Shown here one piece after another: positions 1 through 35,622 of a DNA stretch of 35,622 nt. Source of the DNA: a virus; IMG/VR virus record IMGVR_UViG_3300044972_001663, positions 1 to 35,622 of that record. The stretch is one strand, 5' to 3'. The notes under the pieces are model-generated. The model was not told the origin of the DNA. It saw only the letters and a program-made list of their open reading frames with translations, and did not search any database. The position numbers were made by a program, and so were the translations under genes. How positions within the stretch are numbered: the stretch's first letter is position 1; every line of letters begins with the position of its first letter.

Positions 1-33
1 GAGAATGCACGTGACGCGTTATTGGTGATGTAG
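1..33 (+). CDS. possible 3' end of an upstream gene (partial)
   Basis: The first frame is open from the window edge and reads ENARDALLVM before a TAG stop at 31-33. A hairpin that looks like a terminator follows directly, which fits the end of a gene. Only ten residues are visible, so no function can be given and the reading frame could be chance. Confidence 0.25.
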   Translation, partial: ENARDALLVM

Positions 34-41
34 TTGTGTCG

Positions 42-65
42 ATACCCCAGTGTTTGCTGGGGTAT
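42..65 (+). terminator. hairpin, likely transcription terminator
   Basis: A perfect 9-bp stem (ATACCCCAG at 42-50 with CTGGGGTAT at 57-65) closes a 6-base loop. It lies just after a stop codon and before the ATPase operon. Only a short T-containing tail follows, so it may be a weak intrinsic terminator or an RNA processing site. Confidence 0.5.
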
Positions 66-147
66 TTACAATCGCCAAAAAGGGTATCCCTATTTACTAA
101 ATTCAGGGGTGCAGGAATAATCAACTAGACCAAAAGGGGTAACAAAA

Positions 148-879
148 ATGACTGCAACAGAAACACTCACAACCTTGCCACAGTGCTGGCAAGACTTAGA
201 AGATGCAATGGCATCGGGCATTGACCGAATTATCTTGTTTGGGCCTCCGGGAACTGGCAAGACATTCGCAGGATTGTCAATGGGCGATGTTGAAGCAGGT
301 GCTCACCGATTGGTATGCACCGAGGACATGACAACAGCAGATGTAACTGGTTGCTTCATTCAAGATGCAAACGGTGGATACAACTGGCAATTCGGTTCAG
401 CGATGAAAGCATGGAATGGTGATGCTGTCAAAGGTGGACGACTTGTAGTAGACGAGATTGACAAGGCTGGTGGCGATGTGGCTGCCCAACTTCTTGCAAT
501 GCTTGATTCACCTGAATCAGCATCGTGGGAGCATCCGTCAACTGGCAAGCGATACTCACCGCTCGCTGGATTCAGTGCAGTCATGACTACCAACATTGAA
601 GATATGCGAGAACTGCCAACTGCACTCTCGGATAGATTCCCTGTCTCAATCCGTATCAATCAACCTCACCCGAATGCATTGAAGCGACTCTCGCCTGACT
701 TGCGAGAACTTGCGATTCGTTCGGCTGATGCTGGCGAGCGTCGAATTTCGTTGAGAGCATTCTACGACTTTGACAAGGTTCGCATGAATCTCGGAATTGA
801 GCGAGCAGCCCAAATGGTATTCAAGGACAGAGCACAATCAATCCTTGATGCGATTGCGATTGAATCGGTGGCGAAGTAA
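148..879 (+). CDS. MoxR-type AAA+ ATPase
   Basis: A cytoplasmic AAA+ ATPase of 243 residues. Walker A is GPPGTGKT at residues 32-39, Walker B is LVVDEID at 99-105, a sensor-1-like MTTN lies at 146-149, and an arginine-finger-like SDRF at 161-164. The arrangement matches MoxR/RavA/CoxD-type ATPases, which remodel partner proteins and are usually paired with a VWA-domain protein. The next gene is such a protein and overlaps it by one base (TAATG), so the two are surely co-translated. The start has an AAGGGG Shine-Dalgarno sequence 8-9 bases upstream. The substrate is unknown. Phage roles could include assembly of a virion or metal-containing complex, or interference with host proteins; neither can be read from the sequence. 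Confidence 0.85.
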   Translation: MTATETLTTLPQCWQDLEDAMASGIDRIILFGPPGTGKTFAGLSMGDVEAGAHRLVCTEDMTTADVTGCFIQDANGGYNWQFGSAMKAWNGDAVKGGRLVVDEIDKAGGDVAAQLLAMLDSPESASWEHPSTGKRYSPLAGFSAVMTTNIEDMRELPTALSDRFPVSIRINQPHPNALKRLSPDLRELAIRSADAGERRISLRAFYDFDKVRMNLGIERAAQMVFKDRAQSILDAIAIESVAK

Positions 880-2378
880 TGGCACCGACTCATACACCTC
901 ATCCCGAACTTCTCTCTCGCAAAGATGTGGGAGTAGGGAACTGGCAAGTTGATTCTTGCGAGCCAAAGCGAGGCATTCCGTCAACCAATATCGTGGACAG
1001 GCAGATGCTTGCTCCGTCTCACGATACTGACGTTGCTCGTGCCATTCGTGCTCACGAGATGATGCACGCGAAGGTATCGCCAGCTCACGACTTTGCACAG
1101 TGGATTTCGAGAGGACTCGCTTCCCATAAAGCACTTATCGTTGCCGAAGAATTGCGAGTCAACTATCTATGTGGCAAGGCAGGCTTCAATATGAAGTCAC
1201 ACTTGACAGACGGAAGCGAAACTGCAGACGGTGAGCGAGTATCTGCAACAGATGATTGGGTGGCAGCAGTGCATATGTGCATCGCCACTGCAGGCACTGC
1301 ATCGCATAAGTCATTCCTCACTGGTGTTCGCCGTGGCAATCGCAAGTGGGGCAAGATGCTTCTCACAATCGGCAAGCAAGCAATAAAAGAAATGGATAAG
1401 TCATTCAAGACTGGCACTCTTGCTTCAACCGAAATTGAGAAAGCCAGTGGCCTGTATCCACTTGGGTTCATTCACACTGAAAGAGTTGCAGAATGGATTG
1501 ACCGTCTTGCACAATTCAATCCTGATGATGAGCCCGAAGAAGAAACTGAATCAGGAAAGTCTGAATCAGGCGAAGCAGAGGGCAGTGCAGAGGGTGGTGC
1601 AGATTCCAAGAAAGATGCAGTGGTAAAGCCAAAGCACACTGGCACTGAAAAAGCCAAAGAGGGAACTGGCACTCCACGAAAGATATCTGATGTGTCTGCA
1701 ACAACTGCATCGTCTCGAGTTCCAACTTGGGTTGAATTGAAAGTTGAGCGACTACCAATGCCAAAACTAACGCGAGGCAATCTCGGCAAGCGAAAGGTTG
1801 CCAGTGATACTGGTCGCAATCCTCGCCGTATGCATCGCTTGCTCACTGACCCACAGAAGCGAGTGTTTGACAGAACGATTCGTGGAATGGGTGGAGTCGT
1901 ATTGATTGATGCCAGTGGTTCAATGTCATTCACTCACGACCAAATTCGCAGAATTGTTGAAGCAAGTCCCGGTTGCACCGTGGCGATGTATTCAACAGTT
2001 AGTCACACTGTCTCCACGAACTTGTGGATTCTTGCAGAGAAAGGCAAGATGTGCGACTCTCTGCCAAGAGCAGGTGGTGGCAATGGTGTTGACCACCCTG
2101 CACTTGAATGGGCAATCAAACAAAAGCAACGTTCGTCAACTCCAGTGATATGGGTGACAGACGGTGGAGTCACTGGACAGCACGACAACATGAATGACAC
2201 TCTCACCATGCAGTGCATAAAAACTTCACTCAAACACAATGTCATTATTCTTCCTCATGTTGAAGAAGCGGTAGAGGTATTGGGCAAGATGAAGAACGGA
2301 TTCAAGCCAAAGCGAAGTTGGCCATCCGTGTTCCAACGGACATATCACAATTTGGAAGGTAGGCAACTACCCAACTGA
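879..2378 (+). CDS. VWA-domain protein with HExxH metallopeptidase-like motif
   Basis: A 499-residue partner of the upstream AAA+ ATPase. The N-terminal part has HEMMH at residues 59-63 followed by AEELRVN near 89-95, the pattern of a zincin active site with a downstream glutamate ligand. Residues about 214-270 form an acidic, Gly/Ser/Lys-rich low-complexity linker. The C-terminal part is a von Willebrand A fold with the metal-ion-dependent adhesion motif DASGSMS at 344-350 and TDGG at 427-430. This order (metallopeptidase-like then VWA) resembles the bacterial DUF2201-type family often found beside MoxR ATPases. Whether the peptidase is active is not known. The gene is closed by two hairpins. 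The predicted assembly is an ATPase-VWA complex in the cytoplasm. Confidence 0.8.
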   Translation: MAPTHTPHPELLSRKDVGVGNWQVDSCEPKRGIPSTNIVDRQMLAPSHDTDVARAIRAHEMMHAKVSPAHDFAQWISRGLASHKALIVAEELRVNYLCGKAGFNMKSHLTDGSETADGERVSATDDWVAAVHMCIATAGTASHKSFLTGVRRGNRKWGKMLLTIGKQAIKEMDKSFKTGTLASTEIEKASGLYPLGFIHTERVAEWIDRLAQFNPDDEPEEETESGKSESGEAEGSAEGGADSKKDAVVKPKHTGTEKAKEGTGTPRKISDVSATTASSRVPTWVELKVERLPMPKLTRGNLGKRKVASDTGRNPRRMHRLLTDPQKRVFDRTIRGMGGVVLIDASGSMSFTHDQIRRIVEASPGCTVAMYSTVSHTVSTNLWILAEKGKMCDSLPRAGGGNGVDHPALEWAIKQKQRSSTPVIWVTDGGVTGQHDNMNDTLTMQCIKTSLKHNVIILPHVEEAVEVLGKMKNGFKPKRSWPSVFQRTYHNLEGRQLPN

Positions 2379-2381
2379 TGT

Positions 2382-2418
2382 GTGTTGAGCGAAGAAGTTA
2401 CCCCCTCTCGCTCAACAC
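2382..2418 (+). terminator. hairpin after the ATPase-VWA operon
   Basis: An 11-bp perfect inverted repeat (GTGTTGAGCGA at 2382-2392, TCGCTCAACAC at 2408-2418) with a 15-base loop starts four bases after the VWA stop codon. It has no T-tract of its own and is followed at once by a second hairpin. Confidence 0.55.
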
Positions 2419-2424
2419 CGGCTG

Positions 2425-2456
2425 CTGGGATGTCGGGAATATTCTCGACATCCCAG
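2425..2456 (+). terminator. second hairpin, likely terminator
   Basis: An 11-bp stem (CTGGGATGTCG at 2425-2435, CGACATCCCAG at 2446-2456) surrounds the palindrome GAATATTC. Together with the previous hairpin it separates the ATPase-VWA operon from the next promoter. No clear T-tract follows. Confidence 0.55.
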
Positions 2457-2485
2457 TTGGCAAATAAAAAACATGGGGATATAGT
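2457..2485 (+). promoter_or_regulatory. sigma-70-type promoter
   Basis: TTGGCA at 2457-2462 and TATAGT at 2480-2485 are separated by exactly 17 bases. It lies just past two terminator-like hairpins and about 35 bases upstream of the next start codon, so it probably drives the small-gene cluster that begins at 2519. Confidence 0.5.
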
Positions 2486-2518
2486 CATATCAATTATTAT
2501 TGAACAAAGGAAATAGAC

Positions 2519-2779
2519 ATGAAAGAAGAAGTAGATAGTTCACTAATCATTTCATTCATGCCACGCGACATCCGGGTGGAACTTGAAGAGAGTGCTCTCT
2601 ATGAAAACAGCGAGCAAGCTAAATGGTGGCTCGGTCGTTCCGATGCAGACATCGCCCTGCTGGGTGGTTACATCCTCGGGAACGATTACATATGGAATGT
2701 ATTCCAAGAAGAGCTACAAGAAGCGATGCGCGAAGTGCGCGGAGCAATCGAACGCGGCGAGATGACCAGTCATGGCTGA
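2519..2779 (+). CDS. hypothetical protein, 86 aa
   Basis: An 86-residue acidic, helix-rich protein with no motif I recognise. The start has an AAAGGAAA ribosome-binding site at good spacing and a promoter-like sequence upstream. Its 3' end overlaps the next gene by eight bases, so it is the first gene of a short operon. Small proteins like this are typical of phage early regions; no function can be proposed. Confidence 0.7.
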   Translation: MKEEVDSSLIISFMPRDIRVELEESALYENSEQAKWWLGRSDADIALLGGYILGNDYIWNVFQEELQEAMREVRGAIERGEMTSHG

Positions 2780-2924
2780 TAATCTCAACTACCTAACTGG
2801 GACTCATGCATCTACATTCGTGGAGATGATTGACCAAGAACTAAAGCGAGGATGGGTTATTAGAACGATTGACAGAACTAATGATGGAACGTTCTATGCC
2901 TTTTTAGAGTTCCCTCGTGTCTGA
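2772..2924 (+). CDS. small hypothetical protein, 50 aa
   Basis: A 50-codon frame beginning MADNLNYLTGTHASTF and ending AFLEFPRV. It overlaps the previous gene by eight bases, a common phage arrangement for translational coupling. The pattern of alternating charged and hydrophobic residues looks like a real small alpha/beta protein. It runs tail-to-tail into the opposite-strand membrane protein, overlapping its last 31 bases. Confidence 0.55.
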   Translation: MADNLNYLTGTHASTFVEMIDQELKRGWVIRTIDRTNDGTFYAFLEFPRV

Positions 2925-3193
2925 GTCGCATCAATCGCACCATTCCATAATCGGAGAATCGTTATGAGAGCCGCCAGGCTTGTCAGTTGCCTCCATGAGA
3001 GGCTCCAGTCAATCGCCCCAACGCTCTTCAGGACGCGCAAGAAGTACCAAGCTACTCCAGCATTCACAAGCACGGTGAGTGAGAAGCCCAATACGACGGC
3101 CACTAAAGTTCCACCGCTCTTCTCTTTAGGTCGAGCGAAACGTTCGTTCGCGCTGAAGTTACCCGGTCTCCGGAATGATGACGAATTGTTCAA
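2894..3193 (-). CDS. small membrane protein, TTG start
   Basis: About 99 residues on the minus strand within an otherwise plus-strand cluster. A basic N-terminus is followed by a clear membrane segment (roughly TLVAVVLGFSLTVLVNAGVAW) and a second weaker hydrophobic stretch (LTSLAALITILRLW). No ATG is available. The best start is a TTG at 3191-3193 with GGAG six bases upstream; the frame also contains an earlier TTG at 3205 without such a site. The opposite strand here has an Arg/Pro-rich frame that looks like an antisense shadow. Function unknown; a phage membrane protein acting on the host envelope is possible. Confidence 0.5.
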   Translation of the reverse strand: MNNSSSFRRPGNFSANERFARPKEKSGGTLVAVVLGFSLTVLVNAGVAWYFLRVLKSVGAIDWSLSWRQLTSLAALITILRLWNGAIDATQTRGNSKKA

Positions 3194-3290
3194 AATTTTC
3201 TCCAAACGTATGTTTGCCAGGAAATGCTCGTGGGCTTCATCCTACTATGATGATGCCAAGTTTATTGACGGTGGCGGAAAGGAAAATAAA

Positions 3291-3653
3291 ATGGAAGATA
3301 TGGAGTTTGAAGACGGAGTATTTCCCCGTATGCTAAATGAAATCGAGGAGATTAATAAAGAATTAAAACACAATGTTTTATTTGTGGCATCTGATGGGAC
3401 GAATGTATACAAAGCTATTCATGTCCCCCAGATGGCAATTGCAAACGAAGAAGAACCGGTGCTTTTTGCCGGCGCTGAAGACGGAACATATATAGCTGCT
3501 TACTCAGTAGAGACCATTTCAAAACTAATAGAAGAAACGGAATCCTATGACAGGGACGAACAACAGGCCAGATGGAACAATCTTCTCGAAGATATGGTTC
3601 AGCGGATTGCGGACAAAGTTGAATCGTCCCCTCCCAATAGCTGGGTTTTTTAA
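3291..3653 (+). CDS. hypothetical acidic protein, 120 aa
   Basis: A 120-residue acidic protein (MEDMEFEDGVFPRMLNEI...) with no family I recognise. The frame is open further upstream, but the start at 3291 is supported by GGAAAGGAAAA just before it, within the first copy of the local repeat. A second ATG at 3300 lies seven bases past a TAAAAT hexamer whose TTGACG partner is 16 bases upstream, so a leaderless start there is also possible. The stop codon TAA is part of the next repeat copy at 3649. Confidence 0.65.
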   Translation: MEDMEFEDGVFPRMLNEIEEINKELKHNVLFVASDGTNVYKAIHVPQMAIANEEEPVLFAGAEDGTYIAAYSVETISKLIEETESYDRDEQQARWNNLLEDMVQRIADKVESSPPNSWVF

Positions 3654-4298
3654 TGACGGTGACGGAAAGCAAAACCCCCCAGGGGAGACGTTAGTCGCGC
3701 CACCAAAAAACCGCTTCTCGTTCTCTGAACCCTGGGGGAGTTTGTTACTTCACCAGGGGGAACCTAAGGAGAAAGGGGGTAAAGCCCTAAGTTTTCCTGG
3801 CAGTAGAAATAATGCCATAAAAAATATAGGTTTCCGTGCAACTATTGCCGGCTCAGAACTTCTACGGTCTCGACCGGGTCGCCAGAAAATTGTTAAAAAG
3901 TACAACTTTTTGAAGACACCCAGGTGCGCTTTGTTCAAGGCCCCCAGAATTTCACAAAAAGATAACTTTTTTGAGAATCTCGCACCCCTATCCAGTCCAA
4001 GGTCTCAAGCATTATATTTAAATGACGGTGGCGGAAAGGGTGTCCGTGATATATCAGAAGTATATTATCAAACGCAGCGTTTCGTACTACACCCACGCGC
4101 TACCGTACCCTGCACAAACGAGTGGCGCCACATCCACCGAGTAGAACACGGCCTGTTTTCACAGGTCCTACATAAAGTCGTACCCACACAAAAGCTCTGG
4201 AAGTCAAAGGTTTCCCTGGAACCCTTCCAAAGTATTAAACAATGGGTTTCGATTCAATGGATTCGTTTGACATTGAAGAACTACGAAGGTAGTATTGG
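3654..4298. other. gene-poor region with inverted repeats
   Basis: About 640 bases without a convincing gene. It contains the inverted pair CCCCCAGGG (3676-3684) and CCCTGGGGG (3730-3738), a further CCAGGGGG at 3753-3760, and two similar A/T hairpins near 3893-3917 (AAAAAGT-ACA-ACTTTTT) and 3955-3977 (AAAAAG-ATAA-CTTTTT). A repeat copy lies at 4018-4038, followed 7 bases later by a GTG that opens a 32-codon frame ending at 4144, and a 16-codon frame starts with MGFDSMDSFDIEELRR just before the next gene. It could hold a structured RNA, a regulatory region or a replication origin. The sequence does not decide between them. Confidence 0.45.
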
Positions 4299-4727
4299 AT
4301 GGTGACGGTGGTGGAAAGCGAACAAAATGAACTGTTTCCTAATATGCGCGGAGCTGAAGACTCACGTAAGCAGGAACCTAAATCAAATGGCTGGAGACGA
4401 CGGGCAAAGCCGGCACTTATTAAGGAAGTATCGCCGGCGGCAATTGAACAAGTCTTTGTCTACTGGAAAACTACTCTTGGCAAACGGGATAATGTGGTCC
4501 TCAGTCAACTACGACAAGCCTATATTGCGGAAGGGATTAAAGAGTATGGGATTACAGCTTGTATGGAGGCAATCAGAGGATGTTCCCTATCCGATTTCCA
4601 CATGGGAGATAACAGACAGAACGTCCAATACAATGACATCGAACTCATCCTCCGCCCAGGAAAAATTGAAAACTTCCGAGAAATCGCCGGCTCATTTAAT
4701 GACGGTGGTGGAAAGGACCCATTCTGA
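4299..4727 (+). CDS. replication-initiation-like protein, conserved phage C-terminal domain
   Basis: A 142-residue protein. Residues about 45-125 match the pattern of the C-terminal domain of many actinophage replication proteins: a helical region with a repeated GI.EYGI-type turn, then AIRGCSLSDFHMGDN and YNDIELILR...IENF. In larger relatives this domain follows a winged-helix DNA-binding part, so this is either a stand-alone version or a truncated one. The chosen ATG at 4299 has GAAGG nine bases upstream; ATG at 4344 is an alternative. A repeat copy spans the start and another encodes the C-terminus (FNDGGGKDPF). The likely role is in phage DNA replication, inferred from domain and position. 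Confidence 0.6.
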   Translation: MVTVVESEQNELFPNMRGAEDSRKQEPKSNGWRRRAKPALIKEVSPAAIEQVFVYWKTTLGKRDNVVLSQLRQAYIAEGIKEYGITACMEAIRGCSLSDFHMGDNRQNVQYNDIELILRPGKIENFREIAGSFNDGGGKDPF

Positions 4728-5089
4728 TGACGGGAAAGAATAGACCAGGCAAGACAACCCTCGTGGAGGGAAGCATCTCATATGTAGTGCTTTGCTATGC
4801 CCGGATGCGCAAGGGCTGGTTTACTGCAGAGGACTACGCCGGCTTCCAGCTGAACAGAAGAGAAAAGCATAAGAATTTTCTCCGCTCCGCGGGAGGACTG
4901 GTATCAAATCGATACCTGATTACCGATACTGGGGACAGATGGCGCATCACAGCCGATGGAGTCCAGGTCTTGGCTGACCTCGGCGCGAAAAGAAGAAACA
5001 TTCAGGAACACGCAGCCGCAAGAAACGGCCAAGTTTCAAGAGCCAAAGCCCTCGCCAATTTAATGACGGTGGCGGATAGCAATGGGTAA
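4727..5089 (+). CDS. winged-helix-like small protein
   Basis: A 120-residue basic protein starting in a TGATG overlap with the previous gene, with AAAGGA from a repeat copy as ribosome-binding site. The middle (YARMRKGWFTAEDYAGFQLN, then RYLITDTGDRWRITADGVQV) looks like a winged-helix domain with a beta-wing, as in small phage DNA-binding proteins. The last nine residues are encoded by the next repeat copy. The most likely role is DNA binding in replication or regulation, but this rests on fold-like appearance only. Confidence 0.6.
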   Translation: MTGKNRPGKTTLVEGSISYVVLCYARMRKGWFTAEDYAGFQLNRREKHKNFLRSAGGLVSNRYLITDTGDRWRITADGVQVLADLGAKRRNIQEHAAARNGQVSRAKALANLMTVADSNG

Positions 5090-5390
5090 ACCACGGATGG
5101 CTACTGCAGGGACGACGGCGGCGAAGAAAAAGAAGAAGAAGTTAACTAAATCTGGAGCACCCAGGAAATGGTCAGATGCTTGGTGGGCAGAGTACTGGAA
5201 CTACGAGTATGAGATGCTGAGACGTAGCCTGAAGGACTTAGACAAACACCTCCTGACTGCTGAGATGTATTGCATCAATGAAAATATGGAAAAAATTAAA
5301 GAAGCCGTCGAAAAAGCAAGAGGTCTATACAGAAGACAAATCTATAGACCGACTGCAGATTTATTGACGGTGGTGGAAGACAATGGCTAA
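5082..5390 (+). CDS. tandem paralogue A, Lys-rich N-terminus
   Basis: A 102-residue protein with a Lys-rich N-terminal tail followed by a Trp/Tyr-rich helical module (WSDAWWAEYWNYEYEMLRR) and a C-terminal helix. It overlaps its neighbours by eight bases on each side. The next gene encodes a clear paralogue with the same AWxAExWxYEYExL pattern, so the pair arose by tandem duplication. A repeat copy lies two bases before the start and replaces a normal AGGAGG-type site. The basic tail suggests nucleic-acid binding, which is an inference. Confidence 0.6.
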   Translation: MGKPRMATAGTTAAKKKKKKLTKSGAPRKWSDAWWAEYWNYEYEMLRRSLKDLDKHLLTAEMYCINENMEKIKEAVEKARGLYRRQIYRPTADLLTVVEDNG

Positions 5391-5748
5391 AGCAAAGATG
5401 GCCACCAAGAAGACGACGGCGCCAAAAAGAAACAATGAATTCAGAGTAGACGGATATCCAAAGAAGTACACCAATGCATGGAGAGCTGAGCACTGGATGT
5501 ATGAGTACGAGAAACTGCTCCAACGCCTAGCAAAACTAGACCAGCACCTACGAATGGCTCAGGGTTACAACATCAATGGGAAGATAAGTAAATCCTTTGA
5601 CGAGATTCTGTCTGCTCGAGAGCTATACAAGGATAAACTGCACCAATGCCGGTGGAGCATATTGCCACTTGGTATGACGGTGGAGGATGATACCGAGTCC
5701 TTGAACCTAGCCATGGACGAACTGGACAGGAGTAGGTATAGTGGATAA
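5383..5748 (+). CDS. tandem paralogue B, Lys-rich N-terminus
   Basis: A 121-residue paralogue of the preceding gene. Shared features are an MA.A.MAT.KTTA-type basic start, the helical module WRAEHWMYEYEKLLQRL and LDQHLRMAQGYNING. It has a longer acidic C-terminus (MTVEDDTESLNLAMDELDRS), part of which is encoded by a degenerate repeat copy in the same relative place as in paralogue A. This implies that gene and repeat were duplicated together. Function unknown. Confidence 0.6.
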   Translation: MAKAKMATKKTTAPKRNNEFRVDGYPKKYTNAWRAEHWMYEYEKLLQRLAKLDQHLRMAQGYNINGKISKSFDEILSARELYKDKLHQCRWSILPLGMTVEDDTESLNLAMDELDRSRYSG

Positions 5749-6193
5749 GCTAGAGATGGTAGAAATAGTGAATCGTGCCTATGCAGCTCACAACCAAACA
5801 CTGATTCGCTCCACTATCCAAGATGTCCAACGAGTCTGGTTTGACTTACTAGGGGAGTTTGATGCGACGGTGGTGTATGACACCTTCCTAGAGTTAACCA
5901 CTTACAGTGTTTACATGCCCACACCTGGGAATATCCGTAGAGCCATCATCGAAAAGCAGGGGGACAAGATTCCCTCAGGGTTAGCAGCATGGGGAACACT
6001 CCAACAGTTAGCCAAGAATGCTCACTCCGGCATCTATGAGGAGATACCCGTACATGAAGTCATCAGGTTGACGGTGGCGGATATCGGCAATCAGGCCTAC
6101 GAGCTCCACACCAACGGGGACAGAGAGCTGTTCATTGCCACGTATGAGAGAGTATGCGAACTCCATCTACGGGAACGACTCAAATTACAATGA
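5741..6193 (+). CDS. possible helicase-loader-like (G39P-type) replication protein
   Basis: A 150-residue protein with a GTG start at 5741 preceded by AGGAG eight bases upstream. It overlaps the preceding stop by eight bases. A helical N-terminal half (VQRVWFDLLGEFDATVVYDT) followed by YMPTPGNIRRAIIEK resembles the layout of phage helicase loader/inhibitor proteins such as SPP1 G39P, where PTP-x-x-IR is common. It follows a replication-type gene, which fits. The C-terminal half has two more helices. Partial repeat copies sit at 5860 and 6064 inside the gene. The assignment is moderate; a general helical phage protein is the alternative. Confidence 0.45.
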   Translation: MDKLEMVEIVNRAYAAHNQTLIRSTIQDVQRVWFDLLGEFDATVVYDTFLELTTYSVYMPTPGNIRRAIIEKQGDKIPSGLAAWGTLQQLAKNAHSGIYEEIPVHEVIRLTVADIGNQAYELHTNGDRELFIATYERVCELHLRERLKLQ

Positions 6194-6342
6194 CAAGACT
6201 CAGAGAATTTGGAAAAAGACGGACGCAAAGGGTCACTTTCACCATCATTCTTATTCTCCTAGTTATATGTGCCTTTGCTATCACTCTCCGTGGTTACTCA
6301 CTCTGGGTGCTTATCCACCTACTTCGTCTGGGTATATCCTGA
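6190..6342 (+). CDS. small single-pass membrane protein, 50 aa
   Basis: A 50-residue protein starting in an ATGA overlap with the preceding gene. A strongly basic N-terminus (MTRLREFGKRRTQR) precedes a membrane segment (VTFTIILILLVICAFAI), so the N-terminus should face the cytoplasm. A second hydrophobic stretch follows (SLWVLIHLLRLGI). The next start codon is one base after its stop. Function unknown. Confidence 0.55.
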   Translation: MTRLREFGKRRTQRVTFTIILILLVICAFAITLRGYSLWVLIHLLRLGIS

Positions 6343-6343
6343 T

Positions 6344-6541
6344 ATGGACATCGCTACTGCTGTATTCGGGGAGTGTGGTAACTGCAAGTTCTGGGATTCA
6401 GTGGTTCCCAATCCCTTAGACAACCTTGGAATCTGTAGGCGCTATCCCCCTTTCTCTATAGTCATTGAAAATAAACTTTCATTTGAACAACCGATTACCT
6501 CTAGTTACGACTATTGTGGCGAGTATTGGGCAAAGGAGTAA
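6344..6541 (+). CDS. Cys-rich small protein (CxxCxFW type)
   Basis: A 65-residue protein starting at an ATG one base after the previous stop. Four cysteines in the pattern CGNCKFWD, GICRRYPP and DYCGEYW are typical of a small phage family with a predicted zinc- or metal-binding knuckle. Upstream in-frame codons exist but would overlap the membrane protein gene. The role is unknown. Confidence 0.6.
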   Translation: MDIATAVFGECGNCKFWDSVVPNPLDNLGICRRYPPFSIVIENKLSFEQPITSSYDYCGEYWAKE

Positions 6542-6543
6542 CC

Positions 6544-6711
6544 ATGAAGAAACGTACAGGTCGTAAGCCAGTAGTTCCCGTCAAGGAAGTAACTACCCTG
6601 ACTCTCCGTATCAAGAGAGCCGAGAAGGTAATGCTCATAGAGAAATCTGACAATTACGATATGTCTATCACTGAGTACCTGATGATGCTCATGGTTAGAG
6701 ATGGGTCGTAA
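6544..6711 (+). CDS. ribbon-helix-helix-like DNA-binding protein, 55 aa
   Basis: A 55-residue basic protein with AAGGAG six bases before the ATG. The core TTLTLRIKRAEKVMLIEK followed by MSITEYLMMLMVRD fits an Arc/MetJ ribbon-helix-helix fold: one beta strand and two helices. Its N-terminal GRKPVVP motif returns in the next gene, suggesting a duplicated pair. Likely a dimeric transcriptional regulator. Confidence 0.55.
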   Translation: MKKRTGRKPVVPVKEVTTLTLRIKRAEKVMLIEKSDNYDMSITEYLMMLMVRDGS

Positions 6712-7045
6712 GCCTTCTATCCCTTCTAGACCAGATAGGTACTACTCTCTCCTACTACGAGTAACTGGGACTCAGAAGCACAAGATTCTTGAATATGCCG
6801 CCGCCCGTTCTTGGAGCCTGAATCGTTTGGTGCTCTATGCTGTACTTCGCTTTATTGACGAGGAACGTGGGATTCCTGAGCCAGGACCCGGACAGTTCTC
6901 CCTTGCTGATGACCAGACAAGACTTCAAGCCCTTCTCTATGGGGAACCTATCTGTACTCCCTGTGGGAAGAGGAAGTGCAATATGGTTCTGGAGAATATT
7001 GATGGCATGGAGTTCTGCCGTACTTGTAATATTAGAGTCCTCTAG
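6701..7045 (+). CDS. ribbon-helix-helix-like protein with C-terminal zinc ribbon
   Basis: A 114-residue protein overlapping the previous gene by 11 bases. The N-terminal half (GRKPSIPSRPDRYYSLLLRV, then HKILEYAAARSWSLNRLVLY) looks like a divergent copy of the ribbon-helix-helix neighbour. The C-terminal part has CTPCGKRKC and FCRTCN, forming a likely zinc ribbon. A fusion of these two modules suggests DNA-binding regulation. The fold call is by pattern only. Confidence 0.55.
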   Translation: MGRKPSIPSRPDRYYSLLLRVTGTQKHKILEYAAARSWSLNRLVLYAVLRFIDEERGIPEPGPGQFSLADDQTRLQALLYGEPICTPCGKRKCNMVLENIDGMEFCRTCNIRVL

Positions 7046-7087
7046 GTAATGTCTCTCTTACTCACTACTCCATTGAAGGGAATCACC

Positions 7088-7153
7088 ATGAACCGCTTAA
7101 CCCTTGCTTTAATGCCCGCCGCCGTTCTATTGACTGGATATCGCCATGGATGA
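7088..7153 (+). CDS. possible 21-aa peptide
   Basis: A short frame MNRLTLALMPAAVLLTGYRH... with AAGGGA about seven bases before the ATG. It has a basic start and a hydrophobic core, like a minimal signal or membrane peptide, and its end overlaps the next start by eight bases. It may be a real peptide or a leader that couples translation. Confidence 0.3.
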   Translation: MNRLTLALMPAAVLLTGYRHG

Positions 7154-7376
7154 GCGTATGGACAAAACCAAAGTCATCTCCATGAACATGCTGGCATTCC
7201 GGCAACTCAAGGAGACCGAGGACGAACGTGACTACTGGAAGGACATCGCTATTGGTTTAGCGAACTCTGGGTTCTGCGAGTTCTGCGAAAGTCGTGCCGC
7301 CACTCATCTCGTCTACTGCCCTGACGAGGATGGCTGGCATAAGACATATAGCAAATTGCCAGAAGAGTTTCAATAA
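7146..7376 (+). CDS. hypothetical Cys-containing protein, 76 aa
   Basis: A 76-residue protein with an N-terminal helical part (AFRQLKETEDERDYWKDIAI) and a CEFCESRAATHLVYC motif that could bind a metal. There is no strong ribosome-binding site, and it may depend on translation of the overlapping 21-codon frame. No family recognised. Confidence 0.55.
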   Translation: MDERMDKTKVISMNMLAFRQLKETEDERDYWKDIAIGLANSGFCEFCESRAATHLVYCPDEDGWHKTYSKLPEEFQ

Positions 7377-7402
7377 TTGTAAAGTCCCTATAGGATTTGA
7401 AT

Positions 7403-7630
7403 ATGAAAACATTAACCCAAAAAGACATTGAGCCGTACATCGGCAAAGTCGTAACCATTATTAACAAAGACAATTACCCCTATTATAAAGAAAGGGTTAT
7501 TGCCTTCACAGAGAATCAAGTAGTTACCGAGTATCGCCACTGGCTCAAAACACCAGAAGATGGACTGCTCCGTGAACACTGGATACCAGTTGAGAAGATT
7601 AAGTCAATTACCATCGAGGGGAAGAAATGA
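7403..7630 (+). CDS. hypothetical protein, 75 aa
   Basis: A 75-residue protein (MKTLTQKDIEPYIGKVVTII...) that looks like a small beta-barrel-like fold with alternating hydrophobic residues. The ATG at 7403 has AGGA seven bases upstream; a TTG two codons earlier is less likely. It ends in an ATGA overlap with the next gene. Function unknown. Confidence 0.6.
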   Translation: MKTLTQKDIEPYIGKVVTIINKDNYPYYKERVIAFTENQVVTEYRHWLKTPEDGLLREHWIPVEKIKSITIEGKK

Positions 7631-7857
7631 CATATACATACACATCAAAAACTGCGTGGGAATCCGGACAGTATAAGTTAGGTCCTATCCCAAAGTCACA
7701 AAAAGAGCAGATAGTCCTATTGGAACGTGCCGTTTATGAGATGACCGTATGGCTGATGGATGAACTAGGTTGGGACAATCCAAGCAGTGTGGGTGACGAA
7801 CTAAGCGACGAGATAAACCAAATCGCTCAGCGTGCATTTGACAACCATAATGTTTAG
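7627..7857 (+). CDS. hypothetical protein, 76 aa
   Basis: A 76-residue protein of mixed composition with a central helix (SQKEQIVLLERAVYEMTVWL) and an acidic C-terminus. It is translationally coupled by ATGA to the previous gene. Its stop codon lies in the stem of a hairpin just upstream of the tRNA pair. No family recognised. Confidence 0.6.
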   Translation: MTYTYTSKTAWESGQYKLGPIPKSQKEQIVLLERAVYEMTVWLMDELGWDNPSSVGDELSDEINQIAQRAFDNHNV

Positions 7858-7879
7858 AAGGATTAGCGAACCTTCTAAA
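7853..7879 (+). terminator. hairpin between protein genes and tRNAs
   Basis: TTTAGAAGG (7853-7861) pairs perfectly with CCTTCTAAA (7871-7879) around a 9-base loop. It contains the stop codon of the preceding gene and ends 10 bases before the first tRNA. It lacks a T-tract, so it may be a processing signal rather than a terminator. Confidence 0.4.
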
Positions 7880-7889
7880 TAGCATTAAA

Positions 7890-7962
7890 GCCTTGGTAGC
7901 TCAGGGGATAGAGCATCAGACTTCTAATCTGTTGGCCGTAGGTTCGATTCCTACCCAAGGCG
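7890..7962 (+). tRNA. tRNA-Arg (anticodon TCT)
   Basis: A complete cloverleaf: acceptor stem GCCTTGG/CCAAGGC, D stem GCTC/GAGC, anticodon loop CTTCTAA giving TCT (reads AGA), T arm GTAGG-TTCGATT-CCTAC, and discriminator G. The outermost anticodon-stem pair is a T-T mismatch. The CCA end is not encoded. Rare AGA-reading tRNAs are frequently carried by phages. Confidence 0.93.
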
Positions 7963-7967
7963 CATAT

Positions 7968-8043
7968 TGGCGAGTAGCTCAGTTGGCAGAGCAGCGGACT
8001 GTTAATCCGCTTGTCGTAGGTTCGACCCCTACCTCGCCAGCCA
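7968..8043 (+). tRNA. tRNA-Asn (anticodon GTT)
   Basis: A complete cloverleaf five bases after the tRNA-Arg gene: acceptor stem TGGCGAG/CTCGCCA, D stem GCTC/GAGC, anticodon stem GCGGA/TCCGC with loop CTGTTAA (GTT), and T arm GTAGG-TTCGACC-CCTAC. Discriminator G is followed by an encoded CCA at 8041-8043, unlike the neighbour. Confidence 0.93.
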
Positions 8044-8133
8044 ATCAGTCATCAAAATCATCAAGCTTTTCACCACACACTGGCATTGATGGGATTACTT
8101 TTTTCTTGATACAGGAGCAGAGTCTTGCTTCCA

Positions 8134-8463
8134 TTAGTCACCCCACATTTGAGCGAGTGTCGGCCTACATGGTTTTACTCCGCGCCGCTTTTGTTCGGCT
8201 GCTAACTGCCTTGAAGTAAGTCCTGCCCACACTCCATGCATGTCTGCTGGTGGGAATTCGAGTGCATACTCAAGACACGGTTTCTTGGATGGACACTCTT
8301 TACATATCCCTCTAGCGGTTGCAATATAGGTGATGTCCTTGTGTTCTTTTGGGAACATCAAATGAGTCAAACCCTTGCAAGAAGCGACTTCCATCCATTC
8401 AGATTTATCCGCTTTTGATTGTATGCTAACCGGTTTCGTGGATATGTATTTTTTATTTACCAT
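8134..8463 (-). CDS. WhiB-family iron-sulfur transcription regulator
   Basis: A 109-residue WhiB-like protein. The four iron-sulfur ligands are C29, C54, C57 and C63 (spaced C-x24-C-x2-C-x5-C), followed by the diagnostic GVWAG turn at 77-81 and a basic DNA-binding tail (AEQKRRGVK). GGTGAT lies seven bases before the ATG. WhiB proteins are confined to actinobacteria and their phages; they bind sigma factor region 4 and alter host transcription. In mycobacteriophage TM4 a WhiB protein interferes with host WhiB2 and septation. This gene is the best single indicator of the host phylum. Confidence 0.92.
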   Translation of the reverse strand: MVNKKYISTKPVSIQSKADKSEWMEVASCKGLTHLMFPKEHKDITYIATARGICKECPSKKPCLEYALEFPPADMHGVWAGLTSRQLAAEQKRRGVKPCRPTLAQMWGD

Positions 8464-8494
8464 TTAAAACATCACCAATTTCCGTCAGTTTTAA

Positions 8495-8509
8495 GTATCT
8501 TTTTGATAC
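8495..8509. promoter_or_regulatory. inverted repeat in divergent region, possible operator
   Basis: GTATC-TTTTT-GATAC lies between the divergent WhiB gene and the small gene at 8581. Its position suits a regulator-binding site that acts on both, but no regulator can be assigned. Confidence 0.3.
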
Positions 8510-8580
8510 CGAGAGATATTAAAGCAGCATTATTAATCAAGTTTTGGCATAGCAAAAACATCTTGGTGTATGGTGTGTGT

Positions 8581-8709
8581 ATGGAAGGAATCCACAGCTT
8601 TGATGAAGACGCTTATTACTACTGCTCTAACAAAGAGTGCGTTTGTAATCAACGTGACCAAGAGGAGCTTGCTCCGAATACAGAAACTGTTATTTCACTA
8701 AAGCCTTAA
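8581..8709 (+). CDS. small Cys-containing protein, 42 aa, possible leaderless mRNA
   Basis: A 42-residue protein (MEGIHSFDEDAYYYCSNKEC...) with three clustered cysteines and a polar C-terminus. There is no ribosome-binding site. Instead TATGGT (8569-8574) sits six bases before the ATG and TTGGCA 19 bases before that, so transcription may start at the ATG itself, as in actinobacterial leaderless genes. It is divergent from WhiB and convergent with the hydrolase gene. Confidence 0.45.
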   Translation: MEGIHSFDEDAYYYCSNKECVCNQRDQEELAPNTETVISLKP

Positions 8710-8718
8710 ACAGTTTCA

Positions 8719-9342
8719 CTAAACTCTTGGTTTGACTTCTGCTTCCTGTATTTGGGTATGGTACGGGAACCCGGTGTATGGGTCAAACTTTGCAGCAATA
8801 GCAATTGCCTTTATCGCCATCTTTTTGGCAGTAGCAATTGTAAGTTTTCCCTTCGGAACCATAGAAGCTATAGCTCCTAATGCATATTGCGCGCCCGTCC
8901 CTATGGCATAGAAGCCGGCTGTATCTGAATACCACGAGTAAGTACCGTCAATCACATAGATAATGCCATTGATTACAACGATAATGCTTGAACCCTGTTC
9001 GGCAATATGCTCCGAGGAATCACTCTGGGGGATTGCATAACCCTGAGTTTCAAAGCATTCCCGTAATGCTGGTATGAATTTCACCGTCATGAAGTGGTCA
9101 AGCCTTTTCCCCTTTAGGTTTGCTGGTGCCGTTGGGGGAGTAAATGCATGATGCAGGATGTTGATTGCTCGAACATCGCCCGCCGCGCCTAGCAAGTACC
9201 TGCCATTGCTGGCTATTTTTGAAGCAGATTCACGCAAGGTTGCAATCTGCGTTGCGTAACCCTGTGTGTCAATATCGGAAACCTGTGAGTCAGTGCAAAC
9301 TAAAGCAAAGCCATCACCTTGGATTCCGATGATTGTTGTCAT
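8719..9342 (-). CDS. proteasome-beta/HslV-like Ntn hydrolase
   Basis: A 207-residue protein with the layout of proteasome beta subunits or HslV. After removal of the initiator Met, Thr2 would be the nucleophile (TTIIGIQGDGFALVCTDSQ), D18 matches the conserved Asp, K42 in SKIASNGRYLLGAAGD matches the catalytic Lys33, and AIGTGAQYALGAI is the conserved Gly-Ser-Gly-like loop. It should form a self-compartmentalising or simpler peptidase. It shares a TAATG overlap with the upstream metallophosphoesterase, so both are in one operon. A role in protein turnover or virion maturation is possible; the substrate is unknown. Confidence 0.75.
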   Translation of the reverse strand: MTTIIGIQGDGFALVCTDSQVSDIDTQGYATQIATLRESASKIASNGRYLLGAAGDVRAINILHHAFTPPTAPANLKGKRLDHFMTVKFIPALRECFETQGYAIPQSDSSEHIAEQGSSIIVVINGIIYVIDGTYSWYSDTAGFYAIGTGAQYALGAIASMVPKGKLTIATAKKMAIKAIAIAAKFDPYTGFPYHTQIQEAEVKPRV

Positions 9343-10541
9343 TAGTCTGCCTTATATTCCTCACCACGGAAGTTTCCACGACCATCAAATATCCACATTG
9401 GCTCGTAACTAAAGTATTCTCCGCCAACACCCTTTGGTTGATACTGAACCATTGCAAGACCCTGTTGCCAATTCTCTGCACCCTTGTATATCGGAAGACC
9501 AAAATCGTTTCTTCCAGATTTCGCAGATGGTACGGCTCCGTCAATTCTGCACAAACATCCAGGGCTTGCAGCCATGATTGTTCTCGGTCCATCCTCTGTA
9601 GCCCTTGTTCTATAAGCAACTTCGTTACGATGGATATGTCCATAGATGACGGATATACGTTCGTTATCTAGGTACTTTTTGGTGGTTGAGTTATTAGAAA
9701 CAACCTTGTCTCCGTGAACAACCATTAGGTTTGAGTTGATGAAGTAGCGATTCTCCGGGTATCCACTCAAATAAGTGATATCAAATTCATCCATACGTAG
9801 AGCAACAGGAACCGAGAATAATGGATAGTTCGCTCGCGCTTCATCGGGAAGCCTTCCAACCGTTATTCCATGGGCTGCTTCAAAGTTTCTAACTTGATAG
9901 CGTGGCAATCTTTGTTCATGGTTGCCCTGAATCCAGACTATCTTTGCATGAGGGGCAGCATCCCTGAACTGTGCACATAGGAGTGTTCCTCGGTCAATAG
10001 TTGGCTGAACCATTTGCTTAAATGCAGGCTCAGTGTCAAACGAACCAAACTCAGCAAAGTCCAAGTTGTCACCAACCATGATTATCTGGTCTGGTTGATA
10101 CTTCCGTGCTACAGCAAGTGAAATCTCAATTGCCTTCTCATCATGGATTGGTTCCAAGTCCCAAGCATCCATTGACTTTCGGTAGTACCCAATCTGAATA
10201 TCGGGAATAATCAGGGCGCTCTCCCAGCCAGTTGTCTTGGCAGGTTTTGCCTTTGGCTTTTGTAGCCGTATTGTCGGTCCTGGCGTGACGATTGGCCACT
10301 GTGGACCCTGTTCCCACTTCGGGGAAAGCTGAATTGCTGTAGTAACTGTTGACTTTGAGTTTCCTGCATCATCAGTAACGACCCTATGGGTTACTTTCGG
10401 TGCCCCAAAAGCATCTAGGTCAGACTCATCCATCCCCTTTTCCGCTAGGAGATTAGCGATTGATTCGGCCATTGACTTGATTCGCTCATCGGAACGAGTT
10501 TGAGTGGCCATGTTCTTTATCTTTGAGCCGGTCGATTTCAT
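9342..10541 (-). CDS. calcineurin-like metallophosphoesterase
   Basis: A protein of 399 residues from the ATG that overlaps the preceding stop by ATGA. A helical, Lys-rich N-terminal part (about 1-100) precedes the phosphoesterase domain with all hallmark motifs: IPDIQIG (D114), VGDNLDF (157-161), GNHE (206-209), VHGD (275-278) and GHIH (301-304). It thus should bind two metal ions and hydrolyse a phosphoester, perhaps nucleic acid or nucleotide. Residues after 310 form a C-terminal extension. The N-terminal extension is unusual for a simple phosphoesterase and may bind partner proteins or DNA. Confidence 0.85.
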   Translation of the reverse strand: MKSTGSKIKNMATQTRSDERIKSMAESIANLLAEKGMDESDLDAFGAPKVTHRVVTDDAGNSKSTVTTAIQLSPKWEQGPQWPIVTPGPTIRLQKPKAKPAKTTGWESALIIPDIQIGYYRKSMDAWDLEPIHDEKAIEISLAVARKYQPDQIIMVGDNLDFAEFGSFDTEPAFKQMVQPTIDRGTLLCAQFRDAAPHAKIVWIQGNHEQRLPRYQVRNFEAAHGITVGRLPDEARANYPLFSVPVALRMDEFDITYLSGYPENRYFINSNLMVVHGDKVVSNNSTTKKYLDNERISVIYGHIHRNEVAYRTRATEDGPRTIMAASPGCLCRIDGAVPSAKSGRNDFGLPIYKGAENWQQGLAMVQYQPKGVGGEYFSYEPMWIFDGRGNFRGEEYKAD

Positions 10542-10819
10542 TTTGGAGCCATTCCTCTGCATTTGCAAGAATCGTTGGTTAGGTAGCACCTACGTTTTTG
10601 GGTTATATATTGACGGGTAATAACAAACCCGTCTTCCTTCAGGGCATTTGCAATTGCGCTCATAGAAGCATTGCTTCTCAGAACCAGGTCAAAAGACTCT
10701 TTCCCCTCATCGTCGTCAAACGAAGCAAAAATATTGGCAATTTTGCAATCGTATGCAGAAGATTGTTCGGCAAGTACTTTAAACTTTTCCGAAAGCTTAG
10801 AAGACACTGATTCCCCCAT
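10538..10819 (-). CDS. hypothetical HTH-like protein, 93 aa
   Basis: A 93-residue protein from the ATG with AAAGGA eight bases upstream; the frame is open further but that part lacks a good site and overlaps the opposite promoter. The second half (MSAIANALKEDGFVITRQYI) reads like a helix-turn-helix or small wing. It is the first gene of the metallophosphoesterase-hydrolase operon. The role is unknown; DNA binding is plausible. Confidence 0.55.
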   Translation of the reverse strand: MGESVSSKLSEKFKVLAEQSSAYDCKIANIFASFDDDEGKESFDLVLRSNASMSAIANALKEDGFVITRQYITQKRRCYLTNDSCKCRGMAPK

Positions 10820-10868
10820 AGTTGACATCCTTTGTTTTGGTTTCGCCAGATTACAATGTACTACAACC

Positions 10869-10885
10869 GTGTAACTTAGGTACAC
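10869..10885. promoter_or_regulatory. inverted repeat GTGTA-N7-TACAC, possible operator
   Basis: The inverted repeat lies in the 99-base divergent gap between the operon at 10819 (minus) and the wHTH regulator at 10919 (plus). Self-binding by the regulator would be the usual arrangement; no binding data can be inferred. Confidence 0.35.
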
Positions 10886-10918
10886 AGTAACACACCGTTG
10901 TCGTGTATTGTTGCACAT

Positions 10919-11353
10919 ATGGATACAGATAAATACATGCAAGAATTAAAGGACCTATTAAAAAGGGGTAATGGTCCAGGCGCGATTGAGCATTTAGTGG
11001 CTGAAATCCTGAGCAACATAAACGCCAAGGAATCACTCAAGTACGAGTCAGGGAATAATCCTGGCGTTAAAATATTAACAACTACTGGTCGAGTACTTGT
11101 GACACTTGGGGAATATCCCGAAATAACCCAGCGGGCATTGGCGGTTTACATTGATGTAAGTGAAGGTGTCGTCACAAATATCATCAAAGATTTGATTGAC
11201 AACAACCTAATTACAAAGACAAAAGTAAGACGACAAAATCACTACTCGCTTAATGTTTCTGAAGTCGGAAAACATGCTGATATACGTCACCTTTTAGGCA
11301 TGATTACAAGCCTCCCAAAAGGGGAAGACCAAGAACCTCTGCTATCTAGCTAG
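10919..11353 (+). CDS. MarR-like winged-helix regulator, possibly leaderless
   Basis: A 144-residue protein. An N-terminal helical part is followed by a winged helix: GRVLVTLGEYPEITQRALAV, then a recognition helix around DVSEGVVTNIIKDLIDN, then a wing TKTKVRRQNHYSLN. This matches MarR/ArsR-type regulators. No ribosome-binding site precedes the ATG; TATTGT (10906-10911) sits seven bases upstream, which suits a leaderless transcript. It diverges from the hydrolase operon and shares a possible operator with it, so it may control that operon and itself. Confidence 0.65.
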   Translation: MDTDKYMQELKDLLKRGNGPGAIEHLVAEILSNINAKESLKYESGNNPGVKILTTTGRVLVTLGEYPEITQRALAVYIDVSEGVVTNIIKDLIDNNLITKTKVRRQNHYSLNVSEVGKHADIRHLLGMITSLPKGEDQEPLLSS

Positions 11354-11377
11354 ATAGTTCAGGGTTTTTTGTATTGA
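11325..11377 (+). terminator. convergent terminator built on a 16-bp palindrome
   Basis: The perfect palindrome CTATCTAGCTAGATAG (11342-11357) carries the stop codons of both convergent genes. Flanking bases extend the pairing (AACCTCTG upstream, CAGGGTT downstream), and TTTTTT follows on the plus strand. It thus is a good intrinsic terminator for the regulator gene, and may also slow transcripts from the other side. Confidence 0.7.
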
Positions 11378-11693
11378 GCCAAGCTCCAAATACATCATCA
11401 TTGACTGGCATGAACCAAAGCTGCATTGAATCAATGTCAGTTTGACTACCCACACTCGTCCAACAGATTTCCATGTTCTCCGTAGCAGGACAGACACCAG
11501 CATTGCAGTCAAGCCCATACCGGAAAGCAAACTCAGACACGACGCAACCAATGTGCGGGATTTGACAGGCTCCGTCTTCCTTTTCTGCATTCGGGCAAGT
11601 GACTTGAACTATCTTTAGTTCGGCCTTGTTTATTTGAAGATGCAGGATATGGCCGTCATTGTGCCACATCATTTCACTTTGACCAGTTGCCAT
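11346..11693 (-). CDS. Cys-rich hypothetical protein, 115 aa
   Basis: A 115-residue protein with GAGGAG just upstream of the ATG. Six cysteines (TCPNAEKEDGAC, HIGC, LDCNAGVC, EICW) suggest metal binding or disulfides. It ends in the palindrome shared with the regulator gene. No signal peptide is visible. No family recognised. Confidence 0.6.
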   Translation of the reverse strand: MATGQSEMMWHNDGHILHLQINKAELKIVQVTCPNAEKEDGACQIPHIGCVVSEFAFRYGLDCNAGVCPATENMEICWTSVGSQTDIDSMQLWFMPVNDDVFGAWLNTKNPELSS

Positions 11694-11731
11694 TGGCTCC
11701 TCTGGTTAGATTTAGGGAATACAGGTCGTTT

Positions 11732-11962
11732 TCAGGCAGGCTGAACTTCAGAAGCCCTTCGCACCGCCGCCACACAACTACGTGAGCAGTAAAGAACACT
11801 CTTGAAATCTCGGAGCATTCCTCTACCTGTAATCTTGCCACATTCTGGGCACTCGTGGCGCACCGATGGGGTGGCTCCAACGTAAAGAACTTGGGTTCCC
11901 TCGTCAATCTTTGGGACAGAGACCACTGGGGATGACGGTTTTTTTGCAGGCTTCTTGCTCAT
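11732..11962 (-). CDS. zinc-ribbon protein, 76 aa
   Basis: A 76-residue protein with a Lys/Pro-rich N-terminus and two cysteine knuckles, HECPECGK and LYCSRSC, likely binding one zinc. It starts in an ATGA overlap with the upstream membrane-protein gene, so it belongs to the lysis operon by position. It may bind nucleic acid; function unknown. Confidence 0.6.
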   Translation of the reverse strand: MSKKPAKKPSSPVVSVPKIDEGTQVLYVGATPSVRHECPECGKITGRGMLRDFKSVLYCSRSCVAAVRRASEVQPA

Positions 11963-12225
11963 TTTTTGCTCTTTTTCTTTGAAGACTTTTCTTTCAAGAA
12001 GTTTGGCTGGAAAAGGTCTACAAAGTCGTGGTCTGCAATGTGACTGTCAAGCTTCCCAGCAATGTAGTCAACATCCTCATCTATGTCTCTAATCCCCTCT
12101 CTAAGGGCATCCAGACGCTCTTTAACGACTCCGTGGTCACGAGTGTTCTCACGACGACCCTTTTCAATTAGGAGCGCGAGAACGCTGAATGCGCCCGTTA
12201 CAGCGGCTGCCCAAACGATTTCCAT
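11959..12225 (-). CDS. small membrane protein next to endolysin, possible holin-like
   Basis: An 88-residue protein with one N-terminal membrane segment (IVWAAAVTGAFSVLALLIE), a charged helical or coiled-coil region (VVKERLDALREGIRDIDEDV) and a Lys/Ser-rich tail (KEKSSKKKSKK). Small size, a single membrane helix, a basic tail and its place directly after the endolysin (TAATG overlap) suit a holin or other lysis protein. It could also be an unrelated membrane protein. Confidence 0.55.
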   Translation of the reverse strand: MEIVWAAAVTGAFSVLALLIEKGRRENTRDHGVVKERLDALREGIRDIDEDVDYIAGKLDSHIADHDFVDLFQPNFLKEKSSKKKSKK

Positions 12226-12974
12226 TAAAGACCCAGCAATTCTTTTACTTTTGGACCGACAACGGAGTCAGCATTGAGTTTATTTGCAACCTTGAATGCT
12301 TTTACCGCCGCATCTGTCGCAGCATCTTTTAGACCATTGATTTCACCCTTGTAGAATCCCTTAGCCTTCAGAGCCTCTTGTAGGGCTTTGTGGTCGTGGA
12401 TAGGCGGTGTCGTGTTTAGGTTGACAACTGGAGCAGCACCACCAATAAATGCCATTACGGCTGGTGTTGGCTTGTCGCCAGTTACTAGTCGTAAATGCCA
12501 TGGCTCGCTTGGAACAACTTCCCAACTGAACCCAAAATCTTTGACGTTTGCAATGAGCCAGTTCAATCTCTTTGGTTCTGAGGCACTGGCAATATCGACA
12601 GCCAAACCGAGATTATGGTTTGACTTACCTGGTGTAGCCAGCATGGCCATGCCCTTTTTGAGGTACCAAGTTTTGCCTTCAAACGTCTTGGTACTGGTTC
12701 CGACTACTGGCTCTAGAACGTAGCGTTGTTTGAATCCAGCCAGTTGGCTCTCGTATGTGCGATATAAATCGCCGGAGCTCGTGGGTTTAAGTTCGATTCC
12801 ATCTGCTTTGGCTTTTGCAACCATTGCATTCCAAGCATCTGCAGCTCGGTGATGGAGTTTTCCTCCAGTTGGGATTGCTCTAAGCAACGCTTCGGGCAGT
12901 TTCCCAGGGGTAACCCCTTTTAGGTCAGCAGGCATAACCATTGGGACGATGTAATCCCACGCAACTTTACTCAT
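12225..12974 (-). CDS. endolysin: M15 peptidase with peptidoglycan-binding domain
   Basis: A 249-residue protein from the ATG preceded by AAAGGA. The catalytic domain is a VanY/L-Ala-D-Glu-type peptidase: SNHNLGLAVDIA supplies zinc ligands H120 and D127, and SEPWHLR supplies E157 and ligand H160. Residues about 195-249 look like a PG_binding_1 repeat (LQEALKAKGFYKGEINGLKD, then AFKVANKLNADSVVGPKVKE). It should cut peptide cross-links of host peptidoglycan at lysis. No signal peptide, so release needs a holin-type pore, probably the next gene. Confidence 0.9.
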   Translation of the reverse strand: MSKVAWDYIVPMVMPADLKGVTPGKLPEALLRAIPTGGKLHHRAADAWNAMVAKAKADGIELKPTSSGDLYRTYESQLAGFKQRYVLEPVVGTSTKTFEGKTWYLKKGMAMLATPGKSNHNLGLAVDIASASEPKRLNWLIANVKDFGFSWEVVPSEPWHLRLVTGDKPTPAVMAFIGGAAPVVNLNTTPPIHDHKALQEALKAKGFYKGEINGLKDAATDAAVKAFKVANKLNADSVVGPKVKELLGL

Positions 12975-13048
12975 GTCAGGTCCTTTGCAAAATGTGAACA
13001 AATGCGCGTAACACGAGCGCCGTAAAATCTTACAATATATAGGGCGTT

Positions 13049-13068
13049 TTAAAATACACCTATTTTAA
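13049..13068 (-). terminator. AT-rich hairpin after the surface-protein gene
   Basis: TTAAAATA-CACC-TATTTTAA (8-bp stem) directly follows the stop codon of the large surface protein. It is AT-rich and lacks a T-tract on the minus strand, so terminator strength is doubtful. Confidence 0.35.
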
Positions 13069-16000
13069 TTACTCTCCGTCTGGCTCTTTCATATGGAGAT
13101 ACATGGATGCGGTGAAAGCAAGGACAGTTCCCCATAGGGCAATTTGTTGTGTTAATCCAGAGAGGGTGAAGTACATAACGGTGGCACCGGCAAGGGTGAA
13201 ACCAGATGCCATAACCCCATAAGCAAACTTTCTTGCGAAGTTCTTCCAGTCCATGATTCTTACTCCATCCTCATATTTGTAAATAGATATTCTCTTAATC
13301 CAATCAGGACCTTCGCCCTCGATTGCTCCACCCTCTTCTGTCTCTTCTTCTTCTCTCCGAGCCGCGACATCTTGTCGTGGTGCAGAAGGTGTAGAAGGTC
13401 CGGGGGTTGGTATTCCACCAGCAGCAGAGGCAAGAGCCACAGTGCTGGTCACCAAGTTTACAGCAATAACACTTCGTCTTGTACCAACATCTATGGAAGA
13501 ACCTACTGCGGTATATGTATCAAACACTCCGGCGAACACATTTATCTCTTCTTCAAATGATTCTTTAACATCGGTCGATGCCTCGGTGAGTGCTTCTGAA
13601 ATTGCAGCACCAGCTTCTTCTGAAACCTCAGAAACAACAATTGCATTAAACACTGCGGAAGCTTGTTCGCCGTCAATGCTTTCAAGAACCTTGGCGCTAG
13701 TTGCAAGTTCGATTGATTGGCCTGACTCAATGCCACCTTCTTGTTCGATTACTAACGTGACGACTTGTCCAACCTGCTCGCTCGTAATTGTGTCTGATTC
13801 CAACACATCTACGATGACTCCTACTGATTCTGCATCTAGTTCGTTACCCAAGACAGCGGTAAAGGTTTCAATCAAAACCTCGTTGCTCACTTCTTCGTCA
13901 AAGACCGAACCAAGAACAGCGTTCAATAATTCTGAGGTGAGTTCGTCAGCTAATACATCAACAATAAGTTCAATGGTTTCTGCATCCGAGAGGTCATCAT
14001 CAAACACACTGTCAAAGACTGCTTCTGTTTCTGACATGCTCAGGTTTGTTTCAAGCAAGTCCCCAAGAACCGTCATGGTGTCCGCAACTGAAATGTCCTC
14101 GTCAAACACGGCTGCCATAACTGTGTTCAGGTCGCCAGAACTAAGCGGACCATCAAAGATTGACACCAAAGCAGACACCATATTTTCGGCAGAAGTGTCT
14201 TCCGAGAATGCTGAATCCAAAACTGCCGTCAACTGTTCGCTAGTGATGTCTGCATCCAGCATCGTTGTCAGTGCTTCGGTGAATACATCTGCTGAAACAT
14301 CTTCGGTAAAGACGGCTTCTAGAACATTGTCAAACTGGGTGTCGGTAAGTTCTGCGCCAAGGAGTGTGTCAAGAACAGCGCCAACCTCGTCAGCCTCAAT
14401 ATCGGTAGTGAACGTATTTTCAAGAATATTGTCCAATATGACTGTCGTGATTGGCTCGTTGTCTTCTATGTCTGTGACGGTATAATCATCTGGTGGAATT
14501 ATTACTACTACCGTTTCGGTTTCTGTTGGGTCTATTCCAATTGGTTCTGAGTATTCTGGAATTGTCTCTGTTGGCAATTCAGTTTCTGTTCCTGTTCCTA
14601 TGGGAAGCGTCACCGTTGTGGATTCTGTTTCAGGCTCTGGCAATTGCGGCAGTGGCACTGTTGTATCGTCTGGGGGAGTCACGACGACAGGAACGACGGT
14701 CGTACTGGTCGTAGTTGTAGTAGTAGATGAAGTAGTTGTCGGGTCAAGAACAGTTGCATCAACGGTCACTTCAGGACCATAGGTGCAACTGCCAGTTCCA
14801 ACTCCAGCACACCCACCAGTCATCGCTTTGATACCAAAACGAACTGGTCCATACCCAGTCGTGACAGGATTACTTCCAGAGAACATCCCAGTGCTTAACG
14901 AATAGTTGGTTCCTTGATTAGTCCAAACTCCCCAGCCACCTGATTGTGCTCCACCGATTACTGTTAGGTCGTAGAAACTAACTGAGTAACCATAGATGAC
15001 GCAATTGCTTGCCGCCGATGCATCCCAATCAAGGTCAACACTTCCATCTGAGTTTGCAACAGCAGTCAAGTTTGTGACTGGATTGAGATAAGCCGCAGTA
15101 ATTGTGTTATTGGACTCTACATATCCAGAGCCTGAGAAATTGTTTGTGTTTTGCGCAGTAGTGCCAAATGTGTTCCCACTGGCTGTGGAGAACGAGTTCG
15201 CACTTACTCCGTTGTACACCGAAGAGCCGTTATTCCAATTGTTTGCAAACTGAATAGCAGTGGTGTTGCCGTTGAATGTATTACCTGAAACCGTTTGGTT
15301 ACCAGCGCCAACCGCCCAACTTGTCGGAATCCATGACGATAAGTACACGCCAACACCGTTTGAAGTAAATGTTGAATTTAGAACTTGCTGACGGTTGAGC
15401 CCTCCTAGATACGCACCAACCTGTGTGTTGCCTGTGAACTGACTGTTATTTATTTTAACAAAGCGCTCGGTACGAATGCCATAAGTATTTGATGTAAATG
15501 TAGAGCCATTGACATAAATACGATTTGAGTAATCAGTATCCGTAAGGCTCAGGGCTGTAGGTGTTCCGCCGTGGTCAGAGGTAATTGCATAACCGTTATT
15601 TGTAAATTGGGAATCATTGAATGTGGTAACTCCACCGCCGCCTTGGTAGAAAGCCCACGATGAATGATTGGAAATCTTTATCCGATTGAACGTCATTGTT
15701 CCGGAGGCGTTGTAAATCAGCCCACCGTTCCATGAAACATTTTTACCTTGCTTGAATGTGATGTCTTCAATAACAATTGTTCTTGAGCCATTGTTGTAAA
15801 TGGCTCGCCACAAATTATTGCCATCAATAATTGTCGTAGCCATTCCCGTGCCGGTGATTGTCACCCCAGCCGTAATGTTGGGCAAGTCGGAAGTGAGGGT
15901 GATTGTTCCTTCTGTGGTGATGTCAATGGCATCGTAAATCCCACCAGCATTTGCGTTGGCTTGATTGATTGCCCAGCGAAGAGTTCCGCTTGAACCATCA

Positions 16001-17052
16001 TCCAAGAGGCTTGTAACTTCAAGCGATGTTGAAGCGGGCACGGTAGTCGTCGTCGTTGTTGTCGTGGTAGTACTCGTAGTAGTCGTCTGAGCAACGGTCG
16101 TACTCGTAGTTGTAGTAGTCGGAGGAACAGTTGGAGCAGTTTCGCTATTTGAAGCAACTCCACCGAATGTGGTGCAAGTTCCAGAGATACAACGCTCTGT
16201 TGAGCCAGCCTCGCTATCAATCATCAGTACTGGAGAAAGTGCGGTATCTCCAAGGTTGAAGACAGCAAAACCAAGTTTGTATGTTCCGGTTATATCCACG
16301 CTGTATGTAGATGTTTGCCAACCAGTAGCACCATATGAATTTGTCGAATAGTCGCCAGTTCCTGGGTTGGTGAATCCAAGAAGGGCATATGACTGTACGT
16401 AATTGTTTACTCTGATAACTGGGGTTCCGGTAACGGTCACTGGCACAAGCCCGGTCACAGAACCGTCATTGAATGGAACATAGTCCGTTCCTAGGTAGTT
16501 CCAAGACATTGTGTAGGTAGTGCCAGCAGTTAGTTGTACTTCCCTAGTAATCCATGCCGCGTTTGTCGGATTGGAATTTCCATTCCCAGACGCAATCCCG
16601 TCTGCTGTCAACCGTTCTTGTATTGCTGTTTGTGGAGCACCAGACAACCCGAGTGCGGTCATTGCATTAGAGAATGTGACTGGGTTTACTGGTTGTAGGG
16701 CGACTGCTTTTGCCGCATTGTTTGGTCTAAATGTCCAACTTCCAGCAGCGACGGCTGGGGCGTAAGAAGGGCTAGATGGGTTTCCCACTGCTGGATGCGA
16801 ACCATGAGTAAATGTCCGAGAACCAGTAAAGATGGTTACGCCGGTTCCGTTGCCGGTAATGGTGTTGCCCAATGTTCCAGACTGGCTTCCCTTTTCCCAG
16901 CCCGTAAAGGTTCCGTCCTCAAATCCAGCATCAGGGAAAGAATCAGCCCGAACCGGCGAAGAGAAGCCAAAAATCGAGAGAAGAAGAAAGAACACCGAAG
17001 GTACAGCCATGACGGCTGCGGGTTTGTTAAAGCGACGACGACTACGGAACAT
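13069..17052 (-). CDS. very large secreted, membrane-anchored protein with beta-helix and Thr-rich linkers
   Basis: A 1327-residue protein. Residues 1-36 are a signal peptide with a basic start and cleavage near PVRA/DS. A jelly-roll-like region follows, then a Thr-rich linker (about 306-343), a right-handed beta-helix region (about 345-650, many NNS/GN turns), a fibronectin-III-like segment (about 665-760), a second Thr/Pro-rich stretch, then five or more roughly 34-residue repeats of the type VLDSVFDEDVS...LLDAELTSE, and finally two membrane segments near the C-terminus. It resembles actinobacterial surface proteins more than virion proteins. GGAGG precedes the ATG. It lies between lysis genes and tail genes. 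Possible roles are surface display, exclusion of other phages or tailspike; none is proven. Confidence 0.75.
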   Translation of the reverse strand: MFRSRRRFNKPAAVMAVPSVFFLLLSIFGFSSPVRADSFPDAGFEDGTFTGWEKGSQSGTLGNTITGNGTGVTIFTGSRTFTHGSHPAVGNPSSPSYAPAVAAGSWTFRPNNAAKAVALQPVNPVTFSNAMTALGLSGAPQTAIQERLTADGIASGNGNSNPTNAAWITREVQLTAGTTYTMSWNYLGTDYVPFNDGSVTGLVPVTVTGTPVIRVNNYVQSYALLGFTNPGTGDYSTNSYGATGWQTSTYSVDITGTYKLGFAVFNLGDTALSPVLMIDSEAGSTERCISGTCTTFGGVASNSETAPTVPPTTTTTSTTVAQTTTTSTTTTTTTTTTVPASTSLEVTSLLDDGSSGTLRWAINQANANAGGIYDAIDITTEGTITLTSDLPNITAGVTITGTGMATTIIDGNNLWRAIYNNGSRTIVIEDITFKQGKNVSWNGGLIYNASGTMTFNRIKISNHSSWAFYQGGGGVTTFNDSQFTNNGYAITSDHGGTPTALSLTDTDYSNRIYVNGSTFTSNTYGIRTERFVKINNSQFTGNTQVGAYLGGLNRQQVLNSTFTSNGVGVYLSSWIPTSWAVGAGNQTVSGNTFNGNTTAIQFANNWNNGSSVYNGVSANSFSTASGNTFGTTAQNTNNFSGSGYVESNNTITAAYLNPVTNLTAVANSDGSVDLDWDASAASNCVIYGYSVSFYDLTVIGGAQSGGWGVWTNQGTNYSLSTGMFSGSNPVTTGYGPVRFGIKAMTGGCAGVGTGSCTYGPEVTVDATVLDPTTTSSTTTTTTSTTVVPVVVTPPDDTTVPLPQLPEPETESTTVTLPIGTGTETELPTETIPEYSEPIGIDPTETETVVVIIPPDDYTVTDIEDNEPITTVILDNILENTFTTDIEADEVGAVLDTLLGAELTDTQFDNVLEAVFTEDVSADVFTEALTTMLDADITSEQLTAVLDSAFSEDTSAENMVSALVSIFDGPLSSGDLNTVMAAVFDEDISVADTMTVLGDLLETNLSMSETEAVFDSVFDDDLSDAETIELIVDVLADELTSELLNAVLGSVFDEEVSNEVLIETFTAVLGNELDAESVGVIVDVLESDTITSEQVGQVVTLVIEQEGGIESGQSIELATSAKVLESIDGEQASAVFNAIVVSEVSEEAGAAISEALTEASTDVKESFEEEINVFAGVFDTYTAVGSSIDVGTRRSVIAVNLVTSTVALASAAGGIPTPGPSTPSAPRQDVAARREEEETEEGGAIEGEGPDWIKRISIYKYEDGVRIMDWKNFARKFAYGVMASGFTLAGATVMYFTLSGLTQQIALWGTVLAFTASMYLHMKEPDGE

Positions 17053-17124
17053 TTAGCCTCCAGAAAAATACCTCCAATTCTAACATTAAATGGATGAATT
17101 TTAATTAGTCTCACCTAATCAGCA

Positions 17125-17153
17125 TTGGTCATCCTTTCATCAGGGTTGATAAT
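17125..17153 (+). promoter_or_regulatory. sigma-70-type promoter for tail genes
   Basis: TTGGTC (17125-17130) and GATAAT (17148-17153) are 17 bases apart in the divergent gap upstream of the tail genes. The start at 17197 with AAGGAG follows at a plausible distance. Confidence 0.45.
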
Positions 17154-17196
17154 AATGAAGTATTATTTAGGCAAACCCAAATTCTTAAGGAGACGC

Positions 17197-18183
17197 ATGG
17201 CTGGCGCCGGAGTACGAGTCTTCTTGCCTGGTGAAGTTTTAACGGCAACCCTCGTTAACACATACTTGCAAGACCAAGTAGTAGCAATTTTTGACACCGA
17301 GAATGCGCGTAATAGCGCTTTCGGTGCAATTGGCAACCTTGACAGCATGCCAGAACTCGTAGAGGGCCGTGTTTGCTACCTCCGTGATTTAAACGACATC
17401 CAGTACTATTCGGGTAGCGCATGGGTCTCAATCACCGCTGGCTCAATTCTCAATCTCATTACGGCAAAAGGTGACCTTTTGGCGGCAACAGCAGCAGGAG
17501 CTGTAGACAACGTAGCTGTTGGCACGAATGATTATGTTCTAATTGCCGACAGCACCGAGGCAACCGGAATCAAATGGGGAAAAATTCAACAGGCCAGCAT
17601 TGACAACGGTGTAGTCACCAATGACATGCTTGCTGGCTCCATCCTTGATTCAAAACTTTCAACCATTTCTACGGCATTGAAGGTTTCAAACTCTGCAACA
17701 ACTGCAACTAATGCAAACACTGCTTCAGCGATAGTCGCCCGTGATGCGTCTGGAAACTTCATTGCCAATAAGGCAACATTGAATTCTATTGATGTAGTAT
17801 CAATTATAGAAACAGCAAGCATTGTCGCCTCTGCTGCAGCTGGAGTGGTCACTATTGAGTTCAGTAATAATCCAACGGTTTATTACACAAGTAATGCAAC
17901 TAGCGACTGGACGGTGAATATTATTGGAACATCCACTGCAACTCTGAACGACACTCTCTCAGTCGGCCAAATTGCATCGGTTACATTTCTTGCAACAATC
18001 GGTGCGGCAGAAATGAGACCAATTGCATTTCAGGTCGACGGCAATGCAGTGACCCCTAAGTGGATGGGTGGAGTTGCACCGACTGTTGGTAATGCAAACT
18101 CGATTGACTCCTACACTTTTTCGGTAATCAAAACAGGCAACCTCGCATTCACGATGCTTGCAAGTCAGTCAAGATTTGCCTAA
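17197..18183 (+). CDS. tail-fibre/minor tail protein
   Basis: A 328-residue protein from the ATG with AAGGAG seven bases upstream; an in-frame ATG at 17155 is a weaker option. The N-terminus (FLPGEVLTATLVNTYLQDQV) and YLRDLNDIQYYSGSAW match the start of many actinophage tail-fibre proteins. The segment AKGDLLAATAAGAVDN...TEATGIKWG is a fibre repeat that also occurs in the gene at the right edge of the window. The C-terminal 120 residues are beta-rich. It should be a virion tail component. Confidence 0.75.
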   Translation: MAGAGVRVFLPGEVLTATLVNTYLQDQVVAIFDTENARNSAFGAIGNLDSMPELVEGRVCYLRDLNDIQYYSGSAWVSITAGSILNLITAKGDLLAATAAGAVDNVAVGTNDYVLIADSTEATGIKWGKIQQASIDNGVVTNDMLAGSILDSKLSTISTALKVSNSATTATNANTASAIVARDASGNFIANKATLNSIDVVSIIETASIVASAAAGVVTIEFSNNPTVYYTSNATSDWTVNIIGTSTATLNDTLSVGQIASVTFLATIGAAEMRPIAFQVDGNAVTPKWMGGVAPTVGNANSIDSYTFSVIKTGNLAFTMLASQSRFA

Positions 18184-18191
18184 GGCAAATT

Positions 18192-19316
18192 GTGCCATTT
18201 CTAAATCGTATTGGAAGCGGGTCAATCCGTAAATTTGGTTTTAGAGCAGGCATGGCTCCTGGAGGCCCAACCGCAGTATCAGCAACTAGTGGAGACATGC
18301 AGGCCGCAATTACTTTTTCACCACCAGCAATGCTTGGAACTCAACCATTAACTTATTTGGCTACATCAAGCCCTGGTGCTTTGACTGCAATAGGTGCATC
18401 ATCTCCGCTGATTGTCACTGGTCTAACGAATGGAACGTCTTACACTTTTACTGTTACCGCATTTAACTCATTTGGCGCGACTCAATCTTCTTCTTCAAGC
18501 AGTATTGTGCCAGCAGGCGTTCCAGTTGCACCAGCAGCACCAACCGTAACTGCCGGTAATGGTCAGGTAACTCTTTCGTGGACAGCTCCTTCAAATAACG
18601 GTTCTGCAATAGTTGATTATATTATCTACTACGCAACATCTGTTGGTGGGACTTATTCCGAGTTTGGTGATGGGGTGGGTGTTTCAACATCCACAACCGT
18701 AGGAGGACTGACCAATGGAACCGCCTACTTCTTTAAAATAGCTGCTCAAAATGCAATTGGCAACAGCGCTCAATCGGCTGCCTCGGTTTCCGTTACGCCA
18801 GTCGCCCCACCAGTAGTACCAGTAGTACCTCCAGTTGTTCCAGTAGTCCCCCCAGTGGTCCCAGAGGCTCCAATAGTTCCAGTAGTCCCCCCAGTGGTCC
18901 CACCGCCAGTTGACCCATGTGCTGGTGCCCCAGCAATTGACACCATCTACTATGGAACTAACTGTGAAGGCTATACCCTCCAATACGTATGGAATAACGG
19001 ATGTTATGGTGAATACGCTAGATTCACCACCCCAAACTCAACGGCTTGCGGCTTTCCAGTTCCAGTTGTTCCAGTAGTTCCCCCAGTTGCCCCAACATGC
19101 GACTGCTGTAAGGGAACCTTTCAAACCCAGTACAGATGCATTAGCACCCCAGGGGGCTGTAGGCAGCAGTCACGGACAAATATTGTATTTAGCGGTGTTG
19201 GCGGCATTAAGGGCTCGGGTAGTGCTTGCACTGGAAGTTGCTCTGGCGGCGGCTGTTCGGCATACACCCAATACGGCACTTATGCCAATACGGGTGCATC
19301 CTGTTCCCCTTGCTAA
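18192..19316 (+). CDS. minor tail protein with FN3 domains, Pro-Val repeats and Cys-rich end
   Basis: A 374-residue protein with a GTG start and AAGG upstream. The N-terminus (FLNRIGSGSIRKFGF) is a common start of phage tail proteins. Two fibronectin-III-type domains follow (about 24-108 and 113-203), then a PVVPVVPP-rich linker, and a C-terminal region with about 15 cysteines in CDCC, CxxTPGGC and CSGGGC patterns. The gene contains a perfect 27-base direct repeat (18837-18863 and 18876-18902) within the Pro-Val linker. It probably binds receptor or carbohydrate. The Pro-rich linker is a candidate substrate for the nearby hydroxylases. Confidence 0.7.
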   Translation: MPFLNRIGSGSIRKFGFRAGMAPGGPTAVSATSGDMQAAITFSPPAMLGTQPLTYLATSSPGALTAIGASSPLIVTGLTNGTSYTFTVTAFNSFGATQSSSSSSIVPAGVPVAPAAPTVTAGNGQVTLSWTAPSNNGSAIVDYIIYYATSVGGTYSEFGDGVGVSTSTTVGGLTNGTAYFFKIAAQNAIGNSAQSAASVSVTPVAPPVVPVVPPVVPVVPPVVPEAPIVPVVPPVVPPPVDPCAGAPAIDTIYYGTNCEGYTLQYVWNNGCYGEYARFTTPNSTACGFPVPVVPVVPPVAPTCDCCKGTFQTQYRCISTPGGCRQQSRTNIVFSGVGGIKGSGSACTGSCSGGGCSAYTQYGTYANTGASCSPC

Positions 19317-19350
19317 GATACGACGAGTAATGATGTTGCAAGATTTTGTA

Positions 19351-19356
19351 TATAAT
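19351..19356 (+). promoter_or_regulatory. perfect -10 hexamer TATAAT upstream of a tail gene
   Basis: A consensus TATAAT lies 30 bases before the start at 19386. No convincing -35 is seen at 17 bases. AAGGGG follows, with a start-stop pair ATGTAA at 19374 between it and the true start. Confidence 0.4.
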
Positions 19357-19385
19357 TTTACCGAACGAAGGGGATGTAAATAAAC

Positions 19386-19628
19386 ATGGAAGGCTATCCA
19401 GAAGGTTATAGCGAAGAAATGCAAGAAGAGTTCGTATACTTTGCCATTGTCGCTGATGGTGATTTCACTGGGATGATTGGCATGGGTGCCAATGCTGGCC
19501 CAGCATTAATGGGTTTGAGGTCAAATCCGGTAATGGTGGAATTAACCCCAGAACAAGTAGGCGTAGTTAACCTCGGATGGGTGTACAACGGGGAAACTTT
19601 TGTTCAAGATACCCCACCCGAATCCTGA
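19386..19628 (+). CDS. tail-associated hypothetical protein, 80 aa
   Basis: An 80-residue acidic protein (MEGYPEGYSEEMQEEFVYFA...) with PEQVGVVNLGWVYNGETFV near the end, a pattern seen in small phage proteins next to tail-fibre genes. The site AAGGGG is 10-15 bases upstream, with an intervening ATGTAA. It may help fold or assemble the preceding tail proteins; this is an inference from position. Confidence 0.6.
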   Translation: MEGYPEGYSEEMQEEFVYFAIVADGDFTGMIGMGANAGPALMGLRSNPVMVELTPEQVGVVNLGWVYNGETFVQDTPPES

Positions 19629-19663
19629 CCCGCTATAGGGAAATGCATTTTCAGTAGTGGTAA

Positions 19664-19700
19664 TTGTCTACAGATATGCGACCATAGTATGATTGCATCA
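19664..19700 (+). promoter_or_regulatory. promoter for a leaderless start
   Basis: TTGTCT (19664-19669), an 18-base spacer, and TATGAT (19688-19693) are followed six bases later by the ATG at 19700. No Shine-Dalgarno sequence is present, so transcription probably starts at the ATG. Confidence 0.45.
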
Positions 19701-19930
19701 TGACAAGTCCATGGCAAGAATATAAGAAAAAACTTGGTGTAACGCGTCCTTGGGATTTCCTTAACCCAAGTGTAGAGCGAGCCACAGATGACCAAGCTGC
19801 TAGCAGACTGTCTATATGTGAAACATGCCCAAGTCTCATAAGGGCAACACATCAGTGCAAGGAGTGTGGGTGTCTGATGAAGCTAAAGGTTAAGTTGGCT
19901 CATGCTACATGCCCACTTGATAAATGGTAG
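19700..19930 (+). CDS. small Cys-rich phage protein (CGC type)
   Basis: A 76-residue protein with CETCPS, QCKECGCLM, KVKLAHATCPLDKW. This knuckle with a CP..KW end is a common small family in cyanophages and freshwater phages, probably binding zinc. It ends immediately before the start of the 720-residue oxygenase gene, so both are co-expressed. The start appears leaderless. The function of the family is unknown; its place suggests it belongs to the modification island. Confidence 0.65.
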   Translation: MTSPWQEYKKKLGVTRPWDFLNPSVERATDDQAASRLSICETCPSLIRATHQCKECGCLMKLKVKLAHATCPLDKW

Positions 19931-22093
19931 ATGATTTCCGTTCCGGTAGCTTCAAACGATATTGCATTTCGTAACCAGTTAAGCATATTCTGGGACAACC
20001 ACAAATTAATATACGGAGATGATGCTTACAAAAAAGCACATGCAATAATCGTCTCTCAAAACTCTCCTGAACAAAACAAAATTAAAGACGGAGAGTGGGG
20101 GCTTGATATTCCGTTAACGGTAGTTGAACCATATTGGTCGCATCTGCAAAGAGAACACTCCCGAGTGCTTCTGCCAATAAACATTCAATCAGGACTGTCT
20201 CAGATAATAAACAATTTTGACGACGATGAATTGTTGGAACTAATTGACTGCGACATGTTTCATATCAAGGCATATGAGGAACAGGAAATTAACGAAGACG
20301 AATTTTTAGTATGCGACATATATGAAGACTGGCACCTAAAAAGCAAGAGTGACCTATATGGGGTTATAGAGAATTTTTTAGATAAAGACCAGTCAGCCTA
20401 CAATGGCGGATTTGTTCCAATTATTGGTTATGTAAAAACATTTAAGAAAATTCTAAAATACTGGACAGATGTGCATTTGCAGATATTTGATTCCACTGAC
20501 GATACACGCATTCAGTGGTGGTCGGGCATGTACTCACTTCAAGTCGCCTGCGCTAACAACGGCATAAAGATGAAGGCAATTGATAATTGCTATATACCAA
20601 GTTTGAACGAGTTAAAAGACAATCACCATATAGCCCATTACTGCTGCGATACCGTATTCTCCAAAAATAAAGAACTCAGAAAACCGGACAAATTTGATTA
20701 CACGGGTTTTCCAAGCAGCTATTTCTATGACCAAATAAAAAACTGGATGAAGAAAATGAACTCGACGAAAAATGACGGTAAAATATTATTTCAACTTCCT
20801 GAACCACTAGTTGAAAAACCTCTTTGTGTTGAGTCTTTCTTTAGTGAAGAAATGCTTGTAAGGGTTAAGGATTCAGTCAAGGATACGGGGGTTGGTACGG
20901 ACAGGGTCCAGTTCCATACCATGCAGGGAAGATGGTATGCCCAGATTGGGTTTGATGAAGATATTGAGGATTTCATTCTTAATAGGGCAAGAACGATATT
21001 TAATGACGAGTCTCTGCAGAAGTCTTATTTTCTTGCAGCCAGATACCAGCGTAAAGATGGATGTATTCCACACCTATGGGAGCACGTTGACCAAAATGGA
21101 ACACAATTAACGCTTGATATAGCCATTGATAATTCGGCGAACTGGGGTCTTGTTGTTGAAGGTGAGTATTTTGAGCAAAAACCAAATGATGCAATTGCAT
21201 TCTGCGGTCAACAGCACACACATGGTAGGCCGCCATATCCAACCATCGACGAAGAAGTGTTTACTACAGTGTTGTTTTTACATTTCACCCAGCCAGAACA
21301 CTGGATACAAAAAGATAGAAATTTAATGAACACCTACAGCAGGGATGGAGTCGTAAGATTCTTTAACCGCAATCGATACTTTCCGCTACCTGATACACCA
21401 ATCAATCAGCCTGTATGTAGTTGCTGTGATTTCTCTGGGGTATTAAATTTCTACGATGAAATTACTGGACATAGAATGGATGAACCATCAGAGACTGTTG
21501 ATATGTCGGTAACAGGTAAAATCGAATTGGCCCCTGGAATAATGAAATACACAATCCCAAAAGAATCAGCACGCATTTTAAAAGGCTTGATACAAAACTC
21601 CATGTTGAAGCAGTGGCAACCAGCAGAGGTTTATAGCAAGAATGACAAGGCAGAGGTTGACCAAAACGCAAGAAATTGCTACAACTACTTCATTAGTGAA
21701 AAGGAATTAAGCTGTCACCCACAAGACCCAATAAGGCGAGCTGCAGAGTCGCTCAAAAGTGGTCTTGATGGAATTGTTGAGGACTTCAGGTCAAGGTATT
21801 CCATAGTTCCACTAAAATCACATCACACTGTCTTGCTTCGCTACGAAGAGGGTAACAAGTTCAGCAACCATATTGATGCCCACCCAGAATTCCCTAGAGT
21901 TGTATCTGTTTCAATGTTCTTAAATGATGACTTTGAGGGTGGAGATTTAGAGTTCAAAGAGTTTGGTGTAAAAATCAAACCAGATGCTGGTGACGTGATT
22001 GTGTTCTGCTCATCGTTCCCATATATGCATCAGGTTCATCCGGTGGAAATAGGTATTCGCTATGCAGTTGTCAAGTGGTACCAGTGGACCTAG
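19931..22093 (+). CDS. three-domain protein: glycosyltransferase-like plus two 2-oxoglutarate/Fe(II) oxygenase domains
   Basis: A 720-residue protein. Residues 1-275 look like a GT-A fold: LPINIQSGLSQIINN, the DxD-type LIDCDMF (DCD at 106-108), YNGGFVPIIG (158-166) and a WWSGMYSLQVA segment (196-206) resembling peptidyl hydroxyproline/serine glycosyltransferases. Residues about 290-465 form a first oxygenase domain with H385-x-D387 and QQHTHGR near 427-433, ending HFTQPEHW. Residues about 530-720 form a prolyl-4-hydroxylase-type domain with H647-x-D649, a distal His at 700 or 703 and R710. The combination would allow hydroxylation then glycosylation of the same target. Domain assignments are by motif; the glycosyltransferase call is the least certain. 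Confidence 0.75.
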   Translation: MISVPVASNDIAFRNQLSIFWDNHKLIYGDDAYKKAHAIIVSQNSPEQNKIKDGEWGLDIPLTVVEPYWSHLQREHSRVLLPINIQSGLSQIINNFDDDELLELIDCDMFHIKAYEEQEINEDEFLVCDIYEDWHLKSKSDLYGVIENFLDKDQSAYNGGFVPIIGYVKTFKKILKYWTDVHLQIFDSTDDTRIQWWSGMYSLQVACANNGIKMKAIDNCYIPSLNELKDNHHIAHYCCDTVFSKNKELRKPDKFDYTGFPSSYFYDQIKNWMKKMNSTKNDGKILFQLPEPLVEKPLCVESFFSEEMLVRVKDSVKDTGVGTDRVQFHTMQGRWYAQIGFDEDIEDFILNRARTIFNDESLQKSYFLAARYQRKDGCIPHLWEHVDQNGTQLTLDIAIDNSANWGLVVEGEYFEQKPNDAIAFCGQQHTHGRPPYPTIDEEVFTTVLFLHFTQPEHWIQKDRNLMNTYSRDGVVRFFNRNRYFPLPDTPINQPVCSCCDFSGVLNFYDEITGHRMDEPSETVDMSVTGKIELAPGIMKYTIPKESARILKGLIQNSMLKQWQPAEVYSKNDKAEVDQNARNCYNYFISEKELSCHPQDPIRRAAESLKSGLDGIVEDFRSRYSIVPLKSHHTVLLRYEEGNKFSNHIDAHPEFPRVVSVSMFLNDDFEGGDLEFKEFGVKIKPDAGDVIVFCSSFPYMHQVHPVEIGIRYAVVKWYQWT

Positions 22094-22098
22094 TGTTC

Positions 22099-22383
22099 TT
22101 ATAGGAAGTGCTTGAGGATAGCCGTTGTTGCTAGAACGACCCAGCAGATATTAAACCAAATAATTGTTGGCATAGTCTTGATTGTCGATGTGCCAATCAA
22201 AGCGATGCTTGATGCAAGGGCAAAAAGGTACATCCACCACCATTGCTTGTCAAAGATAAGACCTGGAACAATGATTGAAATTTTGGTCATAAAAGCCCAA
22301 GCCTCAATGATGTTTACCTTTGTCCAATAGTCCCTTTCGCCCCAACGGCGCGTCACCTGCATGATTTCAGAGGGTTTGAGCAT
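22099..22383 (-). CDS. three-segment membrane protein, 94 aa
   Basis: A 94-residue protein convergent with the oxygenase gene. After a basic helical N-terminus it has hydrophobic segments around ISIIVPGLIF, WWMYLFALASSIALIG and TIIWFNICWVVLATTAIL. Probably an inner-membrane protein, of unknown function. It is the only clear membrane protein in the modification island. Confidence 0.55.
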   Translation of the reverse strand: MLKPSEIMQVTRRWGERDYWTKVNIIEAWAFMTKISIIVPGLIFDKQWWWMYLFALASSIALIGTSTIKTMPTIIWFNICWVVLATTAILKHFL

Positions 22384-22429
22384 GTAGAAAATGTAGCATA
22401 AATTGACCGAGGTGTGTAGGATTAATCAT

Positions 22430-22933
22430 ATGACAACCGAAACCCCCGTGCGTTTGAAAATCAGGGAAAGAAGTTGCGGAACTTGCACCAAGTGCTGTGA
22501 AGGTTACCTAACCGCAACGGTTGGTGATATCAGCCTTTACCCAGGAAAGCCATGTCATTTTGTGGAAATGAACTGTGGGTGTTCTATTTACAAAGATAGA
22601 CCAGTAGAGCCATGTCAAACCTTTAAATGTGAGTGGCTAAACCAACCGCTAATACCAGAATGGTTGAAGCCCAACTTGAGCAATGCCATTTTTATTTATT
22701 ATCCCCCAATTCCGGACGCACCATCAAATTCGATTGAAGCATATGAACATACCAAACTCGTAGAGGCTGGTAGCAAAATCACTGCGCAGACGCTGTCTTG
22801 GGCAGTGGCTCACTATACGTTCAATGGTTTGAATCTCACGTGGGAATACGACCACGGAACAGGAGGCGCAATCGGCTCTGAGGATTTTGTAAAAACATAT
22901 TATGGAGAAGGATACAGAGCGGGTCGGAGGTAA
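22430..22933 (+). CDS. YkgJ-type Cys-cluster (zinc/iron-chelating) protein
   Basis: A 167-residue protein from the ATG with AGGA eight bases upstream. The N-terminus carries CGTCTKCCEGY, followed by CHFVEMNCGCSIYKDRPVEPC and FKCEW, the pattern of the YkgJ family, which binds zinc or an iron cluster. Such proteins are often encoded near peptide- or protein-modifying enzymes. Its presence among oxygenase genes suggests metal supply or a redox role, but this is not proven. Confidence 0.7.
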   Translation: MTTETPVRLKIRERSCGTCTKCCEGYLTATVGDISLYPGKPCHFVEMNCGCSIYKDRPVEPCQTFKCEWLNQPLIPEWLKPNLSNAIFIYYPPIPDAPSNSIEAYEHTKLVEAGSKITAQTLSWAVAHYTFNGLNLTWEYDHGTGGAIGSEDFVKTYYGEGYRAGRR

Positions 22934-22939
22934 TAGCAT

Positions 22940-23371
22940 ATGTCCATGGAAAATCAAAATCAAGATTACTGGATTAAAAGAGGCTTTGAATTAAATGTTC
23001 CATCTTGGGAAGAAGTGATACACAACTTCAATCAAAGCGTAATCAGGCAATACCCCATAGTTCATTTTCCTCTTGGTTTTTTTCACTCCCTAGATGGGCA
23101 TGAAATAGATACGGTTAAGCCGGTTCTGGAAAAACTCAAACTAACGGTTGCTCATGTTTATTTCAATGTGTCAGTTGATGCAAGTGGATTTGGTATGCAC
23201 GTTGACCCTGTGGATGTCTGGTATTGGCAGGCATGTGGAACAACAGTCTGGGAGATAGATGGCGGCCCAACATGGGAACTCAGTCCTGGGGACTTAGTTT
23301 TTATCCGTGCTTGGGTGGGACATCGCTCTACTGCGTTGACTCCTCGCATTGGGTTGTCAATGTCTCTTTAG
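22940..23371 (+). CDS. cupin/2OG-Fe(II) oxygenase-like protein, 143 aa
   Basis: A 143-residue protein with GGAGG before the ATG. The C-terminal half is a double-stranded beta-helix: GFGMHVDPVD gives the metal ligands H87 and D89, and RAWVGHRS gives H128. The spacing and WELSPGDLVFI segment fit JmjC-type or cupin 2-oxoglutarate oxygenases. It is short, so a partner or simple substrate is likely. The next gene converges on its 3' end and overlaps it. Confidence 0.65.
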   Translation: MSMENQNQDYWIKRGFELNVPSWEEVIHNFNQSVIRQYPIVHFPLGFFHSLDGHEIDTVKPVLEKLKLTVAHVYFNVSVDASGFGMHVDPVDVWYWQACGTTVWEIDGGPTWELSPGDLVFIRAWVGHRSTALTPRIGLSMSL

Positions 23372-23999
23372 CAAGCAATTGTTCTTCTTCTATTTTTTTC
23401 ATAATATTTGGGTGCATTTGGTCAAAGTTGAAAGCAATCACAGTTTTCCTATTGGCTGACAGGAACGCGGCAGACCTGTGTATTAGCTGCGCTGGAAAAA
23501 TAACAATGTCACCCTCTTCAGCCGTAAATGAAAAAAGCTTCTGAGTGAATGGCTCAATATATTCGGTAATATGTGATTCGATTGGGGTTTCAAGAAAATA
23601 AATTCCAGCCCAATTACAACCGCAGTGTGGGTGCCATTGATGATGGTCTTTTGTATTGTACTGCTGGAACCATATGGAATTAATTTCTGGTAAATGCCAT
23701 CCGAGTTGATTGGGCATGGTAGATAAAACATTCATAATTTTTGGAGTTACAAAATCAACCCACGGTCTATTGGTGACAGTATCGACCATTAGGTAATCAT
23801 ATTTTGTTATGCGCTGATATCGGTCGTCTGGCTTCGTGACCGTAGTATCAACTCTTTCAACGCGTTCAATCATGTCTAGGATTATTTGTTTATTTTCGTA
23901 GTGGTACGGCATCTTTCTTACGAAGTACTGCATTACAAGCGGGAAGACCTTTGTGTCGTTATCTAACATATTTGTTTTCAGCACCTTCCAATTTCCCAT
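23328..23999 (-). CDS. 2-oxoglutarate/Fe(II) oxygenase-like protein (phage type)
   Basis: A 223-residue protein. QQYNTKDHHQWHPHCGC (H123/H125), then FTAEEGDIVIFPAQLIHRSA (H174) and NRKTVIAFNFD (R184) form the double-stranded beta-helix core found in many phage oxygenases that use an H-x-H or H-x-D ligand pair. GGAG precedes the ATG. It overlaps the upstream oxygenase gene by 41 bases, so the two are co-translated. The substrate is unknown. Confidence 0.75.
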   Translation of the reverse strand: MGNWKVLKTNMLDNDTKVFPLVMQYFVRKMPYHYENKQIILDMIERVERVDTTVTKPDDRYQRITKYDYLMVDTVTNRPWVDFVTPKIMNVLSTMPNQLGWHLPEINSIWFQQYNTKDHHQWHPHCGCNWAGIYFLETPIESHITEYIEPFTQKLFSFTAEEGDIVIFPAQLIHRSAAFLSANRKTVIAFNFDQMHPNIMKKIEEEQLLAKETLTTQCEESTQ

Positions 24000-24597
24000 A
24001 CTTCTCCAGTAGGGGTAATTCCCTCAAAAGCCTAGCGTCGTGATTTGACTCATTTTCTTCGGATTTCAAATGAGGTTTTCTAAAAAACCAATGTTCAGGT
24101 TCGGCAAAATGGAAAAAAATCATATGGACAAAACTCATCGGATTCCTGCTAGGGAAAACCTCTCTCCAGTGAAGGTCATTTTCTCCATCGTAAACAACTG
24201 CCCAATTATCCTTCAAGGTGAATGCCTCACCGTTGACGTATAGTGGCCAATCAACATTGGACGACAACTGAAGGTCAATTGTGTAACTACAAGCATTGTC
24301 GTCTAGGTGGGCGGGAAGATTTGGAAGTGGGTTCAAGAACCCTGAGTATTTTGCGCTTTTTATATAAGACTGCTTGGCGGTTTTGGAAAAATTATCAGAG
24401 GCAAGTTCATATAACCGGTCGTGCATTTCGTCGGGAAGAATTATTGGGCTGTCATCCTCCCTCTCCCCGTTTGATGGCCTGATGCTTGATGTGTAACGAC
24501 CGTGCTTTTTATCTATCACTCTCTGAGAAGAATTGATTTGTTCAATAATTAGTGACAACTGTTCCGCAGTGAACACATCTTTGATTACGTGTGCCAT
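23959..24597 (-). CDS. 2-oxoglutarate/Fe(II) oxygenase-like protein
   Basis: A 212-residue protein. Key residues are LPAHLDDN (H97, D99), DLHWREV (H143, R145) and the ending FFHFAEPEHWFF. The same layout, including the HF..PEHW end, appears in the middle domain of the 720-residue protein at 19931, so the two are homologous. GGAGCGAAG precedes the ATG. It is the third gene of the minus-strand cluster. Confidence 0.7.
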   Translation of the reverse strand: MAHVIKDVFTAEQLSLIIEQINSSQRVIDKKHGRYTSSIRPSNGEREDDSPIILPDEMHDRLYELASDNFSKTAKQSYIKSAKYSGFLNPLPNLPAHLDDNACSYTIDLQLSSNVDWPLYVNGEAFTLKDNWAVVYDGENDLHWREVFPSRNPMSFVHMIFFHFAEPEHWFFRKPHLKSEENESNHDARLLRELPLLEKYGKLEGAENKYVR

Positions 24598-24625
24598 TCT
24601 TCGCTCCGTTGTAAAAACGGTTTAC

Positions 24626-25333
24626 CTATTCCCCAACAACTGTTGGTTCAACTTGATTCATGTCTTTATTCGGTAGAAGGTATGGGGAGTACGGCTCTGG
24701 TGTATCGCACATTATGAATGTACTGATAATCCACTTGTCGCTGGAGATTGGCACGGCCCCACAGTGTGGGTGTGTCCAATTGGCTGGGAACAGGGCAATG
24801 TCTCCAGCATTTGCTTTAACCCGAACCTCGTTGTCTGGAAAGATTGTTTCGCCACCAATATCAACCGTATTCAGGTACAGAATCGCCCCAAGGACCCTTG
24901 ATGTAGATTGACCGCCCGTCCAGACGTCGCCATCAATATGCACCCTGTAATACCCTTGTCCCTTTTCATATTTTTGAAGTCTCCACCCAGTGTGTTTCGG
25001 GTTTGGTGCAGTTCTGAGAAATGGGTACTCCTCTAGGTAGAGAGATAGCGCCGCATTGACGGCACTATCAACCTCGCTCTCAATTTTCATAAACGTGCTG
25101 TGCTGCGGAAGATTCAGTGGGGCTATGGTGTCATATGAATAGCTGAAATCAGATGTGTGTTTTATAATTTTTTGAACACCACCCAGTGTTGGTCCTGGGT
25201 AGAAAAGTTTGTCAAAAGAATCCCTGCATGCATCAACCAGTTGACTGCAGGATTCGCTACTTAGCATTGATTTGGCAACAGCAATGTGCGAACCCCTACC
25301 TGCTGGAAACTCTAATAAATGAAAGTTTGACAT
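24626..25333 (-). CDS. prolyl-4-hydroxylase-type 2OG/Fe(II) oxygenase
   Basis: A 235-residue protein with all elements of a P4H-type domain: WRLQKYEKGQGYYRVHIDGD (H132, D134), LGAILYLN, GGETIFP, NAGDIALFPANWTHPHCG (H188 or H190) and K200 for 2-oxoglutarate binding. It overlaps the upstream gene by one base. Of the free-standing enzymes it is the closest to collagen-type prolyl hydroxylases. Confidence 0.8.
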   Translation of the reverse strand: MSNFHLLEFPAGRGSHIAVAKSMLSSESCSQLVDACRDSFDKLFYPGPTLGGVQKIIKHTSDFSYSYDTIAPLNLPQHSTFMKIESEVDSAVNAALSLYLEEYPFLRTAPNPKHTGWRLQKYEKGQGYYRVHIDGDVWTGGQSTSRVLGAILYLNTVDIGGETIFPDNEVRVKANAGDIALFPANWTHPHCGAVPISSDKWIISTFIMCDTPEPYSPYLLPNKDMNQVEPTVVGE

Positions 25334-25752
25334 TATCCCTTTTCTACCATAAATTCATGAGTCTCAATCTCCTTGTCTTTGTGCTTTACAATTATCTTGT
25401 ATAGCCCTTCTGATTTCGGGAGAATAGCAAACCTCAATGTTCTTTTGTCTTGAATCATCGTTGTGATTTTTGTTTCTTTGTCCTTGTAGAAAACAAATAA
25501 ATCAATATCGCTAGACGGAATTATGTCATTAGAATAATATGCCATAAAAGATGAGTCAACAATTAACTCATGGTCGGGCAAAAGCATTACTGGCTGTTCT
25601 GGGATGAGGAGCAGTCCAACCTTCGTTCGGTCAAAATCAACATCTTTTGCTATCTCGGCGTAACCAAGCATAATTGGAACTACGAACTCTGTTGACAACG
25701 CAGTTGCCTCAGGGAGCATGGATTCGTCTGGGCAATATATATACCTAAGCAT
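25333..25752 (-). CDS. hypothetical protein, 139 aa
   Basis: A 139-residue beta-rich protein (MLRYIYCPDESMLPEATALS...). It lies between an unknown phage family and the prolyl hydroxylase, in one operon with tight overlaps. The C-terminal half (LRFAILPKSEGLYKIIVKHK) looks like an immunoglobulin-like or beta-sandwich fold. No family recognised. Confidence 0.6.
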   Translation of the reverse strand: MLRYIYCPDESMLPEATALSTEFVVPIMLGYAEIAKDVDFDRTKVGLLLIPEQPVMLLPDHELIVDSSFMAYYSNDIIPSSDIDLFVFYKDKETKITTMIQDKRTLRFAILPKSEGLYKIIVKHKDKEIETHEFMVEKG

Positions 25753-25755
25753 CTT

Positions 25756-26616
25756 CTACTCCAAACTCTTGTCTATCGCGTGCTGTTCCTTTTTATACTT
25801 GCCTTCCCATTTCTCTTCTCTAAACACGGCATCAAATCCAAGGTTGTCTAAAATTTTATGCATACCTTCGTCGCCCTTTAGGAGTGATGATTTTTTAATA
25901 ATTTGTGAGCGCTTAAATGGAATCACGTGCAACAAGGGTGTCCCTGCCTCCACATTAAAACCGTTTGCTGTTTTTATATTGAAGACCACATTGCAATGAT
26001 GGTACGAGTCCGTATTGACAACTCCAGCTAAGATGTCGTAGTCGTTATTTGGTTCCCACTGGGGCTGTATGAAAAGACAAGACCAACCCGGAGCGGTTTT
26101 AAGCAACCACGGATTTGTTAGTTTGAGGTAGTCGCTATCTGGGCGACCCTTAACATCCCTGATTGGGCATTCACCAGTTTGCCTGTTCGCAAACTGTTGC
26201 CCTTGAACAACTTCCTGACTAAATATACGATGCTTATCCATGAACTCAGGAGGATTGTCATGTATAGCCTCACTTGCAGCGGAAGATTGCCTGTATGTCG
26301 TGTAACGTGCATACCACTTAGACTCAAGTTTTGAAACTGGCGGACGCACTTCAAGTCCTGCCCATAATGGAATCGTATAACCCATTCTCATATAGTCACC
26401 AAGGCCGTAGCATCCACGTAAACCCATGTCGCCAGCAAGTATGTTTTTGTACCAATCTGGAGTTTTTCTGTTATTTGCGTAAATCGCTATCCTTGGGTGC
26501 CATAACTCGTTGGCAATTGGCACGGCAAGAAGTTCTCCTTCTTTAGGCGTTCTAATATCCTCAAATATTTCTGCTTTTTGAAGCGAACTCTTAAACTTTT
26601 TTGAAAATAGACGCAT
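25756..26616 (-). CDS. conserved phage protein, DUF6065-like
   Basis: A 286-residue protein with the pattern LTNPWLLKTAPGWSCLFIQP, then ILAGVVNTDSYHHCNVVFNI and EAGTPLLHVIPFKR, which I recognise from a conserved family in cyanophages and bacteria (DUF6065-like). It overlaps the end of the halogenase gene by 26 bases. AAAGGTGAT precedes the ATG. Function unknown; the association with halogenase and oxygenases suggests a shared pathway. Confidence 0.55.
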   Translation of the reverse strand: MRLFSKKFKSSLQKAEIFEDIRTPKEGELLAVPIANELWHPRIAIYANNRKTPDWYKNILAGDMGLRGCYGLGDYMRMGYTIPLWAGLEVRPPVSKLESKWYARYTTYRQSSAASEAIHDNPPEFMDKHRIFSQEVVQGQQFANRQTGECPIRDVKGRPDSDYLKLTNPWLLKTAPGWSCLFIQPQWEPNNDYDILAGVVNTDSYHHCNVVFNIKTANGFNVEAGTPLLHVIPFKRSQIIKKSSLLKGDEGMHKILDNLGFDAVFREEKWEGKYKKEQHAIDKSLE

Positions 26617-28063
26617 GTGGTATCACCTTTGTTTTCATACGGTCGATGGACAACTCGGAGAAATGCTCTTTCATTTCCTTTCTTGAAGCATATGCCTCTA
26701 TTTCCATGGTCGCAACTTCCCTGTTGAGGACTCCCTGTCCTTGTGCAACATGCCAAAAGTGGGGTGATGCAAACAATTCATAACCGCCATGATTAAAAAT
26801 TGGTATGTCAAAATCATGTGGTGTGCGTTCTTGCCAAAGGTCAAGGAGTTCTTGGAGGGAGTCCGGTATTTGTGCAGATTTTTGTGCAATCCACATCTCG
26901 GAGTCGTCCCTGTCAGAAATATAATGCAAGGCAATCATACACAGGGCATTATTCATCAGAGCCTCAAACCTCTTGTGATACTGCGTAATCATTGCTTTTG
27001 ATTCAGGTGTAATTGTCGGTATTAGCGAGCAAATCATTTTTGCTTGAATAATTGAGGTAGAAATTGATGTTGCTTCTAGCGGCTCAATAAAAGCAGAGGA
27101 CAAACCAGTACATACAACATTTTTGAATAGTTGCGTTTTGTAGTGTCCTGATTTCCATTTAATGATTCGCGGCTCAATATGGTCACCGTGTATTTCCTGT
27201 ATTTCCTTCACGGCCTGTTCGTCTGAACAGAAGTCGGATGAATAGATATAACCATTGCCACGGCGCTCTTGGGTTGGTATCTCAAACATCCAACCACTTG
27301 GCATCGCTCTTGCCCTTGTGTATGGATGTATATTCCCATCTTCTTGGCTTGGTGTAGGGAATACAGCAGAACTGTCGCACGGGAGGTACTTCCGGTAATT
27401 AACAAATTCGTCATCTGGAAGAATGCGTGACATTATCGCTCTGTGGAACCCAGTTGCATCCACGAAGAAATCGCCAGCAATGTTTCTTTCTCCGTCAAGT
27501 TTGATTGATTCAAGCCAGCCGGTTTCCGAATTTTGAACTACATCAACAATTTCACCCTCAATAAATCTGATTCCTCGTCTTGCACCAAGATTTCTGAGAT
27601 ATTCATTTAATTTGAATGTATCAAAATGGAATTGGTTGGTGAGATTATGTATTTCGTTTAATGGTCTGTCTATAATCATGTCATCAAGCAGTCGATGCGA
27701 AGTCACGTTCGTTAGCAACATGTTATTTTCTAGGGCGTAAGCATAATTCCCAGAATATCCATAAACAGTTTTTTGTCCTAATGCAATGCTATGGAAATAG
27801 TACGGGGTGTGTTTTGTCCAATTTTCGTAATAGATTCCGTACTTATGAGTTGCCTTGGTCGCCGTAACCATTTCACCCTTGTTCATGCCAAGGGAATCGC
27901 AAAATTGTCGCCAATGCTCAGTCGAGCCCTCTCCAACACCGATGATTCCAATTTTTGAAGAAGATACAACGGTTACTTTGTGGTGTGGTAAGGCGTGATT
28001 TAGGGTTAATGCCGTTATCAAACCAGCAGTCCCCGAACCGCAAACAATTATCTCTTTATTCAT
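26591..28063 (-). CDS. flavin-dependent tryptophan-type halogenase
   Basis: A 490-residue protein. FAD-binding GSGTAG is at 9-14, GVGEGSTEHW at 42-51, and the catalytic lysine equivalent is K74 in ATHKYGIYYENW. The family motif WxWxIP appears as WMFEIP at 258-263, with Phe in place of the second Trp. FIEPLEATSIS contains the conserved Glu region. It should use reduced FAD, oxygen and halide to halogenate an aromatic or indole substrate. A phage halogenase is known from cyanophage (VirX1). The start is two bases after the preceding stop, so it is coupled. No flavin reductase is seen in the window, so a host one would be needed. Confidence 0.85.
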   Translation of the reverse strand: MNKEIIVCGSGTAGLITALTLNHALPHHKVTVVSSSKIGIIGVGEGSTEHWRQFCDSLGMNKGEMVTATKATHKYGIYYENWTKHTPYYFHSIALGQKTVYGYSGNYAYALENNMLLTNVTSHRLLDDMIIDRPLNEIHNLTNQFHFDTFKLNEYLRNLGARRGIRFIEGEIVDVVQNSETGWLESIKLDGERNIAGDFFVDATGFHRAIMSRILPDDEFVNYRKYLPCDSSAVFPTPSQEDGNIHPYTRARAMPSGWMFEIPTQERRGNGYIYSSDFCSDEQAVKEIQEIHGDHIEPRIIKWKSGHYKTQLFKNVVCTGLSSAFIEPLEATSISTSIIQAKMICSLIPTITPESKAMITQYHKRFEALMNNALCMIALHYISDRDDSEMWIAQKSAQIPDSLQELLDLWQERTPHDFDIPIFNHGGYELFASPHFWHVAQGQGVLNREVATMEIEAYASRKEMKEHFSELSIDRMKTKVIPHASIFKKV

Positions 28064-28065
28064 GG

Positions 28066-28671
28066 TCAGCTAAACCAGGTGACCATCGAGTATTTAATCT
28101 CTTCGCTATTTTCGCCTGTTGGTTTTGCATAGTGATAAAAAGGAAAGTTTGAAGGGAATATAACAACGCTTCCCGCTACGGGCTTTAATTCGATATCCAA
28201 AAATGGAAAAACTAATTCTCCACCGTCAGTAACATCATTCATAAAAGCAACAACACTAAAAACCCTTGAGTTGTCTGGGTGGTGGTCTACGTGTCCTTTG
28301 TATTCTGCTCCACGACCGTACTTGAGCAAACCCCAACCATCGTTCTTTGATACCTGAATATTAAATGTGTTTCTGTAGTTCCAGACACATTCTTCAAGTT
28401 TCTTGTTAATGGACTGCATTTCCTCAATAAGAGGCTTAAGTCTTTCTACTTGACATTCTTCAAGTGGGACATAAAGCGGATTTAAACTTACAACCAAATT
28501 TGACCTGTAGTCACTTATGGTGTGGTCTTTGTCCCCGCCAGTAGATGCCCTGTTCCACTGTAGATAGCCCCAGTCTTGCTTGGTTTCTTCTTCAACCAAT
28601 GGAATGAATCTTGGGTTTCTAAATGCAGATTTGTATTCGTGTATGAATTGACCGTGCTCAATTATTTCCAT
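28066..28671 (-). CDS. prolyl-4-hydroxylase-type 2OG/Fe(II) oxygenase
   Basis: A 201-residue protein with LLKYGRGAEYKGHVDHHPDN (H127, D129), VAFMNDVTDGGELVFPFLDI, KPVAGSVVIFPSNFPFYHYA (H180) and a distal K193. It is close in layout to the C-terminal domain of the 720-residue protein. It is the first gene of the minus-strand enzyme operon and lies directly downstream of the collagen-like tail gene, with the halogenase following. Confidence 0.8.
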   Translation of the reverse strand: MEIIEHGQFIHEYKSAFRNPRFIPLVEEETKQDWGYLQWNRASTGGDKDHTISDYRSNLVVSLNPLYVPLEECQVERLKPLIEEMQSINKKLEECVWNYRNTFNIQVSKNDGWGLLKYGRGAEYKGHVDHHPDNSRVFSVVAFMNDVTDGGELVFPFLDIELKPVAGSVVIFPSNFPFYHYAKPTGENSEEIKYSMVTWFS

Positions 28672-28713
28672 AGATTAACCCTACATCATTTCTTTGTTGT
28701 GTTTTTAATGATA

Positions 28714-30132
28714 TTAGTCTATATCTGCGATTACTGTTGATGTAGAGACTGATGCTGTGACTTCTTGTCCCAGAACGATAACGGCACCAACTTGACCAGT
28801 TGCACCCGTTTCGCCTGCCGCTCCTGGGTTTCCTGGATTTCCTGTTCCAGCGGCTCCACCTGGGACTGTTGCATTGTGCCCTGCTGGGTTGATTCCAGTC
28901 GTATTTGGGTTTGCTTGATGGGTGTGACCATTTACCGCCGCATTGTGTCCTTGGGTATGAGGGGTCGGATGGGTATTATGACTGGCGGCGGTATGAATAT
29001 GGTGGAAAGTCGGATGCGTATGCTGGTTCCCAAGATGGTGAGCAGGCTGTTGTCTTGCGGCATTATGACCTGGGTTACCTGGGTGGTGATGGGAATAAGG
29101 GTTTCCAGGGGTATGGTGCGCCCCTCTATGGGCTGCAGGTCGTCCTTTAGCAGCAGAAGTATGGTGTGCACCAACATGAGCGCCAGAGTGTGTTGCCGTA
29201 CCATGACTTCCTGGATTATGAAATGGGTTTCCGGGGGCGTGGAAGTGATACGGCGTAGCAATGTTATGTGCGATTCCATAAGCAGGGTTTGTGGCCGCCG
29301 CAATATGGGATGCTCCATCTGGGTTCGCTTGGTGAAATGGAGATGCTGCAGTATGTGTCGGAACTTCTGTGTGCGGATTTATGTGTGAAAAAGGATTTCC
29401 AGGGTGGCTTGTTCCTGGCGATGTAGAACCTGTATTTCCGCTGGTTCCAGCATTTCCTGGGTTTCCTGGGTTGCCAGCAGTACCGACCGTTCCTTCGGAA
29501 ACAAATGTTCCTGAGCCAGTCACTATCTTCGCTAAGACCACGACCATTCCGCCGCCTTGACCACCAGCGCCGCCGGTTCCACCCGTTCCTGCTGTTCCTG
29601 CTGTTCCTGGGTTTCCAGGCGTTGCTGGTGCCGTTCCTGCTCCGCCGGGATTTGCTGAACCAGCATTACCAGCAGCACCAGAGGCGCCAGATGCACCTAC
29701 TGCGCCAGCATAAATTTTCTGAAGTTCTCCGCCAACAAGTCTGGAGCCAGATATCAACTCGTCAAAGTTTGTAATTTGTGAAGCAGTGATTGAACCGCCA
29801 ATAGCATTTGCTGAATTGTACGAAATGTTTCCGTCGTTTCGGGTAAGAACCGTTCCACCCAAAACAGAAGTCGTTTGAGATGTTCCAGAAGGCATTCCTA
29901 TAGTTCCATTGTTTGTCAATGTTTCCTTGACAAAAATCTTAAATCCGTTGGTGAAAAGTGTTGCGCCTGAGTTTACGGTGAGATTTGTGAAGTAATAGTC
30001 TCGGGTCAAGAAGTTGACTCCGCTTGCATAGATGATGTTTCCATCTAAACCGTTACCAAAGAGTTTATTTAATTTGGCCTGATAAGCATCCGTTGTTGGG
30101 CTTAGGAGACCGCTGATTTTTTGAAAGGCCAT
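28714..30132 (-). CDS. collagen-like, histidine-rich tail protein
   Basis: A 472-residue protein from an ATG three bases after the preceding stop; the frame is open further but that part is an artefact of the neighbouring gene. Residues 1-140 are a beta-rich domain similar to the gene upstream (FTNLTVNSGATLFTNGFKIF). Residues 140-240 are Gly-rich and collagen-like with NPG units. Residues about 243-428 hold some 36 histidines with HPGNP, HHHPGNPG and TPGNPY motifs, an unusual His-rich domain. A last collagen-like stretch (GTGNPGNPGAAGETGATGQ) leads to the C-terminus. NPG units are candidate sites for prolyl hydroxylation by the adjacent enzymes. Histidines may bind metal ions, as in some phage fibre tips. 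Confidence 0.75.
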   Translation of the reverse strand: MAFQKISGLLSPTTDAYQAKLNKLFGNGLDGNIIYASGVNFLTRDYYFTNLTVNSGATLFTNGFKIFVKETLTNNGTIGMPSGTSQTTSVLGGTVLTRNDGNISYNSANAIGGSITASQITNFDELISGSRLVGGELQKIYAGAVGASGASGAAGNAGSANPGGAGTAPATPGNPGTAGTAGTGGTGGAGGQGGGMVVVLAKIVTGSGTFVSEGTVGTAGNPGNPGNAGTSGNTGSTSPGTSHPGNPFSHINPHTEVPTHTAASPFHQANPDGASHIAAATNPAYGIAHNIATPYHFHAPGNPFHNPGSHGTATHSGAHVGAHHTSAAKGRPAAHRGAHHTPGNPYSHHHPGNPGHNAARQQPAHHLGNQHTHPTFHHIHTAASHNTHPTPHTQGHNAAVNGHTHQANPNTTGINPAGHNATVPGGAAGTGNPGNPGAAGETGATGQVGAVIVLGQEVTASVSTSTVIADID

Positions 30133-30134
30133 GA

Positions 30135-30878
30135 TTACCCGACTTGCAAATAGATTGACGTCCCAGCGGCGCAACCAGTAGAACCCGCCACCTCGACTGT
30201 TATTCCCGACTGTAGCACATTGCCAGAAGAGATGATAATAACCACCCCACCACCGCCGCCGTTTACAAGACTGGGTGTTGCTTTTGCAGAAATGAATGAG
30301 GTTGACGTTGAGCAGGATATATACCTTGCTGCAATAATTACGACTCCTCCACCCTCGCCACCAGTAGCAGAACCACCAGCACCGCCACGTAGAAATGTCG
30401 GGGTTGTAGAAGTCGCAGAAACAGCCCATCCACGAACCGCCTGCATGGCGTGATAATAATAGTTAGTCCCACCTAATGCTGCCGTTGGCGCAGTTGCTGT
30501 TTGTGTTGCAGAAGCCCCACCAAGACTGTGGGTAACGCTGGTGTTTAATGCACCACCCTGCGCAATGGAGCCAGATGTTGCAAAACCCACAACATATCCG
30601 ATTCTCGCACCTGCACCAAGGGTTAATGTGTCTTTAACGAATATTCTGTAACCATTCGGGTTGAGTGTGATTCCATCATTAATCGTGAGATTGGTGTACT
30701 GCTTGTCTGACGACAGAGACGTGTTTGATGAGATGGTTACCGAACCATCAATACCAGAACCGTAAATTGGGTCAGGCGTATTTAGGAGCGCGACAGATTT
30801 GGTAAACGAGTCAGATAGCGATGAAGTTCCCTCCGCTGAGGAAACTGTCGTTCTGTTCAAGCGAACAAACGACGGCAT
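30135..30878 (-). CDS. tail-fibre protein with Gly-rich C-terminus
   Basis: A 247-residue protein. Residues about 30-110 share a domain with the next gene (YTNLTINDGITLNPNGYRIF against FTNLTVNSGATLFTNGFKIF), implying gene duplication. The C-terminal half has Gly-rich loops (GGAGGSATGGEGGGVVIIAA, NGGGGGVVIIIS), as in glycine-rich adhesin tips. It shares one base with the gene before it. Confidence 0.7.
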   Translation of the reverse strand: MPSFVRLNRTTVSSAEGTSSLSDSFTKSVALLNTPDPIYGSGIDGSVTISSNTSLSSDKQYTNLTINDGITLNPNGYRIFVKDTLTLGAGARIGYVVGFATSGSIAQGGALNTSVTHSLGGASATQTATAPTAALGGTNYYYHAMQAVRGWAVSATSTTPTFLRGGAGGSATGGEGGGVVIIAARYISCSTSTSFISAKATPSLVNGGGGGVVIIISSGNVLQSGITVEVAGSTGCAAGTSIYLQVG

Positions 30879-31240
30879 TAAGACTCCTCAATGCCGTTTA
30901 CTATAATGTTGATGCTTGAGTTCGCACTAGCAGAACCAATAATTTGGTCGCTGTTTGTTGCGTTTGCTGTACCACCGTTGTTATTGAGAACAAGGTTGGT
31001 CGCAATCATCACCGACTCGTTTGCAGCCAATGACAACTGATTAACAAAGTTTTGACCCGTTGCTTGGCTAACACCCGCTGGCTTGCATACCAAAGTAACA
31101 GTGGCGGCACCGGCAGTCGTGTTGCAGAGCATAATCTGCTTTACGATTGTCGTTACGCCCAATGGAACCGTGTAAAGAACTGTCGTTGTGGTGGTCGTGA
31201 GCACTGTTGGACCAGCAATTCGTTTTTGTGTTAGTGCCAT
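30878..31240 (-). CDS. small tail protein, 120 aa
   Basis: A 120-residue beta-rich protein (VLTTTTTTVLYTVPLGVTTI...). Its central pattern TVLYTVP...V.NI..TNAT is shared with the 102-residue protein at 34456, so the two are paralogues of a small fibre- or tip-associated family. It shares one-base or TAATG overlaps with both neighbours. Confidence 0.65.
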   Translation of the reverse strand: MALTQKRIAGPTVLTTTTTTVLYTVPLGVTTIVKQIMLCNTTAGAATVTLVCKPAGVSQATGQNFVNQLSLAANESVMIATNLVLNNNGGTANATNSDQIIGSASANSSINIIVNGIEES

Positions 31241-31692
31241 TACATGACCTCCATGATTAACGTAAGTTTTGTGTCTCTGATGATATCGCTGTTAACCCAG
31301 TTGGTGCCATCGTACTTAAGTAGCTGTTCGGCAACTGCACCACCAACGCTGATATTCGTAAGTGACGATAATGTTCCAATTGTTGATGACCATTCAATTC
31401 CAGCACTTGCTGAAGTATTTACTTTAAGAAATTGACCGTTTGTTCCAAGTGACAAAATTGCTGGCGTGTCATTTGACGTTGCAACAATAAGGTCGCCAGT
31501 GCCATTCATGATTGTCGGCTGAATTGCAGCAGTAGCGGCAAGCTGCGATGCCGAAATCGTTCCGGTTCCTATCGTGGTTGGAGCATAGGAAACGAGAAGG
31601 TTCCATCCTGTGCCGTCGTACTCCCAGACTCTTCCGCCAGAAGAGTGCTGGTCGCCAGCGGTAGGCGAGTTCGGGAAGTCAATTGCTGGCAT
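31240..31692 (-). CDS. tail-fibre protein, 150 aa
   Basis: A 150-residue protein starting PAIDFPNSPTAGDQHSSGGR and continuing VWEYDGTGWNLL, a typical phage fibre-start repeat, with SLGTNGQFLKVNTSASAGIEW and LLKYDGTNWVNSD later. It is a virion fibre or tip component. Confidence 0.75.
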   Translation of the reverse strand: MPAIDFPNSPTAGDQHSSGGRVWEYDGTGWNLLVSYAPTTIGTGTISASQLAATAAIQPTIMNGTGDLIVATSNDTPAILSLGTNGQFLKVNTSASAGIEWSSTIGTLSSLTNISVGGAVAEQLLKYDGTNWVNSDIIRDTKLTLIMEVM

Positions 31693-31693
31693 A

Positions 31694-34456
31694 TTAAGCC
31701 TGAGCCTCTTTCCATGAGAGTCGTCCGAACACGTTCACGGTCGATGAGCCAAGGTTGGTAACCATGATGTGGAGTGTGTCTGGACCATCAGGGTAGAAGC
31801 CTGTTTGGGTTCCAGCCGCGCCGCCACCTAAAACTGAGTTTCCAAGGTCACGCACCTGTCCGAGGTCAATGGAGTTTGCACCAGTTCCCACGAAAAAACC
31901 ACCAGTTATTTCACCACCCGAAACCGTCGCCACTGCACCACCTTGGTAGTCTGCGATTTGTGCCAAACTGGATGTTGGTGAATTAATCGCCGTAAATGTT
32001 CTTGATGCAGACGGGGTGCCATTCAGCACTGCAGTTACGAGAAGATTGGCATTAGCATTAGTCGTAGTTACGTCAAGTGCATTGAGAATCAACTGCATTC
32101 TGTTTACGAGTTCTCGAGCACCAAAAACACCAGTCTGACCGTTATCCACCGATGGCGAAACACGAATTGCGAACAGTGCGTTTGTTCCGCCAGCAGAAAT
32201 GGAGGTAGCATTCTTTTGCCCGTAGGTAAAGATGAGCGACTTGTCGTCGTCATATCTTCCGTCCATCATTACAGAAGTTCCCCAGTGAGAAATTGACGGA
32301 GCATATGTTGGAAACGCATATGATACTTGAACTGGGTTAGTGGTTGAGTAGGTAAATGCTGTTCCAGTGGTCAAGCCCATCGGAGCAATAGTTGCTACTG
32401 GGTTTGTTGATGTAAGGGCTGAACTAAGCGTGATTGATGTACCGCTGTTGATGATTGCGATGTAGCAACCGTCTGGCACGCCACCAGCAGAAATCACTCT
32501 CATTCCAACCTGCATCAAAGCACTTGAAACAACCGTGACGGTGTTAACTCCGGCTACTCCAGTAAGAGTTACACCCGTTGCTCCAGCCTTTGCTCTTGTG
32601 CAACCAGTAAATGATGTTGAAGAGATGCCAGTGTAGTTAACAAATTCGTAACCAGTACTCGCACGTCCAATCCTAAGTGTTCCCGATGTAGGGAATCCAA
32701 GTGTGGAGGAAACGTTGATTGTCGTATCTGCAGTACCAACGTTTGCTGTCGTGTATGTGGAAAATGGCTCGGTTGTTGTTTCGTAACGAGCAGGAAGGTT
32801 TCCTGAACGCATGTAAGACTCTGCGTTTAAGTTGTTGTTCAACATCTTGTGACAATAAATTACTTCGCCGTTGTTCGCTCTCATTCCCCAGCGAATTGCT
32901 CCAGCGCCGTACCACGAGTAGTCAATGTAAAACATTTGCATTTTCTTTAAATCGATGTTGTAACCACTCTTACCAGTTCCATCAAATTTGTCAAGGTTCC
33001 ATTCGCTCTGTGGAATCGCCGTATCCACGGTCATTGAAATCTGAGAGTTGAGGATATTGTTTCCCCTATACGCAGGGCTGATGGTCATTGAGGTATCGCT
33101 TGCAATATCTGTAACTCTGTAAGAAATACCACGGATAACAATATATTGACCAACAGTAAGTTGCTTGGAGTAAAAAGTTGGGAATGCAGAACTTGTCTGG
33201 GTTACTGTGCAACTACCTTGTTCCGCACTTGACTTTCCAGCAATTTGGTATGTTGAACTTCGTCTTACTGCATAAAGCGTTGTGCCGTCAAATTCAAAAA
33301 AGATACCGTTTTGTTGGTCAAACATTCCAAGCCTGTTGACACAACCAAACCAGTTTGAAACAGTCGCATAGTATGGACCAGATGCGACAATCGCTGTTGG
33401 GGCTGTCACTGGGGTATACGTGAATGTGTCGTACCCAGTGATTGTGTAGACATTAAATGTTCCGTTGAACCCTTCTTCTATGGCACCGTAAACCACAACC
33501 TCTGAACCAGGAAGAAGGTTGTGTCGCTCTTTTGTTCTTACTGTGCAAAGCCCAGTTCCAGAATCATATGAAAGAGCGTCAAGTTGAAGTGATGGCTTAA
33601 GCACTGTTCCTGAACTGATTTGGATACCTTTACCTGATTGGTATCGGAAATATCGGCGTGTTTGACGAACTGCTGACTGGTAATTTGATTGGCTATTGCT
33701 TGAGAAAATTACACCACCGTCAAAAGGTCTGTGTAGGAAGTTTCCCTGTGGCTGCGTGTAAACAGCAGCACTACCAAAAGCAATGGTGCCAGTTGGCTGT
33801 GCTTCTGCATAGTAAATAAATGATGTTGAGGAAACAATTGTTGATACTGTAAACGAACCGTTTGGAGGGTTGGTTGACGCCGTTAGACCCCTTATTCCGA
33901 TTTCGTTTCCGAGAGACAGGTTGTGTGGGATTGTTGTTGTAACCGTTATGGCCAGACCGCTATAGGTGACACTGGTTGGTGCTGCACCAATTTGAGCAGA
34001 AGTGTAAAGGTTGCCAATAAAAATCAATGTTTTGTTGCTATCAAAAATGTTTGTCAATGTTGAAGTATTTACAGAACTCGCCGTATATGTTGCAGAGGTG
34101 GTACCGTTGCTTGTCTCAATAAGGTAGTTACCGTTTGCTATAGGAAGAAACGAGTCCTGAACAGATATCGCCGTTCCCACAGCAGGCGCACCGGAGGCAA
34201 ATGTAATAGTTACAGTTTTTGAACCGTTTGGTAAGGAAATACCAGTAACCGTGGTAATTGGGGCTTGGGTATTAAACACGAACGGACGGTTGTCGGTTAG
34301 GGCAACGTTTTCCCATTTTGTAATTTGAGTACCGTATTCAAAGTCGGTGTCAATCAAGGACTGAGCAGTAGATACCCTGAATTTTTGTACTGGGTCAGTT
34401 AGGTTCTCGGTGCCTTCGACTCTGTTGCTTGCAATGGGGAGTTTATTGATAGACAT
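31694..34456 (-). CDS. large structural (tail/baseplate) protein, 920 aa
   Basis: A 920-residue protein with the N-terminus KLPIASNRVEGTENLTDPVQ and SLIDTDFEYGTQITKWEN, which I recognise from a conserved family of large tail proteins in freshwater and marine phages. The rest is beta-rich with many Thr/Ser/Asn repeats, including TGISLPNGSKTVTITFASGA-type segments. It probably forms part of the tail tip or fibre base. It overlaps the next gene by one base (TAATG). Confidence 0.75.
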   Translation of the reverse strand: MSINKLPIASNRVEGTENLTDPVQKFRVSTAQSLIDTDFEYGTQITKWENVALTDNRPFVFNTQAPITTVTGISLPNGSKTVTITFASGAPAVGTAISVQDSFLPIANGNYLIETSNGTTSATYTASSVNTSTLTNIFDSNKTLIFIGNLYTSAQIGAAPTSVTYSGLAITVTTTIPHNLSLGNEIGIRGLTASTNPPNGSFTVSTIVSSTSFIYYAEAQPTGTIAFGSAAVYTQPQGNFLHRPFDGGVIFSSNSQSNYQSAVRQTRRYFRYQSGKGIQISSGTVLKPSLQLDALSYDSGTGLCTVRTKERHNLLPGSEVVVYGAIEEGFNGTFNVYTITGYDTFTYTPVTAPTAIVASGPYYATVSNWFGCVNRLGMFDQQNGIFFEFDGTTLYAVRRSSTYQIAGKSSAEQGSCTVTQTSSAFPTFYSKQLTVGQYIVIRGISYRVTDIASDTSMTISPAYRGNNILNSQISMTVDTAIPQSEWNLDKFDGTGKSGYNIDLKKMQMFYIDYSWYGAGAIRWGMRANNGEVIYCHKMLNNNLNAESYMRSGNLPARYETTTEPFSTYTTANVGTADTTINVSSTLGFPTSGTLRIGRASTGYEFVNYTGISSTSFTGCTRAKAGATGVTLTGVAGVNTVTVVSSALMQVGMRVISAGGVPDGCYIAIINSGTSITLSSALTSTNPVATIAPMGLTTGTAFTYSTTNPVQVSYAFPTYAPSISHWGTSVMMDGRYDDDKSLIFTYGQKNATSISAGGTNALFAIRVSPSVDNGQTGVFGARELVNRMQLILNALDVTTTNANANLLVTAVLNGTPSASRTFTAINSPTSSLAQIADYQGGAVATVSGGEITGGFFVGTGANSIDLGQVRDLGNSVLGGGAAGTQTGFYPDGPDTLHIMVTNLGSSTVNVFGRLSWKEAQA

Positions 34457-34764
34457 TATGCAATCTCCATTCCAGAGATATGGAACTTAAGGCTTGATGC
34501 CGTTGTCGCTCCGCCAGTAATCGTGTCTGTTGCTACCAAAACCTGCTTGAGGTCAAATGTGACGATTCCTCTTGCATCAATGCCGATTTGGGAGCAGTAT
34601 TCATGACCATCAAGGCTGATGCTGAACGTTGTGGCATTATCCGAGGCATTAGTTACGGCAATGTTGGTGACAACCGTTGAGGTCGCCGACGGAACCGTGT
34701 AAAGAACGGTTGCGAGGTTGGTTGTAGCAGTACCCCTAAAAAGAACTTTTGCTGTATTAGCCAC
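34456..34764 (-). CDS. small tail protein, 102 aa
   Basis: A 102-residue protein with a GTG start and GGAG seven bases upstream. It is a paralogue of the 120-residue protein at 30878 (TVLYTVPSATSTVVTNIAVT). It lies between the fibre gene at the window edge and the large structural gene. Confidence 0.65.
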   Translation of the reverse strand: MANTAKVLFRGTATTNLATVLYTVPSATSTVVTNIAVTNASDNATTFSISLDGHEYCSQIGIDARGIVTFDLKQVLVATDTITGGATTASSLKFHISGMEIA

Positions 34765-34782
34765 TAATTACTCCATTCATCT

Positions 34783-35622
34783 CTAGAAGGCACCCATAAT
34801 AATAGCAGTCTCAACATCATTGGTAACCAATGCTGAAGAGCCCCACTTCAAACCAGTTGCCGTGGTTGAGTCAGCAACTAAAACGGAATTGTTTGACCCA
34901 ACAGCAAGTTTTGCGATTGTGTTGTTGGCAGTTCCAGCCAAAAGGTCGCCCTTGGCATCAATGGTGTTCAAAACAGTATTGATACCAATTTCAACCCATC
35001 CACTGTTGTAGTAAACATAGGCAACGCTTGTGCTGGAGTTGAACCAAACCTGACCAGTGACCGGACTTGCAGGTGCTGTACTAGATGTAGAAATACTTAC
35101 ACCAGAAGCACCAACTTCAATCCAGAATGAGTCGTAGTAAACGTAGGTTGAGCCAGTGTCAGAGTCAAACCAGAACTGTCCAGCCTGTGGAGAAGCAGGG
35201 GCGCTTGTTGAAATGGTTGCTCCGCCGTTAATCGTTGCATTGACCCAGTTGGTGCCATTCCATTGCAGAACCTGACCAGTTGACGAGGACGTGATTACGA
35301 CATCGCCAACATCATCAAGAACGCTTACCGATGGGATTGTTGCTGGAGCCCAAGTGTCGGTTGATGAGGCATATTGAAGGAACTGACCATTGGTTGCACC
35401 AGCAGTCGAAACGTCATTCAGGTCGTTTAGTTCAGACGATGTGGTTAGGGCATCGGTAATTCCATAGCCAGAAACCGTTGTTGGTGCGGTTCCAGCCGTG
35501 ACGCGACCGTAGGTGTCAACAGTTACCGACCTGTAGGTTCCGGCGGTAACAACGCCGGATGCAAGGTCAATATCGTCTGCGTTAACAACAATTCTTCCTG
35601 ATGATGCAGTTCCAATATCAAC
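34783..35622 (-). CDS. tail-fibre protein, N-terminus beyond the window
   Basis: The frame is open from the right edge to a TAG at 34783 (279 codons visible). It contains typical fibre motifs: YRSVTVDTYGRVTAGTAP, STSELNDLNDVST-type, GQVLQWNGTNWVNATI, and a tandem pair of about 36 residues around APASPQAGQFWFDSDTG...FWIEVG and APASPVTGQVWFNSSTS...GWVEIG. The end AKGDLLAGTANNTIAKLAVG resembles the plus-strand fibre gene at 17197. The start is not in the window. Confidence 0.8.
   Translation of the reverse strand, partial: VDIGTASSGRIVVNADDIDLASGVVTAGTYRSVTVDTYGRVTAGTAPTTVSGYGITDALTTSSELNDLNDVSTAGATNGQFLQYASSTDTWAPATIPSVSVLDDVGDVVITSSSTGQVLQWNGTNWVNATINGGATISTSAPASPQAGQFWFDSDTGSTYVYYDSFWIEVGASGVSISTSSTAPASPVTGQVWFNSSTSVAYVYYNSGWVEIGINTVLNTIDAKGDLLAGTANNTIAKLAVGSNNSVLVADSTTATGLKWGSSALVTNDVETAIIMGAF

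Follow-up and report, generated by a model that had tools for sequence, protein, structure and literature searches.

Hydroxyproline glycosylation is known mainly from eukaryotes. The plant HPAT/prolyl-4-hydroxylase pathway, in which the sugar attached by HPAT is arabinose, acts on extensins and peptide hormones, and Dictyostelium possesses the Skp1 P4H/GnT1 pathway; both proceed by prolyl hydroxylation and then a hydroxyproline-specific sugar transferase. Amongst viruses, Mimivirus L230, a collagen lysyl hydroxylase/glucosyltransferase, likewise joins a 2OG hydroxylase to a glycosyltransferase, its target being a viral collagen-like protein. We know of no hydroxylase/halogenase cassette beside the collagen-like tail proteins of Escherichia coli O157 prophages. 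Those proteins, which are collagen-like and prophage-encoded (PMC3368898), resemble the protein designated COL below. Iyer et al. (2021; PMC7824862) described a cyanophage cluster of halogenase, 2OG, cupin and carbamoyltransferase genes, with a suggested role in secondary metabolite synthesis or capsule decoration. Other published suggestions for phage 2OG oxygenases and halogenases include 2-oxoglutarate control and DNA repair (Sullivan, 2010; PMC3037559). A search of the open-access literature for phage hydroxyproline or prolyl hydroxylases found no such system described.

The window analysed here is the whole 35,622-nucleotide stretch of IMG/VR record IMGVR_UViG_3300044972_001663, from an uncultivated phage. 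A single tail-modification system had been proposed in the first-pass annotation; this is corrected to two enzyme modules. It is probable, on the evidence of sequence analysis, that both carry out post-translational modification of the phage's own tail proteins. In comparison with L230, the hydroxylases are of prolyl-hydroxylase type, the glycosyltransferase is HPAT-like and its target is probably polyproline; the window, which comes from a tailed phage, also adds a halogenase. HPAT and PF11397, the Pfam families of the plant and Dictyostelium pathways, also adjoin these phage oxygenases, but here the system is phage-encoded, the components form a single polypeptide in the window and the HPAT match is weak (E 2.6e-6). 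Halogenase, 2OG and cupin enzymes are shared with the cluster of Iyer et al. (PMC7824862), whereas a carbamoyltransferase was not found in the window and tail proteins are the inferred substrate. The features of the first module are:

18192..19316, plus strand: FN3 tail protein (Pfam fn3 E 4e-17), Cys-rich at one end, that carries PPVVPVVPP polyproline repeats
19931..20788, plus strand: HPAT-like glycosyltransferase domain (PF23452), aa 1-286 of 19931-22093
20786..22093, plus strand: tandem 2OG-Fe(II) oxygenase domains (PF13640 E 4.9e-14) in the same protein as the HPAT-like domain

The PVVPVVPP repeats previously noted in the tail proteins lie in 18192-19316 together with the FN3 domains, and the product matches the phrog_31 central tail fibre (E 9e-15). 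The PF23452 match at the N terminus of 19931 exceeds the family cut-off (27.5-29.9 bits vs 23.9), and the family is also matched, at E 0.01 or better, by six of seven homologues of the domain. A DCD motif (a DxD-type metal motif) is invariant in these homologues, and the predicted model of the domain resembles the GT-A enzymes LgtC and GT6 (Foldseek E 3e-7); modelling of the full fusion was confident for the N-terminal domain only. The middle domain bears HVD...H and matches phrog_2954, and the C-terminal domain, assigned by Pfam to 2OG-FeII_Oxy_3, has PiuC/PKHD hydroxylases as its closest solved structures. These oxygenase domains are proposed to be a prolyl hydroxylase, although peptidyl-proline hydroxylation is supported only indirectly, by adjacency to Pro-repeat proteins. 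They would hydroxylate prolines of the 18192 repeats, and the fused HPAT-type domain would attach a sugar to the resulting hydroxyproline.

In 15 of 19 clusters, compared with 21 of 164 control loci (p 3.6e-9), a double 2OG enzyme lies no more than five genes from a protein with polyproline repeats, and the polyproline carriers are unrelated proteins. The glycosyltransferase that partners the double oxygenase varies between HPAT (fused), PF11397 (the Skp1-hydroxyproline GlcNAc-transferase family) and GT61. The HPAT/2OG fusion thus appears to pair with the polyproline protein 18192 and not with the collagen-like protein; a point against the preferred reading is that the substrate of 19931 is inferred from its neighbour genes. 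Assignment of every enzyme to COL was considered and rejected, because the fusion and its relatives accompany polyproline proteins. The remaining features are:

22403..22933, plus strand: Cys-cluster protein (phrog_9155 E 1.8e-30), recurrent in the nearest cassettes
22940..23371, plus strand: JmjC/cupin-type oxygenase (JmjC_2 E 3.6e-6)
23328..23999, minus strand: 2OG-Fe(II) oxygenase, Oxy_5 type (PF13759, 2OG-FeII_Oxy_5, E 8e-9; phrog_81)
23959..24597, minus strand: 2OG-type oxygenase, relative of the 19931 middle domain (phrog_2954 E 1.4e-11)
24626..25333, minus strand: prolyl-4-hydroxylase-family enzyme P24 (PF13640, 2OG-FeII_Oxy_3, E 2.2e-8)
25333..25752, minus strand: small recurrent cassette protein p253 (52/80 halogenase clusters)
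25756..26616, minus strand: DUF6065-type protein with a dUTPase-like beta-clip (model pLDDT 87)
26591..28063, minus strand: flavin-dependent halogenase, PrnA/VirX1 superfamily (PF04820, Trp_halogenase, E 3.5e-98)
28066..28671, minus strand: P28, an enzyme of the prolyl-4-hydroxylase family encoded by a core gene of the cassette (PF13640, 2OG-FeII_Oxy_3, E 7e-13)
28714..30132, minus strand: collagen-like Gly/His/Asn/Pro-rich tail protein COL, with an N-terminal domain common to 30135-30878
30135..30878, minus strand: tail protein GLY, rich in Gly and constantly paired with COL (by recurrence across cassette loci)
30878..31240, minus strand: small protein p30878 of the tail module, in synteny with GLY/COL (58/80 halogenase clusters)
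31694..34456, minus strand: virion structural protein (phrog_5838 E 1.7e-267)

The first-pass annotation had placed enzyme-type genes between tail genes, and the observed gene content and family membership bear this out. Eight such genes are present, every gene named was found in its place, the H-x-D/H motifs are legible as HxD...H (HxH in 23328) in all seven oxygenase/cupin domains, the flavin halogenase is 26591 and the Cys-cluster gene is 22403. The recurrent cassette gene 25333-25752 is added to the gene list. The product of 31694..34456 is 42-45% identical to cyanophage structural proteins; as this is a virion structural protein, the block was marked as virion genes. Catalysis by the enzymes is inferred.

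By its motifs and family match, 26591 is a flavin-dependent halogenase, with halogenating activity inferred. Alignment with Trp 5-halogenase from the PDB reveals GSGTAG for GxGxxG and GWMFEIP, a WxF variant of WxWxIP; the conserved active-site Lys is the K in ATHKYGIYYENW, aligned with other FDHs, and an EPLE segment is present. The model of 25756 resembles dUTPases (Foldseek E 7e-4), and 6 of 43 homologues have a Pfam dUTPase match. This protein does not reach the DUF6065 (PF19541) cut-off (17 bits vs 26.6) and is therefore named DUF6065-type only. An HxD...H triad together with a 2OG-FeII_Oxy_3 match is found in 28066, 24626 and the 19931 C terminus. The closest solved structures to P28 are bacterial procollagen-proline dioxygenases (E 1e-8), and the closest PDB entries to P24 are prolyl 4-hydroxylases; as sole database query, 24626 retrieved one relative.

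COL, the previously reported collagen-like ORF with NPG, comprises 472 aa with 8 NPG, 15 [GH]N[AP], 36 His and no Trp. It has no Pfam or PHROG match and does not meet the collagen criterion, lacking long unbroken Gly-X-Y triplets; short GNP/GNA runs are present, with a His-rich interruption. The NPG repeats are less anomalous than this His-rich stretch (about aa 243-419). A longer ORF, 28714-30429, was rejected, since its start falls within the neighbouring gene 30135-30878. The GLY profile has no solved relative, and a tblastn search with the window GLY against isolate phages gave no match. In the second module, P28 may hydroxylate proline within the low-complexity insert of COL, P24 may hydroxylate Asn of G/H-N-P/A motifs or the neighbouring Pro, and the halogenase would halogenate the insert at aromatic residues, His being the likeliest. 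Additional hydroxylations could come from the remaining oxygenases, with DUF6065 and p253 perhaps presenting the substrate.

Co-occurrence of the enzymes and collagen-like genes in related genomes, suggested earlier as a check, was observed. Amongst 24 dereplicated loci found through GLY, i.e. from the tail-gene side, all have the GLY/COL pair with a Gly/His-rich COL and all have a halogenase (counting one upstream copy); P28 is present in 21 and DUF6065 in 19. Starting from the halogenase, COL was found at 24 of 33 loci, with five more having COL on the opposite side. The association persists where gene order and strand differ, and is therefore not frozen synteny. Together with tail-protein composition that tracks the enzymes, this supports the earlier suggestion that the phage hydroxylates, glycosylates or halogenates its own fibres, although by comparative genomics only and with no modified residue observed. 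The enzymes could instead produce a small molecule that is halogenated and hydroxylated, or else decorate a host surface polysaccharide, with tail genes as neighbours through a shared variable host-interaction region. Iyer et al. (2021; PMC7824862) proposed as much for the cyanophage cluster, S-SSM7 has a halogenase/2OG-type cluster together with sugar enzymes, and known flavin halogenases mostly use free or carrier-bound small molecules. This is nevertheless unlikely: the window's annotated genes revealed no carrier protein, NRPS or sugar-nucleotide pathway, and neither the tracking of the enzymes by COL composition nor their presence at every GLY/COL locus would be explained. Modification of tail proteins, not of small molecules, remains the preferred reading.

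The His content of COL is 1.8-16% in 75 halogenase-bearing clusters, compared with 0.2-0.7% in halogenase-free relatives (L255, L267, L286 and L238); His in the rest of the locus is 1.8%. In L255, L267 and L286, a PF11397 GlcNAc-transferase occupies the halogenase position (E 2e-24 to 3e-28). The initial COL label demanded >2.5% His, which would bias this comparison, and the test was therefore rerun without that rule. The halogenase-free, His-poor lineages amount to four loci only, perhaps of two independent origins. The identity of the modified residue is inferred, and the halogenase might target Tyr (or Trp) of the tail protein, the His-rich insert serving, for example, metal binding. VirX1 accepts phenols and large aromatics (PMC8407142), every halogenase-associated COL has some Tyr, and the adhesin next to the halogenase in S-SRM01 has Tyr and Trp but no His. 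This possibility is doubtful, though not negligible, as halogenase-free COL is Tyr-rich (3.8-6.8% vs an average of 2.9% where the halogenase is present) yet almost His-free, and the window COL has no Trp. Nereis jaw proteins Nvjp-1/Nai11527 are also Gly/His-rich, and the coating of the jaw has been described as halogenated and cross-linked, the His-rich protein binding zinc (PMC13120676); the analogy with COL is of composition only, without homology.

VirX1 of cyanophage Syn10 (PDB 6qgm) belongs to the same superfamily as the window halogenase, although the two are distant (110 bits). It was identified exactly in Syn10, where it adjoins three Gly-rich proteins that contain His, of which two are classed as tail fibre; for one Syn10 tail protein no solved relative was found. 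As in the window, its gene neighbours are Gly/His-rich tail genes and DUF6065-like and 2OG genes. A point against the preferred reading is that many halogenases of isolates have no adjoining Gly-rich genes, as in S-PM2, Syn1, S-MbCM6, P-SSM2, HTVC008M and CP21. The physiological substrate of VirX1 is not stated in the consulted passages of the review PMC8407142, and its link to tail proteins is an inference. In many related phages the enzymes present track the amino acids of the neighbouring tail protein, which points to a possible natural substrate of viral halogenases. Whether tailed phages in general run two modular protein-modification systems, one extensin-like and one halogenating/hydroxylating, on receptor-contacting tail parts, with VirX1-type halogenases as adhesin-modifying enzymes, is evenly balanced. 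If so, the first would combine proline hydroxylation with hydroxyproline glycosylation, a chemistry thereby predicted in bacteriophages, with interchangeable HPAT, PF11397-type and GT61 transferases; the second would give a Gly/His/Asn-rich adhesin insert a chemically hardened or metal-binding surface. The purpose, whether receptor adhesion, metal binding or stability, is inferred. The tail-protein hypothesis offers a specific, testable alternative for phage 2OG oxygenases and halogenases, with named substrates and residues, and extends to the structurally solved halogenase of an isolated phage. Phage host recognition would then rest on chemistry that gene sequence by itself does not reveal, and peptide-modifying enzymes could be obtained from the cassettes.

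X-Pro-Gly, the target originally suggested, is implicated but not alone, as His and Asn are implicated too. At least two NPG were present in COL in 30 of 32 loci with P24 and in 2 of 22 without (p 1.5e-10), and the x of G-x-P-G in COL is N in 75% with P24 and S/T in 66% without. In PGLS on the halogenase tree with full Brownian covariance, P24 was associated with N% (p 1.7e-6) and NPG (p 8e-4). No P24 effect was seen in GLY, the rest of the locus or the first 130 aa of COL, and partial correlation ruled out GC content as the source of the Asn signal. P24 labels came first from greedy gene calling, with exceptions, and then from a six-frame HMM search of all loci, which changed three (L082 and L094 gained P24; L168 lost one that had come from a wrongly merged cluster); this relabelling was post hoc, with the exceptions already seen. 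To our knowledge, Asn hydroxylation is not established for the prolyl-hydroxylase family, to which P24 belongs. Hydroxylation of Pro in N-P-G, with Asn as recognition residue only, is a real possibility, if short of an even one, with NPG and NP amongst the top P24-associated words. However, the top word is NAG, GNA, HN and N without a following P are also enriched, and Pro outside NP is lower with P24. Common ancestry of a few cassette lineages could also yield the composition-enzyme associations as a by-product, with no enzyme-substrate relation. P24 changes state just four times on the tree, too few for independent pairs to reach significance by themselves, and halogenase-free lineages are few; in 18 further, more distant clusters the P24-Asn trend has the same direction but is weak (p 0.05-0.10). 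We give this explanation little weight, given the PGLS results, the restriction of the effect to the COL insert and the polyproline link on unrelated carriers. A further point against the preferred reading is the Asn-rich composition of halogenase-free COL proteins in the absence of P24. A recurrent family of the L046|15 type is present in 18 of 22 P24-free loci and 1 of 32 P24 loci.

The window has a GC content of 45.6% across its 35,622 bases (IMG/VR virus record). A structural protein at 31694-34456 matches phrog_5838 (E 1.7e-267) and is 42-45% identical to structural proteins of Synechococcus myoviruses, and on these sequence grounds the window is probably a fragment of a T4-like myovirus. 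The enzyme genes named in the first-pass annotation are real, with gene, Pfam and PHROG evidence in the window. Its proposal that the phage modifies its own tail proteins is supported by comparative genomics, refined to two modules. The choices of His or Tyr and of Asn or Pro, the identity of the sugar and the benefit to the phage are all still inferred. The genes concerned are:

18192-19316, FN3 tail protein with polyproline repeats
19931-22093, double 2-oxoglutarate/Fe(II) (2OG) oxygenase with a fused hydroxyproline O-arabinosyltransferase (HPAT) domain
24626-25333, prolyl-4-hydroxylase-like (P24)
25333-25752, p253
25756-26616, DUF6065-type protein
26591-28063, flavin halogenase (FAD motif and conserved Lys present)
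28066-28671, prolyl-4-hydroxylase-like (P28)
28714-30132, collagen-like tail protein (COL)
30135-30878, Gly-rich tail protein (GLY)
30878-31240, p30878

Three domains make up the 720-aa product of 19931-22093: HPAT at the N-terminus (PF23452, E 2.6e-6, which exceeds the cut-off), 2OG-FeII_Oxy_3 at the C-terminus (E 4.9e-14) and, between them, a further domain of 2OG type. The HPAT match recurs in six of seven homologues of the N-terminal part, the predicted model of which resembles glycosyltransferases with a GT-A fold, LgtC among them (E 3e-7). The closest solved structures to P24 and P28 are prolyl 4-hydroxylases. The DUF6065-type product contains a dUTPase-like beta-clip, from which we infer that a binding or presenting protein is more likely than an oxygenase.

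Relatives of the double-2OG part of 19931 form 19 clusters at 90% identity. A polyproline protein (at least 14 Pro per 40 residues, no more than five genes away) is present in 15, typically three genes upstream and with repeats such as PPVTPPVTPPVVPP, compared with 21 of 164 other loci (Fisher p 3.6e-9). Two further clusters have weaker Pro repeats nearby (APVIAPVI, PVSPVDP), and in the last two the gene lies at the start of a truncated contig. The carriers span more than one family: some are FN3 proteins roughly 200 aa long, others measure 315, 437, 542 and 1212 aa; the partner in the window is 18192-19316. The adjoining glycosyltransferase differs between loci: the fused HPAT in the window, PF11397 (GlcNAc-transferase) in L230, L232 and L234 (E to 2e-29), and GT61 in L005, L219 and L227, which a gene in L222 resembles by eye only. 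In L009 and L014 the P4H-like and 2OG genes near the HPAT domain are separate from it. Hydroxyproline is the target of known HPAT and PF11397 members, the latter being the family of the Skp1-hydroxyproline enzyme. The simplest reading is therefore that the repeats, in the window those of 18192, would be hydroxylated and the hydroxyproline then glycosylated.

HPAT is fused to a methyltransferase in L009 (10001-11383) and to an SGNH-type hydrolase in L014 (9383-10840), and thus appears to be a mobile module in viruses; stand-alone HPAT genes occur in L010-L013.

The second module surrounds the halogenase, which has 115 relatives in IMG/VR, 80 of them retrieved. The usual order is p30878, GLY, COL, (p253), P28, halogenase, DUF6065, (P24). 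A search from the tail side gave 24 dereplicated loci with sufficient flank: all encode COL, 23 have the halogenase downstream and the remaining one upstream, 21 have P28 and 19 DUF6065. Several loci (L087, L088, L101, L109) have the cassette on the opposite side or strand, so linkage is preserved and order is not; it also occurs in MAG contigs L239 and L240. Resemblance to the Nereis jaw (PMC13120676) is an analogy only.

Some isolate phages show comparable arrangements. In cyanophage Syn10, where the second halogenase is the characterized VirX1 (exact match to 6qgm), three proteins rich in Gly (22-35%) and containing 2-4% His lie 0.5 to 2.7 kb upstream of the halogenase pair, and two of the three match phrog_863 'tail fiber assembly' (E 6e-63, 5e-67); a DUF6065-like gene and 2OG genes lie downstream. 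P-TIM40, P-RSM6 and S-WAM1 resemble Syn10, and in S-SRM01 the halogenase is flanked by a tail fibre gene and an annotated 'adhesin tip complex'. A second halogenase group (S-PM2, Syn1, S-MbCM6, Sf-CH11, P-SSM2) showed no tail linkage, and the tail-modification claim is therefore limited to the tail-linked group.

L110 carries four halogenase genes and several 2OG genes in one cluster (9992-16244), directly 3' of the genes for three Gly-rich proteins that contain GxGxG/His motifs. DUF6065-type relatives occur near virion and baseplate genes in about 46 haloarchaeal tailed viruses (Halorubrum/Haloarcula HF1-like; for example AY190604.2 48119-49003), with no annotated halogenase nearby in the single region inspected.

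COL proteins combine an N-terminal Gly-rich domain common to GLY with a low-complexity insert. In a set chosen partly on His content, mean His was 7.6% in COL, compared with 0.6% for GLY and 1.8% elsewhere in the locus. Without such selection, COL His was 1.8-16% (median 6.65) in 75 halogenase-bearing clusters and 0.2-0.3% in the two halogenase-free clusters meeting the strict flank rule; further halogenase-free loci had 0.2% (L286) and 0.7% (L238). This suggests His as the halogenase target; Tyr is not excluded. In L255, L267 and L286 a PF11397 transferase replaces the halogenase, and the repeats are of Tyr/Asn/Pro type.

P24 was compared with COL composition in 54 dereplicated loci. At least two NPG motifs were present in 30/32 loci with P24 versus 2/22 without (p 1.5e-10), and Asn was 9.4% versus 6.0%. 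NAG, GNP, NPG, GN and N ranked highest among 288 words tested. Phylogenetic regression on the halogenase tree retained the P24 effect (N% slope 3.4, p 1.7e-6; NPG p 1.6e-5), and no P24-linked difference was found in GLY, in residues 1-130 of COL or in the remainder of the locus. The x of G-x-P-G is Asn in 75% with P24 and Ser/Thr in 66% without. Asn seems to be the determinant, since Pro outside Asn-Pro pairs is slightly less frequent when P24 is present. The test is limited by only four P24 state changes on the tree; the two-by-two counts use labels corrected for three loci, by a uniform six-frame search, once the exceptions were known. A further 18 distant clusters trend in the same direction (p only 0.05-0.10).

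An unknown protein family adjoining the halogenase (L046|15 and L079|15 type) occurs in 18/22 cassettes without P24 and 1/32 with it, and may be an alternative modifier for Ser/Thr-type repeats.

Elsewhere in the window, 148-2378 encodes a chaperone-type pair: a MoxR-like AAA ATPase and, after it, a protein bearing the VWA-like motif DASGSMS. Adjacent tRNA genes for Arg(TCT) and Asn(GTT) lie at 7890-8043, and a proteasome-subunit-like (Ntn hydrolase) gene, here in a phage, at 8719-9342 (PF00227, E 3e-7). The 12225-13001 product, a VanY-type D,D-carboxypeptidase with a peptidoglycan-binding domain, is probably a lysin, and 13069-17052 encodes a 1327-aa protein with a signal-like start, a beta-helix region, Thr/Pro-rich linkers and degenerate repeats.

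Follow-up and report, generated by a model that had tools for sequence, protein, structure and literature searches.

The DNA analysed here, which we call the window, is a 35,622-nucleotide stretch of viral sequence. From position 34764 to 23328 it holds a tight block of genes on a single strand, neighbours being separated by −41 to +42 nt. In the direction of reading, the block encodes a short paralog of a fibre, a histidine-rich fibre, a prolyl-4-hydroxylase-like (P4H-like) 2OG-Fe(II) oxygenase, a flavin-dependent halogenase, a DUF6065-like protein, a protein of unknown family and three further 2OG-type proteins. The features considered are the following.

30135–30878, minus strand: paralog of the fibre, 247 residues, sharing its N-terminal module and Gly-rich arms but lacking the His loop; PHROG 13336
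28714–30132, minus strand: predicted His-rich tail-fibre adhesin, 472 residues, start at 30132 and stop at 28714
29887–30075, minus strand: N-terminal β-strand module of the fibre, residues ~20–82, from alignments; pLDDT mostly 86–96; common to the short paralog and all relatives
29407–29712, minus strand: proximal Gly-rich arm, residues 141–242, with interrupted Gly-X-Y and GNPG units; pLDDT 81–96
28876–29406, minus strand: His-rich loop, residues 243–419, with all 36 histidines; pLDDT mostly 33–43 over residues 255–417
28768–28872, minus strand: distal Gly-rich arm and last strand, residues 421–455, from sequence; pLDDT mostly 81–95
28066–28671, minus strand: P4H-like 2OG-Fe(II) oxygenase, PF13640; triad H127, D129, H180
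26591–28063, minus strand: flavin-dependent halogenase of the tryptophan halogenase family, PF04820, with active-site motifs; PDB matches are halogenases including VirX1
25756–26616, minus strand: DUF6065-like/phrog_7084 protein, weak Pfam match
25333–25752, minus strand: small cluster protein, no family assigned; relatives recur at the same place
24626–25333, minus strand: second 2OG-Fe(II) oxygenase, PF13640; H132, D134, H190 conserved
23959–24597, minus strand: 2OG-like protein, phrog_2954, labelled 'ferrochelatase', probably in error; H97, D99, H163/H169 conserved (HxD...H)
23328–23999, minus strand: third 2OG-Fe(II) oxygenase (2OG-FeII_Oxy_5), PF13759; TIGR02466 weak
22940–23371, plus strand, convergent: JmjC_2/cupin protein, possibly a further oxygenase; PF08007 partial, 27 bits against a cut-off of 22
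19931–22093, plus strand: 720-residue fusion of hydroxyproline O-arabinosyltransferase-like (HPAT-like; PF23452, residues 136–248), 2OG-like (phrog_2954) and C-terminal 2OG-Fe(II) (PF13640, residues 635–718) domains

The fibre contains 36 histidines, the first at residue 243 and the last at residue 419, with none elsewhere in the 472 residues. Residues 243–428 are 19.4% His, which bears out the first-pass annotation of about 36 histidines in this region and a share of one-fifth. The NPG and HPGNP units that it listed are also present, together with GNP. Histidine accounts for 2.2% of the remaining coding sequence of the gene block, and at this rate the probability of 36 in 177 residues is about 4 × 10−24, so that chance is excluded. 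Both His codons are in use (20 CAT and 16 CAC) and the segment is therefore not a simple DNA repeat. It has few acidic or basic residues. The repeats on either side had been described as collagen-like, a term that suits the Gly-rich flanks since they carry interrupted Gly-X-Y, in short and broken runs. From the His segment itself Gly-X-Y runs are absent, and a periodicity analysis found no clear Gly period of three in it. Profile searches of Pfam, PHROG, NCBIfam and the PDB gave no match from which the fibre could be named.

A model of the fibre was obtained with AlphaFold2 from an alignment of 34 sequences. Both Gly-rich arms are predicted without helix, with pLDDT values of 81–96. Given the low pLDDT of the His segment and the confident arms on either side, the segment is, in this model, one giant unpredicted loop. 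The equivalent position of the paralog is occupied by a short Gly-rich loop. The earlier description, a tail protein whose tip region is rich in histidine, is supported.

The arrangement is reminiscent of the gp38 adhesins, in which hypervariable loops lie between Gly-rich motifs on a polyglycine sandwich at the tip of the fibre (PMC6851490, PMC12892980). In gp38 of the T-even phages (Salmonella phage S16, PDB 6F45; PP01), as in the fibre, a β-structured part carries a Gly-rich scaffold, and a variable segment is placed between conserved Gly-rich flanks. In the fibre this segment varies in length and in some pairs is locally exchanged. The gp38 adhesins have five short loops, whereas the fibre has one giant His-rich loop and an attached enzyme cluster. 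Pfam, PHROG, NCBIfam and PDB profiles detect no sequence homology to gp38, and a PDB fold search with the fibre returned nothing, gp38 included, at E values up to 1. Since neither sequence nor fold ties the two together, we claim that the fibre works like gp38 and not that it is a member; the analogy suggests a protein built like the gp38 adhesins and not recognizably homologous to them. The BFVD fold matches, to collagen-like proteins from giant viruses and from uncultured phages, superposed poorly and were rejected. A further likeness is to collagen-like proteins and their prolyl 4-hydroxylases (animal collagen, Bacillus anthracis P4H), which share with this locus Gly-X-Y sequence with X-Pro-Gly beside a P4H-like gene. 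Unlike collagen, the fibre has Gly-X-Y runs that are broken and that are missing from the His loop, and the module here includes a halogenase.

Relatives were sought in viral contigs, which are fragments, by searching with the fibre, the fibre alignment and the N-terminal module, with up to 80 loci taken from each search. A segment was considered His-rich if it contained an 80-residue stretch with at least 12% His. Among the loci listed, all from uncultured viruses, such a segment is present in 103 of 108 unique long fibres with the module, against 21 of 1,911 other open reading frames (ORFs). The His-rich region thus recurs in related phages, a comparison that the first-pass annotation had called for. 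At least 12 of the 21 other ORFs resemble tail-collar proteins. Separate His-rich proteins of this collar type are found at L169:15381–17462, L170:7853–9904, L081:12630–13649 and L085:2625–3590; the collar domain was confirmed in the L169 protein, and tail-collar PHROGs match the L081 protein. The mean segment composition of 57 non-redundant fibres is 22% His, 13% Gly, 10% Asn, 9% Ala and 9% Pro, with GHNP, HNPG, HPAG and HNAG as recurrent units, and the richest stretch reaches 47% His. Segment length varies widely between relatives and the flanks are conserved. A tblastn search of cultured phages with the fibre, the paralog and two diverse relatives gave no match, and the part of the literature searched held no paper on a phage fibre that is both His-rich and collagen-like, or on a halogenase that modifies fibres.

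The His segment is under purifying selection. In 26 close pairs its dN/dS is mostly 0.03–0.4 where computable, well below 1. Histidine is the best-retained residue (0.91), followed by Gly and Pro (0.88 each) and then the others; the sequence turns over fast yet keeps its histidines. Synonymous divergence of the segment calculated with NG86 was elevated and was rechecked at four-fold sites, because two-fold codons can inflate NG86 dS; the excess is clear in some pairs only. In those, the jump at four-fold sites is confined to the segment. For example, the divergence between L151 and L153 is 7% before the segment, 41% inside it and 0% after it. Such a restricted jump is the pattern expected from exchange of the tip by recombination.

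The product of 28066–28671 matches PF13640 above the cut-off, and each residue of its triad is at least 90% conserved in 60 homologs. Among PDB entries its profile finds prolyl 4-hydroxylases and nothing else, bacterial and human, a lead that suggests a putative prolyl 4-hydroxylase. In the halogenase, G9, G11 and G14 (GxGxxG), K74 and E327/E330 are invariant in the alignment or at least 90% conserved, and by analogy K74 and E327/E330 would be the catalytic residues. VirX1 of cyanophage Syn10 (PDB 6QGM), an enzyme that iodinates many heterocycles (PMC8407142), belongs to the same viral flavin halogenase family (E = 7.5e-31). It is distant from the window halogenase and is not the nearest solved structure, and in the stretches examined the cyanophage halogenases do not lie beside His-rich fibres. 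QhpG is a halogenase-like flavoprotein that acts on protein residues (PMC7876137). The window halogenase weakly matches the profiles of QhpG, LodB and GoxB, which share this fold, although the matches fall far below the family cut-offs and the substrates differ.

The DUF6065 score of the 25756–26616 product is 17 bits, under the curated cut-off of 26.6, and the match is also weak in nine of its 11 relatives, with a best E value of 0.0011. A model of this protein (pLDDT 58) was too weak for a fold to be assigned, and faint dUTPase-like matches were set aside. A phrog_7084 relative occurs near an adhesin in haloarchaeal tailed viruses, where the stretch examined has no annotated halogenase or 2OG gene. 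The JmjC_2 family, to which the convergent gene is partially matched, includes ribosomal oxygenases, some of which hydroxylate histidine, which would be notable beside a His-rich fibre. In the fusion protein the HPAT match scores 27.5 bits against a cut-off of 23.9 and is partial (129–252 of 307). This domain has no sequence match in the PDB and is absent from 37 other records, so that the window is the sole case among 38. The layout of the fusion recalls the glycosyltransferase/hydroxylase fusions of collagen maturation.

The first-pass annotation placed six probable iron enzymes next to the fibre. Domain assignments come close to this: 28066–28671, 24626–25333 and 23328–23999 fall in Pfam 2OG-Fe families, 23959–24597 keeps an HxD...H motif, and 19931–22093 carries a second, 2OG-like domain beside its Pfam 2OG domain; the large enzyme at 26591–28063 is a flavin halogenase and not an iron enzyme. 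The PHROG labels 'ferrochelatase' and 'DNA endonuclease V' (families 274, 2954 and 3531; window 23328–24597) are probably mislabels, because the proteins so labelled carry 2OG-Fe(II) features, and the error propagates in phage annotation. Elsewhere in the window, 12225–13001 (minus strand) encodes a VanY and peptidoglycan-binding endolysin, and 13069–17052 (minus strand) a protein of 1,327 residues with a weak β-helix match. A test with the T4 capsid profile PF07068 was uninformative, as no control gave a match.

Fibre and enzymes are linked across viruses. The halogenase and the DUF6065-like protein lie beside 56 of the 57 non-redundant fibres, the remaining one being cut by a contig end, and the P4H-like enzyme lies beside 54. 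In 51 cases the hydroxylase, halogenase and DUF6065-like genes are all downstream on the same strand, at median distances of 0.6, 1.7 and 3.2 kb, respectively. Three of the other six lack the hydroxylase, one is cut off, one has the enzymes upstream and one has them on the other strand. The link persists through rearrangement in L037, L115, L121, L237 and L274, with further rearrangements of the locus in L037, L237 and L274, and this persistence argues for a shared function. Searches made in the opposite direction agree. Starting from the hydroxylase, a His-rich ORF is found in 74 of the 77 loci listed, the three misses being contig ends. Starting from the halogenase, the figure is 69 of the 79 loci listed, which is slightly generous since in a few loci (L086, L094) the sole His-rich ORF counted is of the collar type and lies next to a contig end. 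Five of the ten misses are contig ends; in L069, L071, L073, L076 and L082 a halogenase is present without such a fibre, so this fibre would not be its only substrate. At L073:6189–12595, L076:4413–13226 and L082:4427–13225 halogenase and 2OG-type genes are neighbours of fibre-like proteins that are unrelated and rich in Gly or in Cys/Tyr. The pairing of enzymes and fibres may be wider than the His family.

We then compared enzyme content with the composition of the segment. Three lineages, separate on the halogenase tree, have no member of the hydroxylase family. Segment Pro in these is 1.4% in L102, 0.0% in L108, where only another 2OG type is present, and 4.6–5.7% in L109/L110. Fibres with the hydroxylase have a median of 8.1% and a minimum of 4.4%. 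Each lineage without it has less segment Pro than its sisters; for example, L112, the sister of L110, has the hydroxylase and 10.9% Pro. The contrast gives P = 0.0009, a value that rests on three lineages and is uncorrected for kinship. These lineages keep the halogenase and 30–39% His. Conversely, the insert of L287 has 1% His and 10% Pro, with hydroxylases present and no halogenase in the whole record, and that of L269 has 1% His, with neither hydroxylase nor halogenase on its contig. All enzymes are retained in L237, L274 and L283, although the insert there has only 4–5% His, and these exceptions make the rule strong but not absolute. A low His value for L164 was disregarded as the automatic finder had misplaced the insert. 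Two side observations concern these loci. The L287 record (G038:C215) has many 2OG-profile matches on a 25-kb contig, and the adjoining fibre insert is rich in Cys, Pro and Asp. L281 and L283 (MAG G015) are sibling phage contigs whose genes run in the same order; the insert is His-rich in one and aromatic-rich in the other.

Several explanations of the His segment can be considered. It is highly improbable that it is a neutral, drifting low-complexity spacer: AlphaFold2 leaves it unfolded and its length is widely variable, but the low dN/dS, the conservation of His above all other residues and a His richness that persists through sequence turnover in 103 of 108 fibres all speak against drift. 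The first-pass annotation suggested metal load or release as the link between the tip and the iron enzymes. Metal binding by a polyhistidine stretch is chemically plausible. A loop that coordinated iron, zinc or another metal, either stiffening the tip or exploiting metal or siderophore receptors as a 'Ferrojan horse', with the enzymes unrelated, would be consistent with 36 histidines among few charged residues in 177 and with the retention of His. T4 gp37, which also has many histidines at a fibre tip, is known to hold iron at HxH sites, and such sites are predicted in an Alteromonas phage fibre (PMC11705849). This is not the situation in the present fibre, where HxH occurs five times against 7.1 expected in shuffled segments, and the spacing-2 ratio over 57 fibres is 0.89. 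HxH is thus not enriched, and the segment has neither a fixed His spacing nor a predicted ordered fold. The complete catalytic triads of the 2OG enzymes explain their iron as catalytic, and the halogenase next door is a flavoenzyme. In addition, the hydroxylase tracks segment Pro, and no halogenase accompanies the inserts that lack His. A meaningful association with the oxygenases nearby, seen again in dozens of viruses, is supported; nothing found here supports metal load or release as its nature, and we regard a metal-loading tip as quite unlikely.

Alternatively, the tip may be exchangeable and unmodified, with the His loop binding its receptor directly (for example anionic glycans, in a pH-dependent manner) and the enzymes being auxiliary functions that act on host metabolites or DNA and share a late operon or insertion hotspot. 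In many cyanophages, 2OG oxygenases and halogenases are encoded at a distance from fibres of this kind, and 2-oxoglutarate signalling or DNA repair has been proposed (PMC3037559). Against this, the linkage is near-complete through rearrangement and enzyme content tracks tip composition, and we consider this explanation rather unlikely. The reading that we prefer, to which we give a little less than an even chance as a whole, is that the linked enzymes modify an exchangeable, receptor-contacting adhesin tip after translation. The β-strand N-terminal module would carry a rigid Gly-rich scaffold, polyglycine-II or collagen-like, from which the large His/Gly/Asn/Pro-rich loop would project as the distal tip of the tail fibre. 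Enzymes presumably co-transcribed with the fibre would then act on the tip. The P4H-like enzyme would hydroxylate Pro in Gly/Asn/Pro motifs; in this phage, a sugar may then be added to the hydroxyproline by the fused glycosyltransferase/2OG protein; and the aromatic rings, which make up much of the tip and are chiefly imidazoles of His, would be the target of the flavin halogenase. Host binding would be determined by the tip so modified.

This reading draws on the gp38-like arms and loop, the fast turnover with His kept, the local exchange, the contiguity of the genes and a linkage that withstands rearrangement. It also draws on the restriction of the PDB matches to prolyl 4-hydroxylases, the contrasts of Pro with hydroxylase and of His with halogenase, the HPAT-like/2OG fusion and the precedent of QhpG. 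Against it, genes of a late operon may also stay linked through common descent alone, low His goes together with all enzymes in L237, L274 and L283, and five halogenase contigs lack the fibre. Furthermore, the HPAT match is partial and confined to the window, the Pro contrast comes from three lineages and there is no gp38 match. The parts of the proposal differ in strength. Sequence anatomy, its conservation, the selection that keeps His and the gene linkage are observed, whereas the position at the tip, co-transcription, the pairing of enzyme with substrate and the role in receptor binding are inferred. That the His segment is an exchangeable adhesin tip we consider likely; whether any of the linked enzymes acts on it is evenly balanced; and a halogenase acting specifically on His is a tentative suggestion that we would sooner doubt than expect.

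Aquatic phages encode many 2OG-Fe(II) oxygenases and tryptophan-type halogenases, for whose cellular roles metabolism or DNA repair has been put forward (PMC3037559). A near-complete linkage to one fibre family, kept through rearrangement, and an enzyme content that matches the composition of the tip indicate a specific substrate, and the question becomes testable with a few recombinant proteins. The widest form of the proposal, which is possible though on balance doubtful, is a widespread and undescribed system by which phages alter the chemistry of the tip that binds their receptor, installing hydroxyproline, in some cases sugar, and halogenated His or other aromatics on it. If true, a viral flavin halogenase would have a protein as its natural substrate, bacteriophages would have their own equivalent of collagen or extensin maturation, and chemistry would gain peptide halogenases and hydroxylases, and it would mean that phages tune host recognition by chemical modification of their adhesins.
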